Shown here: piece by piece, positions 1 through 64,000 of the stretch | Numbering within the stretch: position 1 is the stretch's first letter | Layout: each line of letters opens with the position of its first letter | NCBI RefSeq assembly: GCF_000711985.1 | Contig: NZ_JONU01000007.1 | Location: forward strand, 496,001-560,000 | Length of the DNA stretch: 64,000 nt | Source of the DNA: Rheinheimera texasensis DSM 17496 | GTDB taxonomy: Bacteria; Pseudomonadota; Gammaproteobacteria; Enterobacterales; Alteromonadaceae | Direction of reading: 5' to 3' | Notes under the pieces: model-generated | The model's database searches: none | What the model was told of the DNA's origin: nothing | Seen by the model: only the letters and a program-made list of their open reading frames with translations | Program-made: the position numbers and the translations under genes

Positions 1-109
1 GCCACTGATAGTCCCAGCCGGCAGCCTGGGCACAGGTCGCCAATGGCAGCGCTGCGGCGAAAATCAAAATTAAAATGCGCGGATTACGCGGTTGGTATTG
101 CTTCACCAT
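1..109 (-). CDS. Periplasmic protein of efflux operon, 5' end only (probable membrane-fusion subunit)
   Basis: Only the first 36 codons are in the window; the gene runs off the left edge. The start MVKQYQPRNPRILIL leads into a hydrophobic stretch ending LPLATCAQA, which looks like a Sec signal peptide. The ATG at 109 overlaps the stop of the upstream TolC-type gene by 7 bases, so the two are translationally coupled. In RND heavy-metal or drug efflux operons the outer-membrane gene is commonly followed by the periplasmic adaptor and then the inner-membrane pump, so an HlyD-type adaptor is the likely product. That identity rests on context only, because the mature domain is not visible. Confidence 0.6.
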   Translation of the reverse strand, partial: MVKQYQPRNPRILILIFAAALPLATCAQAAGWDYQW

Positions 110-1365
110 GTCAGACCTCCTGCCTGATCAAATTCAAATGCTGCCAGCTGCAAGCGCACCTCGGCGGTGGCGGCAGACTTTTTCAGCTCGCTGTGCTGCA
201 AAAACAGCCGCAGCCATTCGCTGCTGCGCATTTCACCGGCTTTGAGCGCGGCATCTGCCGCTTGCTGAATGTGTTGGCTGTATTGCAGTTGTTGCTGACT
301 GGCCTGTTGTTGCAACAGGGCCGACTGATAGCGGGCTTTGGCGTCAAACCATTGCTGGCGAACCAGACGCAAAGTCTCGGCCAGTTTCTGTTGCTGGGTT
401 TGCATCGAAAGCATCGCCACTGCACTTTGTTCAGTGCCGCTGGCGCGCCCGATTGGCACAGAAAATTGCAGACCAATGGCGGTATCGTCCGGCAGCTGCG
501 CGCCGCCGCGGGTTTGTCGCAGTACCAGACCAGCCTGCCACGGATTGGCAGCACCGCTGCTGTCGCGCACATAACTGCGTTCGGCGGCTACAGTTTCAGT
601 CTGCTGGAGCAGCAGTAGTGGATGTTGTTGCCAGTCGCCGGCAACAGCGCTTCCGGTAACAGCGCTGCCGTTAACAGAGCGACCGGTGCGTTGCTGTGCC
701 CATTGCGTGAGCCAGGGCGGCGGTACTGTCGCCAGACCTCTCGGCTGTTTATTGCCAGGCTGTTGACCTGTGAGCTGCTGACCGGCGAATTGCTGCCAGG
801 CCAGCAGCGCTTGCTGCAGTTGGATTTCAGTCATCGCCAGCCGCGCCTCTGCTGCCAGCAAGGCGTTGTCGAGCTGCAATTTGTCGCTGCGCGTCAGCTC
901 GCCTCTGGCAAAGGCGTCCTCTGCCAGGCGAACCATCTCTTGCAACTGCGTGGTTTGTTCACGCTCAGCCTGCTGCAGTGCGGCATACTCGGCACAGGCC
1001 GCTAATTGCCTTGCCAGTTCACCACTGAGCTGCCAGCGCAGTAACTGGCGGCTCTGCTGTTGCCGGGTAGTTAAGTCTTGCTGCAATTGCGCCAGATAAC
1101 GCTGGTTGGCCGGCTGGTTCAACGCCAGGTTCAGACTCAGTTCGGTTTCATCGCCGCCGTTATTGAGCCCGGCGCGATTGGATAAGTGCGACACACCAAG
1201 TTGCGCAGGACCTTGTTGCCACAGCGCCAGTTCAACAGGTGCAGCCTGCGCCGGTAGCAGCCGGTTAATCAACTGGCCGGGCGTCAGTGCCGGCGCGGCC
1301 GGCCCAGGCTCAGCCAGCAGCGCAGGACTAAAAAACAGCGAAAATATCAACAGCCGAATTTGCAT
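103..1365 (-). CDS. TolC/CusC-type outer membrane efflux protein
   Basis: This 420-residue protein starts MQIRLLIFSLFFSPALLA, a clear Sec signal peptide. I chose the ATG at 1365 because GGAGGTGAT lies directly before it; an upstream in-frame ATG at 1413 would add a non-signal extension. The body is Gln- and Ala-rich with long amphipathic helices (for example around the run LQQDLTTRQQQSRQLL), as expected for the alpha-barrel of TolC-family proteins that carry substrate across the outer membrane. The length is typical of CzcC/CusC members. It is the first gene of an operon, overlapping the next gene by 7 bases, and lies divergent from a two-component system. The substrate cannot be told from this gene; metal or drug efflux are both possible. 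Confidence 0.82.
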   Translation of the reverse strand: MQIRLLIFSLFFSPALLAEPGPAAPALTPGQLINRLLPAQAAPVELALWQQGPAQLGVSHLSNRAGLNNGGDETELSLNLALNQPANQRYLAQLQQDLTTRQQQSRQLLRWQLSGELARQLAACAEYAALQQAEREQTTQLQEMVRLAEDAFARGELTRSDKLQLDNALLAAEARLAMTEIQLQQALLAWQQFAGQQLTGQQPGNKQPRGLATVPPPWLTQWAQQRTGRSVNGSAVTGSAVAGDWQQHPLLLLQQTETVAAERSYVRDSSGAANPWQAGLVLRQTRGGAQLPDDTAIGLQFSVPIGRASGTEQSAVAMLSMQTQQQKLAETLRLVRQQWFDAKARYQSALLQQQASQQQLQYSQHIQQAADAALKAGEMRSSEWLRLFLQHSELKKSAATAEVRLQLAAFEFDQAGGLTW

Positions 1366-1404
1366 ATCACCTCCATCAGATGAACGGCAAACTACAAGCT
1401 CTGG

Positions 1405-1421
1405 CTTAAACATTTCTTAAG
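1405..1421. promoter_or_regulatory. CTTAAA-N5-CTTAAG box (PmrA/QseB-like)
   Basis: CTTAAA, five bases, then CTTAAG: a direct repeat with an 11-base period, the classic tandem site of OmpR-family regulators and the layout of the PmrA and QseB boxes. It lies about 40 bases upstream of the efflux-operon start codon. The adjacent regulator at 1523 has QseB/PmrA-like sequence, so it is the natural ligand; binding itself is inferred. Confidence 0.6.
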
Positions 1422-1459
1422 TTCAGTCGCAACGGGTATTAGCCACCTGCTCGCACCAG

Positions 1460-1476
1460 CTTAAGTTTTGCTTAAG
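1460..1476. promoter_or_regulatory. CTTAAG-N5-CTTAAG box (PmrA/QseB-like)
   Basis: CTTAAG-TTTTG-CTTAAG, a perfect tandem hexamer with an 11-base period, lies about 47 bases upstream of the response-regulator start. This placement suits autoregulation of the regulator-kinase operon. It is the second of two such boxes in the 157-base divergent gap, so each transcription unit has its own box. Confidence 0.65.
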
Positions 1477-1522
1477 GCTAACGCGTTACCGTGCAAGCAT
1501 CACCGCAACACAGGAGCGCGAC

Positions 1523-2188
1523 ATGCGGATATTGCTGGTCGAAGATGATCTGTTACTGGCCGATGGCATCCGCACGGCGTTGCAGCGCCTGCATTATCAG
1601 ACCGAGCATTGCACGCGCGGCGCTGAGTTAGTCTCAGCACTAAAAACCAGTGAATTTGGCGCTGTGGTGCTGGACCTAGGCCTTTCTGATGGCTCGTCGC
1701 TGCCATTGATTGAACAACTGCGTCGCGCCGGCCAGACAGTACCCATTCTGGTGCTGACCGCACTCGACGATATCGATATCAAGCTGCAGGCCCTGAACGC
1801 CGGTGCCGACGATTACCTGTGTAAACCTTTTGACCTGCGTGAGCTTGAGGTGCGGTTACGGGTGCTGGCACGGCGTCATCAGGACAGAACCGACGACGAA
1901 CTCAACGTCGCCGGCATCCGGCTGAATCTGGTCAATCAACGCTGCCAGTTTGCCGGACGCGACGTGACGTTAACCAACCGCGAATACATCCTGTTAAGAG
2001 AGTTTATGCAGCACCCGGATAAGATCCGCTCCCGCCAGCTGTTGGAAGAGCTGTGTTACGGCTGGGATGGCGATATCGACAGTAACGCCACCGAGGTGCA
2101 TATCCATAACCTGCGCAAAAAGTTTGGCAGCAGCTTTGTCAAAACCGTGCGGGGTGTCGGTTATATGTTGGTGAGCCAGCATGATTGA
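1523..2188 (+). CDS. OmpR/PhoB-family response regulator (QseB/PmrA-like)
   Basis: 221 residues. The receiver (about 1-115) has acidic residues E8-D9-D10, phosphoacceptor D51 in the VVLDLGLSDG segment, and the switch Lys in GADDYLCKPF near 101. The winged-helix domain (about 125-221) ends in the family-typical KTVRGVGYML. The GADDYLCKPF and SNATEVHIHNLRKK segments are close to those of QseB and PmrA. The start ATG follows CAGGAG. The last codons overlap the kinase gene by 8 bases, so they form an operon. It is divergent from the efflux genes, which it very likely controls, together with itself, through the CTTAAG boxes between them. Confidence 0.9.
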   Translation: MRILLVEDDLLLADGIRTALQRLHYQTEHCTRGAELVSALKTSEFGAVVLDLGLSDGSSLPLIEQLRRAGQTVPILVLTALDDIDIKLQALNAGADDYLCKPFDLRELEVRLRVLARRHQDRTDDELNVAGIRLNLVNQRCQFAGRDVTLTNREYILLREFMQHPDKIRSRQLLEELCYGWDGDIDSNATEVHIHNLRKKFGSSFVKTVRGVGYMLVSQHD

Positions 2189-3566
2189 CTCGATCAAGAC
2201 CCGCATTGTCCTGGGGGTGAATTTGGTGATCCTGCTGGTGCTTGTCATTGCGTCAGTGGTCGATTATTACCGCTCGTTGCACGAAATTGATGAAGTGTTT
2301 GACGCCCAGCTGGCGCAAACCAGCCGGTTGCTGGCCCGGTTGGTCGAAAACGACCCCGGCCTGCCCGACCGCCTCAGCCCGCTGATAGTCGCGGTGCCTG
2401 TCCTTGAACAACAGCTGATGGAAGTGCCTTCGGCACTGGAACGCCTGCGCGAAGGCCATAAATACGAAAGCCAGATTGGCTTTCAGGTACGAAGCCGGGA
2501 TGGCCGGCTGTTATTAAGCTCAGCCAACACCAGCAACACGGCGCTGGCACCGTTGCAAACCGGCTATTTTGAACGCACAGATCCGGATCAGCAATGGATC
2601 AGCTTCAGCCTGTTTGACGAAACCAGTCAGCTGTGGCTGCAAGCCGGCCAGCATATTGCCGTGCGCGATGAGCTCAGCTGGTATCTGGTCAGCGGTCAGA
2701 TTGGTCAGGTGCTGGTAACGATGTTACTGTTATCTGTGCTGATTTATTTGTTGGTACAGCATATGTTTACGCCGGTCGATGCGCTCAGGCAGCAATTGCA
2801 GCACAGCAGCCCAACCGCGTTACAGCCTCTGGATATTCGCTTACCCGCTGAAATTGCACCGGTTCAAAGCGCAATTAATACGCTGCTCGACAACATCAGC
2901 CAGCATCTGGCACAGGAAAAACGCTTTATCGCCGATGCCTCGCATGAACTACGCACACCACTGGCGATTCTGCGTTTGCATGCACAGAATATTAGTCTGG
3001 CTGACAATGACGCTGACCGGCAAAAAGCGGTCGATGCCATAATCAGCAGCTCAATGCGGATGAGCCATCTGGTCAGCCAGCTGATGGCGCTGGCCCGGGT
3101 CGACCGCCAGCATTTGCATCAGCTAAGCCCGATTAACTTAGTACAACTGACTGAAGAAACTTTGGCGCAGCTGCCACCAGCGCAGCTGGATAAAGTAGAT
3201 TGGCAGCTCGACATTTCCCCAACGCTTAGTGTTCAGGGGGACTACAGTCTGCTGCGGGTGGTCTGGCGCAATCTGCTCGACAACGCCAGCAAATATGCGC
3301 CGGCTGACTCCTGTGTAAGGATCAGGGCCAGTCGCTCACATCAGCAGATCAGATGCGTATTTGAGAATGACAGTGACCTGGTGCTGCAACCGGACAAACA
3401 AAGGCTGACCGACCGGTTTTACCGCAGCCCGGGCCATCAGCAAATCGACGGTGCCGGTCTGGGTCTGTCAATAGTGAAACAGATCGTCAGCCTGCATCAG
3501 GCCAGCCTGCACATCAGCCAACAGCAGAACCTCGTCACTGTGACGCTCAGCTTTACTGAAGTCTGA
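2181..3566 (+). CDS. Membrane sensor histidine kinase (QseC/PmrB-like)
   Basis: 461 residues. One membrane segment lies at about 9-29 and a second at about 172-193, enclosing a periplasmic sensor of about 140 residues. HAMP-like linker follows, then the H-box ASHELRTPLAILR with phosphoacceptor H255, the N-box RNLLDNASKYAP (363-374) and the G2-box GAGLGLSIVKQ (424-434). The G1 position reads FENDSD rather than the usual DxGxG, a divergence also seen in some QseC-type kinases, so ATP binding may differ from the norm. It phosphorylates the cognate regulator encoded just upstream (8-base overlap). The signal is unknown; metal ions or envelope stress fit the divergent efflux operon. Confidence 0.88.
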   Translation: MIDSIKTRIVLGVNLVILLVLVIASVVDYYRSLHEIDEVFDAQLAQTSRLLARLVENDPGLPDRLSPLIVAVPVLEQQLMEVPSALERLREGHKYESQIGFQVRSRDGRLLLSSANTSNTALAPLQTGYFERTDPDQQWISFSLFDETSQLWLQAGQHIAVRDELSWYLVSGQIGQVLVTMLLLSVLIYLLVQHMFTPVDALRQQLQHSSPTALQPLDIRLPAEIAPVQSAINTLLDNISQHLAQEKRFIADASHELRTPLAILRLHAQNISLADNDADRQKAVDAIISSSMRMSHLVSQLMALARVDRQHLHQLSPINLVQLTEETLAQLPPAQLDKVDWQLDISPTLSVQGDYSLLRVVWRNLLDNASKYAPADSCVRIRASRSHQQIRCVFENDSDLVLQPDKQRLTDRFYRSPGHQQIDGAGLGLSIVKQIVSLHQASLHISQQQNLVTVTLSFTEV

Positions 3567-3614
3567 TAGTTCGACAACAGGTTTGCAAAAAGGCCAAGGT
3601 CGGCCCCCCGCTGA

Positions 3615-4757
3615 TTACTGCGGCTTTGGCCCCAGTGTTTCAGTCAGAAAGCTGATCATATCATTGAGCGGCCCAACAGCGTCCCGCTCAAAACACTGGT
3701 TAAAATAACTGTTACAGCCGTTGTCGAGGTATGCGTGCTTTAAGCCCGGATAAACCTTTAGCCGGGCTGGCTGTCCGGCTTGTTGCAGCGCTGTTACGTA
3801 TTGCCGGGCACTGTCCGGAGTCGTCAGGTCATCGAGACTGCCGACATGAACAAATTGCGGCGGCAGTTGCCGGTGCCGCGCCTGTGGGATCAGAAACTGA
3901 GGTGACAAAGCCCGATACAACTCCGGATGAGAGTTGACGCTGATGCCGGCGCCAAAGAATCCACGCGCACTCGCCTTGCCCATGGCCCAGAAGCCATTTT
4001 TAGCGGTTTCAAACTCGGCAAATGCCCGCGCCTGTAAATCAAATACCGCATAACTTAACACGGCGGCCTGCACCTTGATGCCACCGGCCGCCAGAATGCT
4101 TTCTGCTGTAGTGCCGGCCGGCAGATAACTTGGGTTAAAACCAGGATTGCGACTGGCAAAACTTTTCGACGACAAATGTTGCCCGCCGAGCAGCACCATC
4201 GCAGCTAAATGGCCGCCGGCACTGTCCCCGGTGACCGCCAGCCGCGCCGGATCGCCCTGATACCGCGCAATATTGTGCTGTACCCATAAAGTTGCACCCA
4301 GCGCATCTTCAACGATTTGATACAGCCGGGTGGTATTGTGGTTGGCACTTAATAGACGGTAATCGACGTTCACGACGACGATATCGGCATGGGTCGCCAC
4401 ATACCCTGCCATTTGCTGCATGATGCTTTTGTTATTAATCAGCCAGCCTCCGCCGTGGAAAATCACTAACACCGGCATTGGGCCGGCAATACCCTGACGC
4501 ACCGGCTGATAAATATCCAGCGCCAAAGCCTGGCCGGCGGGTGTGGCATAAACAATATCGCGGTGCACTTGCACACCCGCGGCTGCATTTTGGTCCTGAG
4601 GCCGTGCCTGAGCGGCCAGACTGGTCATGGCCAATGCACTCAGGATGAACAACCAACTCAGCAATGAATGCAGCTGATTGCCCCGATTGCCCTTATTGCG
4701 ATCAGAGCGCATCATCGCCCCGATAACTTCTGCTTGAGACCAAACAAAACTGTACAT
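3615..4757 (-). CDS. Secreted alpha/beta hydrolase, HSL-type esterase
   Basis: 380 residues from the ATG at 4757, chosen because AGGAGG lies 5 bases before it; an in-frame ATG at 4814 lacks such a site. The N-terminus carries a hydrophobic segment (about 31-48, ending SLAAQA), so export is likely with a long n-region. The hormone-sensitive-lipase oxyanion motif HGGGW is at 101-105, the nucleophile elbow GDSAGG at 177-182 with S179, an acidic residue at D309 or D310 (SLDDLTTP) and the catalytic His at H331 (GLKHAYLD). The reaction is probably hydrolysis of short acyl or acetyl esters, perhaps on sugars given the carbohydrate-oxidation genes next door. It faces the two-component operon tail to tail. 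Confidence 0.85.
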   Translation of the reverse strand: MYSFVWSQAEVIGAMMRSDRNKGNRGNQLHSLLSWLFILSALAMTSLAAQARPQDQNAAAGVQVHRDIVYATPAGQALALDIYQPVRQGIAGPMPVLVIFHGGGWLINNKSIMQQMAGYVATHADIVVVNVDYRLLSANHNTTRLYQIVEDALGATLWVQHNIARYQGDPARLAVTGDSAGGHLAAMVLLGGQHLSSKSFASRNPGFNPSYLPAGTTAESILAAGGIKVQAAVLSYAVFDLQARAFAEFETAKNGFWAMGKASARGFFGAGISVNSHPELYRALSPQFLIPQARHRQLPPQFVHVGSLDDLTTPDSARQYVTALQQAGQPARLKVYPGLKHAYLDNGCNSYFNQCFERDAVGPLNDMISFLTETLGPKPQ

Positions 4758-5079
4758 CTGAACCTCCTGTTTTTGTCCATCAGACTGAACCTCGCCGGGG
4801 TAAATTTCCAGCATTTTATGTAATCGGTTTCATTTTTAATTGCGCAAATCTTTGCGTTGAGCGCCTTTTGTCGGTGCTGCGAGGTTTTTTACCTCAAAAA
4901 TGTAATTTTTTACTTGCATCCAGAGCCCCGCCATTGCTTTTATAGTGCACAAAATAACAACGCAGCCAGACCGTTCTCATATTGTCTGGCCAAAACACCT
5001 GATGGGTGTCGCGTGATAACAGTCGCGAATGCAGCAGTAAAAACGGCTGTTTCGCTACAAATCAACAAGGAGACAGACT
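4758..5079. other. Divergent intergenic region (322 bases) with operator-like palindrome
   Basis: No gene is seen here. It separates the esterase from the DUF1080-led operon. It contains a LacI-type near-palindrome at 4818-4833, a small hairpin GAGGT-T5-ACCTC at 4881-4895, a TATAGT hexamer at 4941-4946 without a properly spaced -35, and the AAGGAG ribosome site at 5067-5072 serving the TTG start at 5080. Confidence 0.6.
4818..4833. promoter_or_regulatory. LacI/GalR-family operator-like palindrome
   Basis: The element ATGTAATCGGTTTCAT has the CG-centred imperfect dyad typical of LacI/GalR-family operators (TGnAAnCGnTTnCA). It lies 61 bases upstream of the esterase start and within the gap shared with the sugar-oxidation operon, which fits sugar-responsive control. 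No LacI-type regulator is encoded in this window. Confidence 0.4.
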
Positions 5080-5778
5080 TTGACTTCAGCAAAAAAACTG
5101 GCGGTTTTATTGCTATCCGGCGCACTTTCATTCAGTGCGCTGGCCGCCGACAATCAATTAACCGAGCAAGAGCAAGCCGACGGCTGGCAGTTGCTGTTCG
5201 ATGGCAGTAGCATGGCGCAGTGGCGAAATTTCAAACAAACCGGTTTAAGCGACAAATGGCAGATTGACCAGGGCGCGATGAAGCTGACCGGCAAAGGCGG
5301 CGGCGATATTCTGACCAAAGCTCAGTACGCTGATTTTGAACTGCAACTGGAGTGGAAAATCGCCGAAGGCGGTAATAGTGGTATTTTTGTGCTGGTTGAT
5401 GAAACCGGTAACACTATCTATGCCCATGCACCGGAAATTCAAATTCTCGACAACGAACGGCATTCTGATAACAAATTGGCCAACCACAGATCAGGCTCAT
5501 TGTACGATATGATCGCATCCCCGCCGCAGTCACATAAAAAGGCCGGTGAATGGAATCAGGTGCGTATTCGTCTGCAGCAAAAGCAGCTGACCATCTGGCA
5601 AAACGGCATCCAAACCGCAGCAGTCGAAATTGGCAGTGCCAACTGGCAGCAGCTGCTTGCCAAAAGTAAATTTGCCAGTTGGCCGGGTTTTGCCGCGCAA
5701 TCCACTGGTCATATCGGCTTACAGGATCACGGCGATGTGGTCTGGTTCAAAAACATCAAAATTAAAGAGCTGAAATGA
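5080..5778 (+). CDS. DUF1080 (3-keto-disaccharide hydrolase domain) exported protein
   Basis: 232 residues with a signal peptide (MTSAKKLAVLLLSGALSFSALA, cut about residue 22). Translation begins at a TTG at 5080, supported by AAGGAG 7 bases upstream; no ATG fits. The mature part shows the DUF1080 concanavalin-like fold signature: FDGSSMAQWRNF, GGDILTKAQYADFELQLEWKI, NSGIFVLV, and the C-terminal GHIGLQDHGDVVWFKNIKIKEL. Members of this family act on 3-keto-glycosides made by periplasmic glycoside 3-dehydrogenases. The next gene overlaps by 4 bases and encodes just such an oxidoreductase, so the set probably oxidises and then cleaves glycosides in the periplasm. The exact substrate is not readable. 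Confidence 0.87.
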   Translation: MTSAKKLAVLLLSGALSFSALAADNQLTEQEQADGWQLLFDGSSMAQWRNFKQTGLSDKWQIDQGAMKLTGKGGGDILTKAQYADFELQLEWKIAEGGNSGIFVLVDETGNTIYAHAPEIQILDNERHSDNKLANHRSGSLYDMIASPPQSHKKAGEWNQVRIRLQQKQLTIWQNGIQTAAVEIGSANWQQLLAKSKFASWPGFAAQSTGHIGLQDHGDVVWFKNIKIKELK

Positions 5779-7466
5779 TGACGACTGCGCAGATTGACAT
5801 GCCGGAAGTGCTGATTGTCGGCTCTGGCGCCGGCGGCGCTATGGCCGCCTATGAACTGACCCGCAATGGCCATAAAGTACTACTGTTGGAAGCCGGCCGC
5901 GATTACGACCCGAAAAAAGAAACTCCGATGTTTAAACTCAATGGTGACGCCCCGTTAATGGGCGCAGCGACGCCGGACAAGGACTTCGGTTTTTATGACG
6001 CGACCATCGACGGCGGCTGGCAAGTACCGAATGAGCCTTACACCAGTGCGCAAGGTAGCGAATTTATGTGGTGGCGTGCGCGGATGCTCGGCGGGCGCAC
6101 CAATCATTGGGGCCGCTATGCACTGCGCTTCAGTGAACATGATTTTAAAGGCAAAAGCCGCGATGGCCTCGGTGCGGACTGGCCTTTTGAATACAAAGAC
6201 ATCGCGCCCTGGTACGATAAAACCGAAGCCTTAGTCGGGGTTTGCGGCACCAACACTGGTCTGGATGATATGCCGCCCTCACCCGATGGCGTGTTACAAC
6301 CGCCACCACAACCACGGGTGCCAGAGCTTTTGGTTGCAGCCGCTGCCAAAAAACTCGGCATCCCGGTCGTACCGATGCATCGTGCCGTATTAACCCGGCC
6401 GCTTGACAACCGGGCCGCCTGTTTCTACGCCACGCCGTGCGGCCATGGCTGTTCAATTGGTGCCGCCTTTCAGACCACTACATCCCTGCTGCCGATGGCA
6501 AAAGCCACAGGCCTGCTGGAAGTGCGTACCGATGCAATGGTGAAATCAGTCACGACCGATGACAAAGGTCAGGTCACAGGTGTCAGTTATATCGACAAAA
6601 AGACCGGCGCTGAGCACAGCGTCACGGCCAAAGTGGTGATTTTAGCCGCCAGCGCCTGTGAGTCCGCCCGTTTGTTGCTGAACTCTAAAACCGACAAGTA
6701 TCCGCAAGGCCTCGCCAACTCCAGCGGTCAGGTCGGTAAAAATCTGATGGATTCCACCGGTGCCAATATCGGTGCTTTAGTACCGGCATTACAAGGCCGG
6801 CCGATTTATAACGAAGACGGTCACACCGCCAACCATTTATTCATTCCCTGGTGGGGCCATCAGGCGCAGGCGGAGAAAAAACTCGATTTCCCACGTGGTT
6901 ATCACTTCGAACTGGGTGGTCGATTTGGCGAACCCGGTGCCAATATCGACACCAGTCTGCAAGGCTATGGCAAAGAGTTAAAACAACAGGTCAAACACAA
7001 GTATGGCGCTTATGTGTCTTTCGCCCTGCGCGGTGAAATGTTGCCAAACCCGGAATGTTATATGGATATCGACCCGGAGGTGAAAGATAAATGGGGCATT
7101 CCGGTGGCACGTTTTCACTGGAAATGGTCCGAGCACGAGCTGAAGCAAATTGCGCATGGCCTGAAAACCGCCAAAGACATTCTGACGTTGATGGGTGCAG
7201 AAGTTGGCGAGTTGCCGACACCAGAACAAGCCATTTTAAAAGGTGGGCAGATCATTCACGAAGTTGGCACCACCCGGATGGGCGCGTCGAAAACCGACTC
7301 TGTGACCAATCAATGGGGCCAGAGCTGGGACTGCCCGAACTTGTTTGTGATGGACGGCGGTGTGTTTGCATCCAACCCGCATAAAAACTGCACCCTGACG
7401 ATTATGACGCTGGCGATGCGAAACTCGTCCTGGTTGTCGACGCAGCTGAAGCAAGGAGCCCTGTAA
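5775..7466 (+). CDS. GMC-family FAD oxidoreductase, probable glycoside 3-/glucose dehydrogenase large subunit
   Basis: 563 residues. The Rossmann FAD motif VLIVGSGAGGAMAAYEL is at about 12-28. A GMC signature LGGRTNHWGRYALRF follows. The C-terminal active-site region holds H495 (HEVGTTRMG) and the His/Asn pair H536 and N538 (NPHKNCTL). Cysteines C216, C222 and C226 are spaced x5 and x3, the same spacing as the ligands of the 3Fe-4S cluster in the FAD-glucose dehydrogenase catalytic subunit, so an electron-relay cluster is likely. It has no signal peptide; in that family the large subunit is carried out with the Tat-exported small subunit, encoded next. The start overlaps the DUF1080 stop by 4 bases. 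No cytochrome subunit gene follows. Confidence 0.88.
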   Translation: MMTTAQIDMPEVLIVGSGAGGAMAAYELTRNGHKVLLLEAGRDYDPKKETPMFKLNGDAPLMGAATPDKDFGFYDATIDGGWQVPNEPYTSAQGSEFMWWRARMLGGRTNHWGRYALRFSEHDFKGKSRDGLGADWPFEYKDIAPWYDKTEALVGVCGTNTGLDDMPPSPDGVLQPPPQPRVPELLVAAAAKKLGIPVVPMHRAVLTRPLDNRAACFYATPCGHGCSIGAAFQTTTSLLPMAKATGLLEVRTDAMVKSVTTDDKGQVTGVSYIDKKTGAEHSVTAKVVILAASACESARLLLNSKTDKYPQGLANSSGQVGKNLMDSTGANIGALVPALQGRPIYNEDGHTANHLFIPWWGHQAQAEKKLDFPRGYHFELGGRFGEPGANIDTSLQGYGKELKQQVKHKYGAYVSFALRGEMLPNPECYMDIDPEVKDKWGIPVARFHWKWSEHELKQIAHGLKTAKDILTLMGAEVGELPTPEQAILKGGQIIHEVGTTRMGASKTDSVTNQWGQSWDCPNLFVMDGGVFASNPHKNCTLTIMTLAMRNSSWLSTQLKQGAL

Positions 7467-8255
7467 ATGAGCCACAAACCTGAGCAAGGCGAAGCATTGC
7501 AAACCTATCAAACCAATATGACGCGCCGTCAGTCACTAAAACTGATGGCAGCACTCGCCGCCAGCAGCATGTTACCGGCGTTAAGTGGCTGTGATACCGC
7601 GCCACCTGCAACGAAAACCGCCGCGCCAACTACAGCGCTTACTGGCGCCCTGACTGAAGAACACTGGCCGGATTTAAAGCTCGCGCCGTTAACAGGGCCG
7701 GGCTACGGCACAGATCCAAACCTGATTTTGCCGCCAGAATCGCCCTGGCCTTTAACGCTGACACCGGCGCAACTTGGTTTGCTGGCGTTGGTCGCGGATA
7801 TTCTGGTGCCACGGGAAGGTGCAGTGCCATCGGCCAGTGAAGTCGGCGTGCCAACTGTGCTGGATGAATGGGTCAGCGCACCTTATCCGCGCCAGCAACA
7901 AGACCGGGTGACAGTGTTATCTGCCCTTGCCTGGCTCGATGATGAAGCGACGATGCGGTTTGGCAGCCGTTTTACCGGCTTAAAGCGACCGCAACAGCTC
8001 GCCATTATCGACGACATCGCTTTTGATAACGCGGACACCAAACCACAGTTCCGGCGCATGACCAAAGCCTTTGCCCTGCTGCGCGGCTTAGTGGTTGCGG
8101 CGTTTTTTGCCACACCGGAAGGCACCAAAGATATCGGTTATGTCGGCAATACCGCTATTGGCGGTGATTATCCGGGGCCGACGCCGGCTGCCAAAGCCCA
8201 TCTGGATAAAATCTTAAGCGAACTGGGTCTGCAGGAATTTGCCTGGAAAGCCTGA
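7467..8255 (+). CDS. Gluconate 2-dehydrogenase subunit 3-family Tat lipoprotein (small subunit)
   Basis: 262 residues starting directly after the large-subunit stop. The N-terminus carries a twin-arginine signal (TRRQSLKL, R20-R21), a hydrophobic stretch, and a lipobox L39-S40-G41-C42, predicting Tat export and lipid anchoring at C42. The remainder matches the small/gamma subunit of FAD-dependent sugar dehydrogenases, including VADILVPREGAVPSASEVGVP and a C-terminal NTAIGGDYPGP. The role is to escort the folded large subunit across the inner membrane and hold it there. The third gene of the DUF1080-GMC operon; a hairpin at 8281-8305 follows. Confidence 0.85.
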   Translation: MSHKPEQGEALQTYQTNMTRRQSLKLMAALAASSMLPALSGCDTAPPATKTAAPTTALTGALTEEHWPDLKLAPLTGPGYGTDPNLILPPESPWPLTLTPAQLGLLALVADILVPREGAVPSASEVGVPTVLDEWVSAPYPRQQQDRVTVLSALAWLDDEATMRFGSRFTGLKRPQQLAIIDDIAFDNADTKPQFRRMTKAFALLRGLVVAAFFATPEGTKDIGYVGNTAIGGDYPGPTPAAKAHLDKILSELGLQEFAWKA

Positions 8256-8280
8256 GACCTTTAAAAACAGCGGGCAGCGT

Positions 8281-8305
8281 CAGGCCCGGCTTTGCGCCGG
8301 GTCTG
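8281..8305. repeat. Hairpin after the glycoside-oxidation operon
   Basis: CAGGCCCGGC and GCCGGGTCTG form a 10-pair stem with one G-T pair around a TTTGC loop. A bulged outer stem (AACAGCGGGCA with TGCCCTGTT) may extend it. There is no strong T-run, so it may be an RNA-stabilising or weak terminating structure before the GST gene. Confidence 0.45.
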
Positions 8306-8359
8306 TGCCCTGTTAAGCTCAGCCTGTTAAGGCAGTCCTGTTAGCACCGGAGTATTCCC

Positions 8360-9196
8360 ATGACCACCTCTTCATACATTCCACCCAAAGTCTGGCAATT
8401 TGACAGTGAAAATGGCGGCGCTTTTGCCGCTATTAACAGACCCACCGCCGGCGCCCGCAGTCAAACCACCTTGCCGCGTGGCCAACATGCGCTGCAGCTA
8501 TATTCGCTGGCAACGCCAAATGGCATCAAAGTAACGGTTTTATTGGAAGAATTGCTGGAGCTTGGCTTTGACGCCGCTGATTACGATGCCTGGTTGATTG
8601 ATATCCGCAGCGGCGCGCAGTTTGGCAGTGATTTTGTCGCGATAAACCCAAACAGTAAAATTCCGGCGCTGCTGGATCACAGCACCAATCCGCCGACCCG
8701 CTTGTTTGAGTCCGGCTCAATTTTGCTTTATCTGGCAGAGAAATTTGGCGTGTTGCTCGGTAACTCCAGCGCTGAGCGCACAGAGATTCTGAACTGGCTG
8801 TTCTGGCAAATGGGCAGCGCGCCTTTTGTTGGCGGCGGTTTTGGCCATTTTTATGTCTATGCCCCGGAAAAATTCGAGTATCCGATCAACCGTTATGCGA
8901 TGGAAACCAAACGCCAGCTTGATGTGTTAGAACGGCAACTGGCACAACAGCCCTTTATTGCAGGTGATAGCTACAGCATCGCTGATATCGCCATCTGGCC
9001 CTGGTACGGCCAGCTGGTATTAGGGCAACTGTATAACGCAGCAGAATTTCTCTCGGTGCATGAATACCCGCAGCTGCAAGCCTGGGCAGCGCGCATCGCA
9101 GCACGTCCTGCCGTGGCGCGAGGCCTGCGGGTCAACCGCAACTGGGGGCCGGAAGCACTACAACTGCCGGAGCGGCACAGTCGCAGTGATTTTTAA
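8360..9196 (+). CDS. yghU: Glutathione-dependent disulfide-bond oxidoreductase, YghU family
   Basis: 278 residues. The sequence follows Escherichia coli YghU along its length: IPPKVWQFDSENGGAFAAINRP at the N-terminus, LQLYSLATPNGIKVTVLLEELLELG, NPNSKIPALLDH (the glutathione-binding loop), RLFESGSILLYLAEKFG, and AGDSYSIADIAIWPWYG in the helical domain. YghU is a Nu-class GST fold that binds two glutathiones and reduces disulfides in the cytoplasm. The ATG at 8360 follows CCGGAG. It ends tail to tail with the REC-HDOD gene, overlapping by 4 bases. It appears to be a stand-alone gene. Confidence 0.92.
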   Translation: MTTSSYIPPKVWQFDSENGGAFAAINRPTAGARSQTTLPRGQHALQLYSLATPNGIKVTVLLEELLELGFDAADYDAWLIDIRSGAQFGSDFVAINPNSKIPALLDHSTNPPTRLFESGSILLYLAEKFGVLLGNSSAERTEILNWLFWQMGSAPFVGGGFGHFYVYAPEKFEYPINRYAMETKRQLDVLERQLAQQPFIAGDSYSIADIAIWPWYGQLVLGQLYNAAEFLSVHEYPQLQAWAARIAARPAVARGLRVNRNWGPEALQLPERHSRSDF

Positions 9197-10344
9197 ACTG
9201 CGCTGTGACCATTTAATAGCGGTAATTGCTGCAGTGCCTGCTGCAAACCGGGATGGGCCACCAGTTTTGCCATCTGCAGCAGGTAGTCCCGGCTGCACTG
9301 CAGCAGATATTGCCGCGCAATAAACAAAATAAAAGGACGTAAATCAGCTGGATCAGGCGTTTGGCCCTGACTGCTTATCAACAGTTCCAGCTCACATAAT
9401 TCAGCCGGATACCCCCACAAAGTCAGCAGATACACCGTCATCACGCTATCGCTGGCTATACCGTTGATGGTTGCGGGCACTACAGGACCGCCACCGGCGT
9501 GCAACTGTAATTTGCTCAGTGGCCCAAGCGCACTTAATAACGCCGACACATAGAGTAAATCTTGTTGTTCAGCCGGCAATAACGTGGCCTGCGCCAGTTG
9601 CCGCACGGTAGCTGCCAGACGGAACGCGCGTTCACTGAGCTGCCGGTGTTCGCTGCCCTGTTGCTGACTACCGGCAGACTGCTCCACCGCCATAAGAGTC
9701 ACGATGGCTTCAACCAGACGCAGCCCAAGCCGCATCAGGGCTTCCGATAAGGAATGCGTCGAGCGGCTGTAGCCGAGAAACGCCGAATTGGCCAGCTGCA
9801 TCAGCCTTGCTGCGATCACCGGCTCGTGGGCAATCAAATCAACAATCTGAGTCAAATCTGGTTCTGCTGCCGTCAAAGCCTGTCGCAATTGCCGGATCAC
9901 GGCCGGCAACACCGGTAAATTATCCCCCGTCCCGAGTTTGCGACGTAAATCATCCGGTAGATGCAACATGCGCAGGCGGTCAATACAACTGCATAAATCC
10001 TGCAGGTCATGCTCACTGAACGGCTTACCCAACACAAAATGCGCTTGCACGCTGACGCTGCTGACCACTTCCTCTGTGGTATCGCCGGTCATCAGCACCC
10101 GCACCGACTGCGGGTACACAGCCATCACTTGCGAAAGCACCATGTCGCCATTGATGTCTGGCATCAGGAAATCACTGATGACTAAATCCGGCACCACGCC
10201 TGATGGCAGAGTACTGGGCCAGTGCTGCGCGTCTTCACAAAGATAATACTGCCAGTCTGGCCTGAGCCGCAGCGCTGCCCGCAGCAGCGCCTTGAGCATG
10301 AAACTGTCATCATCGATAAACAATACCACGGGTTTATCAGCCAT
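9193..10344 (-). CDS. Response regulator with HDOD output domain
   Basis: 383 residues. The receiver (about 1-125) has D11-D13, phosphoacceptor D58 (LVISDFLMPD) and the Lys of VLGKPF. An HDOD domain (about 145-340) follows, shown by LPVLPAVIRQLRQAL, DLIAHEPVIAARLMQLANSAFLG and a run ending ALMRLGLRLVEAIVTLMAVEQ. HDOD domains resemble HD hydrolases but lack the metal-binding residues and act as signalling adaptors. It is the last gene of a three-gene minus-strand operon (HTH-REC, REC-EAL, REC-HDOD); its ATG shares one base with the upstream stop (TAATG), with CAGGAG before it. The cognate kinase is probably one of those encoded nearby. Confidence 0.88.
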   Translation of the reverse strand: MADKPVVLFIDDDSFMLKALLRAALRLRPDWQYYLCEDAQHWPSTLPSGVVPDLVISDFLMPDINGDMVLSQVMAVYPQSVRVLMTGDTTEEVVSSVSVQAHFVLGKPFSEHDLQDLCSCIDRLRMLHLPDDLRRKLGTGDNLPVLPAVIRQLRQALTAAEPDLTQIVDLIAHEPVIAARLMQLANSAFLGYSRSTHSLSEALMRLGLRLVEAIVTLMAVEQSAGSQQQGSEHRQLSERAFRLAATVRQLAQATLLPAEQQDLLYVSALLSALGPLSKLQLHAGGGPVVPATINGIASDSVMTVYLLTLWGYPAELCELELLISSQGQTPDPADLRPFILFIARQYLLQCSRDYLLQMAKLVAHPGLQQALQQLPLLNGHSAV

Positions 10345-12323
10345 TAGTCTGCTCCTGTTATCTGGCCCGGCGCTCTGAGCTTCTGCAGAAACTCCGTCTC
10401 GGCCACAGGCCGTGCCACCAGATAGCCCTGTGCCAGGTCGCAGCCCATATCGCGCAACAGCTGCAGTTGCTCAGCGGTTTCAACCCCCTCCACCACCACT
10501 TCAACCTGAAGCGCGTGCGCCATCCGGCAAATATTGCTGACCAGGCTTTGGGTATTGATATTGGCTTCCAGATCCTGGATCAGCGACCGGTCAATTTTCA
10601 ACACATCAACAGGCAGACGGGATAAATAGGCCAATGAGGAATAACCAGTACCGAAATCGTCGATGGCAATACGTACACCCAGCGCTTTCAGCGCCTGTAG
10701 CGCCTGTGCGCTTTGGGTCAAGTCCTGCATCATCCAGGATTCGGTCAGTTCCAGCTCCAGCATCGACGGGTCGACACCGGTTTCAGCGAATATCCGCTGC
10801 ACCTGGGCGATAAAATCAGCCTGCGCCAGCTGAGCCCCGGAAATATTCACCGCCATACGTGCCAGCGGCTGCTGCTGTTCGCGCCAGCGTACCGCACTGA
10901 GACAAGCCTGACGCATCACCCACAGGCCAATTTCAATGATCTGGCCATCGTGCTCGGCGATCGGAATGAACAATGCCGGTGACACCATACCGAGTTCCGG
11001 ATGCCGCCAGCGCAGCAACGCCTCGCAGCTGTCGATCATATTGCTGTGCAAATCCAGTTTGGCTTGATAATACAATTCAAATTGTTCGCGCTCTACCGCA
11101 CTATATAACGCATCACTGATACGCAATTGTTGGCGTTTTTTATCTGCGACACCGGCGGAAAAACGCATAAAAAAGGCATGAGGGCTGTGCAGATGGATGC
11201 GGTTACTGGTTAACACGTTATTGAGCAGCCCTTTTGCACTGTCGCCATCCTCCGGCGCCATACAGTAACTGACTGTAAACTGTGGCCGCAGCGCCGTCGC
11301 CTGATGCTCCAGTTGTGTGCGGACTTTGTGCAACAAATCGGTCAGTTGTCGGTGCACTGTGACTTCGTCCGGAGCATCCGGTAAGGTCAGAATAAACAAC
11401 TCATTGGCCAGATAAGCCAGCGAGCCATAGGGCCGACAGGCTTGCATTAGAATTTGGCAAATGGTTTCAAACAGCTGGCCGGCTTCGGCAAAACCCAGCA
11501 TATCCGCCCAGTCACTGAAGTTCTTTAAGCGCACTGCTGCCACAGCAAAAGGCCGCTGCTGCGCTAACAATGAATCCAGTTTTTGCAACACGGCATGCTG
11601 ATCCATGAGGCCGGAAGTATAAATAGCAGCAGGACCGTCCTGCTGCTGCAGCCGTTTGAAACCGACCAAAGTGGCTTCGGCGTCCTGATATTGCACATGC
11701 AGTTCAAACGTTTCACCACTTCGGGTCTGCACATCCATCGAACCATGTATATCCTGTAAAAAGGCCTGTTGCTGGTTATCGTTTAAATGGAACCATTGTT
11801 CGAACAAAGTGCCGCTGAGACCACCCGCAGTTTGCCCTAACAACTGTTGCGCGGCACCGTTGCTGCGCAGGATCACGGCTTCCGGGCTCAGTTCCAGCAA
11901 AGCACCGTTGCCGGCGATCAGTAACTGATTCCGCACCCGCTCGCTACGCTGATGGCGGTACAGCTGAAACGCCGCCGCAATTTCCGCCAGCAGGTGGTCA
12001 TCTTCCCAGGGTTTTTGCAAAAAACGGAACGCGGTTCCGGAATTGAGCAATTGCAGCACTGACTGGAAATCAGAAAACCCGCTGAGGACCAGACAAACAG
12101 ATTCCGGATACAATCGCTTCACTCTGGCCAATAATTCAGCGCCGGTCATCTCCGGCATGCGGTAGTCCGAGATCACCACCTGGCAATTATTCTGCTGTAA
12201 CACCTGCAGCGCCTCAGCTCCGCTGGCTGCGGTAAATACCCGATAACCCGAGCGTATCAGCAAACGTTCCAGCGCTTTGAGAATGGATACTTCATCGTCA
12301 ACTAACAGGATTTTATTCGGCAT
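10344..12323 (-). CDS. Response regulator with PAS, degenerate GGDEF and EAL domains
   Basis: 659 residues from the ATG at 12323 (MPNKILLVDD), which fits the receiver start and overlaps the upstream gene by 11 bases. REC about 1-125 with phosphoacceptor D53. A PAS-like region (about 140-235) includes ELSPEAVILRSNGAAQQLLG. Next comes a diguanylate-cyclase-like domain whose GGDEF site reads LANELF, so it should not make c-di-GMP. The EAL domain (about 400-650) keeps EALLRW, NISGAQL, ELTESW, DDFGTGYSSLAYL and VVEGVET, so c-di-GMP phosphodiesterase activity is likely. Phosphorylation probably tunes EAL activity. It is the middle gene of the operon running from 12927 to 9193. Confidence 0.9.
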   Translation of the reverse strand: MPNKILLVDDEVSILKALERLLIRSGYRVFTAASGAEALQVLQQNNCQVVISDYRMPEMTGAELLARVKRLYPESVCLVLSGFSDFQSVLQLLNSGTAFRFLQKPWEDDHLLAEIAAAFQLYRHQRSERVRNQLLIAGNGALLELSPEAVILRSNGAAQQLLGQTAGGLSGTLFEQWFHLNDNQQQAFLQDIHGSMDVQTRSGETFELHVQYQDAEATLVGFKRLQQQDGPAAIYTSGLMDQHAVLQKLDSLLAQQRPFAVAAVRLKNFSDWADMLGFAEAGQLFETICQILMQACRPYGSLAYLANELFILTLPDAPDEVTVHRQLTDLLHKVRTQLEHQATALRPQFTVSYCMAPEDGDSAKGLLNNVLTSNRIHLHSPHAFFMRFSAGVADKKRQQLRISDALYSAVEREQFELYYQAKLDLHSNMIDSCEALLRWRHPELGMVSPALFIPIAEHDGQIIEIGLWVMRQACLSAVRWREQQQPLARMAVNISGAQLAQADFIAQVQRIFAETGVDPSMLELELTESWMMQDLTQSAQALQALKALGVRIAIDDFGTGYSSLAYLSRLPVDVLKIDRSLIQDLEANINTQSLVSNICRMAHALQVEVVVEGVETAEQLQLLRDMGCDLAQGYLVARPVAETEFLQKLRAPGQITGAD

Positions 12324-12927
12324 TATCCGCTCCAGTGCGCAGCAGTTGCTGCACCAGCTGTAATAACTGCTCGTTGTCAAAAGGCTTAGGTAACGTAGCA
12401 TCAGCCCCTAAAGCTCGTGCTTTGGCCAACTCGTCTGGCCCAAGGCCAGAGATCACCAGAATCCGCACCGCCGCCAGTTCAGGCTGTTGACGGATAAAAC
12501 TCAGCACTTCAAAACCATCGAGGCCCGGCATCGATAAATCGAGCGTGACCAAATCAGGCTTGCCGGTACTGATCTTGACGCCGGCCTGAAATCCATCAGC
12601 GGCAAAATCTAACTGGTAACCGGCACCGAACAGCACACGACGAATAGCATTGCGGTAAGCCATTTCGTCATCAATCACCAGAATGCGCGCCGACAGCATG
12701 GCATGTGGCACGGGCGTCTGCACGGACTGGCTGGTATCGATCAAGTCCTGCGGCATCGGCATCTGTTGCTGTTGTAAAAAGCGGATAAAGTCATCGAGCA
12801 GCACCCGATAATTACCCCGTCCCGGTAACTTGTGGCCCTTCAGCTGACCGTTGGCGATCCACCGGCTGACAGTACGGTGATGCACATCACAATAAGCGGC
12901 AATTTCACCGGGCTTCAAAGTTTTCAT
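12313..12927 (-). CDS. HTH-REC protein: excisionase/MerR-like DNA-binding domain fused to C-terminal receiver
   Basis: 204 residues. The ATG at 12927 has CAGGAA 8 bases upstream; a longer reading from 12972 lacks support. Residues 1-55 form a small winged HTH of the excisionase/helix-turn-helix-17 type: EIAAYCDVHHRTVSRWIANGQ then LPGRGNYRVLLDDFIRFLQ. After a linker (55-78), a receiver (about 80-200) has D86-D87, phosphoacceptor D130 (LVTLDLSMPG) and K181 (LPKPF). The usual regulator order (REC first) is reversed. It heads the operon with REC-EAL and REC-HDOD and is divergent from a REC-HD-GYP gene. A second protein with this layout is at 29313. DNA binding is inferred from the fold. Confidence 0.85.
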   Translation of the reverse strand: MKTLKPGEIAAYCDVHHRTVSRWIANGQLKGHKLPGRGNYRVLLDDFIRFLQQQQMPMPQDLIDTSQSVQTPVPHAMLSARILVIDDEMAYRNAIRRVLFGAGYQLDFAADGFQAGVKISTGKPDLVTLDLSMPGLDGFEVLSFIRQQPELAAVRILVISGLGPDELAKARALGADATLPKPFDNEQLLQLVQQLLRTGADNAE

Positions 12928-12987
12928 CGGGCTTTCCTGTGTGGGCAACTTGACTTCTGCATGGTATAGCATAAATTGTCTATTAAA

Positions 12988-13009
12988 GACAAATGCGACA
13001 AATGAGATA
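12988..13009. promoter_or_regulatory. Tandem GACAAATG element, including GACAAATGAGA
   Basis: Two GACAAATG octamers, 9 bases apart (12988 and 12997), sit in the 96-base gap between the divergent HTH-REC and REC-HD-GYP genes. The second continues as GACAAATGAGATA. The same GACAAATGAGA core occurs at the heads of the cheW operon and the second cheY operon, so it is a candidate shared operator of the signalling block. Confidence 0.5.
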
Positions 13010-13023
13010 TTTCAGGACTGCAT

Positions 13024-14361
13024 ATGGCTACTGATTCTATACAAGCGCTTCCGGTGTTGTTGTGTGTCGATGATGAGCCCGGCATCCTGAAGTCTTTGCA
13101 ACGGTTATTTATTGGCCAACCTATCCATCTCGAGTTGGCTGGTAGTGGCCGTCAGGCGCTTGAATTGATGCAGCAAATGCGCGTGCAGGTCATTATTTGC
13201 GACATGCGCATGCCCGAAATGACCGGAGCTGAGTTTTTAGCACAGGCGGCTCAGCAACAACCGGATTGTTACCGCATTCTGATGACCGGCTATGCTGACC
13301 TTGCGTCCACTGTTCAGGCGATTAATCTTGGAAAAATCCACCGTTATGTACAAAAGCCCTGGAACAACCAGGAATTGTTGACGCTGGTCGAAGAAGGGCT
13401 GGAGATGTTCCGGCTGATCAGGGCGAATAAACAGCTGACTGCGCAAGTTGCTAAACAAAATCAGGAACTGAAAGTACTGAACCACAATCTGGAAGAAATG
13501 GTACAACACCGGACTGCGCAACTGAAAAAGACGCTCTCACAGCTCAAAAGCCTGGTACAGCAACTCGAGACCGATCATAAAGCGACTCTCGAAGTCCTGT
13601 ACAACATCATCAGTAACGATCCGGCACTATCCGGCGAGTTCGCATTAAATGTCAGCCAAACTTGTCTGGCTTTGGGCCGGCAAATGGGATTAGAAAGGCA
13701 ACAGCGTCAGACGCTGCGCCAGGCCGGTCTGTTTTGCGAGCTTGGCAAAATCGGTCTGCCCAATACGGTAAAAGCGACGCCTTTTTATAAATTGTCGTCG
13801 CTGGAAAAATCTCAGTATCTGCAACACCCGCAATATGCCGAGGATATCCTCGCCCCTGCATTGCATCTGGCGCCAGTCCGCGAAGCCATTTCGCAACAAT
13901 ATGAACGTTTTAACGGCAGCGGGGAACCGTCGCATAAAGTCGGCACCGACATTAATATCAATGCTCGCGTGCTGGCTGTCGCCAGAGATTTCTGGATGTT
14001 TGTCTTTCAGCGTCTGAGCCAGCAAAGCCACAGTTACGACCAGGCCCTTGAACAAATAAGGCGCCAGCAAGGGACCTGGTATGACCCGGAGATTGTAATT
14101 GCGCTGTCTACATTAGTTCATACCGGTATGCGCATCGGCTCTGAACAAACTTATTCAGGCTTAAGTGTCGCAGAGCTGCTGCCGGGCATGCGTTTACAAC
14201 ATAATCTATACAACAATAAGAAACTGCTGTTATTACCCAAGGGTTCACTTCTCAATGCTGCAACCATCGATAGTCTTCGGCGCTATGAACTTAAGCACAA
14301 AATAACATTAGAAGTCCCTGTCGAGCACTCCGCGGAGATCGACCAGTCGGAAGAGGAATAG
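13024..14361 (+). CDS. Response regulator with degenerate HD-GYP domain
   Basis: 445 residues. REC (about 8-130) has D16-D17, phosphoacceptor D60 (VIICDMRMPEM) and K121 (VQKPW), then a coiled coil (about 133-190). The next part aligns with HD-GYP phosphodiesterases, but the key residues are gone: the HD pair in the LLHDIGKIG segment is C238-E239 (LFCELGKIGLPN), and the HHExxDGxGYP segment reads QYERFNGSGEP (292-302). H278 of the HPQ segment is kept. The protein should therefore not hydrolyse c-di-GMP and may act by binding or protein contact. A C-terminal ELLPGMRLQHNLYN domain follows. It leads the operon with FIST, a kinase and a hybrid kinase. Confidence 0.87.
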   Translation: MATDSIQALPVLLCVDDEPGILKSLQRLFIGQPIHLELAGSGRQALELMQQMRVQVIICDMRMPEMTGAEFLAQAAQQQPDCYRILMTGYADLASTVQAINLGKIHRYVQKPWNNQELLTLVEEGLEMFRLIRANKQLTAQVAKQNQELKVLNHNLEEMVQHRTAQLKKTLSQLKSLVQQLETDHKATLEVLYNIISNDPALSGEFALNVSQTCLALGRQMGLERQQRQTLRQAGLFCELGKIGLPNTVKATPFYKLSSLEKSQYLQHPQYAEDILAPALHLAPVREAISQQYERFNGSGEPSHKVGTDININARVLAVARDFWMFVFQRLSQQSHSYDQALEQIRRQQGTWYDPEIVIALSTLVHTGMRIGSEQTYSGLSVAELLPGMRLQHNLYNNKKLLLLPKGSLLNAATIDSLRRYELKHKITLEVPVEHSAEIDQSEEE

Positions 14362-14364
14362 CTG

Positions 14365-15564
14365 ATGTTCAACTTATTACAGATTGATGCGACCGACAGC
14401 CAGGCGATGACAGCCAGCCTCAACGCAGCTTTTCACGGGAAACCTGCCAGTTTACTGATCGCAACCGGCAATGTTGCCAGTATGAAAATCCTGCAAGAAC
14501 TCGAAGATCCGCAACGCTTTAGTACCAACTGGATAGCATGCAGTTCTTGTATCGGTGCAGCCTCATCTTTCGGAGTTGACCAGGTTTCAGACCGCAGACT
14601 CACACTGCTGGTGGTCGAAGATCCCGCAGGCAGTTATGGTGTTGCCAGTGTTGTACAGGTTCCGGGCGACATCGTTCAGCAGGCCGCAGCAACAGTGAAG
14701 GCTGCCATTCTGCGAGCCAAACGCCCGGCAGAGTTACCAGCCCTGATATGGTGCATGCAAGCCCCTGGGTATGAAGAGCAGATTATCGCTGGCATCCAGC
14801 AGGTTGTGGGTGATCAGGTTCCGATTTTAGGTGGAAGTGCAGCAGATGATGCTGTCACCGGTGAGTGGTGCCAATACGATGGCCAACAATTGGCGGGAAA
14901 CTTATTGGTGATTGCCGTGTTATATCCAACAGTCGCCATCAGTAGCTACTTCAGCAGTGGGTATAGTACAGAACCGTTCAGCGGCACCGTGACAGAAGTC
15001 CAGGGCCGGCGTATTACCAAAATCAACGACCAAAGCGCTTTAGAGGTCTATAACAACTGGTTGCAGCAAACCGGAGCGCCACAACAAGCGCCAGGGCAAG
15101 TGATGAGTGACTGCACCTATTATCCGCTCGGACGTCAGCTTGCCGCTAAAGACATCCCGTTTTCTCTGCTTAGCCTGCCTACCAACATCCACAATGACGG
15201 CGGCATTGAGACATTATCTGAAGTGCAGCCCGGCGATGTGGTGACGTTGATGTCTGGCTCTAAAGAGCAGTTAGTTCGCCGCGCCAGCCACGTCGTTCGT
15301 GTCGCAACTAATAATTTACGTCTGCGTCATCAGACCGAACCTGCTGCAGCCCTTATTGTTTATTGCGCTGGCTGTATGCTGGCAGTGAGAGCAGAAATTG
15401 AACAGGTGCAACGCTCCTTAACTGAAGCACTGCCAGGCCTGCCTTATCTGGTGGCGTTTACTTTTGGCGAACAAGGGTGTTTTGCCGACGGTTATAACCG
15501 CCACGGCAACCTGATGATTTCTGCCGTTCTGTTTGGCCAGCAGCACCAGGAGAGACTGCCATGA
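14365..15564 (+). CDS. FIST-domain sensory protein
   Basis: 399 residues with no signal peptide or membrane segment. The N-terminal FIST_N part includes NWIACSSCIGAASSFGVD and VPILGGSAADDAVTG; the C-terminal FIST_C part includes EALPGLPYLVAFTFGEQGCFADGYNRHGNL. FIST domains are small-ligand sensors (amino acids have been proposed) usually fused to or encoded beside kinases and c-di-GMP enzymes. Here it is a separate protein, 3 bases after the HD-GYP gene and overlapping the next kinase gene by 4 bases (ATGA). This order implies it supplies a cytoplasmic signal to that kinase. Confidence 0.9.
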   Translation: MFNLLQIDATDSQAMTASLNAAFHGKPASLLIATGNVASMKILQELEDPQRFSTNWIACSSCIGAASSFGVDQVSDRRLTLLVVEDPAGSYGVASVVQVPGDIVQQAAATVKAAILRAKRPAELPALIWCMQAPGYEEQIIAGIQQVVGDQVPILGGSAADDAVTGEWCQYDGQQLAGNLLVIAVLYPTVAISSYFSSGYSTEPFSGTVTEVQGRRITKINDQSALEVYNNWLQQTGAPQQAPGQVMSDCTYYPLGRQLAAKDIPFSLLSLPTNIHNDGGIETLSEVQPGDVVTLMSGSKEQLVRRASHVVRVATNNLRLRHQTEPAAALIVYCAGCMLAVRAEIEQVQRSLTEALPGLPYLVAFTFGEQGCFADGYNRHGNLMISAVLFGQQHQERLP

Positions 15565-16913
15565 CATTACCTGAACTCTGGCAGGAAAAAATTCTACAAC
15601 TGACTTATGAAAAACAGCAACTTGAGCAGTTCCGCCAGCTCAATGAGTTACTCAGTCGCGGGCTGGCGGCGATTCTATCTTCAGAGCAACAAGAAACGCT
15701 GTTTAGCAAACTATTTGATGTGGTAACCCATGTCATAGATTACGACGCCATCCTGATCCTGCAATTAAATGACCAGCAAACCACTGCGCAATTGCTGGCT
15801 TGCCTGCCAGCGACTTTACCTACAGCCGACCTCACAATAGACGCAAGTTGTCCGTTGTTTCGACAGGATTTAAATTTGTTTGATCTGTCACTGCTGGATT
15901 GGTGGCAACAGCTTTTACCACTGACGGCCGGTTATAAATCTGCCCTGACCTACCCGCTGCACACGCCGCAATCGGCTTACACCATGATTTTGCTGTCACG
16001 CCGGATCGGTGCATTCTCCGCTAACAGTGCTGTAATTTTACGTTCGTTCAGTACTTTTATTGCCAGTACACTCTCGCAGTTGGAAAAGCGTAAACTGCAG
16101 GATGAACGCGATACATTGCGGGCACAACAACACCGCATTGAGCAAAGCCTGTTACGGCAGGAAAAAATGGCTGCCATCGGTCAGCTGGCGGCAGGCGTAG
16201 CGCACGAGCTGAATAATCCACTGGGTTTTATCTACTGCAACCTCAATACGCTCAAACATTATCTGCAACAATACGACAGCTTTATTCAGTCGAGCGTAGC
16301 CGCTCATCCCGAACTAATCCCGCAAGCCAAGGCTCTGCAACTGGATTATATCCGCAGTGAGAGCAAGGACCTGTTAGAAGAATCACTGGAAGGAGCACGA
16401 CGCGCCCGAGACATTATCAATAATTTGCGTACTTTCTCCCATCCGGATGAAAAGACCATGCAGGAGATTGACTTCGGAACTCTGCTCAAAGATACAGCAC
16501 GAATCGCCCAAACTCAGGTGAAACACAACGCCAAAATACAGCTGGATTTGCCGGACTCGCCAGCAATGGTGTGCGGCAATTCCACACAACTCAGTCAGGT
16601 CTTACTGAATTTACTGATGAACGCCAACCAGGCAATTACCAACGGCAAAGGTGAGATCCGGCTGATACTGCGCGAAACATCAGGACTGTGGCAGCTACAA
16701 ATCACGGATAACGGCTGCGGGATTGCCGAACATGTGGCAGCGCATATTTTTGAGCCGTTTTTTACCACTAAACCGGTCGGTCAAGGCACCGGGCTGGGTC
16801 TGTCGATGTCCAGAGCTATTGCTGAGCAACATGGCGGCAGTCTGATGCTGGCCAGTTCCGGTAGCACCGGTTCCAGCTTTGTATTAACACTGCCGGCACT
16901 GGAGCAGTGCTGA
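15561..16913 (+). CDS. Cytoplasmic sensor histidine kinase (GAF-like, HisKA, HATPase)
   Basis: 450 residues without membrane segments. Residues about 30-175 look like a GAF-type sensor (SRGLAAILSSEQQETLFSKLFDVV onwards). A coiled coil precedes the H-box AAGVAHELNNPLGF with phosphoacceptor H215. ATPase motifs are NLLMNANQAI, ITDNGCGI and the GTGLGLSMSRAIAEQHGG run. HELNNP marks the HPK4/NtrB-like class. It overlaps the FIST gene by 4 bases and the hybrid kinase by 1 base (TGATG), so all are one operon. The partner receivers are probably in REC-HD-GYP or in other receivers of the block. Confidence 0.9.
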   Translation: MTLPELWQEKILQLTYEKQQLEQFRQLNELLSRGLAAILSSEQQETLFSKLFDVVTHVIDYDAILILQLNDQQTTAQLLACLPATLPTADLTIDASCPLFRQDLNLFDLSLLDWWQQLLPLTAGYKSALTYPLHTPQSAYTMILLSRRIGAFSANSAVILRSFSTFIASTLSQLEKRKLQDERDTLRAQQHRIEQSLLRQEKMAAIGQLAAGVAHELNNPLGFIYCNLNTLKHYLQQYDSFIQSSVAAHPELIPQAKALQLDYIRSESKDLLEESLEGARRARDIINNLRTFSHPDEKTMQEIDFGTLLKDTARIAQTQVKHNAKIQLDLPDSPAMVCGNSTQLSQVLLNLLMNANQAITNGKGEIRLILRETSGLWQLQITDNGCGIAEHVAAHIFEPFFTTKPVGQGTGLGLSMSRAIAEQHGGSLMLASSGSTGSSFVLTLPALEQC

Positions 16914-19900
16914 TGGTTTGGCTCAGTAAAGCATTGACGCTCAAAAGGCTGAAATATTGGTTGCTGTTGGTCTTACTCGGGACTTTAGCCAATATTACCG
17001 TCGTTGATCTGCCATTTGTTGTGCCCTTTAGTGTTGGAAACATAGCGTTATTCCTCATTTTGTTGCGGCTGGGACTCTTCTGGTCAATACCGGCTGCCGG
17101 TTTGATATTATTGCCGCTTTATCAAAATCTGGCGTTTGCAGCCAGTCTGTTGCAGCTTGCTGTATTGTTATGTTTTAACCAGGCTATCCGGCGGCACAGT
17201 ATCGCTGCGGTGCTGACCTATGCTGTTGCGAGCACCTTACTGTTTGGCCAGCTCGCTCCGGCAAAAATTTCTGCAGAGCCCCTGTACTTGCTTCTGCACT
17301 CAGGTCTGAGTACTGCGGTGTTCGCATTTTGTTTGCGATCGATGCTGCTCCTGGACACATTGACGCATTCAAATCATTCTGAGCAACAACCACTGACATT
17401 GCAGCTGTCACATCGGGTCGCCATGTACAGCAGCATTCCTTCGACCTTACTGATTGCACTGGTGTTACATGGGGCAATAGCACTGGATCTATCACGAGCA
17501 TCTTTACGTTATCAGGCAGAACAACATCAGTTGGCGCAACAGATAAGCTTACGTTTATTGAGTTATCAGACACAGCTGAACTTAGCTGCCGAAATGCTTG
17601 AATTGGCAGCACCTTCGCAAGTGTTACAAATGCTGACAGTGCAACGGCCAGAATTTATTTCGGCATTAATCACCGATGCCCGGGGCGAAGTCCTGCATTT
17701 TTACAAAGCTGATTTACCCCAAACAGCCAGATCCGGTACCAATGTATCGGACCGGCCATATTTTTTTCAGCCGAAAAAAACTGGCCAAGCCTTTATCAGT
17801 GATACTTTTTTAGGCCGAAACCTTGGTCAGGATCAGCTGTTTGCAGTCAGCATACCGTTACAGGACCCACAAAAAGGTTTTCGGGGCGTGCTTGAGGTGT
17901 CCATCGATCTGAAGGCGCTGACCGCGACAATGACAACAACAGATGTCGACATCTCTCACCGGGTATTACTGGACCGTGAAAGGAAAAAGATTTGGGGCAC
18001 TGCCGACACCCGTCCACTCGGCGAGGTTTGGTCTGTCAGTACACAATCAGACCCAGCTGCGCGAAAATTTCTGCGCAATAGCTGGTTTAACAGCGCAGGC
18101 CCCATCACGCTGACCCAGAATGCCGCCCATCTATTGCAGCTGCATGCCGTGAATCCGGGACAATGGCAGTTGAAGTATTTTATCGATACTGATGCCTTTA
18201 TACAGCGCTATCATGTGTTTCTTGCCATCGCCATGCTGATAGCTCTATTGCTGCTAGAGGCCATCACTGCTCTTTCCCGATCATTTGTGAGCCGTTATAC
18301 AGTGGCACTTGAACAACTGGCTGAAAATGCATCCGGCTGGCAGCCAGATGACATGCCACAACCACGGCTCTCGTTTGAACAATCAGCAAAGGAGATTGAA
18401 ACTCTGGCCAATACGCTCAGTGAGATGCAGCACCGTGTGCGTGGCTCACGGCGGGCCATGCAACATTCGATGCAACAAATAGTCATGTTGAACAATGAAT
18501 TGGAACAGAGAGTCCAACTTCGTACTGAGGAACTCAGCAAAGAACGAGACCGCGCACAGCAACTTGCATCCGTCAAAACCCGCTTTCTGGCGAATATGAG
18601 TCATGAGATCAGGACACCCATCACTGTAATTAAAGGCTTTACTGAACAATTAATGCACAAAGTTACAGCTGCAGAATTACCCCTGGTGCATCGGATCCAA
18701 CAAAATACCGAGCATTTACAACGATTGGTCGACGATATTCTCGATACCGCGAAAATCGACGAAGGCAAAATGAATCTGGAGCTTCAGGCCGTCGCTCTCA
18801 GCAGCTTTATTGAAGACCTGATCAGCAGTATCAGTGCACTGGTTGCCCAAAAGCAGCTTCGGTTAATCAGCCGCTTTAGTCTTAATCAGGAAGTTTCAAT
18901 CACAGCCGATCCCTTTCGTTTAAAGCAAATTTTATTAAACCTGCTGAGTAATGCGATTAAATTTACGGCAAAAGGCGACATCACATTGGATGTGAAACAA
19001 AACATTCGTGGTGACATTGAAGTCGCAGTTATCGATCAAGGCATTGGGATGAAACCCGAACAGCTGACTCAGCTGTTTTCTGCTTTTACGCAAGCAGACA
19101 GCAGTACCAGCCGTAACTTCGGGGGAACTGGTTTAGGTCTTTATATCAGCCGTCAATTGGCTGAAGCGATGCAAATACAAATAGATGTGGCCAGCGAGCC
19201 GGGGATAGGTTCTACATTTACCCTGATAATCCCCGCTTCGCTGATACAAAATACTGCTCAGATCACACAACAACAGCCGCAAACTCACCAGCCAATCAAG
19301 CTAGTGCCAGCCAAAGTGTTGATTGTTGATGATGTCGCTGATATCCGCGCTTTGATAGCTTCCTATCTGGAGCAACAACCGCTGAGTCTACATTTCGCTG
19401 CAGATGGTATGGCAGCAATCGAAATTTGCCGGCAACACAAGTTTGATTTGATCCTGATGGACCAACAGATGCCGGAGTTAGATGGCTTCAATGCGGCCCG
19501 ACAACTCCGTGACATGGGGCTGAGCTGCCCTATCATTTTACTCAGCGCCGACGTCTTTGAAGATCCTGGTAAACAACTGGATAAAGTCTTCGATTTAACA
19601 ATGACTAAGCCATTTTCGAAGCAACAACTACTGGAAGCAATAGCAGCACAGCAGGTGAAATACGCAACCGATAGTTCTCAAAGCATTGCATTGGCTGACG
19701 TTAGCATCACCTCGGCAGGAACAGATAACGACGACTTACTCGTTGAATACCGCGAGTCCCTCCCCGCATATGTCGAGAAAATAGATAAATTGATCACGCA
19801 ACAGGAACTCGACAAACTTCAGCGTTTACTTCACCAAATCAAAGGTACAAGTGCATGTTTTGGTTTAACAGAGATCAGCGAAAGTGCGCACAGAGCGCTA

Positions 19901-19978
19901 CAGGCACTGAAAACAGGCAGTTTGGATCAGGTCGCTATCTCTCAGTTGCAAAATCACCTGTCTGATGCAGGAACCTAG
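16913..19978 (+). CDS. Membrane hybrid histidine kinase with sensor, REC and Hpt domains
   Basis: 1021 residues. I chose the ATG at 16913 because GGAG lies 8 bases upstream; an in-frame GTG at 16907 is too close to that site. The N-terminus has about five membrane segments (15-150), another at about 165-180, then a periplasmic Cache/PAS-like sensor (about 190-420, with ALITDARGEVLHFYK and NVSDRPYFFQ) and a membrane segment near 435. The cytoplasmic part has HisKA with H564 (ANMSHEIRTP), HATPase (NLLSNAIKF, IDQGIGM, GGTGLGLYIS), REC with D850 (LILMDQQMP) and Hpt with H974 (LLHQIKGTSA). It is a complete intramolecular phosphorelay without its own output. Last gene of its operon; a terminator follows. 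Confidence 0.92.
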   Translation: MVWLSKALTLKRLKYWLLLVLLGTLANITVVDLPFVVPFSVGNIALFLILLRLGLFWSIPAAGLILLPLYQNLAFAASLLQLAVLLCFNQAIRRHSIAAVLTYAVASTLLFGQLAPAKISAEPLYLLLHSGLSTAVFAFCLRSMLLLDTLTHSNHSEQQPLTLQLSHRVAMYSSIPSTLLIALVLHGAIALDLSRASLRYQAEQHQLAQQISLRLLSYQTQLNLAAEMLELAAPSQVLQMLTVQRPEFISALITDARGEVLHFYKADLPQTARSGTNVSDRPYFFQPKKTGQAFISDTFLGRNLGQDQLFAVSIPLQDPQKGFRGVLEVSIDLKALTATMTTTDVDISHRVLLDRERKKIWGTADTRPLGEVWSVSTQSDPAARKFLRNSWFNSAGPITLTQNAAHLLQLHAVNPGQWQLKYFIDTDAFIQRYHVFLAIAMLIALLLLEAITALSRSFVSRYTVALEQLAENASGWQPDDMPQPRLSFEQSAKEIETLANTLSEMQHRVRGSRRAMQHSMQQIVMLNNELEQRVQLRTEELSKERDRAQQLASVKTRFLANMSHEIRTPITVIKGFTEQLMHKVTAAELPLVHRIQQNTEHLQRLVDDILDTAKIDEGKMNLELQAVALSSFIEDLISSISALVAQKQLRLISRFSLNQEVSITADPFRLKQILLNLLSNAIKFTAKGDITLDVKQNIRGDIEVAVIDQGIGMKPEQLTQLFSAFTQADSSTSRNFGGTGLGLYISRQLAEAMQIQIDVASEPGIGSTFTLIIPASLIQNTAQITQQQPQTHQPIKLVPAKVLIVDDVADIRALIASYLEQQPLSLHFAADGMAAIEICRQHKFDLILMDQQMPELDGFNAARQLRDMGLSCPIILLSADVFEDPGKQLDKVFDLTMTKPFSKQQLLEAIAAQQVKYATDSSQSIALADVSITSAGTDNDDLLVEYRESLPAYVEKIDKLITQQELDKLQRLLHQIKGTSACFGLTEISESAHRALQALKTGSLDQVAISQLQNHLSDAGT

Positions 19979-20001
19979 AAACCGGCGTATCGCCGGTTTT
20001 T
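19979..20001 (+). terminator. Rho-independent terminator after the hybrid kinase
   Basis: AAACCGGCG and CGCCGGTTT pair around a TAT loop, followed by more T. It lies between the convergent hybrid kinase and cheB and serves the plus strand. Confidence 0.85.
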
Positions 20002-20011
20002 CGCAGTTTTG

Positions 20012-21070
20012 CTACGGCCGGATCTTTGACAGTTTCACACTAATTTCCTGCAACGACAGGACATGATTGACGGCACCTAACTTAATCGCTTCTTTAGGCA
20101 TGCCAAAGACCACTGAACTCGCTTCGTCCTGCGCATAAGTCACAGCTCCCTGTTCCTGCATTTCCAGTAAACCACGGGCGCCGTCATCGCCCATCCCTGT
20201 GAGGATAAAACCGCTTGCTGCAGAGCCGATTTCACGCGCGACCGAACTGAACAACACATTGACTGACGGCTTATGCCGCGAGACTGGTGGTCCATCTCTG
20301 ACGACGGTATAGAGCTCATGCCCCCGCTTTTCGACCTGCAAATGCAAACCTCCCGGCGCGATATAAGCATGACCCGACCGCATCAGTTGATTGTCTTCCG
20401 CTTCGACCACAGTCATCGCCGAAATATGATCCATTCGCTCAGCAAAGGCCTTGGTAAAAGCAGCAGGCATGTGCTGCACTATAGCAATCGGAGGCAATGT
20501 CGCAGGAACTTTACTCAGGATAAACTCGAGGGCTTGTGTCCCTCCTGTTGACGTGCCAATCACTAATAATCTGGCTTGGTCATGCTGATCGTGATTTGTA
20601 GCTCTTGCCAGCAGTTGTTGCTGTGCAGCATGGTTCAGCGCGCCGCTCTGTTGTTGCTTCACTATTTTGGCTTTCGCTGCTGATTTGACAGCCTGAATAA
20701 TGTCGCGCCCAACCCGGAGGAGGTCTTCTTTAGACGACATCATCGGCTTTGCAAATATCTCTACGGCGCCTGCCGCCAGCGCCTCGACCGAACTACGTGC
20801 CCCTGACATGGTCAGCGACGAACAAATAATGACCGGTAATGGGCGACTACGCATCAACGAGCGCAGAAATGTCAGACCATCCATTCCGGGCATTTCAATA
20901 TCAAGGACCAAAACATCTGGCCATTGTTGTTCCATGGCACGCATTGCAAATATCGGATTACTGTGCGCGCCGATCAGGGATAACTCGGGATCTGCTGACA
21001 GTAACTGCCCCAGTGTTTGTCGGATCACGGCAGAATCATCAACCAGCATTACTTTAATTTTAGTTGTCAT
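20012..21070 (-). CDS. cheB: Chemotaxis protein-glutamate methylesterase CheB
   Basis: 352 residues. The receiver (about 5-125) has D11-D12 and phosphoacceptor D57 (LVLDIEMPGMDG). The methylesterase domain (about 165-350) has catalytic S174 (GTSTGGTQ), H200 (VQHMP) and D296 (GMGDDGARG), the same triad order as Escherichia coli CheB. It removes methyl groups from, and deamidates, chemoreceptor glutamates when phosphorylated by CheA. It is the last gene of the minus-strand chemosensory operon that begins at cheW (29152) and overlaps cheD by 11 bases. Confidence 0.96.
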   Translation of the reverse strand: MTTKIKVMLVDDSAVIRQTLGQLLSADPELSLIGAHSNPIFAMRAMEQQWPDVLVLDIEMPGMDGLTFLRSLMRSRPLPVIICSSLTMSGARSSVEALAAGAVEIFAKPMMSSKEDLLRVGRDIIQAVKSAAKAKIVKQQQSGALNHAAQQQLLARATNHDQHDQARLLVIGTSTGGTQALEFILSKVPATLPPIAIVQHMPAAFTKAFAERMDHISAMTVVEAEDNQLMRSGHAYIAPGGLHLQVEKRGHELYTVVRDGPPVSRHKPSVNVLFSSVAREIGSAASGFILTGMGDDGARGLLEMQEQGAVTYAQDEASSVVFGMPKEAIKLGAVNHVLSLQEISVKLSKIRP

Positions 21071-21599
21071 ATCGACCTGCCTTTGCAGAAATCACCTGAG
21101 AGAACGCACCATGATGCAGTGAGTTTTTATTCAGTTGACATTGACCATTTTCGAGGTCAACGCTCAGATACCGGTAACAATTTCCACCAATATCCTGGTG
21201 CAATATATCAACCTGATGTTTGTTGAGCACATCCATCACTTTGTGCAAATTTTGCTCGCCGATCTTCAGTGATTGAGCAATCGGCCTCTGCTGCTCCAAT
21301 GGCGTACCAAACATATCGCCGCCCCCATATAACCGCAGCTCACACTGTTGTAATGTCGCACCGTAGCGTTCTAAGTCTCTGCAAAACAGGTTGATTGATT
21401 CGTCTACAAAACGACCACTCAACATGCCCTGCTTTGCCCGCAGCCGGGAAGGTAGCATGGCATGGGACACCCCCAGCCAATGCACAGACGGTAAAAAAAC
21501 TACAAGACTGATGCATGAACCAAGAATGGTAGTAAGCCGGCCAACCCGGCATTCTCCGGTCCACATGTCTCCCGGGTTCAAAAACACCTGATAAGTCAT
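21060..21599 (-). CDS. cheD: Chemoreceptor glutamine deamidase CheD
   Basis: 179 residues. The catalytic cysteine is C29 in TTILGSCISLVVF, and the catalytic histidine is H46 in LGVSHAMLP, as in the CheD cysteine-hydrolase family. A GGGDMFG segment (GGGAxMF in relatives) is also present. CheD deamidates receptor glutamines and in some bacteria also binds CheC; a cheC gene exists in this same block at 34439. It overlaps cheR by 4 bases (ATGA) and cheB by 11 bases. Confidence 0.94.
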   Translation of the reverse strand: MTYQVFLNPGDMWTGECRVGRLTTILGSCISLVVFLPSVHWLGVSHAMLPSRLRAKQGMLSGRFVDESINLFCRDLERYGATLQQCELRLYGGGDMFGTPLEQQRPIAQSLKIGEQNLHKVMDVLNKHQVDILHQDIGGNCYRYLSVDLENGQCQLNKNSLHHGAFSQVISAKAGRYDN

Positions 21600-22405
21600 G
21601 CCTGGGCTAACCGATAAACCGCAGGCCGTACCGATACCAGCGCATCAGTGATGCCATTCAGGCTCTCAGAGTGCCCGACAAACAGGAACCCGTCAGGCTG
21701 TAACACCTCTAACAGGTGATTAATGATGGTTTTTTTGCCGGCGGCATCAAAGTAAATCAGTACGTTACGTAAAAAAATCAGGTCATATTTTTTCTTGCGG
21801 CGCACAGGTTCCATCAGGTTGTGCGCGTGCAGGCTCAAGCGCTGGCGTAAGCAGTCATCAACTAACAGATATCCATCAAATTGCCCTAGCCCTTTGAGAC
21901 AATACTTACGTAATAAAGACGAAGGCACTTCTCTTGCCCGGGATAGTGGATACAACCCTTGTGCTGCCGTCGCTAACATTCTGTTAGATAGATCACTGGC
22001 ATCAACCTGCCAGAGTTTGTCGCCAAAATACTCGGCCATTAACATGGCAATGCTGTAGGGTTCTTCGCCAGAGGAGCACGCGGCGCTCCAGATCTGCGGA
22101 ATATGACCGGGCCAGCCCTGGTCCAATAGTTCCTGCAAGAAATCAAAATGACGTTGTTCACGGAAAAAATAGGTTTCGTTGGTTGTCAGCAGATCCACAG
22201 CAAGCTGACGTTCCAAATGGTTTCCCTGTGTCGTAATAAAACGCAGATAGGCACCAAAGTTTTCTAACTGCAGAACTTTAAGCCGGGGAGCCAGTCTTCC
22301 GCATACTAAACTGCGTTTATTCATGCCGAGCCGGATGCCCGACTCAGCATAAAAAAACTGACTGATGGCGGCAAAGTCGCTTTCACTAATCGCCTGAACA
22401 TTCAT
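21596..22405 (-). CDS. cheR: Chemotaxis protein methyltransferase CheR
   Basis: 269 residues. The N-terminal alpha domain is followed by the SAM-binding motif IWSAACSSGEEPYSIAML and by NVLIYFDAAGKKTI and FVGHSESL, which are hallmarks of CheR. It methylates receptor glutamates using S-adenosylmethionine. The soluble receptor encoded just upstream is the likely substrate; neither receptor in the operon shows a C-terminal NWETF-type CheR tether. It overlaps cheD by 4 bases and follows the receptor gene by 14 bases. Confidence 0.96.
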   Translation of the reverse strand: MNVQAISESDFAAISQFFYAESGIRLGMNKRSLVCGRLAPRLKVLQLENFGAYLRFITTQGNHLERQLAVDLLTTNETYFFREQRHFDFLQELLDQGWPGHIPQIWSAACSSGEEPYSIAMLMAEYFGDKLWQVDASDLSNRMLATAAQGLYPLSRAREVPSSLLRKYCLKGLGQFDGYLLVDDCLRQRLSLHAHNLMEPVRRKKKYDLIFLRNVLIYFDAAGKKTIINHLLEVLQPDGFLFVGHSESLNGITDALVSVRPAVYRLAQA

Positions 22406-22419
22406 CTGCCACCCCCGGT

Positions 22420-24591
22420 TTAAAACCGGCCGAAACTATTCGGATCAACAGCCGCGGAACCTCGGGTGAGCCGGGTAACGTTTGATGCCGAAGGCGACTT
22501 ACTCAGAGTTGGACGGGAAAACTGAATGAGTGATTGTCCCTCGCTATTGTCCAGCTGAAAGAAGCTCACCAGTTGCATCAGCATTTCCGCCTGACCAGAC
22601 ATTTCCTCAGCGGTCGCAGCCAGTTCCTCAGACGCAGAAGCATTTTGCTGTGTCGCCTGGGTCACCTGGGACATTGATTCATTGATCTGGCCAACTCCGG
22701 CAGATTGTTCATCAGAGGCTGCAGCAATTTCCTGCACTAATTCTGACGTTTTGCCAATCGCAGGCACTATTTCTTTGAGTAAATCTCCTGCCCGTTCGGC
22801 TTTTTGCACCGAACCGCTGGCCAGCTCTGATATTTCCTGCGCAGCAACCTGCGAGCGCTCCGCCAGTTTACGAACTTCGGCGGCGACAACGGCGAAGCCT
22901 TTGCCATGCTCGCCGGCTCTCGCAGCTTCGATCGCCGCGTTTAAAGCCAACAAATTCGTTTGATAGGCAATATCATCAACAATGCCAATTTTTGAAGCGA
23001 TTTGTTTCATGGCCAGCACTGTGTCGACGACAGCACGCCCACCCTCGGCGGCTTCACCGGCCGCTTTTGACGCCATGCCGTCAGTGATTTTTGCGTTATC
23101 CGCATTTTGTGAAATCGAAGCGGTCATTTGCTCAACTGCTGCCGATGTTTCCTCAACAGAGGCTGCTTGCTCACTTGCTCCCTGTGCCAGAGATTGAGCG
23201 GTCGACGATACCTCAGTGGATGCCTGTGCCAGTGCTTCTGAGTTTGATCTGACATCGGCAATGATCCGTCTTAGGCTCTCAATAGTGCCGTTGACGCTGT
23301 CTTTGAGTCCGGCATAGACGCCCTGATAATCGCCTTCGACTAATACGGTCAGCTTACCTTGCTGTAAACCATTCATCACAGTTGCGGTTTCCTGAATGGG
23401 TTTTTCGGTAAAGGCCAGCACTTCGTTAAAGCTATCGATCATTTCGCGGAAGGTATCTGCAAAGCCAGTTGCATCGACCCGATACTGCAGATTGCCCTCT
23501 TTAGCACTTTGACCTACGGCGCCGAGTAACTCAGCGAGCCTTAACAGATTTGCTTTCGTTGCATCAGCCGCAACAGTGATGGCTGCTTTTTCGTTCGGCA
23601 ATCTTGCCATATCGCTTTTGAAATCACCGATGCCATACGAAGTGGTCACTTTGACATAGTCTTTCATCATATCGACATGGGACTGCACCAGCCGGTTGAT
23701 TTGGCCACACACCGAGCTGAACGCACCTGCAAAATCACGCTCATTTAATTGGAAACTGCTAAACCCTTCATCATGTTTCAGCGTCATTTCAGCGATCGCT
23801 GCGGCAAGTTGATTTAATACATCGGTTAAGTTCTGAGAGCACCCTGCAAGATCACCCAGCAGACCCTCTGCTTTTAATTGCGGGCGAACCGACAAGTCGC
23901 CGACGCTGACTCCGCGGATCACAGCAAGGTTATCACGCAACACTAAATCGAGTTGTGTCAGCAGCTGATTAGAAAGCAATGCAATATCACGGGCAATGCC
24001 ATCGAGCGCCTCTGCATTAACAAGTTGCGAAAAATCCCCTTTCGCCGCAGATGTAAATGAATGGCCAAATTGTGCAGCGAGCAGCTTCTCCCTTTGTATT
24101 TCTGCGGTGAGATCCTGCCATTCAATAGCTGTACCTATGTGTTGTCCGTGCATCATCAGGCTGTTTTGACTCAGACGGAAAATTCTGTCGCCAAGCTTTA
24201 GCGTTACCACGGACATCCCACGGGTTGCAGGATTAAAAAACATCTCGATCGATTCGCCAATCAGCCGTTGCAGCGAAAATGATGGGATCTGGCTCCGGAT
24301 CTCAGGCTCAGCCTGCTGCAGCAAACGTTGCAGCGCCGGATTGAGATAAGTCACGCTTCCTTGTTCATCCGCCAGCATCACACTGGTATTCAGGAATTCA
24401 AGAGCGGCCGACGGCACTGCCCGGCGTTGGACTTCCAACAGCAACAAATCCACCTCTGCAGCCAATGGCTGGCAGTCTCCCTGAAATTCCTCAACCTGCA
24501 GCGCTTCATAGTGCTGACTTTGACGCTGCTTTTGCAGAACCCGGGTTAGCTGGCTGGTTTGCTTGTCGGAAAATAGACGTAAAATACCCAT
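22420..24591 (-). CDS. Soluble chemoreceptor with PAS and poly-HAMP array
   Basis: 723 residues with no membrane segment or signal peptide, so it should form cytoplasmic arrays. A PAS-like domain lies at about 60-170 ([22 protein letters not shown]). Between about 180 and 470 are repeated HAMP-like units, marked by [38 protein letters not shown] and [14 protein letters not shown]. The signalling hairpin tip ([22 protein letters not shown]) and the flanking methylation helices follow. The C-terminus ends NSFGRF and lacks a CheR-docking pentapeptide. It sits between cheA and cheR, so it is the principal receptor of this accessory system. The ligand is unknown. Confidence 0.92.
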
Positions 24592-24600
24592 AATGTCACC

Positions 24601-26703
24601 TCAGATGGTAGTCGTTGTACGCTGACGCTCTGTTGCCTGTACATGGATTTGCACCAGGCGAGGAATGTCGAGTATCAATGCGATATCACCGGAACCCAGA
24701 ATGCTGGATCCGCTAATGCCCTGTAAAAACTGGAATAATTTGCCCAATGGTTTGATAACGGTTTGGAATTCACCCAATAACTGGTCGACAACTAAACCTG
24801 CGCTTTGTTTTCCATAGCGCACAACCACAATGCTGCGGCGGTCACTGGCTGCAGCACCGAGCCCAAACATTTGATTCAAAAAGATAAATGGCAAGACTTC
24901 GCCGCGCAGATTCAGGTAACCGGCGTCTGTATCAAGTGCCATATCTGCCGGCAACTCGATACATTCATTCACCATGTCCAAAGGGATCACAAAACGAGAC
25001 TGACCAACTCGCACCATAAAACCGTCGATAATGGCTAATGTCAGTGGCAAGCGCAGCTGAAACTGGGTACCGGCGCCTGGCTCTGAACTGATATCCACTG
25101 TGCCACGCAAAGCTTCGATATTGCGACGCACCACATCCATGCCGACGCCCCGGCCTGACAGATTACTCACCGTATCAGCCGTGGAAAAACCGGGTTCGAA
25201 GATCAATTCGTCGATTTGCCGCAGAGTCAGCTCAGCACCGGCACTGATCAGTCCCTGGCTTATCGCTTTCTGCCGGACTTTATCGCGGTTGATACCGCGA
25301 CCATCATCGCGGATTTCTATAACGATACTGCCGCAATCATGGTACGCCCGCAGCAACAAGCTACCATGTGCACTCTTTCCTGCCGCGATTCGTTCGGATG
25401 CGCTTTCAAGCCCGTGATCCATTGCATTTCTCACCAGATGCATCAGCGGATCACTGATACGTTCAACCATCGACTTATCGAGTTCAGCATCCGCGCCTTC
25501 GATCACCAGATGAACATCTTTCCCCAGTTCAGCAGCGATATCATGGACCACTCGCTGGAACCGATTAAATGTTTCACCGATTTGCACCATCCGCAGTTGC
25601 AGGGCACTGCCCTGAATATCATCCACCAGCTGCTGAACCTGCTGCACCCGCTCAGTTAAATCACTGTTGTTAAATTGCCGGCTGTGCTCGTGCAAGGTCG
25701 CAGTCGCAATAAGCAACTCACCCAATTGATTCACCAGCGTGTCCAGCTTATAAGCGGGCAAGCGCATCATGCGTTGATCTATCTGACGCGGCTGGTTTTT
25801 ATTCTCTGCTTTTGTCTCGCTGCGTGGCAGCAAAGAAGGCGTTGTGCCGGCAGATACTTCAACCGGAACTTTCAGCAAACCCAACGCCTGCCATCGTTGT
25901 TTTAACTCTTGCGCCAACGCTGGACTCTCAAGGCTATCAAGAAAAAGTTGCTGGGCTTCAACCGGACTATCGTGGTTAAAAATGGCGCAAAGGCTATCCT
26001 GGCGGATAAATTCAAGCGCTTCCAACAGCGTGGCCTCTGCAATATCTTCCATCAGCAGATCAAGCATCAGCTGACAGGTTTCCGCTTGTGCTGGTGCAAT
26101 CTGTGTCAATGGCTGTACCTGTCCGGCATACCAATATTCCCGGCACACAGCAGCATGCTGACGCAAATACCGCACCAGGATGACGGGGTCCAGACCGTCG
26201 GTAAAGCAACTGGCGGAGAGCTTCAGAAAAACGTGACAGCTTGATTTTTGTTTTGCTGATCCGACACTGGGAGATGCAATGTCGTTTTCAGACGACTGCG
26301 CAGATTGCTGCAACAGAGGCCTGAGCTGATTGAGTAGTGCATCACCGGCCTGAAGCAGATTAGCCGCTGGCTCAGCGGACACTTCGGCGCAATGCAGCAG
26401 ACTCGCGATATGATCATTACAACGCAGCAGCAATTGCGAAAGGGAACGATCAACCACCAGCTTATTACTACGTAGTTGTTCAAACGCAGTTTCAACCAGA
26501 TGGGTAAAGTGCACAACATGATCCAACCCAACAACGCCAGCCGACCCTTTAATTGTGTGCGCGGCCCTGAACATCGCATTAATATCTTCGGCGGTCACTT
26601 CACCCGGCGACTTCTCCAATGCCAGCACGCCACGTTCCAATTGTTCAACGAGCTCGCGGGCTTCTGTCAGAAATACTGCAACGAGTTCACTCATGTTCAG
26701 CAT
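24601..26703 (-). CDS. cheA: Chemotaxis histidine kinase CheA
   Basis: 700 residues from the ATG at 26703, which has GGGAGG 8 bases upstream; a second ATG at 26694 is possible. Domains in order: Hpt with H49 (AAHTIKGSAG), a P2-like region (about 160-255), the dimerisation helices from about 310, the ATPase domain (HLVRNAMDHGLE, IRDDGRGINRDK, GRGVGMDVVRRNIEALRG) and a C-terminal CheW-like regulatory domain. It phosphorylates the two CheY proteins and CheB of this block under receptor control. It overlaps the STAS gene by 17 bases. Confidence 0.96.
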   Translation of the reverse strand: MLNMSELVAVFLTEARELVEQLERGVLALEKSPGEVTAEDINAMFRAAHTIKGSAGVVGLDHVVHFTHLVETAFEQLRSNKLVVDRSLSQLLLRCNDHIASLLHCAEVSAEPAANLLQAGDALLNQLRPLLQQSAQSSENDIASPSVGSAKQKSSCHVFLKLSASCFTDGLDPVILVRYLRQHAAVCREYWYAGQVQPLTQIAPAQAETCQLMLDLLMEDIAEATLLEALEFIRQDSLCAIFNHDSPVEAQQLFLDSLESPALAQELKQRWQALGLLKVPVEVSAGTTPSLLPRSETKAENKNQPRQIDQRMMRLPAYKLDTLVNQLGELLIATATLHEHSRQFNNSDLTERVQQVQQLVDDIQGSALQLRMVQIGETFNRFQRVVHDIAAELGKDVHLVIEGADAELDKSMVERISDPLMHLVRNAMDHGLESASERIAAGKSAHGSLLLRAYHDCGSIVIEIRDDGRGINRDKVRQKAISQGLISAGAELTLRQIDELIFEPGFSTADTVSNLSGRGVGMDVVRRNIEALRGTVDISSEPGAGTQFQLRLPLTLAIIDGFMVRVGQSRFVIPLDMVNECIELPADMALDTDAGYLNLRGEVLPFIFLNQMFGLGAAASDRRSIVVVRYGKQSAGLVVDQLLGEFQTVIKPLGKLFQFLQGISGSSILGSGDIALILDIPRLVQIHVQATERQRTTTTI

Positions 26704-26989
26704 ACTGCAGACCTCCCACACGATAGCCCTGTTCTATCAGCTGATCAGCTAACCATGCAGCGATAAGATGACTTTCAGGACCCGCCTGAATCGCTAAACT
26801 GGGTATTGGTAAAGATTTGAGCAGACTCAGCAGCAACTGAAACCCTGCACCGTCCAATTCCTGTAGCTCAGATAAATCCAGATTCAGCTGTTCGGGCTGA
26901 TGCTGAGCGATAACCTGCCAACGACCGGCATAATCCTGAACTTCGTAGATGGTCAGGGAAGGCGGAAATTTTAGCGTCTCTGCAGACAT
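26687..26989 (-). CDS. STAS-domain protein without the usual phospho-serine
   Basis: 100 residues, a single STAS domain (anti-sigma-factor-antagonist fold). The core LDLSELQELDGAGFQLLLSLL aligns with the DxSG segment of SpoIIAA-like proteins, but the phosphorylated serine position reads G or A. It therefore probably acts by protein contact rather than by a Ser kinase switch. STAS genes occur inside some accessory chemotaxis operons, here between cheY and cheA. Its partner is not evident; no anti-sigma kinase is encoded nearby. Confidence 0.82.
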   Translation of the reverse strand: MSAETLKFPPSLTIYEVQDYAGRWQVIAQHQPEQLNLDLSELQELDGAGFQLLLSLLKSLPIPSLAIQAGPESHLIAAWLADQLIEQGYRVGGLQYAEHE

Positions 26990-26998
26990 AAGACCTCC

Positions 26999-27364
26999 TC
27001 AGGCCAGTAATCTGGACACCGTCATTAACAGTTGCTCGGCTTTAAACGGCTTCACCATCCATGCTTTTGCGCCATGGGCTTTACCTTGCGCCATAAAATT
27101 GTCGCCCGACTCACTGGTCAACATCACAAATGGGGTGAAACGGTAAGCGGGCTCGCCTTTGACGCGCTGTAACAGCGTTAAACCATCCATATTCGGCATG
27201 TTCAAATCGCTGATAATCAGGTGGACTTTTTTACCATTCAGTTGTTTTAAAGCCTCTACACCGTCACAGGCATCCAGCACTTCGTACCCCTCTCCGACGA
27301 GGGTCATTCGGGCAACCTGGCGGATCGAAGCAGAATCATCAACGACTAGAATTGTTTTAGACAT
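26999..27364 (-). CDS. cheY: Single-domain response regulator CheY
   Basis: 121 residues from the ATG at 27364 (MSKTILVVDD), with GAGGA upstream. It is a bare receiver: D9-D10, phosphoacceptor D53 (LIISDLNMPNMDG), T at VMLTSES and Lys at MVKPF. It would carry phosphate from CheA to an unknown target. The next gene downstream is the STAS protein and the gene before it encodes the receptor-like protein with a CheZ-like tail, which might dephosphorylate it. Confidence 0.93.
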   Translation of the reverse strand: MSKTILVVDDSASIRQVARMTLVGEGYEVLDACDGVEALKQLNGKKVHLIISDLNMPNMDGLTLLQRVKGEPAYRFTPFVMLTSESGDNFMAQGKAHGAKAWMVKPFKAEQLLMTVSRLLA

Positions 27365-27374
27365 GATACAGTCC

Positions 27375-28583
27375 TCAGAAAAAAGTAATGTCCTGCGGGC
27401 TGTGCTGCAATGACTCTGCAGGCCTCGCCGCCTTGTGTAATTCACGCTCATCCTGCATCGTGTATGACTGGTATAAATTCACCGCAATTTGTTCGACATC
27501 GCTAAGTGTTATCGCCGTGCCAGAAAGATGTAATTGCTGCAATTGCTGCAGAACCGTCACGATATGGCTAAGTCGCTGACTGACACGATCCTGAAACTGG
27601 AAATCAGTGATAGCATCCTGCAGCTTGTCTTGAACCTGACTTTGCGTTTTTTCAAGCTGGCCGATAGTGCCGCACAGTTCATTGGTCATGTCCGTCAAGC
27701 CGCTCATAACCGAGCCGATGTGCTGATTTGCGTCAGCCATCAGCTGCTCGTCCAATTCGCCGCTGCTTTGCAGTTGGCCCGAACTGCCGGCGATGGCCTG
27801 CATTAACGTCTGCATACGGCTAATAATGTCGCTGGCAGCTTGTGATGTGGTATCAGATAACTCGCGGACACGCTCAGCTACAACAGAAAAGCCACGCCCC
27901 GCTTCGCCAGCACGGGCGGCTTCGATCGATGCATTCAGAGACAGCAAAGTAATTTCTTTGGAAATGCGCTGGATAATTTCAGTCTGATGTTTGAGCGCGC
28001 TGGCGGCCTGAGCCACCTGTTGATTAGATTCCAGTAGTAGCGTTTTCCTCGCGAGCGCTTGTTGCAGCATTTGCAGCACCTGCGCCAGCGACACTTCAGT
28101 TTTGGCAGCAAAACTATCGCTGTCAGGTTCAAAGCGTTTGGCCGCGCTTTGCGCCAGCTGCATGCTTTCTCTTACGGAAATAAACAACAAGTTAAAATCT
28201 TCGACCAGACGATTTACCGATTGATCGCCCAATTGCTTACCGTGACCGAGTTGCGCAACCAGGGTGTCAAACAGCAAATTCTGCGCAGCGACCGTCTCTG
28301 CGCCTGATGTCAATGCGCTGACCGGAGCATCTTCGACAGTATCCCCGGCATAGACCTGAAGTTGTGGGCCGCGGCAACAGGAAAATGCTGCTTTTTGCAG
28401 GCGAAGAGTAAAAAGCAACACTGCCGCAGTAAATAGCATGGTCCAATGCACCAGGCTTGCTGCGGTGCTGAGTAAAAATAGGATGAGCACCATATGTTGT
28501 GCCCGTGGCCCACTGATAGGTGCCACCTCAGCCGGATAACCAGGCTGTGTGGTCCACAACTGACCACGGGCGAGGCCTAACAT
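27375..28583 (-). CDS. Membrane receptor-like protein with MCP signalling tip and CheZ-like C-terminus
   Basis: 402 residues. Two closely spaced hydrophobic segments at about 31-62 form a membrane hairpin with almost no periplasmic part. A chemoreceptor signalling tip ([19 protein letters not shown]) lies near 200-225. The C-terminal part contains [11 protein letters not shown] at about 328-338. D332 and Q336 have the DxxxQ spacing of the CheZ active site (FQDLTGQVI in Escherichia coli), and the protein ends QDITFF, resembling the acidic-hydrophobic CheY-binding tail of CheZ. It may thus combine array binding with CheY-P dephosphorylation. The start shares one base with the cheW stop (TAATG). 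Confidence 0.82.
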
Positions 28584-29152
28584 TATGCGACCTGCTCTGA
28601 TGCTGATTTTTCCTGACTCAACGCAACTAACCCGGCCATTTCATCGACGGAAAGTACCCGCTCCAATGCCAGAATCATCACCAGCCGATCCTGAATGCGT
28701 GCCATTTGACGGATAAAGTCAGTCCGGATGCGGCTACCGAAGTTAGGTGCCGCCGCTAAGTCTTTGGCAGAAAGTTCCAGGACTTCATTGACAGCATCCA
28801 CAACGACACCCAATTCAATTTTGCCGTCTTCGGTGTCGAGCTCAACAATCACTACGCAAGTACGTCGGCCGGCGGTCAGTTGCTCGCCATAGAGCCGGGC
28901 GGCTAAATCAATCACCGGAACCACAGCTCCACGTAGATTAATGACCCCCCTGACAAACAAGGGCAGCATCGGTATTTTGGTAATATTGCCAAATTCAATA
29001 ATTTCTTTAATTGCCAGAATGCCGAGCGCATAACACTCGCCGCCGGAATTAAAAGTGAGGTACTGACCGACGTTGCCAAGCACGCCTGAGTGGTCGGATT
29101 CTGCGCGATTAGAACTACTGCTACTCATTTGCATCATTAGCACCTGTCTCAT
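28583..29152 (-). CDS. cheW: Chemotaxis coupling protein CheW
   Basis: 189 residues. The CheW fold runs from [17 protein letters not shown] through [39 protein letters not shown] and [10 protein letters not shown]. The RGVINLRG loop is the receptor- and CheA-binding signature. It is the first gene of the ten-gene minus-strand operon. The ATG at 29152 has GAGGA just before it; further in-frame ATGs at 29137 and 29134 are alternatives, since the transcript start seems to lie only a few bases upstream. It joins CheA to the receptors. Confidence 0.95.
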
Positions 29153-29160
29153 TTGTCCTC
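29145..29160 (-). promoter_or_regulatory. Shared 16-base element at the cheW start
   Basis: Reading the minus strand, GAGGACAAATGAGACA covers the start of cheW. The same 16 bases occur upstream of the second cheY (35398-35413), and an 11-base core occurs near 12997. Placement at both promoters near the expected transcript start suggests a regulatory role, or common origin of the two promoters. Confidence 0.55.
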
Positions 29161-29167
29161 TAAAATC

Positions 29168-29197
29168 AGTTTAGAGTGAATTTATCATTTATGTCAA
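29168..29197 (-). promoter_or_regulatory. Candidate sigma-70 promoter of the chemosensory operon
   Basis: On the minus strand TTGACA (29197-29192) and TAAACT (29173-29168) are separated by 18 bases. Transcription would begin near 29161, giving a very short leader before cheW and reading through ten genes to cheB. Confidence 0.55.
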
Positions 29198-29262
29198 TTA
29201 TATCGTTTTAATTATTTTATGGCGCAATAATGGCCGATATTGCGAAATAACCTAGCGAAAGC

Positions 29263-29285
29263 GTCAAATAATTGATAAATTTGAC
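29263..29285. promoter_or_regulatory. Inverted repeat GTCAAAT-N9-ATTTGAC
   Basis: A perfect 7-base dyad with a 9-base spacer ends 27 bases upstream of the HTH-REC start at 29313. The size and position suit an autoregulatory operator for that DNA-binding protein. It could also affect the divergent cheW promoter about 65 bases away. Confidence 0.45.
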
Positions 29286-29312
29286 AATTCATCTTGATAG
29301 CTGGAGGCAACG

Positions 29313-29918
29313 ATGAGTAATGACGGCTGGTCGGACAAATCCGAGAAATACTGTAGTACCACGGAAGCGGCGCGTTTACTGGGCGTTTCTGTGGGAACAG
29401 TGCAACAAATGGTTGAATCCGGGAAGCTTATCGCCTGGAAAACTAACGGTGGGCACCGGCGTATTTTATTGCGGTCTATACAGCAGCAACGTGAACCCGT
29501 ATCAACAGCCGTGCTGCCAATCAAATCAGATCCCGATGGCCGCCTGCAGGTAGTTATCGTCGAAGATGATGATTTCATGCGAACTTTGTATAAACGTGAA
29601 CTGGAAAATATGGCACTGCCATTGACTCTGGAGCTTTTCGATAATGGTTTAGAAGCCATGCTGAGACTCGGAGCCGGCTTTCCACATCTACTGATCCTCG
29701 ATCTCGAACTCCCCTACATAGATGGTTTTGAAATGCTCAAACATATCAAAACACACAAGGAAAATGACTTCAGGCATATTATTGTGGTCAGTGGGCTTGA
29801 CGACAGTACACTCAAGCAGCATGAAACCGTTTTAGGTGATGTCACTGTGCTGAAAAAACCGCTGGACAGCGCAGTGCTTAAGGGATATTTGTTAGCTTTA
29901 AAGCATATTTATCTGTAA
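29313..29918 (+). CDS. HTH-REC protein: excisionase-like DNA-binding domain fused to C-terminal receiver
   Basis: 201 residues, ATG preceded by GGAGG. Residues about 12-60 form an excisionase/MerR-type HTH (STTEAARLLGVSVGTVQQMVESG then TNGGHRRILLRSI). After a linker, the receiver (about 78-198) has D85-D87, phosphoacceptor D130 (LLILDLELPYIDG) and a KKP switch near 171-173. The layout matches the protein at 12313, though the sequences have diverged. It is divergent from the cheW operon and convergent with a kinase operon. The HTH resembles phage excisionases, but there is no phage gene here, so a transcription role under CheA or hybrid-kinase control is more plausible. Confidence 0.86.
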   Translation: MSNDGWSDKSEKYCSTTEAARLLGVSVGTVQQMVESGKLIAWKTNGGHRRILLRSIQQQREPVSTAVLPIKSDPDGRLQVVIVEDDDFMRTLYKRELENMALPLTLELFDNGLEAMLRLGAGFPHLLILDLELPYIDGFEMLKHIKTHKENDFRHIIVVSGLDDSTLKQHETVLGDVTVLKKPLDSAVLKGYLLALKHIYL

Positions 29919-29930
29919 CCGGCTGCAAAG

Positions 29931-32900
29931 TCAGAGCTGTTGCAGGAGTTGTTCAACCAGGCGTGCAGCACTCAGGCAATGTTGCCAGCATTCCTGATAA
30001 TCATTGTCGCAGGCGTCACCATTCTGACGACGTGCAGCGAGTTCTAAAGCTTTGAGACTCTTTGCGAACTCAGTCAATCCGACAAAACTACTGGAAGATT
30101 TCAGTTTGTGTGCAATCGCTGATATTTGCGCCATATTTCCGCTAGACACTGCACGCACAAGCTCTGGCATATGTTGCCGATAGCTCCGGGTATAGTCTGC
30201 CAACACTTCATCAACCGCATCTGTTCCAACGGTTTTGGCCAGTGTGTCTCGGTCAAATCGAACATCTGCGGTTGTTTTTTGGTCGATAGCAGTGGTGGCT
30301 GACTCGAGACATCGCACGTATTGCTCCGGATGCAGCCACTGAGCCAGCGACTGTTCGAGCTTTACAATCGGTAGCGGTTTGGTCAGACAACCATTCATAC
30401 CGGCTTCATAACATCGCTGCTGTTCTTCCTGCATGACATTAGCAGTTAACGCCAGCACCGGGATCGGTGGCAAATTTAGCAAATTTTCAATGTCCCGCCA
30501 TGCCCGGCAAAACTCATAGCCGTCCAGTAATGGCATATGCAAGTCAGTCAGGATCAGGTCATAACGATTTTGCTGAGCAAATTGCAACCCCTGTACACCA
30601 TCCGCTGCAACATCGGATTGATATCCGAGCTGAAGCAGCATCTGCCTGATCACAATCTGATTCGTACTGTTATCTTCCAGCACTAAAATCCGTTGGCTAA
30701 AATCAGGCTTCGCAGAAACTGAATTCTGTACAGGCGCTGCTGCCGGTTCCCCTGCACTAAACAGCAGGTTGATCGCGTCAAAAAGAGCACCACAGGTTAA
30801 TACGTTGGCATCCAGATACACTTGTTTCTCAGCAACTAATCGTGGCTTTCGCCGTCTGCCACGGCCCATAACTACGACACCATGTTGCGGGTATCTAGCA
30901 CGGATCCGGGAAGCAAGATCAATCCAGCCGTCTGGCAGCTCTGAGCCGGAACAGTCAATCAACCAGGCACACGCCTCACTTGTTGCAGGAGCAATGAGGT
31001 CTGGTTGCTGAGTCAGCTGCACGCTGCATCCGGCAGCTTGCAGATAAATGCCCCATTCCGTTGCCTGCTCAGAACTCTGACTGCTGACAATGACGACCTC
31101 TGTCGCCATGATAGCTTTGGTAGGTGGCAACTGACTCTGTAACACTTGCAGCGGTAACATCACTTTGAATTCACTGCCCAGATCAGGCTGACTGTTAACT
31201 TCAATTAGCCCGCCCATCAGATGGACGAGTTGTTGGCTGATTGAGAGCCCAAGCCCGGTACCACCAAATCGACGACTTGTGGAGTCATCTGCCTGCACAA
31301 ACGGCTTGAATAACCGCTGCAAACTGGTTTCGGACATACCAATGCCGTTATCTTTCACCGAAAAACACAGTAAAACATCGTGTTCATCCCAATCCAAAAC
31401 GGTGAGGGCTACATGAACCTTCCCCTGACGCCCGGTGCCGGCGCTGAATTTTATGGCGTTGCTCAGCAGGTTCAGCAGAACCTGACGAAGCCGTCCACCA
31501 TCGGCCATCACCCGCAGAGGTACAGCTGGATCAACAAAAAAGCTAAGATAAATCTGTTGCTTAAGCGCGAGCTCATCCAAAACACTCATAATCTGATGAA
31601 GTAGTTCAGATAGATCGCAAGGCTCATGGATTACGGCCAGCTTACCGGCGTCAAGCTTTGAAAAATCGAGAATATCATCAATCACTGTCAGTAAGGCGGT
31701 AGCGGATTCCCGCATCACTTTAATATTTGCCTGTTGCTGGGGCTCGGTCAGTCCCGCGCTGAGCACATCTAACATACCCAATACACCATTCATGGGTGTG
31801 CGGATCTCGTGACTCATATTTGCGAGAAAACTACTTTTGAAGCGTGACGCCTGTTCCGCTTGTTCTTTTGCCAACCGCATTTCTTCTTCAACAGCTATCT
31901 CTGCAGTGATGTCAGACAAATGGCCATGCCAGAGTACATCGCCACTGGCGAGTTGTTCAGGCTGTGCTTTGCCCTGGTACCAGAGATATTCCCCGTCTGC
32001 TGACCACAGCCGAAATCTGGCCTGTAACACTTGCAGAGACTTTGATGACTGATCCAGGCGTTGGCCTAGCACCTCCAGATCATCCGGGTGGACTTTTTGC
32101 AAAAAGGGGCTGGCGTCTTTGCGTAATTCGTCGAGAGATAGACCGAATAATTGTTCGGCTTGCGGGCTCAGATAGGGAAAACTCCGGTTGCCATTGACTT
32201 TGCGTAAGTACTGAAACACGACACCGGGCACACATGAAGTTAAAGTTTCCAGCTGCAGCTGAGCCTGCATCCGGTCGGTCACATCAAAATAAAGACCCAG
32301 TAGTTTTTGTCTGCCACCAGGAAAACAGCGGATCTGACCGCGACTATGGATCCAAACCCAATATCCGGCCCGGTGACGCAGCCGTCCGACGCAGTCATAA
32401 ATTGCTGCCTGCCCCCGCAGGTATTGGCTGAATGCGCTGCGGCAACGATGAACATCATCAGGATGCATTTGCTGAAACAGCCATTGCTGAGTCAGCTGTC
32501 CGGTTTCTGCCGGTGAAAGTCCCAACAGCTTATAGCCCGCAGCATCAACTTCGAGGTGATCAGTCAGAGTATCCAGTTGCCACGGGATTGCCGTCGCTGC
32601 GGCTATTGCTCGCTCCGCAGACTGCGTGTGCTGCTCGTCTTGCACCATAGCATGGTGCTGAGTTAAAAAATGACTCAACAGCCTGCACCAGGGCTCAACT
32701 AACGTCATAACCTGTTGTTGCTGCGAAGCATCAGCTTTGACCAGCAACCATCGCTGATTGCTATCCGGGACTAAGGGCAGCAGTATCGCCGGGGGTTCCA
32801 ACGATAGACTCACAGAACCCGACGCTGTATGTATTTGCTGACAGTCCAGGATCTTTGGCGCCAGGCTATCATCCCCCGCAAGTCGGTAAAGCAGCATGCT

Positions 32901-33119
32901 GGCCGCTGAAATTTCGACCGCAGACGCCGTTGAGGCAATGGCTTTCTCCGTTTCATACACAGCCACAGCTTCAATACCAAGCACAGAGGTCAGTTGATCC
33001 AATTGCGCCTGAAGCAAGGTAGTATCAATTTGTTTCTGCGTAAAACACTGTGATAGGTCCGCCATCAGCCGGCTTATCGTCATGACTATAAGCTGCGGTG
33101 AATGTGTCGGACAGGTCAT
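29931..33119 (-). CDS. Cytoplasmic hybrid histidine kinase (PAS-PAS-HisKA-HATPase-REC-Hpt)
   Basis: 1062 residues, no clear membrane segment. A GAF-like N-terminus (about 1-150) precedes two PAS domains (about 165-285 and 290-410; VDAAGYKLLGLSPAETG and SFPYLSPQAEQLFGLSLDEL). HisKA follows with H437 (LANMSHEIRTP), HATPase (NLLSNAIKFSAG, VKDNGIGM, GGTGLGLSIS), a second degenerate receiver-like stretch, REC with D859 (LILTDLHMPLLDGY) and Hpt with H1004 (AIAHKLKSSS). The start overlaps the upstream kinase stop by 4 bases (ATGA). It is the last gene of the cheY-cheC-kinase-hybrid operon and could relay phosphate to the HTH-REC or other receivers. Confidence 0.92.
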   Translation of the reverse strand: MTCPTHSPQLIVMTISRLMADLSQCFTQKQIDTTLLQAQLDQLTSVLGIEAVAVYETEKAIASTASAVEISAASMLLYRLAGDDSLAPKILDCQQIHTASGSVSLSLEPPAILLPLVPDSNQRWLLVKADASQQQQVMTLVEPWCRLLSHFLTQHHAMVQDEQHTQSAERAIAAATAIPWQLDTLTDHLEVDAAGYKLLGLSPAETGQLTQQWLFQQMHPDDVHRCRSAFSQYLRGQAAIYDCVGRLRHRAGYWVWIHSRGQIRCFPGGRQKLLGLYFDVTDRMQAQLQLETLTSCVPGVVFQYLRKVNGNRSFPYLSPQAEQLFGLSLDELRKDASPFLQKVHPDDLEVLGQRLDQSSKSLQVLQARFRLWSADGEYLWYQGKAQPEQLASGDVLWHGHLSDITAEIAVEEEMRLAKEQAEQASRFKSSFLANMSHEIRTPMNGVLGMLDVLSAGLTEPQQQANIKVMRESATALLTVIDDILDFSKLDAGKLAVIHEPCDLSELLHQIMSVLDELALKQQIYLSFFVDPAVPLRVMADGGRLRQVLLNLLSNAIKFSAGTGRQGKVHVALTVLDWDEHDVLLCFSVKDNGIGMSETSLQRLFKPFVQADDSTSRRFGGTGLGLSISQQLVHLMGGLIEVNSQPDLGSEFKVMLPLQVLQSQLPPTKAIMATEVVIVSSQSSEQATEWGIYLQAAGCSVQLTQQPDLIAPATSEACAWLIDCSGSELPDGWIDLASRIRARYPQHGVVVMGRGRRRKPRLVAEKQVYLDANVLTCGALFDAINLLFSAGEPAAAPVQNSVSAKPDFSQRILVLEDNSTNQIVIRQMLLQLGYQSDVAADGVQGLQFAQQNRYDLILTDLHMPLLDGYEFCRAWRDIENLLNLPPIPVLALTANVMQEEQQRCYEAGMNGCLTKPLPIVKLEQSLAQWLHPEQYVRCLESATTAIDQKTTADVRFDRDTLAKTVGTDAVDEVLADYTRSYRQHMPELVRAVSSGNMAQISAIAHKLKSSSSFVGLTEFAKSLKALELAARRQNGDACDNDYQECWQHCLSAARLVEQLLQQL

Positions 33120-34435
33120 GATATTAGCTGCTCCGAGCCTGGTAAATCAGCTGTTTTTTCCGGACCTGTAATAGGTAATATCACAACAAAACTAGCACCT
33201 TCACCTGGTGTCGAATGAATCTGAATTTCGCCATGATGTTTTTTCACAATACTATATGACAAAGACAAACCCAGCCCGGTACCGCTACCAACAGGTTTTG
33301 TCGTAAAAAAGGGTTCAAACAGGCGTTTCATATGTTCAGACGAAATGCCCGGTCCGGTGTCACGCACTTCGATGCATACATCCTTATTTTGCTGCCAGGC
33401 TCGCAGATAAAGATGACCTTTATGTTCCATCGCTTGTGCGGCATTGACTAATAGATTCAAAAATACCTGATTTATCTGATTCGGCTGACAGTAGACCTGG
33501 GGCAGGTCTTCGGCGTAATCCCGATGAATTTCCACTTTATACTTCAGTTGATTCGCCGCAATTTTTAAGGTGTTTTCGAGGCCATCGACCAGATCTGCCG
33601 GTTGCCACTGCGCATTATCAACATGCGAGAATGCTTTCAGATTTTTTACAATCTCCGATACGCGGTCAATCCCATCAATGGACTCTTTAAGAAGATCAGG
33701 CAAATCCTGTCGGACAAAACCAAACTGTAAACGTTGCTGCATGTCGCGCTGCATGGCCAGATAAGCATCATTGCCGGTTTTACTGACCACTTTTTCATAG
33801 AATTCTGTCAGCTTCAGCAAACGGGTGGCATAGTCCTGTAAGGTTTGCAGGTTTGAACTGATAAATCCTATCGGGTTATTAATTTCATGGGCAACCCCTG
33901 CGGCCAGTTGACCGATAGCGGCCATTTTTTCTGATTGCAATAACTGACTTTGCGCCATCGACAGTTTTTCATTCAGCGCTTTAAGTTCAGCGCCTTCCTG
34001 TTCTAGTTTTGCTGACAGGAGCTGCTCCGCCTGAAAATAACTAGCAAGTTCAGTAACATCCTGTACCACCAGACACACGTTGTGGACAGAACTATCCTCT
34101 GACTCAATCGGCAGAAACTCAATATTTTGATACATCAGCGTTTCTTCACCGGTGATTGGCCGGCTGGAAGAAAACGGAAACACGTGTGGTTGATGCTCCC
34201 AATAAGAAAAACTGGCGTTATTGAGCACCAGCACACTGTCGATTTTCTTTTTCAGATATCGCGATTGCGCGGGAAACATCTCGAGTAGATTTTGGCCCTG
34301 AATTGCAGCAAGACTTTGCCCTGTACGATCACTGAAGAAATCATTCCAATACAACACCTGATACTCAGCATTTAACACACAGATCCCCAGAGGCAGCCGG
34401 TTATTTAACTGAAAATGCAGGCGTGGCAGGTCCAT
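33116..34435 (-). CDS. PAS-containing cytoplasmic histidine kinase
   Basis: 439 residues. A PAS domain (about 10-130) contains LPLGICVLNAEYQVLYWNDFF and ends in VVQDVTELASYF. A coiled coil leads to the H-box AAGVAHEINNPIGF with H183. ATPase motifs are NLLVNAAQAMEH, VRDTGPGI and GTGLGLSLSYSIVKKHHG. This is the same HPK4-like class as the kinase at 15561. It lies 3 bases after cheC and overlaps the hybrid kinase by 4 bases. The co-encoded CheY is a likely partner. Confidence 0.9.
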   Translation of the reverse strand: MDLPRLHFQLNNRLPLGICVLNAEYQVLYWNDFFSDRTGQSLAAIQGQNLLEMFPAQSRYLKKKIDSVLVLNNASFSYWEHQPHVFPFSSSRPITGEETLMYQNIEFLPIESEDSSVHNVCLVVQDVTELASYFQAEQLLSAKLEQEGAELKALNEKLSMAQSQLLQSEKMAAIGQLAAGVAHEINNPIGFISSNLQTLQDYATRLLKLTEFYEKVVSKTGNDAYLAMQRDMQQRLQFGFVRQDLPDLLKESIDGIDRVSEIVKNLKAFSHVDNAQWQPADLVDGLENTLKIAANQLKYKVEIHRDYAEDLPQVYCQPNQINQVFLNLLVNAAQAMEHKGHLYLRAWQQNKDVCIEVRDTGPGISSEHMKRLFEPFFTTKPVGSGTGLGLSLSYSIVKKHHGEIQIHSTPGEGASFVVILPITGPEKTADLPGSEQLIS

Positions 34436-34438
34436 GAT

Positions 34439-35017
34439 TTAATCCTCCAGCAACTCATTGAGTTTCCCAATCAGGACTTCGACGGAACCGCCCTCAAGGC
34501 AAATCACAATGCGGGAATCAAAGGCAGTTCCCTCCAGCTGGAACTCCACTTCCAGCAGCAAGGTACTGGACCAGCGAAAACTTTCGGCCTGGCGCGTATC
34601 AGGCTGAAAAATTGTAGGCATACTGAGTTTTGCATGCAGTGCCAACTGACTGGAAAATCCATTCAGACAGGCTCCGGCTAAAATATTGGCCAGTTCAAGC
34701 AATAGCTCCTTTCTGCTCCGGTCATCCAATGGCAAGACATAATCCATCAGCTCGCCGATAGCCTCAGTGCCGGCCCGGGCCAGCAAAGTCAGCACTTCAC
34801 CTTTCACACTGCCGAGAAAGGATTGTCGGGTAAACCAATACTGGTCCGTGACAAACATCTGCTGAAATTCATAGGCTGAGACCATAACAATCTTTGGGAT
34901 CGACAAAGTTATTTTGGCTTCAATCAACCGAGCCAGCGCATTCGCGGCCTGCCCCATCGAAATGTTCATTAATTCCTGCAGCGCATCACGCTGCAACTCA
35001 CTCAGCAAAGTGCTCAT
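34439..35017 (-). CDS. cheC: CheC-type CheY-P phosphatase
   Basis: 192 residues. Two ExxN active-site motifs are present, as in CheC: E15-L-M-N18 (LQELMNISMGQAANAL) and E108-L-A-N111 (LLLELANILAGAC), each on the long helix of a pseudo-symmetric fold. CheC removes phosphate from CheY and in Bacillus works with CheD, which is encoded in the neighbouring operon. It overlaps cheY by 4 bases (ATGA), so it probably acts on that partner. CheX is an alternative name, but CheX has a single active motif, so CheC fits better. Confidence 0.87.
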   Translation of the reverse strand: MSTLLSELQRDALQELMNISMGQAANALARLIEAKITLSIPKIVMVSAYEFQQMFVTDQYWFTRQSFLGSVKGEVLTLLARAGTEAIGELMDYVLPLDDRSRKELLLELANILAGACLNGFSSQLALHAKLSMPTIFQPDTRQAESFRWSSTLLLEVEFQLEGTAFDSRIVICLEGGSVEVLIGKLNELLED

Positions 35018-35379
35018 AACAACCCCAAATCCGCCAATGTTTGGCGTAACTGGTTGGGTTGCAATGGTTTGTGAAGAAATCGGAAGGCGCCCAGTGACTC
35101 GACTATTTTGCGGGCTTCAGGTTGAATGTCTGCGCTGATCACAATGACAACGGTTTTGGCGTGGTGATCGTGCAGCTCCCTGAGGACTCCAAACCCATCG
35201 AGTTCTGGCATTGTCAGATCAAGGAACAGTACATCTGCTTTGCCAGCGGCTACCGCGGCCAGAGCTTCTTTACCGTTGCAGGCTTCGGTAAGCTCAATAT
35301 CCCACTCCGGCGGTAACGCTTTTCGGACAGTCTTACGCGATAACATGGAGTCATCAGCGATAGTTACGGGTATAGCCAT
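35014..35379 (-). CDS. Single-domain response regulator, second CheY
   Basis: 121 residues from the ATG at 35379, with GAGGTGTGTG before it; a longer reading to 35484 lacks a ribosome site and would cross the promoter. The receiver has D9-D10, phosphoacceptor D54 (VLFLDLTMPELDG), an Ser at VVIVISAD and Lys at FLHKPL. It starts the operon cheY-cheC-kinase-hybrid kinase. Its promoter shares a 16-base element with that of cheW, which links it to the CheA system, but the co-encoded kinases could phosphorylate it too. Confidence 0.92.
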   Translation of the reverse strand: MAIPVTIADDSMLSRKTVRKALPPEWDIELTEACNGKEALAAVAAGKADVLFLDLTMPELDGFGVLRELHDHHAKTVVIVISADIQPEARKIVESLGAFRFLHKPLQPNQLRQTLADLGLL

Positions 35380-35397
35380 CACACACCTCGAAACAAA

Positions 35398-35413
35398 TGT
35401 CTCATTTGTCCTC
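35398..35413 (-). promoter_or_regulatory. Shared 16-base element upstream of the second cheY
   Basis: GAGGACAAATGAGACA on the minus strand directly follows the -10 hexamer and is identical to the sequence at the cheW start. It contains the ATG of an 8-codon reading frame (35405-35379) whose stop overlaps the cheY ATG as TGATG. Confidence 0.55.
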
Positions 35414-35442
35414 AGTATTGACAGCAAATTGGTACCTGTCAA
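35414..35442 (-). promoter_or_regulatory. Candidate sigma-70 promoter of the second cheY operon
   Basis: On the minus strand a perfect TTGACA (35442-35437) and AATACT (35419-35414) are spaced by 17 bases. The predicted start near 35407 leaves about 28 bases before cheY. Confidence 0.65.
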
Positions 35443-35521
35443 TGTAATAGCAACAGAAAGCGGCACCCTGCCAACATGCATCAATTAAAGTGATTGAATT
35501 ACAAGTTGAATATTCATCACA

Positions 35522-36550
35522 TCAACCGGTTAATAAGGCACGAATGTTTCTTTTCACGCCGGGATCCCGAACCCGTGGTAACCAATAACGCTGAATAAGT
35601 GTGACCTGTAACCAGGTAAGCAGCGCGGAACAGGCGAAGACCAGCAAGTATTTCATGCCCCAGCTTTGTTCGACGATTTGTAAGAAAAAGATATGCCACA
35701 GATAAATCCAGATGCTGTTGCTGCCGGCAAAGAGTACAAAACCAATCAGCCGGCTGCTACGCAGCACCTTCAACAATGGCTCAGCCATCAGCCAGAGCGC
35801 AAAAGCACACATCAGCGCATACGCCAGATAATAATGTTGCGGCGGATACTTAAAAAGCTGCGTGCGCACAAAGCTACCTTTCTGCCAGAAAAACCACAGC
35901 GCAAACAACAAAAATATTGCCGTAAAAATGCCGAACAAACGCCCCAGCTCCGCTTTGGGCATAGCTGGAATACGCAAACCTAAGGCGAACAACAAGGCAA
36001 AAGGCACCGCATCAAACACAGTATTGCGCAGCACTGTGCGGCTCACACCGGTAATCTCAGGCAATAACATGACAACTGCCACTTCATACGCCAGATACCA
36101 CAGCAGCAGGACGCGGAAATACTGGCTGTTTTGCAGCGTGCGCTGATGAAAACGATAGATAAAAGGCGCCAGCAAGGCGACCAGTAAAAACACCCGGATG
36201 ACCCAGACATAGCCGATGCCGTCGATCATGGTATAAGAGCGTAAAATCTTCTGAAAATCCGGCAGTGCCTGCGGGTAAGCAAAAGCCCATTGCACGGCGA
36301 AATACAGCGTCAAAAACAACCAGACCGGAAACACCAGACGTTTCACCCGCGCCCACACATACTGGCCATAACTTTCTTGCTTGACCGAAGCACTAAAGGA
36401 CAATGCTGACACCAACACCATCAACGGCACATCAAAATTTCGCAGCTGCGCCACCCACATCGGCGGATAAACATGGGCCAGAATGACCATGGCCAGGCCA
36501 ATAAAACGCAGTAAATCGATGCGTTCGTCACGTTGTTGGGTTTGTCCCAT
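35522..36550 (-). CDS. Acyltransferase 3-family integral membrane protein
   Basis: 342 residues with about ten membrane helices. The N-terminus RIDLLRFIGLAMVILAHVYPP carries the family-typical helix with the conserved His (LAHV), and FDVPLMVLVSALSFS follows. Such proteins transfer acetyl or other acyl groups to extracytoplasmic sugars (O-antigen, exopolysaccharide, peptidoglycan) or other molecules. It stands alone, divergent from the PHB-depolymerase-like gene, so the substrate cannot be inferred from neighbours. Confidence 0.87.
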   Translation of the reverse strand: MGQTQQRDERIDLLRFIGLAMVILAHVYPPMWVAQLRNFDVPLMVLVSALSFSASVKQESYGQYVWARVKRLVFPVWLFLTLYFAVQWAFAYPQALPDFQKILRSYTMIDGIGYVWVIRVFLLVALLAPFIYRFHQRTLQNSQYFRVLLLWYLAYEVAVVMLLPEITGVSRTVLRNTVFDAVPFALLFALGLRIPAMPKAELGRLFGIFTAIFLLFALWFFWQKGSFVRTQLFKYPPQHYYLAYALMCAFALWLMAEPLLKVLRSSRLIGFVLFAGSNSIWIYLWHIFFLQIVEQSWGMKYLLVFACSALLTWLQVTLIQRYWLPRVRDPGVKRNIRALLTG

Positions 36551-36776
36551 CGGCTACTCCATTGTGCGGCTCTGCAGCATTGTGGTTTTACTGACAGCTG
36601 AGCATGATAGTCCCATAATTTTATGAGTACTGACAAGCAGATAGCAATTTGAATAAGGTCACAACTGATACTGTACCAAAGCACTATTGACGCACTCCGC
36701 CAGGCGCGACAAGCTCGGACTATGACCAGCCGTTGGCTGGCTGCTAATTTTGTCTTTTTCAACCAGGATGGCTTTT

Positions 36777-37793
36777 ATGCACAACAGAACCGCTGTTTCT
36801 TCCGCTTTTTTCACTGCAAGCTGTCTGCTGCTGAGTTACGCCCTGCCCGCCGCTGAGCTGTCAACTACTGAGCTGCCCCCGCTGCAACTTGCGCCAAAGT
36901 TGTCGGTGTCCGGTTTATCCTCCGGCGGTTATATGGCCAATCAGTTCCATCTGGCCTTCAGCGATAAAGTCACAGGCGCCGGTATTATCGCCGCCGGGCC
37001 TTATGGCTGTGCGCAAAACTCGTTACCGGTCGCACTTGAGCATTGTTTTAACAAAGACAGCAGTGCGCCCGATTTAGTCAAAGCTGGCGCATTGCTGCAG
37101 CAGCAGGCCGCTGCCGGCACCATAGCGCCGTTGTCCCACCTCAAAGACAGCCCGGTGTTTTTACTCCACGGCACTGCGGATAAAACCGTCCACAGCAAAG
37201 TCAGCGACGCCTTAGCAACGCAGTATCAACAGCTGGGCTCCAAAGTGCAGTATGTCAACGACAAAGCTTTTGGCCACAATTTCCCAACAGCCAATCAAGG
37301 CGCTGGCTGTGAGCTGTCCGAAGCGCCTTATCTGGGTGCTTGTGGCTATGATGCAGCCGGCGCGCTGCTCAAACATATATACCCGCACCTACAAGCCAGG
37401 GCTGTTAAAGCTGGCGGCCAGCTGTTGACGCTGCAACAGCAAAAGCTTGCCGGTGATACCGCAGCAACGTTGGGTGAAACTGGTTACATCTACATTCCAC
37501 AGAGCTGTGCCACAGGCGTTGCCTGCACCCTGCACATCAGTTTCCATGGCTGTAAACAATATGCCGGCGCGGTCGGCGATGCATATGCCAAAGGCACAGG
37601 ATTAAATGAATGGGCGGATAGCAATAACATGGTGGTGTTATATCCGCAGACGGAAAAAAGCGCGATGGCGCCCTTTAATCCAAACGGTTGCTGGGACTGG
37701 TGGGGTTACACCGATGGCAATTATGCCAATCAGCAAGGCCCGCAACTCAAAGCCGTAATGGCAATCGCCAAAGCTATTGGTTTTAAAGGTTAA
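36777..37793 (+). CDS. Exported PHB-depolymerase-family esterase
   Basis: 338 residues from the ATG at 36777, with AGGA 8 bases upstream; earlier ATG and TTG codons are in frame but poorly placed. A signal peptide (about 1-27, ending LLSYALPAAE) is clear. The lipase box GLSSGGYMA (nucleophile Ser) lies near 40, an acidic region HGTADKTVH near 140, and a His in KAFGHNFPT near 165. The C-terminal half has FHGCKQYAG and NPNGCWDWWGY, typical of this esterase/depolymerase family. It probably hydrolyses polyhydroxyalkanoate or related esters outside the cell. A terminator follows at 37820-37847. Confidence 0.86.
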   Translation: MHNRTAVSSAFFTASCLLLSYALPAAELSTTELPPLQLAPKLSVSGLSSGGYMANQFHLAFSDKVTGAGIIAAGPYGCAQNSLPVALEHCFNKDSSAPDLVKAGALLQQQAAAGTIAPLSHLKDSPVFLLHGTADKTVHSKVSDALATQYQQLGSKVQYVNDKAFGHNFPTANQGAGCELSEAPYLGACGYDAAGALLKHIYPHLQARAVKAGGQLLTLQQQKLAGDTAATLGETGYIYIPQSCATGVACTLHISFHGCKQYAGAVGDAYAKGTGLNEWADSNNMVVLYPQTEKSAMAPFNPNGCWDWWGYTDGNYANQQGPQLKAVMAIAKAIGFKG

Positions 37794-37819
37794 GCCACAA
37801 ACTGCTCGTAAAATGGCAA

Positions 37820-37847
37820 AACGGGGGCTGCAAAGGCTCCCGTTTTT
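37820..37847 (+). terminator. Rho-independent terminator after the PHB-depolymerase-like gene
   Basis: AACGGGGGC and GCTCCCGTT form a 9-pair stem (one G-T) around a TGCAAAG loop, followed by a T-run. Confidence 0.85.
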
Positions 37848-37858
37848 GCTACTCAGAC

Positions 37859-38365
37859 TCAGCCCGGAAACATACCCGCCATAGCCTGCAGCGTCTCGCC
37901 GGTCACCCGGTTGATACGCCAGTCGTGTAGCATCTGTGCACCCAACGACTGATAAAACTCAATCGCCGGCTGATTCCAGTCAAGCACCGACCATTCCAGC
38001 CGGCCACAATCACGCTCTACCGCCAAAGTTGCCAGATAAGTGATCAGCGCCTTGCCAATACCTAAGCCGCGTAAAGTCGGGTCGACAAACAAGTCTTCCA
38101 GATAAATGCCGGGCTTGGCCAAAAAGGTCGAATAATTATGGAAAAACAAGGCAAAACCGGCCGGCTTGCCCAGATAGTCGGCGATCACGACTTCTGCATA
38201 AGATTTGTCACCAAACAGCGTTGCGCTGAGTTTGGCTTCATCAGCCACTACCATATCCAGCAGCTTTTCATACTCGGCCAGTTGGCGGATAAAACTTAAA
38301 ATCTGTGGCACATCATTAGCAGTAGCCAGACGCAAACTTAAGCCGGCAATGCGGGTTTCAATCAT
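37859..38365 (-). CDS. GNAT-family N-acetyltransferase (SSAT-like)
   Basis: 168 residues, one GNAT domain. IRLRLAT-type start (LSLRLATANDVPQILSFIRQLAEYEKL), the acetyl-CoA loop LRGLGIGKALITYLA and the C-terminal LDWNQPAIEFYQSLGAQ are all characteristic. The LEDLFVDP and RLEWSVLDWN segments resemble the spermidine/diamine acetyltransferase branch, so a small amine substrate is plausible. It is 23 bases downstream of nagZ on the same strand and may be co-transcribed. Confidence 0.86.
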   Translation of the reverse strand: MIETRIAGLSLRLATANDVPQILSFIRQLAEYEKLLDMVVADEAKLSATLFGDKSYAEVVIADYLGKPAGFALFFHNYSTFLAKPGIYLEDLFVDPTLRGLGIGKALITYLATLAVERDCGRLEWSVLDWNQPAIEFYQSLGAQMLHDWRINRVTGETLQAMAGMFPG

Positions 38366-38388
38366 CGATTATCTTCCTCAAAAATGCT

Positions 38389-39456
38389 TTAAGTGCGCTC
38401 GACAATACCAGCGGAACTGGTGCCGCCAGTGACTTCTACCGCACGCAAACGTGTGGCCAGTTCAACAGCTTCGCGATACCGCGGGCTTTGCGTCAGCTGT
38501 GCTTCAGTCGTGGTATTGTGGTGTTTGAGTTTGCCAAGCCGGGCGCTGCTGTGCTGCCAGAAGGCCTGCGGCAAAGTATCCAGCACTTCGATGGCGCCTT
38601 TGCGGTCATTGCAGACCAGCACCATGTCACAGCCCGCTGTCAGCGCAGCTTCAGCACGTTGCTGATAACTACCGGCCTGATGCGCGCCTGCCATACCTAA
38701 ATCGTCGCTGAAGATCACCCCGTCAAACTGCATCTGGCCGCGTAACACCGTTTGCAGCCAATAATCTGAGAAACCGGCGGCCTTATCACAAAAAGCCGGA
38801 TACACCACATGCGCCGGCATCACGGCATCCAGCGCACCGGCTTTTGCCAGTTCGCGGAAAATAAACAAGTCCAGCGCTTCGATGGCCTCGCGGCTGCGGT
38901 TATCCACCGGCAGCTGCAAGTGTGAGTCTTCTTTGACTGAACCATGGCCGGGGAAATGTTTACCGGTAGTTTTCATGCCGGCGCTGTGCATGCCTTTGGC
39001 AAAGGCCTGCACCATCGCAATCACTTGTTTCGCGTCTGGTGAAAACGCCCGGTTACGGATCACATCACAGACACCCCAGACATCGGCGACCGGCGCAAAG
39101 GAAATATCAATATCCTGCGTCAGCACTTCCATCGCCATCAACCAGGCCATCTCAGTGGCATATTGCTGTGCCTGGGTTAAATCACCGCCAGCACCCGGTA
39201 AAATCTGCCCCATCGCCGGAATTAACGTAAATTCAGGCCGAAAACGCTGTACCCGGCCGCCTTCGTGGTCAACAGCCAGCAGCAATGGGTTGCGGCTGGC
39301 GGCACGGGTGCGGCGCACTAATTCGCGCAGCTGGGCTTTGTCCTGATAATTACGGGTAAAATAAATCACCCCGCCAACGGCCGGATGGTCTAACAATTCG
39401 ATTTCTTCAGCAGTAATTTCCGGACCCTGCAGGTCCAGCATGACAGATCCAAACAT
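38389..39456 (-). CDS. nagZ: Beta-N-acetylhexosaminidase NagZ (GH3)
   Basis: 355 residues. GH3 motifs of NagZ are present: MLDLQGPEITAEE at the start, LLLAVDHEGGRVQRFR, the KHFPGHG loop carrying the Asp/His pair, and the nucleophile in VIFSDDLGMAGA. NagZ releases N-acetylglucosamine from anhydro-muropeptides in the cytoplasm during cell-wall recycling. No signal peptide is seen, as expected. It ends 23 bases before the GNAT gene and lies downstream of the fadE terminator. Confidence 0.96.
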   Translation of the reverse strand: MFGSVMLDLQGPEITAEEIELLDHPAVGGVIYFTRNYQDKAQLRELVRRTRAASRNPLLLAVDHEGGRVQRFRPEFTLIPAMGQILPGAGGDLTQAQQYATEMAWLMAMEVLTQDIDISFAPVADVWGVCDVIRNRAFSPDAKQVIAMVQAFAKGMHSAGMKTTGKHFPGHGSVKEDSHLQLPVDNRSREAIEALDLFIFRELAKAGALDAVMPAHVVYPAFCDKAAGFSDYWLQTVLRGQMQFDGVIFSDDLGMAGAHQAGSYQQRAEAALTAGCDMVLVCNDRKGAIEVLDTLPQAFWQHSSARLGKLKHHNTTTEAQLTQSPRYREAVELATRLRAVEVTGGTSSAGIVERT

Positions 39457-39584
39457 GCGATGTTTTATCTCTTGAGGTTATATGCAGAAATGGGCATTTA
39501 CTTTACCCGATAGCCCAGCAGAAGGCTATTGCTGTGGGGTACTCTGTCGGAGCAGAGCGCGGCATTACAGAACCATCCAGCAAC

Positions 39585-39618
39585 AATTAAAAAAGGCGCC
39601 GTAGCGCCTTTTTTAATT
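39585..39618 (-). terminator. Terminator after fadE (perfect 15-base stem)
   Basis: AATTAAAAAAGGCGC and GCGCCTTTTTTAATT form a perfect stem around CGTA. The A and T runs make it usable in both directions; it ends the fadE transcript. Confidence 0.9.
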
Positions 39619-39628
39619 CATGATTGAG

Positions 39629-41932
39629 TTATGCCTGTAGCGCACGCGCTTCCAGTTCACCCGGTTTAAAGCTGTCAACACTGATGGCAGCAAAGCGCAG
39701 TTTGTTCATCTGCTCCAGCTGCGCCACTTCTTCGGCGCTCAGGACTCCGGCTTCGGCGGCTTTGCTGATAGTGACATCCAGTGGCAGCTTGCGGGCAATT
39801 TTCCCGTCTTTTTGCGCCTGGAAGATTTTCTTCATCAGCGGCTGCGCAGCATGAACAGCAAGGAATGCCTGCTCCATCGAACCCGTTGGGTCGTTTTCGC
39901 CTTCGCCCAAGTAACACAGGTGAGTCAGACGGTCACGGATCACACTTGGTTTTAACAACGCATCGGAAATTTGCATCGCCATTTCATCATCCGGCAGCTG
40001 ATAGTTGATGCCAAACGGGAACACCAGACCTTTTAACATCTTGCCAACCAGACGGTTCGGGAAGTTGCTGAAGAATCCTGCAAAGGCGCGGCCAATTTCA
40101 TACAGATTGCGCTGCACGCTGTAGTGAACAAACGGCAGATCAGCAACCTGACGACCATTATCTTCGTAGAATTTCAGCACGGCTGAGGCGATATATAAGT
40201 GACTCAGTACGTCGCCCAAACGAGCAGACAGCATCTCTTTGCGTTTTAAATCACCACCCAGCATCAGCATCGAGAAATCAGCGCAAAGTGCCAGACCGTT
40301 ACTCATCCGCGTCAGCTGTTTGTAGTATTTTGCTGTCTCGCCAGCCACTGGTGAGCTGTTCAGTAGTCCACCGGTCAGGCCCTGGAACAAGGCACCAAAA
40401 GTATTACCGAGCGCAAAACCAACATGCTTCATCAACAGTTCGTCGAATTGCTTGAGGCCCGCTTCGCTGTCCGGATTGGCCGCTGCTTCTAACTCTTTTA
40501 ATACATACGGATGGCAACGGGTGGCACCCTGACCGAAGATCATCAGGTTACGGGTCAGAATGTTGGCGCCTTCTACCGTAATTGAAATGGGCACCCCCAT
40601 ATAACCATGTGCCAGATAGTTTTTCGGACCACATTGAATAGCGCGGCCGGCATGAATATCAAAAGAATCGTTCAGCAGCGTCCGCGACATTTCAGTCATG
40701 TGGTATTTGGCAATGGCGGTGACAACTGACGGGCTTAACTTCAGGTCAATAGCACCTGCTGTCATTACGCGCATCGCTTCTAAGCTGTACGTCAGGCCAC
40801 CGATGCGACCTAAAGATTCCTGCACGCCTTCAAACTTACCAATCGACAGACCAAACTGCTGACGGACATAGGCATAAGCGCCAGTCATCCGGGTCGCCAG
40901 ATGGCCAGTGGCTGTGCCCAGTGCCGGCAAAGAAATACCGCGGCCCGCCGACAGACATTCCACCAGCATACGCCAGCCGCGACCAACATAAGCCGGGCCA
41001 CCAATGACCCATTCCAGTGGAATAAACACGTCTTTGCCGTAGGTGGTGCCGTTCATAAACGCCATATTCATCGGGAAGTGACGGTCACCAATCAACACAC
41101 CTTCATGAGACGTTGGAATGAGTGCACAAGTGATACCGATATCTTCTTTATCACCGAGCAGGTTTTCCGGATCGTACAGTTTAAACGCCAGACCCAGCAC
41201 AGTGGCAACCGGTGCCAGCGTGATGTATCGTTTGTCCCAGTTTAACCGGATGCCGATGACTTCTTTGCCTTCAAATTGGCCTTTGCAGACGACGCCATTG
41301 TCCGGAATACCGCCGGCATCTGAACCTGCTTCCGGGCCGGTCAGGGCAAAACATGGTACTTCTTTACCGGCAGCAAGGCCTGGCAACCAGCGGTCTTTTT
41401 GCTCCTGGGTGCCGTAATGCATCAACAGTTCGCCCGGGCCTAACGAGTTAGGCACCATTACGGTCACCGCCGCCGTTAAGCTGCGCGTCGCGATGCGCGA
41501 AACGATAGTTGAGTTGGCAATAGCTGAGAACTCACGGCCGCCATAGGTTTTAGGAATAATCATCGCGAAAAAGCCATTGGCTTTGATGTAATTCCATACT
41601 TCAACCGGCAGGTCACGTTGTTCCTGCACGATTTTGTAGTCGTCGAGCATTTTCAGCAGCGTCTCGACTTCGTTATCCATAAATGCCTGTTCTTCGGCAC
41701 TTAATTGCGGTTTTGGAATTTGATGTAACTTCTGCCAGTCCGGTTTGCCTTTAAACAGCTCACCATCCCACCAGACGTCCCCTGCTTCCATTGCCTCACG
41801 CTCGGTATCAGACAGCGGCGGCAGGATTTTTTTAAAAATAGCGAAAATTGGCTTGGTGATCAGGTTGCGCCGAATATCGGTCACACCTAACACCACAGCC
41901 AGGGCAACGATGAGCACAAATAAAATCAACAT
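39629..41932 (-). CDS. fadE: Acyl-CoA dehydrogenase FadE
   Basis: 767 residues, the long FadE form with an N-terminal hydrophobic segment (MLILFVLIVALAVVLGV). Acyl-CoA dehydrogenase motifs include YGGREFSAIANSTIVSRIATRS, CFALTGPEAGSDAGGIPDNG, the central IGGPAYVGRGWRMLVECL and the TVEGANILTRNLMIFGQGA segment, and a C-terminal FadE-specific domain. It catalyses the first step of fatty-acid beta-oxidation, forming trans-2-enoyl-CoA, at the inner membrane. It lies 58 bases after a PsrA-like TetR regulator on the same strand and is probably co-transcribed with it. Confidence 0.96.
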   Translation of the reverse strand: MLILFVLIVALAVVLGVTDIRRNLITKPIFAIFKKILPPLSDTEREAMEAGDVWWDGELFKGKPDWQKLHQIPKPQLSAEEQAFMDNEVETLLKMLDDYKIVQEQRDLPVEVWNYIKANGFFAMIIPKTYGGREFSAIANSTIVSRIATRSLTAAVTVMVPNSLGPGELLMHYGTQEQKDRWLPGLAAGKEVPCFALTGPEAGSDAGGIPDNGVVCKGQFEGKEVIGIRLNWDKRYITLAPVATVLGLAFKLYDPENLLGDKEDIGITCALIPTSHEGVLIGDRHFPMNMAFMNGTTYGKDVFIPLEWVIGGPAYVGRGWRMLVECLSAGRGISLPALGTATGHLATRMTGAYAYVRQQFGLSIGKFEGVQESLGRIGGLTYSLEAMRVMTAGAIDLKLSPSVVTAIAKYHMTEMSRTLLNDSFDIHAGRAIQCGPKNYLAHGYMGVPISITVEGANILTRNLMIFGQGATRCHPYVLKELEAAANPDSEAGLKQFDELLMKHVGFALGNTFGALFQGLTGGLLNSSPVAGETAKYYKQLTRMSNGLALCADFSMLMLGGDLKRKEMLSARLGDVLSHLYIASAVLKFYEDNGRQVADLPFVHYSVQRNLYEIGRAFAGFFSNFPNRLVGKMLKGLVFPFGINYQLPDDEMAMQISDALLKPSVIRDRLTHLCYLGEGENDPTGSMEQAFLAVHAAQPLMKKIFQAQKDGKIARKLPLDVTISKAAEAGVLSAEEVAQLEQMNKLRFAAISVDSFKPGELEARALQA

Positions 41933-41990
41933 AAAGTGTTCCTCAGGTCTGCAGGGTTTAACAGTTATTATTTATCAAAGTTGTCGAAAA

Positions 41991-42629
41991 TCAGGCCGCT
42001 GGTGGCGCAGCAATACCTGCCGCCAGATACGGAATTAATCGCTTAATCACACCATCGATTTCTACGGTTTCATTAAAATCAGCGGCGGCAATGTCTTTTA
42101 GCGCCACATTCGACGCCATAGTAAAAACGATGGTGCCAAGGGAAAAATGTAGTCGCCAGAAGATTTCACTCGGCGGCAGCGCCGGGCAGCTTTGTTGCAC
42201 CAGCAACACAAATTTATCCAGTATCCGGCCATAATGGTGATTAAAAAACCAGCGCAAATGCCCTTGCACATCGGTATAGCCGCGGCCAAGCAATTGTAAA
42301 AAGGTACTGGTGCCTTGCGGTTGTACCGCTCTCAGTTCTAATAAAGGTTCAACAAATACTGAAAGCACAGTAGTGAGTTGATTTGGTTGTTGCGCCGCCA
42401 GTAAGCGGTTAAATTCCTGGTCCAGGCGTGGCATTAACACCGCAAGATATCTCTGCAGCACCGCCTGGATTAATTCTTTTTTCGAACCAAAATGGTAATT
42501 AACAGACGCCAGATTCACTTCGGCCAGGCTGGTGATCTGGCGCAGCGAAGTGGCACTGAAGCCAGTATCCGCAAACAGCTGCTCTGCCGCTTCGAGGATC
42601 TTCAGTTGTGTGCTTTGTTTATTGCTCAT
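41991..42629 (-). CDS. TetR-family regulator, PsrA-like (fatty-acid responsive)
   Basis: 212 residues. The N-terminal HTH (ILEAAEQLFADTGFSATSLRQITSLAEVNLASVNYHFGSKKELI) is very close to Pseudomonas PsrA, and the C-terminal FWRLHFSLGTIVFTMAS and GVIKRLIPYLAAG also follow it. PsrA binds long-chain fatty acids and controls beta-oxidation genes. Location directly upstream of fadE on the same strand supports that role. An AAAC-N4-GTTTG site at 42685-42697, matching the PsrA recognition pattern, sits 55 bases before the start, indicating autoregulation. Confidence 0.88.
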   Translation of the reverse strand: MSNKQSTQLKILEAAEQLFADTGFSATSLRQITSLAEVNLASVNYHFGSKKELIQAVLQRYLAVLMPRLDQEFNRLLAAQQPNQLTTVLSVFVEPLLELRAVQPQGTSTFLQLLGRGYTDVQGHLRWFFNHHYGRILDKFVLLVQQSCPALPPSEIFWRLHFSLGTIVFTMASNVALKDIAAADFNETVEIDGVIKRLIPYLAAGIAAPPAA

Positions 42630-42684
42630 AGGCTGCGTTGATATCCGGCGATAACCAGGAACTGGTCATATCAGTAATGAATTT

Positions 42685-42713
42685 AAACATACGTTTGAAA
42701 TGTACGTTTGAAA
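42685..42713. promoter_or_regulatory. PsrA-type operator and TACGTTTGAAA repeats
   Basis: AAAC-ATAC-GTTTG at 42685-42697 matches the PsrA pattern AAAC-N4-GTTTG. The overlapping 11-mer TACGTTTGAAA is repeated at 42690 and 42703, a 13-base period. The position upstream of the PsrA-like gene and fadE suits repression that is lifted by acyl signals. Confidence 0.55.
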
Positions 42714-42770
42714 ACAATTGAAGTCAAGCAGCAAACTTTAATTTCAGTCGGGGCCAACGCATCGCAGCTA

Positions 42771-42801
42771 AAAAAAATCCCCCGCAACTGCGGGGGATTT
42801 T
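42771..42801 (-). terminator. Rho-independent terminator after the subtilase gene
   Basis: On the minus strand AAAATCCCCCGC and GCGGGGGATTTT form a perfect stem around AGTT, followed by a run of T. Confidence 0.92.
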
Positions 42802-42827
42802 GCATGTTAACTTGCTACTCTTCAGCC

Positions 42828-45800
42828 TTATTTAGCGAATACTTCCAGCAAGGTCGAGGTGCGTGGTTTCCCAGTCGCATCCTGCAGTGTCACGACGCCC
42901 ATATACGGTAACGCACCAGGGACCAGTTTCTTAGTAGAAACGGTAATCACATTTGGACGTCCTTTTACCGCACGGGTACTGGCAGTAATTGTACTGGTTG
43001 CAGTGTTTGCTTTATCAACAATCCAGTAAGCCAGCGTGTAATTGACATTGGCAGCACCTTTTAAGTCACGCGGGTGCACCCAGACAATATACACATCGCC
43101 GTTAGCGCTGTTATTGGCAGCCGCAGGAGCGCGCAGTACCACATCTTCATTTGCTTCAGCATTTTGTGAAGTTGCAACAGCTGAACAGCTCCAGCCTATA
43201 CAGCGGTATACATACAGATCCAGATCTGGTGCTGGCAGATTGGTCAGACCGTTACGCAGCGAGAAACGCGCGACCTGAGTACCTGCCGGCACTGTCAGGA
43301 TATGCGTGCCAAGGCTGCCTTCGTTAAACGTAAAGGTTTTGTCTGCATCCTGTACGATAGTGCGTGACGAACCAGTGGCTTGGGTCAGACCGAATAATTT
43401 GGCTGAAGTCGCGCCTGTGTACGCCATATCCGCAGTAAAAGACAACCGGCCTGAAGCTGCTGGTACTTGAGTGGTCAATGATGCCGGGGCAATAATTGCA
43501 TCCGGTTCCATTGGTTTCACCACCAGCGGGCTACGCACGTTATGTACGCCGTCAGTCAGAGTAAGGCTACCAAAAGCCCATTTGTTCAACACTGCACTGC
43601 TGGTTGGCGTCAGGGTCAGAGCATAAACCGCTTTACCACCAGCCGGTACATCTAAACTACTGGCTGCGGCCAGCTGACCTGCACTATTCAGCGTTTTGAA
43701 CTCAACAGTTACACCGGCTGGCGCTTCAATCACCGGACGATAGTTGGCATTGCTGCCACCAACGTTCGTAACCACACGCACAATTGTTTTGGCCGCTTTT
43801 AACTGCGATACCGCGATAGACGGGTAGTTCAGCTGGCTGGCGTCGGTTGGGTAACCGGCAGCAACATAGTCAGCACAGTTGTAACCAGACGCGCTTTTTA
43901 CAAACGCACTGTTACCGATACCGCACAGGAACGCGTAGTAATCAAAGGCACTGGCGTCATATACCAGACCCGGATCCATTGCTTTTACCGGAGCAGCATG
44001 ACCAGCGCCAAAGTCAAACGGGTCTGCCAGCACAGAAGAACTGGCTTTAGTCACGTTTTGATGAGACGTAGTCATCAGCGCGGATTTCACCATCGCCGGT
44101 GTCCAGTCCGGATGCTGTTCAATCAACAGTGCCGCCATACCCGCAATGTGCGGGCTAGACATTGAAGTACCCGACATGAAGGTAAAATCATTGCCTTTTG
44201 GTTTGGTGAAAGTCGTTGGAGTACCAGCGGCCAGAACGTTAACGCCAGGTGCAGTGATATCCGGCTTCAGAATGTCATAAGTCGCTTTGTTTGGACCTTT
44301 TGACGAGAAGTCTGCCATTGCATTGTTCACAAAATTAGGGTCCATGGTGACATTCACCACAGCACCACCGTTGATGGCGTTGACGATATTAGTGCCGTCA
44401 GCCAGGCTGACCATCACACCCGGAATTGTCGGACCGCCAACGACAGAACCACCCATCGCAATTGGATTTCCGGCCGCGTTGTTATAGGCCAAAATCGCTT
44501 TCGCACCAGCGTTTTGCGCGTTCAGCACTTTATCGGCAAAACCACAGGTACCACGCTGGATCAGCACTACTTTTCCTGCAACATCATCTGCGTTGGTCAG
44601 TGCAGTACAGCCCAGCGCTGGCTGTGCAACTACGACGTTGCCAGTCACAGCACCAGTCACGCTTAAAGGTTTGGTCACAGAGCCTTCGATCGCCGTTTGT
44701 TTGGTCACAGGTAAACCGCTGTTTACGCCGATTGAATTGACCGAGAAACCTGAAGCCGCAACGCTGACCACCCATGGAGCCGGCGTACCGACAGTTTCAA
44801 TGGTATTGTTGGCACCATCATTACCGGCAGAAACAGACACTAAAACGCCAGCCTGAGTGGCACGCAATTTTGCTGCTACCGAGATCGTCGTTAAATCTGT
44901 GCGACTGCCACCGATGGAATAGTTGATTACGTCAACGCCGTCAGCCACTGCTGCATCGATAGCGGCCATAGTGTCACCGTAGAAACAGCCGCGCTCCTGA
45001 GCGCCTGTTGGCGAGACATAGTCACTGTTCCAACATGCTTTGTACACAGCAACCCGGGCACGTGGCGCTACGCCAGTGATATTGCCGTAGCTTTGGCCTG
45101 CAATAGTTGCGGCAACATTGGCATTACCGGCTGCAGTACTGGCTGTGTGGCTGCCATGGCTGTCTGCATCACGTGGCGAAATAAATTCACCCGGCTGAAT
45201 GGCGTAAACAGACTGGAATGATTCTTTGAAATAACGCGCGCCGATTAATTTGTTGTTACAGGCAAAATCTGCATCTTCACCTTTGTCGCACGTCCCTTTA
45301 AAACGTGCCAGCGGAGCATAAGAACCATCATCAGCAAAACTTGGATTCGTTGGTGAAATACCGGTATCAACGATACCGACGATGATATCTTCACCTTTAA
45401 TGCCCAGAGTATGCTGGCCATCTGGTCCGGTCAGACCTAATAACGCCGGGGTCCGCGAAGTGGTCACTTGTTCTGGTTTATCTTCCCAGACGCCGACAAC
45501 TTCAGGATGCATCCGCAAACGTGCCGCCTGCTCTGCAGTCATTCGGGCAGAAAAGCCGTTGAAAGTATGTGTATATGAATAAATTAAACCGGTGTTGCTA
45601 TACTGGCTGGCCAGTTTTTCCTGCAGTTGTTTCAGTGCGGCGTTGTACGCCACGATCTGCGGGTTGGTCGCGTCATAAAGATTCAGGGCTTTGCCGACCT
45701 GAGCATTGTTTGGGGTCAGTTGGCCTAAATCGGATGCTTTTTCAACACCTGATTTGCCGACTAACTGGACAATATAGGTTGCTATCTGTTGAGACTCAGC

Positions 45801-45926
45801 CGGTGTAGTCAGTTTGCTGGTATCAATTTGTACTTCATTGCCTGCTGCTTGCACGACAGAGGCGTGGCACACTGCCGCAACCGCCAGCGCTAACACGCTT
45901 AAACGTGAACATTGTAAATATTTCAT
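42828..45926 (-). CDS. Exported subtilisin-family (S8) serine protease with PA domain
   Basis: 1032 residues from the ATG at 45926 (MKYLQCSRLSVLALAVAAV), chosen for its signal peptide and CCGGAG upstream. An inhibitor-I9-type propeptide (about 35-150; YSYTHTFNGFSARMTAEQAARL) precedes the catalytic domain. The triad is D187 (IVGIVDTGIS), H257 (DSHGSHTAS) and S588 (SGTSMSSPHIAG). A protease-associated domain is inserted near 390-490 (GCTALTNADDVAGKVVLIQRGTCGF). A fibronectin-III-like part and a C-terminal beta-domain follow, as in cucumisin-type subtilases. It probably degrades extracellular protein. The upstream region has a cluster of TGTCA pentamers. Confidence 0.93.
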   Translation of the reverse strand: MKYLQCSRLSVLALAVAAVCHASVVQAAGNEVQIDTSKLTTPAESQQIATYIVQLVGKSGVEKASDLGQLTPNNAQVGKALNLYDATNPQIVAYNAALKQLQEKLASQYSNTGLIYSYTHTFNGFSARMTAEQAARLRMHPEVVGVWEDKPEQVTTSRTPALLGLTGPDGQHTLGIKGEDIIVGIVDTGISPTNPSFADDGSYAPLARFKGTCDKGEDADFACNNKLIGARYFKESFQSVYAIQPGEFISPRDADSHGSHTASTAAGNANVAATIAGQSYGNITGVAPRARVAVYKACWNSDYVSPTGAQERGCFYGDTMAAIDAAVADGVDVINYSIGGSRTDLTTISVAAKLRATQAGVLVSVSAGNDGANNTIETVGTPAPWVVSVAASGFSVNSIGVNSGLPVTKQTAIEGSVTKPLSVTGAVTGNVVVAQPALGCTALTNADDVAGKVVLIQRGTCGFADKVLNAQNAGAKAILAYNNAAGNPIAMGGSVVGGPTIPGVMVSLADGTNIVNAINGGAVVNVTMDPNFVNNAMADFSSKGPNKATYDILKPDITAPGVNVLAAGTPTTFTKPKGNDFTFMSGTSMSSPHIAGMAALLIEQHPDWTPAMVKSALMTTSHQNVTKASSSVLADPFDFGAGHAAPVKAMDPGLVYDASAFDYYAFLCGIGNSAFVKSASGYNCADYVAAGYPTDASQLNYPSIAVSQLKAAKTIVRVVTNVGGSNANYRPVIEAPAGVTVEFKTLNSAGQLAAASSLDVPAGGKAVYALTLTPTSSAVLNKWAFGSLTLTDGVHNVRSPLVVKPMEPDAIIAPASLTTQVPAASGRLSFTADMAYTGATSAKLFGLTQATGSSRTIVQDADKTFTFNEGSLGTHILTVPAGTQVARFSLRNGLTNLPAPDLDLYVYRCIGWSCSAVATSQNAEANEDVVLRAPAAANNSANGDVYIVWVHPRDLKGAANVNYTLAYWIVDKANTATSTITASTRAVKGRPNVITVSTKKLVPGALPYMGVVTLQDATGKPRTSTLLEVFAK

Positions 45927-45979
45927 TTTATTCTCCGGATTTCCTGTTCCAACTGCGTGCCATACCTGATTTTCTTGAG

Positions 45980-46058
45980 CTGTCATTATGTTGTCATCCG
46001 TCTGCTGTAGGCTGTCATCGTAATTTTTGACAGTGATTGTCAATTTTTCTGACAGTCA
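45980..46058. promoter_or_regulatory. Cluster of TGTCA/TGACA pentamers upstream of the subtilase
   Basis: Six TGTCA or TGACA pentamers lie within 79 bases, 54-132 bases upstream of the start. They include an 18-base stretch resembling a Pho box (CTGTCATTATGTTGTCAT at 45980-45997, 11-base period) in the orientation opposite to the gene, and a perfect 17-base dyad TTGACAGTGATTGTCAA at 46027-46043. A related TTGACAGTTAATGTCTT occurs at 46169-46185. This looks like a regulator-binding array. Confidence 0.4.
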
Positions 46059-46195
46059 TTTTTTATGCAAAACATCACACATAATTACATTTGTAGAATA
46101 GGCGTAGCTTTAGCGCACTTTTGTTAACAATTGGCTTTCAGGTTAATTTTTATTTTTTGTAAATAATTTTGACAGTTAATGTCTTGTCCGTTTGT

Positions 46196-46741
46196 TTAGG
46201 CAGCCTGACGGCGGCGCAACATCAAACCAGCAAAACCCATCAGTAACAAAGCTGCTGATGCAGGAGCATTCACGGCCTGCGAGCCTGCAGACACCACATC
46301 TTCACCTGTAAAAATTACTGATGCCGGGTCATTGTAAGATTTGGTCGCGTCAGTCAGGTCGTAAAACGCTACATCTAATGCACCATCATGAAAACCGAAG
46401 AAATTGAATTGATTGCCAAGGTCGCTGACATCAAAAGTCAGGAAAGTGAAACCACCGTAAAGATTGTTGATATCAAACTCGGCTTCAAACAGTGGAGCCG
46501 GAGTTGCTACGTCGGTACCAAATAACTTGAAGCTTTTCCAGCCGTAAGCCTTGTAAATATTGTCGTTCCATTGCACAGCTTCAGTTGGGTCAACAATCAG
46601 CTGACCAAATAACACCAGGCTGTTATCGGCATTCTTGCCCCAAAAATCCTGTTTAATCACCAGACCAGCGTGAGCAGGGGTTAAAGCTGACACAGCAGTC
46701 AGCGCAAGCCCAAACACGGTCACCAACATTTTCTTAAACAT
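46196..46741 (-). CDS. Exported protein with PEP-CTERM-like sorting tail
   Basis: 181 residues from the ATG at 46741, with AGAGGT upstream. A signal peptide (MFKKMLVTVFGLALTAVSALTPAHA) and a C-terminal tail of the PEP-CTERM layout are visible: a short VNAPAS motif, a hydrophobic stretch (ALLLMGFAGLML) and RRRQAA. The canonical VPEP is replaced by VNAPA, a variant found in related marine and freshwater gammaproteobacteria. The middle has no recognised domain. Such proteins are thought to be sorted by exosortase and released to the surface or polysaccharide matrix. It is upstream of the subtilase on the same strand, with 269 bases between. Confidence 0.78.
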   Translation of the reverse strand: MFKKMLVTVFGLALTAVSALTPAHAGLVIKQDFWGKNADNSLVLFGQLIVDPTEAVQWNDNIYKAYGWKSFKLFGTDVATPAPLFEAEFDINNLYGGFTFLTFDVSDLGNQFNFFGFHDGALDVAFYDLTDATKSYNDPASVIFTGEDVVSAGSQAVNAPASAALLLMGFAGLMLRRRQAA

Positions 46742-46984
46742 ATTTACCTCTGAATTTAAGGAAGGGTTATTGTTGTTATCGAAGTCGCAAGCGACTGGCG
46801 ACAATAAAGCACATTCAATGCCACAAGTTAACCTTTCATTTGCAACTTGTCGCATTGACTATTTTTTGGTCACACTCTGCGACGTTTTTGCGGCAAAAAT
46901 CGATTCCGTTTGAAAATGCAGCTGGTGAGCGACGTAGATTCTGGTTTAAAATATGCCCCCATTTTTGCCAAGGTATAAATAAAC

Positions 46985-48301
46985 ATGTCGCAACCCAAAG
47001 TAGGTTTTGTCAGTCTGGGCTGTCCCAAGAACCTGGTGGATTCTGAGCGCATCCTGACGCAGCTCAAAATCGAAGGCTACAACATAGTCCCGAGCTACGA
47101 CGACGCCGAACTGGTGATTGTCAATACCTGTGGTTTTATCGACAGTGCCGTGCAGGAATCGCTGGATACTATCGGTGAAGCACTGGCAGAAAATGGCAAA
47201 GTCATTGTGACGGGCTGCCTCGGCGCCCGTGAAGATGAAATTCGTGAAGTACACCCAAATGTTCTCGGCATCACTGGCCCGCATGCTTACGAAAACGTGC
47301 TTGAGCAAGTGCACCAGTTCGTGCCAAAGCCTAAATACGACCCGTTTTTGCAGCTGGTGCCGGATACCGGCGTCAAGCTGACGCCAAAGCATTACGCTTA
47401 TTTGAAAATCTCTGAAGGCTGTAACCACCGCTGTACCTTCTGCATCATTCCGTCCATGCGTGGCGATTTGGTCAGTCGTCCAATCGGCGAAGTGCTGGAT
47501 GAAGCACAGCGTCTGAAAAATGCCGGCGTCAAAGAATTGCTGGTGATTTCGCAGGACACCAGCGCTTATGGCGTCGATGTCAAACATCGCACCGGTTTCT
47601 GGAATGGTGCGCCAGTGAAAACTTCGATGCAGTCGCTGTGTGAAGCATTATCCGACATGGGTATTTGGGTTCGTCTGCATTATGTTTACCCTTACCCACA
47701 TGTCGACGATGTGATCCCACTGATGGCAGCAGGTAAGTTGTTACCTTATCTGGATATTCCATTCCAGCACGCCAGCCCGCGTATTCTGAAGCTGATGAAA
47801 CGTCCGGGACAGGCCGAGCGTACTTTAGAGCGCATCAAAAAATGGCGCGAGATTTGCCCTGAGCTGACTATCCGCTCCACTTTTATTGTCGGCTTCCCGG
47901 GGGAAACTGAAGCAGAATTCCAGGAACTGCTGAACTTCCTCGAAGAAGCACAGCTTGACCGTGTTGGCTGCTTTAAATACAGCCCGGTAGAAGGCGCAAA
48001 AGCCAACGAATTGCCAGATCCGGTGCCGGAAGAAGTTAAAGAAGACCGCTACCACCGCTTTATGGCGACCCAGCAAAAGATCAGCGCTGCGCGCTTACAG
48101 GCAAAAATTGGCCGCACTATCGACGTATTGATTGACGAGGTCGATGACGAAGGTGCCATCGGCCGCAGTTTTGCTGATGCACCGGAAATTGACGGCGCTG
48201 TCTACTTAAATGGTGAAACCAGCTTAAAGCCAGGTGATGTGGTGAAAGCTGTGGTAGAAGAAGCCGACGAATACGACTTGTGGGCCAGCCTCGTGCAGTA
48301 G
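46985..48301 (+). CDS. rimO: Ribosomal protein uS12 methylthiotransferase RimO
   Basis: 438 residues. N-terminal [4Fe-4S] cysteines occur in [15 protein letters not shown] and TGCLGARED. The radical-SAM CxxxCxxC motif is in [17 protein letters not shown], and a C-terminal TRAM domain follows. The enzyme methylthiolates Asp-89 of ribosomal protein S12. The length and motif order match RimO rather than MiaB. It is monocistronic, with a terminator at 48330-48356. Confidence 0.97.
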
Positions 48302-48329
48302 CTCCGGTGTGTATTTTTTAGCACCCAAC

Positions 48330-48356
48330 AAAAAACCGCCGGAAGGCGGTTTTTTT
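48330..48356 (+). terminator. Rho-independent terminator after rimO
   Basis: AAAAAACCGCC and GGCGGTTTTTT pair around GGAA and end in a T-run. Confidence 0.93.
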
Positions 48357-48396
48357 GTGATGCCACGGCGCAGCATCCTAAACAGTGTGAAAGTTT

Positions 48397-48585
48397 TTAA
48401 CGACGTGCACGAAATGGTTGCTCAGCCCAGGGCTGTTGTTCTAACGCTTCTAACAATTCATTGATTTCATCGGCGTCCAGTGCCACTTTGCGAAAATGCG
48501 AAATTAACGCGTCCCGGTTGTAGCCTTGCGCCTGATAACGTTGCGCAGTTTCCAGATGGATTTTTTTGACGAACTCTGAGGTCAT
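48397..48585 (-). CDS. Small conserved-looking protein of unknown function
   Basis: 62 residues from the ATG at 48585 (CAGGAG 9 bases upstream). The sequence is helical and charged, starting MTSEFVKKIHLETAQRYQAQGY and ending in a basic RARR. No family is recognised. It is monocistronic between rimO (convergent) and the Nudix gene. The good ribosome site and amphipathic helices support a real gene. Confidence 0.62.
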   Translation of the reverse strand: MTSEFVKKIHLETAQRYQAQGYNRDALISHFRKVALDADEINELLEALEQQPWAEQPFRARR

Positions 48586-48692
48586 AGGTCCGGCTCCTGT
48601 TGGCTGTAGGGATATCAAATCCTGCCTAAGCCTTGTTCATTTTTCAAGCATAAATCTGCAGAAGTTGCTAAGCCGCTGGATCTTAACAGGAT

Positions 48693-49457
48693 CTATTTTT
48701 TGCTGGCCTGAAACAGCTCAAAACCCAAAGGCCCCGCCTGATATTCTGGCAATTCTCGTGCTTGCCACAGTGCACCGTTCAAAGCTGCTTGTATCAGCAG
48801 TTTGTTATAAGGATGCGCTTTGGGATCCAGTAAAAACTGCTGCGGATCAAACCAGGCTGCTGCGGCGATTTCTGTATAGTCAGGTACGACGTCGGTTTGC
48901 TCACTTAAAAGCTTCGCCACTATATACAGATTAGAAGCGCCAAACTGGCCCTGATGATGATGGCGCATCGCGAACCAGCCCTGGAATATTGCAGTCACCC
49001 CTGTCTCTTCCAACACTTCCCGTTCCAGCGCTGCGACAAAATGCTCTTTGGTTTCGACCATGCCGCCAGGCAATTTAAAATAACCAGGCTTTTTCCCCGG
49101 CAGCGGAATTTCCTGCACCAGTAAAATCTGCCCTAGTGGATTAAACACCGCAGCGCCCACCCCAATGCTATGCGTCGCCGCCAGCGGTAAATAAGCGTCA
49201 GCTTGTAACCGTTTCACCAGTGTCAGCGTGCTGTCCTGCACATGGTGATAGTGAAATCCAGCCAACAGCGCCGGGGCGATAAAGGCAGTTTCGTACTCAT
49301 TTAACGTCAGCCAGCACAACTTAAACTGCTTAAGCGCCGGCAGCTCTGTTTGCAACCAATGGCTGAACAGTTGCACGCTGACGCCGGCCTGATGTAACCG
49401 GCCGGCATTTAACACAACGGCACCATAAGGATTTTCTGCCAGCAGCTCGGTTATCAC
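48693..49457 (-). CDS. Nudix hydrolase with N-terminal pre-Nudix domain
   Basis: 254 residues from a GTG at 49457 whose bases overlap the upstream permease stop as GTGA; AGAAGG lies about 10 bases before it. An in-frame ATG at 49496 would extend it 13 residues into the permease gene. The Nudix box is complete: GGMVETKEHFVAALEREVLEETG. The N-terminal part (AVVLNAGRLHQAGVSVQLF, KLCWLTLNEYE) resembles the pre-Nudix domain of NUDT6-like proteins. It hydrolyses a nucleoside-diphosphate-linked substrate that is not identified. It is coupled to the ABC transporter operon, though a shared function is not obvious. Confidence 0.84.
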   Translation of the reverse strand: MITELLAENPYGAVVLNAGRLHQAGVSVQLFSHWLQTELPALKQFKLCWLTLNEYETAFIAPALLAGFHYHHVQDSTLTLVKRLQADAYLPLAATHSIGVGAAVFNPLGQILLVQEIPLPGKKPGYFKLPGGMVETKEHFVAALEREVLEETGVTAIFQGWFAMRHHHQGQFGASNLYIVAKLLSEQTDVVPDYTEIAAAAWFDPQQFLLDPKAHPYNKLLIQAALNGALWQARELPEYQAGPLGFELFQASKK

Positions 49458-50656
49458 CGGAACAATACCTTCTCGCGCTGGAACCAGTGCACACAAACCG
49501 CTATCAGCACACCGGCCAGCACCACAGTAGACGCAATCACCAGACTCAGAATGCCCATATCAATAGTGCCTTTCACCAGCTCTTTAATACAAAGTGAAAT
49601 ATTGGTCATTGGGATCAGCGCGGTTTTCCAGGTCAGCTCCACGCCGGGCAATAGCGCCAGTGCCAGTGGCACAAACACCAGAATACTCATAGGTCCGATA
49701 TAATTCTGTGCTTCCTTAAAACTGCGGGCGTAAATCGACAGCGACAACAACACGCTGGCGAAAATCATCGTCAGCGGAATCAGCATCGCCAATATCAGCA
49801 GTAAATCGGTTAAACCCAACGCAGCCATCGCTTTAGCAATCACATCAACGCCAGCCAAAGACCCTATCAGATAACCCCAGCCGCCAAAACTCAATACGGT
49901 AATAAGCGCCGTGGCAAGGCCAGTAGTCAGCACTGTCATAAACTTCCCGAGCACTAAGTTGGTCCGGCTGATCGGACAAATTAACAAGGTCTCTAAAGTG
50001 CCACGTTCTTTTTCGCCGGCACCGATATCAATAGCCGGGTAAGAACAGCCCATAAAACAAAGCGGCACCAGCAAATAAGCTATCCAGCCGCCGAGTTTTT
50101 CGCCGAGATCCTCGCGATTTTCCGCACTGGAGATTTTGTTGATTTTGACCGGTTCCAGCACAGCATCAACCTGATCACCGGTGATACCCACCGCTTCCAG
50201 TCGCGCCAGTTGTAACTGCCGGCTGTAGTCTTTCACCAAATCTTTCAGATAATTGCCCACTAAATCCAGCACTGGCGCAGTGTTGTAAATCACAGTCCAC
50301 TGGCTTTGTGCCAACGTCGGCGAACTGGCGTCAAAATCAGCCGGGATCACCACTGCAAGGTCAAACTTGCCATCGCGCACGGCCTGGCGCAGCGCTTCAG
50401 GCTCGGTCAGCTCAGTGCTCACCTGTTTAAAATTTTTGTGGTAAAACAGTTTTTCGGCAAAGGCCGGCGCACGTTCAGCATGAATAATCACGTAACGATG
50501 CTCTTCCGCTTGTTTACTTGCCGTGACATTGGCGGCAACCAGCGCAATCAGACCAAAAATCACCGGAAAAATGAGGATCGGCAACAAAATCACAAACATC
50601 AGCGTTTTGCGGTCGCGGCTCAGTTCCAGCAGCTCTTTTATATAGACTTGCCACAT
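49454..50656 (-). CDS. ABC-2-type exporter permease (NatB-like)
   Basis: 400 residues. One N-terminal membrane segment (about 20-42), a large extracytoplasmic domain (about 45-185) and about five C-terminal segments from 190 to 395. GAGEKERGTLETLLICPISRTNLVLGK is the ABC-2/NatB permease signature. It works with the ATPase encoded upstream, with which it overlaps by 19 bases. NatAB pairs export sodium, but this family also exports drugs and lipids, so the substrate is uncertain. Confidence 0.87.
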   Translation of the reverse strand: MWQVYIKELLELSRDRKTLMFVILLPILIFPVIFGLIALVAANVTASKQAEEHRYVIIHAERAPAFAEKLFYHKNFKQVSTELTEPEALRQAVRDGKFDLAVVIPADFDASSPTLAQSQWTVIYNTAPVLDLVGNYLKDLVKDYSRQLQLARLEAVGITGDQVDAVLEPVKINKISSAENREDLGEKLGGWIAYLLVPLCFMGCSYPAIDIGAGEKERGTLETLLICPISRTNLVLGKFMTVLTTGLATALITVLSFGGWGYLIGSLAGVDVIAKAMAALGLTDLLLILAMLIPLTMIFASVLLSLSIYARSFKEAQNYIGPMSILVFVPLALALLPGVELTWKTALIPMTNISLCIKELVKGTIDMGILSLVIASTVVLAGVLIAVCVHWFQREKVLFR

Positions 50657-51441
50657 GACTTTGCCTCCCCTTTAATCACCGTCATAAATGCTTCGCGTAA
50701 GTCGCCATTGCTGCTCAGATTTGAAAAAGCACTCAGGCTGTCATCAAAAGCGCTGATGCCCTGATTGATCACCACCACCCTGTCGCACAGGCTGCTCACT
50801 TCATCAAGGTGATGGGTGGAAAAAATCACCGGCGTGCCGGCGGCTTTTAAGCCGCGGATAAAATCCAATACTGTTTGCGTGGTCATAATATCAAGGCCGG
50901 TGGTCGGTTCGTCCAGCACCACCAACTCCGGGGAATGCACCACCGCGCGGGCAATGGCAGTTTTTTGTTTCATGCCGGATGACATCAGCTCGGCTCTGCG
51001 GCTGGCAAAACTGTGCATATCTAACATAGTAAACAGCTCATCAATACGCTGGCGTAAGGCCAGTTCGCTCATGCCATGTAAACGGGCGAAATATGCAACA
51101 TTCTCAAAAGCGGTTAAGCGACCATATAAGCCTGTACTGCTGGATAAAAAACCGATTTTGCGCCGGGCCAGCACCGGGTCTTTTAATACGTCTTCATTAC
51201 CGAGCAAAATCGAGCCAGCATCCGGTTTTAATGCGGTGGATAACATCCGCAGCGTGGTGGTTTTACCGGCCCCGTTAGGGCCCAGCAAACCCAGCACTTC
51301 GCCGCGGGCACAGCTGAAGCTGACATCGCGGACTGAACAAAAACTGCGTCCGGTGTAACGGACATCCTGTAATTCGGCTTCGCTGAGCTTTTGGCCTTTT
51401 TCCAGCGCAAAAGCTTTCGCCAGTTGGCGGATCTCAATCAT
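50638..51441 (-). CDS. ABC transporter ATP-binding protein (NatA-like)
   Basis: 267 residues. Walker A GLLGPNGAGKTTTLRML, an ABC signature reading AELMSSGMKQKTAIARAVVHSPELVVLDEPTTGLD (signature, Walker B and D-loop), and the switch His in STHHLDEV. The signature SSGMKQK in place of LSGGQ is common for NatA-type ATPases. It is the first gene of the operon with the permease and Nudix genes; energises export. Confidence 0.92.
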   Translation of the reverse strand: MIEIRQLAKAFALEKGQKLSEAELQDVRYTGRSFCSVRDVSFSCARGEVLGLLGPNGAGKTTTLRMLSTALKPDAGSILLGNEDVLKDPVLARRKIGFLSSSTGLYGRLTAFENVAYFARLHGMSELALRQRIDELFTMLDMHSFASRRAELMSSGMKQKTAIARAVVHSPELVVLDEPTTGLDIMTTQTVLDFIRGLKAAGTPVIFSTHHLDEVSSLCDRVVVINQGISAFDDSLSAFSNLSSNGDLREAFMTVIKGEAKSCGKSI

Positions 51442-51470
51442 CGGTTGAACTTCCTTGAACTTGCATGAAA

Positions 51471-52307
51471 TCAGGGCTGCGTCGTGACTCGTTTTGGCCG
51501 GAAATAATTCTGGTCCTGATAAAACTGTTCCGTTTGCGCCTGATGAGACCAGTCGGGAATACCCAACAGAGGTAACGGGCTCATCTGGTTTCGAAATTCA
51601 GTTAACGAGAAAACTGCAATTTGTTTACTTAACTCAGTATCAACGAAATCAACTTGTTGATGCAATGGCCAATTTTCAAAAGCAGCCGGCACCGGAATTG
51701 GCCAGAGCTTGCCGGTAAGGCCAATAAAAGGCCGCGTCAGCATTTCAAAATTGGCATGGCCAAATACCCAGGGCCAGACCCCCAGCCCCCAATGCAATCG
51801 TTGATTCAGAAAGACTTCCGTCCACTGATGCTGGCGCAGCAGAGCCGGAACCTGTTCCAATTCAGCGCGATGTAATAGCAGCAGACCGCATTCATCGAAC
51901 AAAGTCAGCTGATGGCGCAGCGCCGATCTATTTTTACTGCCGTGTTGCCGAATTTCTTCCAGATGGCGGCGATTGAGCGCCGTTTTACTTTGTGGAAACA
52001 ACATCCAAACCAGTGCGCCAAACAAGTCATGCCAATTCTGACTGCGCGTCGGCACCGCCGACGTTTCGGCGATAAAAACCTCGTAATAACGCGGGTCGCT
52101 CTCCAGCACCGCCGCATCAACAAACCTGACCGCATGGGCCGGCCGCAGGTGACGACTCCAGGCCGTCAAAGTGTCCACCGAAGGGAAATCGCTTTGCTGA
52201 GCTAAAGGCAACAAAGTGGAAATCAAGCGATAGGCCGGATGATTGCACAGAATTTGCGCATCCCAGTGCGCTGGTGGCACAAAACGTTGATTTTTAGCAG
52301 TTATCAT
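51471..52307 (-). CDS. DUF3025 family protein
   Basis: 278 residues, cytoplasmic (no signal peptide). Family hallmarks are RYYEVFIAETSAVPTRSQNWHDLFGALVWMLFPQSK and ALNRRHLEE. Function is unknown. The ATG at 52307 has no strong ribosome site. It lies upstream of the ABC transporter operon on the same strand (29 bases) and is divergent from asnB. Confidence 0.82.
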   Translation of the reverse strand: MITAKNQRFVPPAHWDAQILCNHPAYRLISTLLPLAQQSDFPSVDTLTAWSRHLRPAHAVRFVDAAVLESDPRYYEVFIAETSAVPTRSQNWHDLFGALVWMLFPQSKTALNRRHLEEIRQHGSKNRSALRHQLTLFDECGLLLLHRAELEQVPALLRQHQWTEVFLNQRLHWGLGVWPWVFGHANFEMLTRPFIGLTGKLWPIPVPAAFENWPLHQQVDFVDTELSKQIAVFSLTEFRNQMSPLPLLGIPDWSHQAQTEQFYQDQNYFRPKRVTTQP

Positions 52308-52406
52308 CGGTTTGACCGCACTATTGAAAGGCTCCAGGCCCGGTTACTTTGCAAAAACCGGCAAAAAGCGCTTGCAATTTCCGCCCAGAGTGGCACAGTC
52401 AAACAG

Positions 52407-52422
52407 GTACGTCTAAACGTAC
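52407..52422. promoter_or_regulatory. Palindrome GTACGT-CTAA-ACGTAC upstream of asnB
   Basis: A perfect 6-base dyad with a 4-base spacer, in the gap between DUF3025 and asnB, about 54 bases before the asnB start. A 10-mer (ATGTACGTTT) on its minus strand also occurs in the fatty-acid regulator promoter at 42700. It is a candidate operator. Confidence 0.4.
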
Positions 52423-52475
52423 ATACTGCCAAATGAAATGATTTTTTTCGGATTAACCAATACGGAGTTTTTACC

Positions 52476-54140
52476 ATGTGTTCGATATTTGGGGTGCTTG
52501 ACATCAAGACTGATGTTAAAGCGTTGCGTCAGCAGGCGCTACAGTTATCTAAGTTATTACGCCACCGCGGTCCTGACTGGTCTGGGGTATGGAATGATAA
52601 TAATGCCATCCTCGTCCATGAACGTCTGGCGATTGTAGATACTGAAAACGGTGCGCAGCCGCTGATTAACCCGAATCGAAATCACATTCTGGCAGTGAAT
52701 GGTGAGATTTATAATCACAAGAATTTAGAGAAGAATTTAACGGTCGACTATCAGTTCCAGACCAAATCAGACTGTGAAGTCATTCTGCCGTTGTACCTTG
52801 AACACGGCGCCGAATTTGTTGACCAGCTGCAAGGCATGTTTGCGTTTATTCTGTATGACGCTGAGCAACAACGTTACCTGATTGCGCGCGATCATATCGG
52901 TATCATTCCGCTGTATTACGGCTATGACGAACACGGTCAGCTCTATGTGGCGTCTGAGTTAAAAGCGCTGGTGCCGGTTTGTAAACAAATGCAGGAATTC
53001 CCGCCAGGACATTATTTCGACTCTAAAGTCGGCAAACTGATGAAATATTATCAGCGCAGCTGGATGAGTTATGACGCGGTCAAAGACAATCCAGCCGATT
53101 TAGGTGAATTAAAAGCTGCGCTGGAACAGTCTGTAAAAAGCCACCTGATGTCGGACGTACCTTATGGCGTGTTGTTGTCCGGTGGCCTGGATTCGAGTCT
53201 GATTTCGGCCATTACCCAGCAATTTGCCCGCAACCGGGTAGAAGATGACGGCGCATCAGAAGCCTGGTGGCCGCGGTTGCACTCCTTTGCTGTGGGTTTA
53301 CAGGGTTCGCCGGATTTAAAAGCCGCCCGCACTGTGGCGGATGCCATTGGCACTGTGCACCACGAAGTGCATTTTACCGTGCAGGAAGGTATCGATGCGC
53401 TGCGTGATGTGGTGTATTTCCTCGAGACCTATGATGTCACCACCATCCGTGCTTCGACCCCGATGTATTTAATGGCGCGTAAGATCAAAGCTATGGGCAT
53501 CAAGATGGTACTGTCCGGCGAAGGTTCGGATGAAATCTTCGGCGGTTACCTGTATTTCCACAAAGCGCCAAACGCTCAGGAGTTCCACGAGGAAACGTTG
53601 CGGAAACTGGACCGGTTACACATGTTTGACTGTAACCGCGCCAATAAAGCGATGTCGGCCTGGGGGATTGAAGCGCGCGTGCCATTCCTCGACAAACATT
53701 TCATGGACGTGGCAATGCGCTTAAACCCACAAGCCAAGATGTGCGGTGGCGGCAAAATGGAAAAACACATTTTGCGTGAAGCCTTTGATGGTCTGTTGCC
53801 AAAAGAAATTCTGTGGCGGCAAAAAGAGCAGTTCTCTGATGGTGTGGGCTACAGCTGGATTGACAGCTTAAAAGCCTTCGCTGAGAAGGAAGTGTCTGAT
53901 CAGCAGATGGCGACCGCCAGCTTCCGCTTCCCGGTCAATACACCTGACACTAAAGAAGGTTATTTGTACCGGACTATCTTTGAAGAGCACTTCCCGCACC
54001 CGGCAGCTATTGCCTGCGTGCCAGGTGGTAAATCTGTCGCCTGCTCCACGCCGGAAGCGCTGGCCTGGGATGCAAAAATGGCCCAGCTGACCGACCCGTC
54101 TGGTCGTGCAGTCAGAGACGTGCACGAACAAGGTTATTGA
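52476..54140 (+). CDS. asnB: Asparagine synthase B (glutamine-hydrolysing)
   Basis: 554 residues. Cys2 (MCSIFGV) is the N-terminal glutaminase nucleophile exposed after Met removal, with RHRGPDWSG and NGEIYNH in the same domain. The synthetase domain has the ATP pyrophosphatase motif LLSGGLDSSLI and GEGSDEIFGGYLYFHKAP. It makes asparagine from aspartate, glutamine and ATP. The length and motifs match Escherichia coli AsnB. GGAG lies 8 bases upstream of the ATG. A terminator follows. Confidence 0.96.
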   Translation: MCSIFGVLDIKTDVKALRQQALQLSKLLRHRGPDWSGVWNDNNAILVHERLAIVDTENGAQPLINPNRNHILAVNGEIYNHKNLEKNLTVDYQFQTKSDCEVILPLYLEHGAEFVDQLQGMFAFILYDAEQQRYLIARDHIGIIPLYYGYDEHGQLYVASELKALVPVCKQMQEFPPGHYFDSKVGKLMKYYQRSWMSYDAVKDNPADLGELKAALEQSVKSHLMSDVPYGVLLSGGLDSSLISAITQQFARNRVEDDGASEAWWPRLHSFAVGLQGSPDLKAARTVADAIGTVHHEVHFTVQEGIDALRDVVYFLETYDVTTIRASTPMYLMARKIKAMGIKMVLSGEGSDEIFGGYLYFHKAPNAQEFHEETLRKLDRLHMFDCNRANKAMSAWGIEARVPFLDKHFMDVAMRLNPQAKMCGGGKMEKHILREAFDGLLPKEILWRQKEQFSDGVGYSWIDSLKAFAEKEVSDQQMATASFRFPVNTPDTKEGYLYRTIFEEHFPHPAAIACVPGGKSVACSTPEALAWDAKMAQLTDPSGRAVRDVHEQGY

Positions 54141-54171
54141 TAACGCTCTGCATTGAAGCTTCGTTTACAGG

Positions 54172-54201
54172 ACCCCGGCCCCGTGCCGGGGTTTGTTTTT
54201 T
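54172..54201 (+). terminator. Rho-independent terminator after asnB
   Basis: ACCCCGGC and GCCGGGGT pair around CCCGT and are followed by TTTGTTTTTT. Confidence 0.92.
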
Positions 54202-54351
54202 CAGCTGATGGGCTATTTCCTGCAACTTTCGTCGCAGCCATCAGGATCTTCAGCCTCTGCAGTATGCCGTCCGCCGAATTTCTGCTAGATTAGCGACTTT
54301 GTTGTCAGAACCGTCTGCGGTATTTCACTCCGTCGCACTGTTGAGAGCACC

Positions 54352-56406
54352 ATGAATTTGTTACTTAAATCCCTCAGTTGTATTGGGTTCATTCTCATTG
54401 CCAGTACCCCGGTGCTTGCCAGCCAGGCCTTAACAGGCCAGTGGCTGACCGATTTGCAGGGCGAAACCCTGACAGATCCACAAACATCCGGTCTTACCTG
54501 GCGTCATGATGAGCTGCTGAGCCTCGGCGACCAAAGCGCTGCACCTGAGCTTCGGATGAAAATTTTTCGCATCAATCCAGCCACAGGCCGCTTTGTCACA
54601 GCGCCTATCCCTATTACCTTGTCGGACGACGTCCGTAACAGCTGCTTTGGCGACTATCTGGCCAACTCACCGGATTTAGAAGCTTTGACCTGGGATCGGC
54701 TAGACGCGCAAACCTTGATCACAGTGACCGAAGACGCCAGCCGGGCGCAACTAAGCCCGGTCTGTGCCCGTAAATTCGCTCAAACCAATTCGACCTCCTA
54801 CCCAACCTTATTGCTAAAGATCAGCACTGATGCAGCGCTGACCCGCGCAGAAATAACTGCGGTGCGCCCGGTGCAGTTCCCGGCAGAAGCCAATGTCGGC
54901 AACTTACCCAATGATGGTATAGAAGGCCTCGCGATTGACGATCACCAGAATCTGTATCTGGGGCTTGAAAAGAATATGGCCGGCCTGCCAGCCATCTTTA
55001 AGACCAGGCTAACCGCCGATTTCTGGACCCGCGATAACTTTGTCAAAGTGATAGATGCCAATCTGACGTTGCCTGAGCTGGACGACCGCGGCCATCCGAT
55101 TAACGACCTCGATTTTATGCCAAGCCCGGTACCGGGCCATCCGGGCTATCTGATCGCCGCCGCCCGAAATGATGATGAACTTTGGGTATTTGATTTAACT
55201 AACCGCGTGAAGCCTTTTGTGCAGCCGCTGCAATTTTATGTCGGCACTGACAACTCCGGCTTATGCCCGGTGTATGAACGTGTGGTGCAAACTGCACTCG
55301 AAGGCGTAGCAGTGCATGGTCAAACGCTTTATCTGGTCAACGACCCATGGAAGCAACATTATCCGGATAATGTGCAATGTGAAGTAAATGCCCGGCATTT
55401 TCTGAAGATGGCACCGCTGTTGTTTCAGCAAGCGCTGGATCCACGCTGGTTTACCTTAAGCCGGGCACAGCCTCAACCAGCCCTGCCCGGCATCAGCGGC
55501 ATGGCGCAAATGGATAATGACCGTTACCTGACAGTGCAGGATAAAAAGATTGCCAATCCGGGCGAACGCTTAGGTGTTTTACAAATCTATGCCGACAAAG
55601 CGCCCCGCTTCCAGCCGCTGACGGTCAGCAACTGGCCTGAGGCGCAAATGTCGAATGATTTAGAAAGTGTCTGTGCGCTGCCTGGCCGGCCCAATGAATT
55701 TTTAATTGCCGAATCAGGCAGCTGGCAAGGTGAGTTCGGCCGCTTGTTTCATATTCAGCTGCTACAAACCAGCTATGCCCGGGTCTTAGCCAGCTATCCG
55801 TTGCCGGTGACGGCCGATAATAGTCCGCAACAAGCCGGCGACCAGTTTGAAGGCCTCGCCTGCGCCCAAAAAGCCGTAAACCGCTATCTGCTGGTGCTTG
55901 GGGAACGCGGAGGCGAACAGAAACGCGGTAGTCTGGTACACGGCGATTTTGATATCGCCGCGGGGCAAATTCAATGGGCGGCCAGCCGTTTACCAGTCCT
56001 GGCACCACAACCCGACCATGCTGATCCCTATCAACGCGATATCGCAGAGCTCTATCTCGAATCCAATGTGTTGTGGGCCAGCGCAGTACGTGAAGCAGGA
56101 TCGGCAGGTCCGTTCAGTTCGTTTATCTATCAGGTTGCCTTAGTCGACCCGCAGGCCACCGAACCGCTGCAACTCATCAGAGAAAGCCGGATTTACTGGC
56201 AAATTGACGGTCTAAAAGTAGAGGGTTTGGCAGCGCCAAGCCCGCTACTACCGGGCTCCAGCCTGGCGATTGGCAGTGAAGATGAAAAGCTGGGTGGTGT
56301 CTGGCGCTCGTTGTTTGCCCCAGTCGGACAACGTCCACAGATCCCGGTTCAGCTGCCAACACAAAACCCGCAATCCGAAGCCACAGCGCCGGCAAAAGGA
56401 CAATAA
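54352..56406 (+). CDS. Exported beta-propeller protein, esterase-like phytase family
   Basis: 684 residues with a signal peptide (about 1-23, ending STPVLASQ). The mature part shows repeated propeller-like segments: SGLTWRHDELLSLGDQ, DLEALTWDR, DGIEGLAIDDHQNLYLGLEKN, LEGVAVHGQTLYLVND and QFEGLACAQKAVNRYLLVLGERGG. The EGLAID-type motifs recall the esterase-like activity of phytase/SdiA-regulated family of calcium-dependent propellers. The function is therefore uncertain: phosphoester hydrolysis or ligand binding in the periplasm. Its TAA shares one base with the ATG of the VF530 gene. Confidence 0.68.
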   Translation: MNLLLKSLSCIGFILIASTPVLASQALTGQWLTDLQGETLTDPQTSGLTWRHDELLSLGDQSAAPELRMKIFRINPATGRFVTAPIPITLSDDVRNSCFGDYLANSPDLEALTWDRLDAQTLITVTEDASRAQLSPVCARKFAQTNSTSYPTLLLKISTDAALTRAEITAVRPVQFPAEANVGNLPNDGIEGLAIDDHQNLYLGLEKNMAGLPAIFKTRLTADFWTRDNFVKVIDANLTLPELDDRGHPINDLDFMPSPVPGHPGYLIAAARNDDELWVFDLTNRVKPFVQPLQFYVGTDNSGLCPVYERVVQTALEGVAVHGQTLYLVNDPWKQHYPDNVQCEVNARHFLKMAPLLFQQALDPRWFTLSRAQPQPALPGISGMAQMDNDRYLTVQDKKIANPGERLGVLQIYADKAPRFQPLTVSNWPEAQMSNDLESVCALPGRPNEFLIAESGSWQGEFGRLFHIQLLQTSYARVLASYPLPVTADNSPQQAGDQFEGLACAQKAVNRYLLVLGERGGEQKRGSLVHGDFDIAAGQIQWAASRLPVLAPQPDHADPYQRDIAELYLESNVLWASAVREAGSAGPFSSFIYQVALVDPQATEPLQLIRESRIYWQIDGLKVEGLAAPSPLLPGSSLAIGSEDEKLGGVWRSLFAPVGQRPQIPVQLPTQNPQSEATAPAKGQ

Positions 56407-56642
56407 TGCAACCTGCACAACCGAAAAACCCGCTGCACGGCTTTACACTGCAACAAATTCTCGAACTGTTACTGGCTCACAACGGCGGTTTTAGTGGTCT
56501 GGCAAAACTGGTGAAGTTAAATTGCTTCAGTAAAGACCCCAGCGTCAGTTCCAGCCTGAAATTTTTACGCAAAACGCCATGGGCCCGCACTGAGATTGAA
56601 CAGCTGTTTATCCGCCAGCAGCTTTACCTGAAAAAAGACTAA
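56406..56642 (+). CDS. VF530-family (DUF2132) small DNA-binding protein
   Basis: 78 residues. The family pattern NPLHGFTLQQILELLL, LNCFSKDP and SSLKFLRKTPWARTEIE is unmistakable. VF530 from Aliivibrio fischeri has a structure solved as a small helical DNA-binding protein. Its start overlaps the stop of the propeller gene by one base (TAATG), and its stop overlaps that of the convergent YjbR-type gene. Confidence 0.9.
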   Translation: MQPAQPKNPLHGFTLQQILELLLAHNGGFSGLAKLVKLNCFSKDPSVSSSLKFLRKTPWARTEIEQLFIRQQLYLKKD

Positions 56643-56998
56643 GCCGGCTGTTCGACGCGCGCCCGCCGTTGTTTTGGCTGCACCAGCTGCCAGGACTGAT
56701 CAATCTGGCGCTGCACTTCAGCATCCGGCACCGAACCATCCAGCAACAATGTATTCCAGTGTTTTTTGTTCATGTGATAGCCGGGCGTCACGGCTCTGAA
56801 CAGTTGGCGTAACATCAGCGCTTCGGTTGGGTCTGCTTTGAGATTGACCCGCGCGACGCCGTCTTTCTCCATTAAAATGGCAAAAACTTTGCCATGCGTT
56901 TTGTAGACGTAAATGTCTGGCCCAAAGGGGAAGTCTTCGCAACTGACCGCTTGTGCCAGACAATGCTGCCTTACCGCAGCAAAGCTGTTCATCTTCAT
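56639..56998 (-). CDS. MmcQ/YjbR-family DNA-binding-like protein
   Basis: 119 residues. YjbR-like features: [11 protein letters not shown] at the N-terminus, [32 protein letters not shown] and the C-terminal [16 protein letters not shown]. The fold is a double-wing of the CyaY-like type; its function is unknown. The ATG at 56998 overlaps the stop of the upstream chemoreceptor gene as ATGA; a second ATG at 56992 is possible. Confidence 0.87.
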
Positions 56999-58947
56999 AC
57001 TTTAAACCGACCCACCGTCGTCCCTAACTCGTTGGCAAGCCCCAACAGACTTTGGGTATTATGCGCCACTTCGCTAATGGCGGTGCTGTTCTCTTCCGCC
57101 GCGGCGCTTAGACTCGATACGCTACGGGCTAAAGTCGCACTGACGCTGGTCTGTTCTTCCGCAGCAGTGGCGGTTTGCGCCATCAGGCCTTTTAGCGCAG
57201 TAAGCCGCTGATTAATTTGACTGACCTGCCCTAACATTTGCTCCGCTTCGGTCTTGGCCGAATCGGCAATTTGCGCACAATCGTCACTGCTACCGGATAA
57301 ACTGGCCGAGATGTGTAAAATCCCCTGGATCACCTGAGCGATATCGCGGGTTGCCAGCTGTACTTTACCGGCAAGTTGACGTACTTCATCGGCAACCACA
57401 GCAAAACCGCGACCTTGTTCACCGGCCCGGGCCGCTTCGATCGCAGCATTTAACGCCAGTAAATTGGTTTGATCCGCTATTGCTGTGATCACCGCAACTA
57501 CTGACGCGATTTTCTGGCTGTCCTGATCAAGCTGACCAACCTGACCACGCATCTGGCTGAATGCAGTGAGTGTCTGCTCTAGGCTTTGACTGACATGTAA
57601 AATTGTTTCATTAAGCTCAGTCGCACTGTGCTGACAGCCGTTCACTTCATCGGCAGCTTTCACTGTGTTATTGCCAATCTCTGCCGCCGCGTAACTCATT
57701 TCCTCCACCGCAGTCGCCAGCATCTCGGTTTCACGCGCCTGTAGTTGCAGACTGCCATCTGCCTGCGTAATAGCAGCAGAGTTTTGTGCCGCCGCCATTT
57801 CCAGTGCCTGACCGACGCCGACCAGCTGGCTGACAATTTGTCGCAATTGCTGTTGCATCCGGCCAAGCCAGCCCATCAGACTGGACGCGGTTTTCGCTTG
57901 CAACGCCATGGTTAAATCCCCTTTGGCGATCACGCTGGTCAAATGCACCATTTCGGCAGGTTCACCGCCTAATGGGTTCAGCACAAAACCGGTGACCAGA
58001 CGCGCCACTAACACCGCCGCAGCAATAGCAACGGCAATGACCGCAAGACCAATCCACAACATACGCTGCGCCGGTGCGGCAATCTCAGCTACATCCACCT
58101 CCGCCAGTAAAGCCCACTGCAAACCCAGCGCATCAACAGGCGCAAAGGCGGACACCACCGGATTACCGTTATAATCGTCGATATAATGCAGGCCGGATTG
58201 GCCTTGCAGCGCCGCTTTACTGGTTTCAGTGTCCACGCCATGGCTATCAACTGCACCGGCAAATGAAGCGCGTACTGTTCGATTTTTCGGGTCCAGATAT
58301 GAATCTGAGCGCATACGGAAGTCCGGGCCAACCAGATAACTCTCCCCTGTCTGCCCCATGCCTTCACGCACCTGCATGACGGCGTTGATTTTATCGATTG
58401 AAAGCTGCACGGCCACTACATACTGCTGGTTATTCAACTCCAGACTTTTCGCCATAAAGGCTGCCGGCTCACCATTTGACGGAGCATAAGGCTGAAAATC
58501 TTCTAGCATCACTTGCTCAGAATTCCCACGAGCGCGCTGAAATACTTTGGCAAGGTTTGAACTGGCATAAGGCCCATGGATCAGATTGGTCTGGAAATCT
58601 GCTTCGCGCGCAACGCTGTAAACCACTAAGCCATCAGGATTTATGACAAATACATCATAAAAACCCAGTTCTTTGCCAATAGCCTGTATTGATTCATGCA
58701 AAGCCAATGGTTGATTTGGATTGAGGTCCGCCTTGACCACCGCGCTGATGGTCTGCAAGCCGGCGGCAAAATCAGCAAACATCGCTTCAATCTGGCGTTG
58801 TTTGATTTCGCGTACTGCGGTGAGCTTGGCTTCAGCCTGGCTGAACAATTCGGCCCGGGCCAATAAAGTAACGATGAGGGTGGCAACGATCAATGGTAAT
58901 AACGCAGTGACAAGGCTAATCAGCCTGATTTTCGTGGTGAAACGCAT
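56995..58947 (-). CDS. Membrane methyl-accepting chemotaxis protein with dCache sensor
   Basis: 650 residues. I chose the ATG at 58947, with AAGGA 9 bases upstream; an in-frame GTG at 58953 is too close to that site. Membrane segment 1 is about 8-30, a periplasmic double-Cache sensor spans about 35-290 ([59 protein letters not shown]), and segment 2 is about 296-318. HAMP follows, then the signalling domain ([37 protein letters not shown]). It ends GRFKV with no CheR tether. A classical receptor that is separate from the chemosensory block; a consensus TATAAT at 59006-59011 lies upstream. Confidence 0.94.
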
Positions 58948-59005
58948 ATCCACATATCCTTATGTCAGGGCTTGTTTCGAGACGTGAAACATATCCAATG
59001 AATAG

Positions 59006-59011
59006 ATTATA
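59006..59011 (-). promoter_or_regulatory. -10 hexamer upstream of the dCache chemoreceptor
   Basis: A perfect TATAAT on the minus strand, about 60 bases before the start. No well-spaced -35 is visible; a TGCAA-N5-TTGCA dyad at 59027-59041 covers that region and may bind an activator. Confidence 0.4.
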
Positions 59012-59093
59012 CAAGCGCCCTCTAAATGCAACGTCATTGCAATTATTTGTTACTAATTTCCCATTTACGCACCACGCTTGTGCAGTAAAACAA

Positions 59094-59118
59094 CAAAGCC
59101 CGCTTGCTGCGGGCTTTG
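59094..59118 (-). terminator. Rho-independent terminator after the S9 peptidase
   Basis: CAAAGCCCGC and GCGGGCTTTG form a perfect 10-base stem around a 5-base loop. On the minus strand it continues into TTGTTGTTTT. Confidence 0.85.
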
Positions 59119-59135
59119 ACTGTAAAATTATTTGA

Positions 59136-61160
59136 CTATTTTGCAGTATACTGTTTCATCCAGCTGAAAATTTCGTTGTACCAACGCTCAGAATTCGCTG
59201 GTTTCAGGATCCAGTGATTTTCATCCGGAAATATCACCAATCGGGACGGAATGCCTTTGCGTTGCAAGGTGGTATAGGCGCCTAATCCTTGCGCATATGG
59301 CACCCGGTAATCCTTCAGACCATGGATCACCAGCATCGGAGTTTTCCAGTTATCAACAAAAGCTGCCGGATTAAACTTCTGATAATCCGCAGACTTATCC
59401 CATACCGGGCCGCCCATATCGTGCTCAGGGAACCACAGCTCTTCGGTACTGCCGTAGAAGCTTGGCATATCGAATAAGCCCGCGTGGGTGACCAGACACT
59501 TAAAGCCATCATTCCAGTTACCGGCGATCCAGTTCATCATAAAACCACCGTAAGATGCGCCGAGCGCGCAGGCGTTATCTTTGTCCAGCCAGGGTTGTTG
59601 CTCAGTCACATAGGCCAACCCCTTTTTCAGATCTTCCAGTGGTTTGCCGCCCCAGTCGCGGGCAATTGAATCGGTAAAGGCCTGACCATAACCGGTCGAG
59701 CCGTGGAAATCGATCATCACCACGCCATAGCCCTGTGCCGCCCATAACTGCGCATTCCAGCGGGTATTAAACATGTTGCCGAAGCTGCCTTGCGGGCCAC
59801 CATGCACAATAAAGGCGATTGGATATTTTTTACCGGCTTCAAAATTCCACGGTTTCATCCAGTAGCCATAGACGGTTTCGTCATTAGCTCCGGGGAAACT
59901 GAATTGTTCAAATTCGGCCAGCTGAATGTCTTTGAGTGTCAGCGCATTCACCTGAGTCAGTGGGTATGCTTCACCGCCAGCATTTTTTAGCTGGTAGATA
60001 TCCGCCGGAGCATTCAGCTGATGATTGGTGAAAAACACATTGCTGCCACGCACTGCGACGTCGCCGGCACTGCCGTTACTATAAATTTTGCTGACTTCGC
60101 CAAAGGCGTGGTCGATGGCAAAAATGCCTTTTTGGCCTAAGTCCTGTGCTGTGACATAGACTGTACGGTTATCTGGTGCGAAGACAAAATCCTCAATCGA
60201 ACGGTCCCACTGCGGCGCCAGCTCTTTACGCTCGCCGGTGACTAAATCCAGTAAAATCAGGCCAAAACGGTCAGCTTCATACACTGGTTTTTTCATCGCG
60301 AGATACGCCATGTAACGGCCATCGCCAGAGAACTGCGGCTTGGCATCCCAGGCCGGATTGTCTTTGGTCAGATTGATTTTCTGGCCGCCATTAAGTGAGA
60401 CCTGAAAAATATCAAAATTGGTGTGCCAGCTTTGATCCGCCGCCGGAATTTTGGCGCTAAATACCAGATTTTTGCCGTCTGGCGTAAATGCTGCTTCGCC
60501 GGTACCTGCGACATCAGTGTCCCATTCCGGCATTAAGTCTTTGGCATCTTTAATTGCTGTTTCGCCAAGATCTGCCACAAAAAAGTGATTCTTCAGACCA
60601 TCTTCCCAGGTATCCCAGTGCCGGACCATCAATGAATCGTAGGCGGTAGCGCTGTCTTTTTTCTCTGCCGTGGCTTTGTTGTGTGCCACAGTGCAGGCTA
60701 AGTCTTTGCAGCCAGGTTTGACATCGAGCGTCAACACAACTTTTTTGTCGTCGGCGGACACCATGTAGCCCTGTACATCCAATGGAAGATCGGTCAACTG
60801 CCGCGCTTCGCCGCCACTAAGCGGTAAACGCCACAGCTGACTGGAACCAGAGCGGTCCGCCAGGAAATACAACGCTGTGCCGTCCGCACTAAAACGCACA
60901 TCATGTTCACGACCAGCACTTTCAGTCAGGCGGCGGACTTTATTACCATCCTGCACATCGAGCAGGTACAAATCAGCAGTGGTATCGGCCGGTGCCAGAC
61001 CACCGTTTTTCTGGCCATAGGCGACAAAGCGGCCATCCGGCGACACCTGCACATCGTAAATTTTGTTCAGTTTATTTAAGTGTTCAATGGTTAAATTGGT
61101 TTTTGCCTGTGCGCCTGCCGCCATCAGCAGTGCACTGACCAGAATTCCCCAAGCTTTCAT
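59136..61160 (-). CDS. Exported S9 prolyl-oligopeptidase-family peptidase (DPP5-like)
   Basis: 674 residues from the ATG at 61160 (GGGAG upstream). The signal peptide ends AAGAQA. A seven-bladed propeller (about 30-400) with repeats such as VSPDGRFVAYG, FSADGTALYFLAD and FAPDNRTVYVTAQ precedes the alpha/beta-hydrolase domain: nucleophile in ALGASYGGFMM, Asp in HGLKDYRVP and His in FPDENHWIL. It cleaves dipeptides or acylated residues from peptides in the periplasm. It may complement the exported subtilase in peptide use. It lies downstream of fumarase. Confidence 0.93.
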   Translation of the reverse strand: MKAWGILVSALLMAAGAQAKTNLTIEHLNKLNKIYDVQVSPDGRFVAYGQKNGGLAPADTTADLYLLDVQDGNKVRRLTESAGREHDVRFSADGTALYFLADRSGSSQLWRLPLSGGEARQLTDLPLDVQGYMVSADDKKVVLTLDVKPGCKDLACTVAHNKATAEKKDSATAYDSLMVRHWDTWEDGLKNHFFVADLGETAIKDAKDLMPEWDTDVAGTGEAAFTPDGKNLVFSAKIPAADQSWHTNFDIFQVSLNGGQKINLTKDNPAWDAKPQFSGDGRYMAYLAMKKPVYEADRFGLILLDLVTGERKELAPQWDRSIEDFVFAPDNRTVYVTAQDLGQKGIFAIDHAFGEVSKIYSNGSAGDVAVRGSNVFFTNHQLNAPADIYQLKNAGGEAYPLTQVNALTLKDIQLAEFEQFSFPGANDETVYGYWMKPWNFEAGKKYPIAFIVHGGPQGSFGNMFNTRWNAQLWAAQGYGVVMIDFHGSTGYGQAFTDSIARDWGGKPLEDLKKGLAYVTEQQPWLDKDNACALGASYGGFMMNWIAGNWNDGFKCLVTHAGLFDMPSFYGSTEELWFPEHDMGGPVWDKSADYQKFNPAAFVDNWKTPMLVIHGLKDYRVPYAQGLGAYTTLQRKGIPSRLVIFPDENHWILKPANSERWYNEIFSWMKQYTAK

Positions 61161-61202
61161 GCGGATACTCCCTCGTTGCAAAATTTCTCTTGTTGTTATT
61201 GT

Positions 61203-61234
61203 AAAAACGCGTCTGAGGTTTCCCTGCAGACGCG
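61203..61234 (-). terminator. Rho-independent terminator after fumarase
   Basis: On the minus strand CGCGTCTG and CAGACGCG form a stem around an 11-base loop, followed by TTTTT at 61207-61203. Confidence 0.85.
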
Positions 61235-61251
61235 CTTTATTTTATGGATTA

Positions 61252-62772
61252 TCAGGCTTTTACCGCCTCAGCGATTTTAACTTTCCAAATCGCCGGGCCC
61301 TGGTCATGGACATTATTGCCTTGACTGTCGACCGCGACCGTCACCGGCATATCTTCGACATCAAATTCGTAAATCGCTTCCATGCCTAAATCGGCAAAAG
61401 CGACCACGCGGGATTTTTTGATGGCCTTTGATACCAGATAGGCTGCACCGCCAACCGCCATTAAATACACAGCTTTGTGTTCTTTGATGCTGGCGACGGT
61501 TTTATCACCGCGCTCTGATTTACCAATCATGCCTAACAGGCCAGTCTGGCCCAGCATCATATCGGTAAATTTATCCATCCGCGTCGCTGTGGTTGGGCCT
61601 GCCGGGCCAACCACTTCATCACCAACCGCATCAACCGGGCCGACGTAATAAATAAAGCGGTTTTTGAAGTCGACACCATCTGGCAGTGCTTCGCCTTTGG
61701 CCAGCATGTCGGCAATACGTTTATGCGCGGCATCACGGCCAGTTAACATCTTGCCGGACAGCAACACAGTTTCACCGGCTTTCCATTCCAGCACGTCAGC
61801 AGGTGTGACTTTATCAAGGTTAACGCGGCGCACGTTTTGCCCAAGTTCCCAGGTCACTTGTGGCCAGTCTTCCAGTTTTGGTACCGGTAAATGCGCCGGG
61901 CCCGAGCCGTCTAAATGGAAATGCACGTGACGGGTGGCGGCGCAGTTTGGGATCATCACCACCGGCTTCGACGCCGCATGGGTCGGCGCAGATTTGATTT
62001 TAACGTCAACCACTGTGGTTAAACCGCCAAGACCCTGCGCACCAATGCCGAGTTTGTTCACTTTTTCATAGAGTTCAAGGCGCAGTTTTTCTTCGCCAGT
62101 CTCTGCACCTTTTTCCAGCAGGTCCTGAATGTCTACGGGTTCCATCAGTGCTTCTTTGGCCAGTACTGCCGCTTTTTCTGCGGTGCCGCCAATACCGATA
62201 CCGAGCATGCCAGGTGGACACCAGCCAGCGCCCATTTTTGGTAATGTTTCCAGCACCCACTCAACGACGGAGTCAGATGGGTTTAACATCACCATTTTGG
62301 TTTTATTTTCACTGCCACCGCCTTTGGCGGCGATAGCAACTTCAACATGATGGCCAGCGACCATGTTGATATGCACTACAGCCGGCGTGTTGTCTTTGGT
62401 GTTTTTGCGCGAACCGGCCGGGTCCATGACTATAGAGGCGCGCAGCGGGTTTAACGGGTTCATGTAAGCACGGCGTGTGCCTTCATCCACCATCTCTTGC
62501 ACTGTCATGTCGGTTTTGTCCCACTTGACGTCCATGCCGATATTAACGAAACAAGTCACGATGCCAGTATCCTGACAAATAGGCCGGTGGCCTTGCGCTG
62601 ACATCCGCGAGTTAATCAGAATTTGTGCAATGGCGTCTTTGGCGGCCGGATTTTGTTCTTTGTGATAGGCCTTTTCTAAGGCCTGAATAAAATCCAGCGG
62701 ATGATAATAAGAGATGTATTGCAACGCATCTTCGATGCTGTCGATAAAGTCTTGCTGGCGAATAACCGTCAT
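61252..62772 (-). CDS. fumA: Class I fumarate hydratase (4Fe-4S)
   Basis: 506 residues from the ATG at 62772, with GAAGGG upstream; a longer reading to 62859 is unlikely. The cluster cysteines are in RPICQDTGIV, GAGWCPPGMLGIG and IPNCAATRHVHF, as in FumA. The C-terminal beta domain contains GPAGPTTATRMDKF and GMEAIYEFDVEDMPVTVAVD. It interconverts fumarate and malate in the TCA cycle. It is convergent with nothing and divergent from pabB; the gap of 209 bases holds no further gene. Confidence 0.95.
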   Translation of the reverse strand: MTVIRQQDFIDSIEDALQYISYYHPLDFIQALEKAYHKEQNPAAKDAIAQILINSRMSAQGHRPICQDTGIVTCFVNIGMDVKWDKTDMTVQEMVDEGTRRAYMNPLNPLRASIVMDPAGSRKNTKDNTPAVVHINMVAGHHVEVAIAAKGGGSENKTKMVMLNPSDSVVEWVLETLPKMGAGWCPPGMLGIGIGGTAEKAAVLAKEALMEPVDIQDLLEKGAETGEEKLRLELYEKVNKLGIGAQGLGGLTTVVDVKIKSAPTHAASKPVVMIPNCAATRHVHFHLDGSGPAHLPVPKLEDWPQVTWELGQNVRRVNLDKVTPADVLEWKAGETVLLSGKMLTGRDAAHKRIADMLAKGEALPDGVDFKNRFIYYVGPVDAVGDEVVGPAGPTTATRMDKFTDMMLGQTGLLGMIGKSERGDKTVASIKEHKAVYLMAVGGAAYLVSKAIKKSRVVAFADLGMEAIYEFDVEDMPVTVAVDSQGNNVHDQGPAIWKVKIAEAVKA

Positions 62773-62981
62773 AGGGTGCCCTTCTGCGTGGTTACAGGCA
62801 GTCAGTGTGCTGGCTGCCAGGGTATTTATACAGCACCCGACCCTTGCCCGGTCTGGCACTGCTTCTCATTTTAAGCAGGGCTGCTATCATAACGCGCATC
62901 CTGTCGAGGCGGCTAGTCAGTTGATACTGAATTCATCGGTTCTGTGCCCAAAGCCGCCGCTTATTGTTTGAGTTTTATGTC

Positions 62982-64000
62982 ATGTCCTTACAGTGTCTTG
63001 TCGCATCACAGGTTACCGATTTAACCGGTTATTTTCAGGCGGTTGCCGCAGAGCCTTTTGCCATGTTGCTCGATTCCGCCGCACCAGAGCATCCAAACAG
63101 CCGTTATGACATTCTGGTGTGCCGACCACTGGCCACGCTGACTGCTGTTGGCCGGCAATGCACTGTCAGTCGAATTGATGGCGACGGACTTTGGTCAGAA
63201 CAGCAACAAGACGCCGATCCTTTTCTATTACTCAAAGAACTACAGCAGCAAATGCTTCCGGCCTTACCAGCCGATAGCAGCCCCTTACCATTCACCGGCG
63301 GTGCTGTTGGTTATTTTGGTTATGACCTGGGTCGGGTTATCGAGACATTGCCGGAACAGGCCAGCGCCGATATTAAGCTGCCCGATCTGGCCGTAGGTCT
63401 CTACAGTCAGGCGCTGGTGCTGGATAAACAGCTGCAGCAGCTTTGGTTTGTTGATTGCTACGGCGCTGCGGAAACATCTTCTTCCGGCTATTTGACTCAG
63501 TTCAAAGAGCCCCCGGCGGCAGCTCAGTCCAGCGCTGCGTTCACGCTCACCAGCGACTGGCAGGCCAACATGAGCCGCAGTCAATACCTGCAAAGGTTTG
63601 ATAAAATTCAGGCCTATCTGCAAAGCGGTGATTGCTACCAGATTAATCTGGCGCAGCGTTTCAGCGCCGGCTTTGCCGGTGATGCATTTGCCGCTTATCT
63701 GCAACTGCGGCGCAGTAATCAGGCACCGTTTTCGGCCTTTATCCGCTTGCAGGATACTGCGGTGCTGTCGATTTCACCGGAACGTTTTATCGAAGTGAAA
63801 AATACGCAGGTTGAAACCAAACCTATTAAAGGCACCCGGCCGCGTTTCGCTGACCCGGCACAGGACGCGCAAAGCGCAACGCTCTTACAGCAATCGCCAA
63901 AAGATCGCGCCGAAAACGTGATGATTGTCGATTTGCTGCGTAACGACTTAGGTAAAGTCTGCCGACCTGGCACAGTGCGGGTGCCGGCGTTATTTGCCAT
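62982..64000 (+). CDS. pabB: Aminodeoxychorismate synthase component I (PabB), 5' part
   Basis: 339 codons are present; the 3' end lies beyond the window. The reading frame starts ATG TCC TTA CAG at 62982. Motifs of the chorismate-binding family: TGGAVGYFGYDLGR near 105-118, QSGDCYQINLAQRF near 212-225, and the PIKGTRPR loop near 280 in which the lysine marks the PabB/aminodeoxychorismate branch (anthranilate synthase has Ala). KDRAENVMIVDLLRNDLGKV follows. It makes 4-amino-4-deoxychorismate for folate. It is divergent from fumarase. Confidence 0.95.
   Translation, partial: MSLQCLVASQVTDLTGYFQAVAAEPFAMLLDSAAPEHPNSRYDILVCRPLATLTAVGRQCTVSRIDGDGLWSEQQQDADPFLLLKELQQQMLPALPADSSPLPFTGGAVGYFGYDLGRVIETLPEQASADIKLPDLAVGLYSQALVLDKQLQQLWFVDCYGAAETSSSGYLTQFKEPPAAAQSSAAFTLTSDWQANMSRSQYLQRFDKIQAYLQSGDCYQINLAQRFSAGFAGDAFAAYLQLRRSNQAPFSAFIRLQDTAVLSISPERFIEVKNTQVETKPIKGTRPRFADPAQDAQSATLLQQSPKDRAENVMIVDLLRNDLGKVCRPGTVRVPALFA

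Follow-up and report, generated by a model that had tools for sequence, protein, structure and literature searches.

A receptor-like chemotaxis protein with a CheZ-like active-site motif and a conserved C-terminal tail in Rheinheimera texasensis

Gene cluster and anatomy of the receptor

The DNA analyzed here, referred to as the window, is a 64,000-nucleotide stretch of the Rheinheimera texasensis DSM 17496 genome. It contains a chemotaxis cluster on the minus strand, which is opened by cheW (28583..29152) and continues with a gene for a receptor-like protein of 402 amino acids (27375..28583), cheY (26999..27364), a gene for a STAS-domain protein (26687..26989), cheA (24601..26721), a second receptor gene (22420..24591), cheR (21596..22405), cheD (21060..21599) and cheB (20012..21070). 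CheW, the CheA kinase, CheR, CheD and CheB were assigned with Pfam and the CheY response regulator with PF00072; the STAS protein matched STAS_2 at E 3.3e-5, which is under the curated cut-off. The start of the 402-aa receptor gene overlaps the stop of cheW (TAATG), and cheY follows 10 nt downstream. The listed 150-aa ORF of CheY starts too far upstream, and we took the ATG at 27364 as its most likely start. The companion receptor contains HAMP domains and a weak PAS match, ends in SFGRF, a pentapeptide of the CheR-tether type, and is without FxDxxxQ. On the plus strand (29313-29918), running divergently to cheW, lies the gene of a response regulator of unusual make-up, in which a HTH_17/MerR-type DNA-binding domain is fused to a receiver.

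ORF reading of the 402-aa protein revealed a probable membrane-anchored N-terminus, an MCP hairpin and a C-terminal CheZ-like module. The hydrophobic segment at residues ~32-62 (28398..28490, minus strand, as are all following features of this gene) is the probable membrane anchor, according to hydropathy, Pfam and a helix predicted by AlphaFold. MCPsignal (PF00015) covers residues 186-323 at E 3.4e-20 and was the sole Pfam match above the cut-offs; neither a ligand-binding domain nor a HAMP domain was found by Pfam, and NCBIfam returned distant receptor models only. The first-pass annotation of this DNA had placed a chemoreceptor signalling tip in the same chain, and the PF00015 match bears this out: the conserved tip lies at residues ~190-245 (27849..28016), as also indicated by alignment and by a predicted turn. 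The AlphaFold model (47 alignment rows; mean pLDDT 74, pTM 0.41) shows a helix at residues 26-70, a long hairpin whose two arms (88-225 and 230-353) are joined by a turn at 226-229, and two short helices at 360-373 and 377-384, beyond which no regular structure is predicted.

The descending helix of this hairpin (residues 230-353) carries FQDRVSQ (residues 330-336; 27576..27596), approximately 105 residues from the receptor tip, with D332 and Q336 in the DxxxQ spacing of CheZ. A conserved Y...H segment follows at residues 374-383 (Y374 to H383; 27435..27464); it was recognized by column conservation, and no CheZ counterpart of it was seen. The protein ends in QDITFF (residues 397-402; 27378..27395), a tail whose family form is [IVLM]x[FLM]F. 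Both FQDRVSQ and QDITFF, as reported at first pass, were confirmed in the translation.

Conservation of the motif and the tail

By composition, FQDxxxQ is expected approximately 0.008 times in the 402-aa protein. Among the window ORFs of at least 100 aa, F[QE]DxxxQ occurs twice, in the 402-aa receptor and as FEDPGKQ in a 1023-aa ORF (16907-19978). DxxxQ alone is uninformative, because 2.1 occurrences are expected in the 402-aa protein and three were found.

Searching genome contigs with the single 402-aa protein found no relatives. Outside the hairpin core (190-245), QFQDR.SQ, Y374, H383 and F402 are among the columns that do not vary across 12 full-length relatives. Because motif-based searching biases any estimate of conservation, a sample free of this selection was drawn with a profile restricted to the N-terminal half (A9), which was run against 369 genomes of the class. 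This profile detected 36 places in 32 genomes, 30 of which were fetched as loci, one being the paralogue in the window genome. FxDxxxQ and the [IVLM]x[FLM]F tail were both present in 30/30 loci: a script found 29 ORFs, every one with both, and L202, which has a variant tip, also carries both features. When the 29 homologues were aligned with the window protein (384 columns), Y374 and H383 took conservation ranks 1 and 2, followed by F402 at rank 3, F330 at 4, D332 at 10 and Q336 at 14, which places F330, D332, Q336 and F402 at the conservation level of the receptor tip.

Control receptors were taken from 80 module loci, the best 80 of 553, which had been fetched by the patterns QFQDR[VIT]SQ or [KSR]TYTT[LM]EQ[VA]. 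Since these patterns select for the motif, its presence in the 80 loci was not counted as conservation; the family ORFs were chosen there by the motif and a final F, and every locus held one. The same loci contain 92 other receptors, 88 of them complete. None of these 88 companion receptors has FxDxxxQ in its last 130 residues, and none has the [IVLM]x[FLM]F tail.

The tail was also counted over all fetched loci except L214-L233, a gene present in more than one locus being counted each time. It was present on 182 of 184 MCP-like ORFs with FxDxxxQ in the last 150 residues, with 148 distinct ends; the two exceptions are L014, which has a different end, and L156, which ends in TTFF. Among the other MCP ORFs it occurred once in 114, on a protein with VEDIISQ, and it was found on 1/49 CheD ORFs and on 10/4978 unlabelled ORFs, one of these a further CheD. 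Because the motif or the tail had served to retrieve many of these loci, these counts describe an association and give no rate. Likewise, the 15 unlabelled proteins with both motif and tail were chosen for having both and yield no rate.

Two CheD proteins end in a tail of the module type, namely DDDVELF (L267, 5912-6562, minus strand) and ERKIELF (L096, 197 aa), and the former shares its cluster with a McpA-like receptor. L163 and L164 encode receptor-like proteins with FQDITRQ, ends of IILF or IQLF, and departing receptor tips.

Profile and fold comparisons with CheZ

The C-terminal third had been likened to CheZ at first pass, with a profile comparison proposed as the check, and this comparison upheld the likeness around the motif. 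Using hhalign, the family C-terminus (A5, 61 rows) matched nine CheZ sequences at E 1.8e-4 (probability 48%, 67 columns), whereas 45 control receptor C-termini gave nothing (E 0.4). A sliding-window hhalign comparison was then made between 93 family members and 25 CheZ sequences, those that passed the ORF pattern among 51 CheZ loci (L001, L033-L062, L214-L233). The three windows that hold the motif matched CheZ at E 2.5e-4, 3.3e-5 and 2.6e-5, with a best probability of 75%, whereas seven family windows without the motif reached E 0.031 or worse and seven windows of control receptors E 0.013 or worse. Around the motif, 66-67 columns align in register with CheZ. With the motif kept and the flanks permuted, 0/100 permutations attained the real score (maximum 28.9 vs 35.7); with the motif masked, the same CheZ register was recovered at E 0.005, and the reversed family gave E 0.1. 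As the permuted flanks fall short and the masked motif keeps its register, the flanks contribute to the match. Register and flanks together place the DxxxQ of FQDRVSQ in a CheZ context.

On the whole window genome, profile A5, which contains no CheZ, picked out three places with E no higher than 0.001: the paralogue (7.9e-39), the 402-aa receptor (7.3e-26) and CheZ (7.5e-4). An earlier profile of the C-terminus only (A1) was run against a phylum-wide sample of 398 genomes and had matches in 146; part of these matches are CheZ itself, including the CheZ of G055 at E 3.3e-5. Among PDB sequences, A5 did not find E. coli CheZ (1kmi_Z) at E 10.

The CheZ alignment ends at position 202 of 246 in the CheZ profile, and no alignment was obtained between the module tail, QDITFF included, and the C-terminal helix of CheZ (DDLLxSLGF type). 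The claimed resemblance of QDITFF to the CheY-binding tail of CheZ thus stands in general character (acidic, hydrophobic, with a C-terminal F) and not as an alignment.

The Pfam CheZ model (PF04344) gave no match to the 402-aa receptor at E 1 or below, and its gathering cut-off (30.7 bits) was reached neither by the window protein nor by the 11 other members scanned. Five of 10 members gave a PF04344 match with E no higher than 1; all five matches span the motif and stay under the cut-off. The best module receptor scored 24.0 bits in hmmscan and 26.1 bits in the genome searches (G459). Ordinary receptors equal such scores: a 542-aa frame of G471 reached 26.4 bits over profile positions 5-114, and a 553-aa frame of G043, also an ordinary receptor, 21.2 bits, under the cut-off. 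Because ordinary receptors match below the cut-off too, we set the Pfam CheZ model aside as weak evidence. The window protein contains only the FQ part of the AXXFQ motif described for CheZ in PMC7750401.

Fold searches of the window model with Foldseek and VIA-align listed SMC and PI3K coiled coils, other generic long helices, and chemoreceptors; CheZ was outside the 50 matches listed by each search, which is evidence neither way. For L063, receptor and CheY were modelled with AlphaFold as one read-through chain (18 rows); this model had a pTM of 0.33 and says nothing on docking, and the fold search with it returned CheY-like receiver structures only.

Taken around the active site, the relationship between the module and CheZ is probably one of remote homology, with convergence as the alternative. 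The genome of L116 also encodes a 309-aa protein with FQDITRQ and no receptor tip (L233, 450-1379, minus strand), which passes the PF04344 cut-off at 36.2 bits and may connect CheZ with the module.

Linkage to cheY and stand-alone modules

Like cheZ, the 402-aa receptor gene lies beside cheY, and this arrangement recurs: in 78 of the 80 module loci, a cheY ORF starts between -400 and +200 nt from the stop of the module gene. Nearly all of the 67 family loci listed have the order module receptor, cheY, (STAS) and cheA, followed further along, contig permitting, by cheW, other receptors, cheR, cheD and cheB; no cheZ-like ORF was found in these 67 clusters. When the search started from the window CheY, the module gene was found beside cheY in 24 of 30 loci, a count that includes the window itself; these loci share genomes with the N-terminal-half sample. 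Among the six loci without it, four (L257, L261, L262 and L263) carry a CheY of another type ahead of an ORF read by eye as cheA; the other two, L235 and L259, show cheY, STAS and cheA (names by eye) with no module gene within the 1.5 kb examined.

The partner CheYs (n = 78) have N at D+2 in 77 (one unread), E at T+2 in 77, and KPF in all 78. N at D+2 and E at T+2 match the CheZ-sensitive CheY of E. coli, and both residues are common among CheYs. They would permit CheZ-type catalysis, and do not prove it. The title of PDB entry 1mih names a role of Glu89.

Similar receptors were observed in other clusters. In L173-L175, presumed to be Pseudomonas, the receptor ahead of cheY-cheA-cheW carries FQDMSSQ and GEVELF; a further receptor, which ends in WEEF, comes after it in L173 and L174. 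In L267, the receptor after cheB carries FADIIVQ and GEVELF. The positions of these receptors in L173-L175 and L267 fit that of McpA-like receptors.

The module also occurs outside receptors. In two genomes, the McpA-like position upstream of cheY-cheA-cheW is taken instead by a small protein with no receptor tip: L176 (182 aa, FQDMTSQ and GDVELF) at 139 nt and L179 (194 aa, FEDMTNQ and GDIELF) at 66 nt. A third, L182 (191 aa, FGDLVSQ and GEIELF), lies 70 nt upstream of cheY, with no cheA in 8 kb. Four more, all on the minus strand and all with FYD[RK]L[ST]Q and DDIELF, are encoded in L177 (4143-4748), L178 (4306-4980), L180 (4198-4767) and L181 (4559-5143); three of these four have no other che gene labelled nearby, and the L178 locus has one ORF with a weak receiver match. 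When aligned, the seven stand-alone proteins matched the family C-terminus at E 1.3e-14 and CheZ at E 0.07 only, and none had a Pfam or NCBIfam match over the cut-off. We regard L177, L178, L180 and L181 as candidate free-standing CheZ-like proteins. In another lineage of the phylum, module proteins of ~330 aa (L157-L160, L162, L167, L168, L171 and L172), with FEDI..Q, an [DE][IV][DE]LF end and no MCP tip by pattern, adjoin an ORF labelled cheB.

Other CheY phosphatases in the genome

According to the first-pass annotation, no cheZ gene is present. This holds for the window, as both genomic PF04344 matches are on other contigs, but not for the genome, which encodes a full CheZ (249.7 bits); the ORFs on either side of it were identified by eye as cheY and cheA. 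PF04344 matches over the cut-off were obtained in 48 of the 50 family genomes searched (50 of the 80 loci); in G480, the match over the cut-off is an atypical 309-aa protein. The window itself encodes a CheC-like protein (34439-35017, minus strand; PF04509, 44 bits) 6 kb from the module gene. CheX/CheC-type proteins were found in all four genomes checked, and the module genomes without a CheZ over the cut-off (G009, G457 and G469) each have CheC/CheX-type proteins. As cheZ, CheC-like and CheX/CheC-type genes are present, CheY-P may be handled independently of the module, which could be inessential. In the window, the CheC-like gene has as neighbours a regulator that consists of a receiver only (35014-35484) and, on the other side, a histidine kinase with PAS (33116-34435); the latter is followed by a hybrid kinase (29931-33119) that combines PAS, receiver and Hpt. 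The idea that the 402-aa receptor is the sole CheY phosphatase of the organism was rejected in view of the genomic CheZ and the CheC/CheX-type proteins.

Proposed function and alternative explanations

The presence of a CheZ-like active-site module in a receptor-like chain is well supported by conservation in a sample not selected for the motif, by a controlled profile match to CheZ, by adjacency to cheY and by free-standing copies. On this basis, we consider it likely that the 402-aa protein is a McpA/VC1394-like receptor with an embedded CheZ-type phosphatase for the neighbouring CheY. The anatomy of this hybrid is supported; that it dephosphorylates CheY-P, and does so inside the array, as proposed at first pass, we infer from sequence.

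In CheZ, D143 contacts Lys109 of CheY, Q147 orients the attacking water, and the C-terminal helix binds CheY. By analogy with D143 and Q147, D332 and Q336 of a receptor dimer would enter the active site of the neighbouring CheY-P, where D332 would position itself on the CheY lysine and Q336 would orient the attacking water, and the short free tail would capture CheY. D/Q catalysis together with tail capture would then allow the system to terminate its signal with no need of a cheZ gene. Membrane tethering and possible insertion into the array would put the sink beside the kinase, or couple it to the kinase. That the receptor state controls the phosphatase activity is speculation.

The main competing explanation, which we hold to be unlikely, is that the module binds CheY-P without hydrolyzing it and serves as a docking site or buffer that keeps CheY at the membrane. 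Conservation of the helix and the tail beside cheY would suit such a role, and the case for catalysis is drawn from sequence. However, a binding site needs no exact D and Q, yet both are kept in members in which the first or second letter of the motif differs, as in FADIIVQ, VEDIISQ, FYDRLSQ and FGDLVSQ, variants that were noticed rather than sampled.

It is quite improbable that the phosphatase acts instead on the flagellar (F6) CheY and so ties the cluster to swimming. McpA-like receptors associate with the F6 array, according to an earlier study cited in PMC7184735, and the genomic cheZ lies between ORFs read as cheY and cheA; however, the module gene sits with a CheY of its own, and the other CheY already has its CheZ.

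A tail that tethers CheR, CheB or CheD, with a merely structural DxxxQ, is more improbable again. C-terminal receptor tethers of similar length are known, and a CheD with a tail of the same kind (DDDVELF) is encoded in a McpA-type cluster. Against this, x[HFYW]xx[HFYW] was absent from the last 12 residues of the family members in both samples (0/80 and 0/30), the window protein included, whereas 80 of the 88 companion receptors have a CheR-type pentapeptide there, 47 of them at the extreme end. According to PMC7184735, moreover, the second-position valine of P. aeruginosa McpA keeps the receptor from binding the four CheR proteins of this species. Tails of the module type also end L176, L179 and L182, on which a methylation tether is implausible because they have no receptor hairpin tip.

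Least credible, and already disfavoured, is an ordinary receptor whose motif and tail reflect coincidence or packing: DxxxQ alone is common (three in this protein), helical proteins are often alike and ordinary receptors give sub-cut-off CheZ matches, but the conservation, control and permutation results speak against it.

If the phosphatase reading is right, one protein would switch the kinase on or off and also remove the kinase product, so that input and signal termination would be merged in one chain. It is an even question whether these proteins form a second, so far unrecognized CheZ-type phosphatase family, in receptors and free-standing across proteobacteria, that would act as the signal terminator of F7/F9-type systems, with their cheY and no cheZ, and whose activity, in the receptor-borne form, could be set by the receptor state. 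The hallmarks of such a family would be FxDxxxQ, the Y...H segment in many members, and an end of the DITFF or DVELF kind, a motif with which proteins that are now plain receptors, or familyless in Pfam and NCBIfam, could be annotated.

Relation to known systems

The module resembles CheZ (PF04344; PDB 1kmi) in having FQDxxxQ in a helical hairpin, which is predicted in the case of the module, in a gene that adjoins cheY, and in a linker followed by a free acidic-hydrophobic C-terminus that ends in F; the architecture and DxxxQ of CheZ are described in PMC7750401. The CheZ hairpins pair into a four-helix-bundle dimer. Unlike CheZ, it is fused to an MCP hairpin and a membrane anchor, has the extra conserved Y...H segment, ends in a tail of the ITFF or VELF kind rather than DDLLxSLGF, and stays under the Pfam cut-off. 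With CheC, CheX and FliY, of which a CheC-like representative is encoded in the window, the module would share the activity of a CheY-P phosphatase; their fold is unrelated to the CheZ type and their motif is ExxN. The remote CheZ of Helicobacter (HP0170) is divergent and recognized mainly by DxxxQ and its CheY-binding end; it is likened to the module here by general description only and, unlike the module, which sits in a receptor, it stands alone.

The receptor itself resembles the McpA/CttP-like and VC1394-like receptors of F7/F9 clusters, which have a TM region and an MCP domain (PMC7534058). It also resembles the McpA-like receptors as characterized in PMC7184735, where the gene lies beside an F7 cluster, a CheR pentapeptide is found in none of the McpA-like C-termini examined, and the conserved C-terminus is given a role called "important yet unclear". 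VC1394, from the F9 cluster of Vibrio cholerae, appears in PMC7534058 as a little-studied 24H receptor with a TM region and the McpA topology. The traits seen in the 402-aa receptor, namely a predicted TM region, no ligand domain, no CheR pentapeptide, a conserved C-terminus and a cheY-cheA cluster, fit the McpA/VC1394-like description, the comparison with VC1394 and McpA being by description only. As far as the available sections of PMC7534058 and PMC7184735 go, the C-terminus is given no function and no link to CheZ, and no proposal of a CheZ-like function for McpA/VC1394-like receptors was found in titles and abstract openings of open-access PMC papers.
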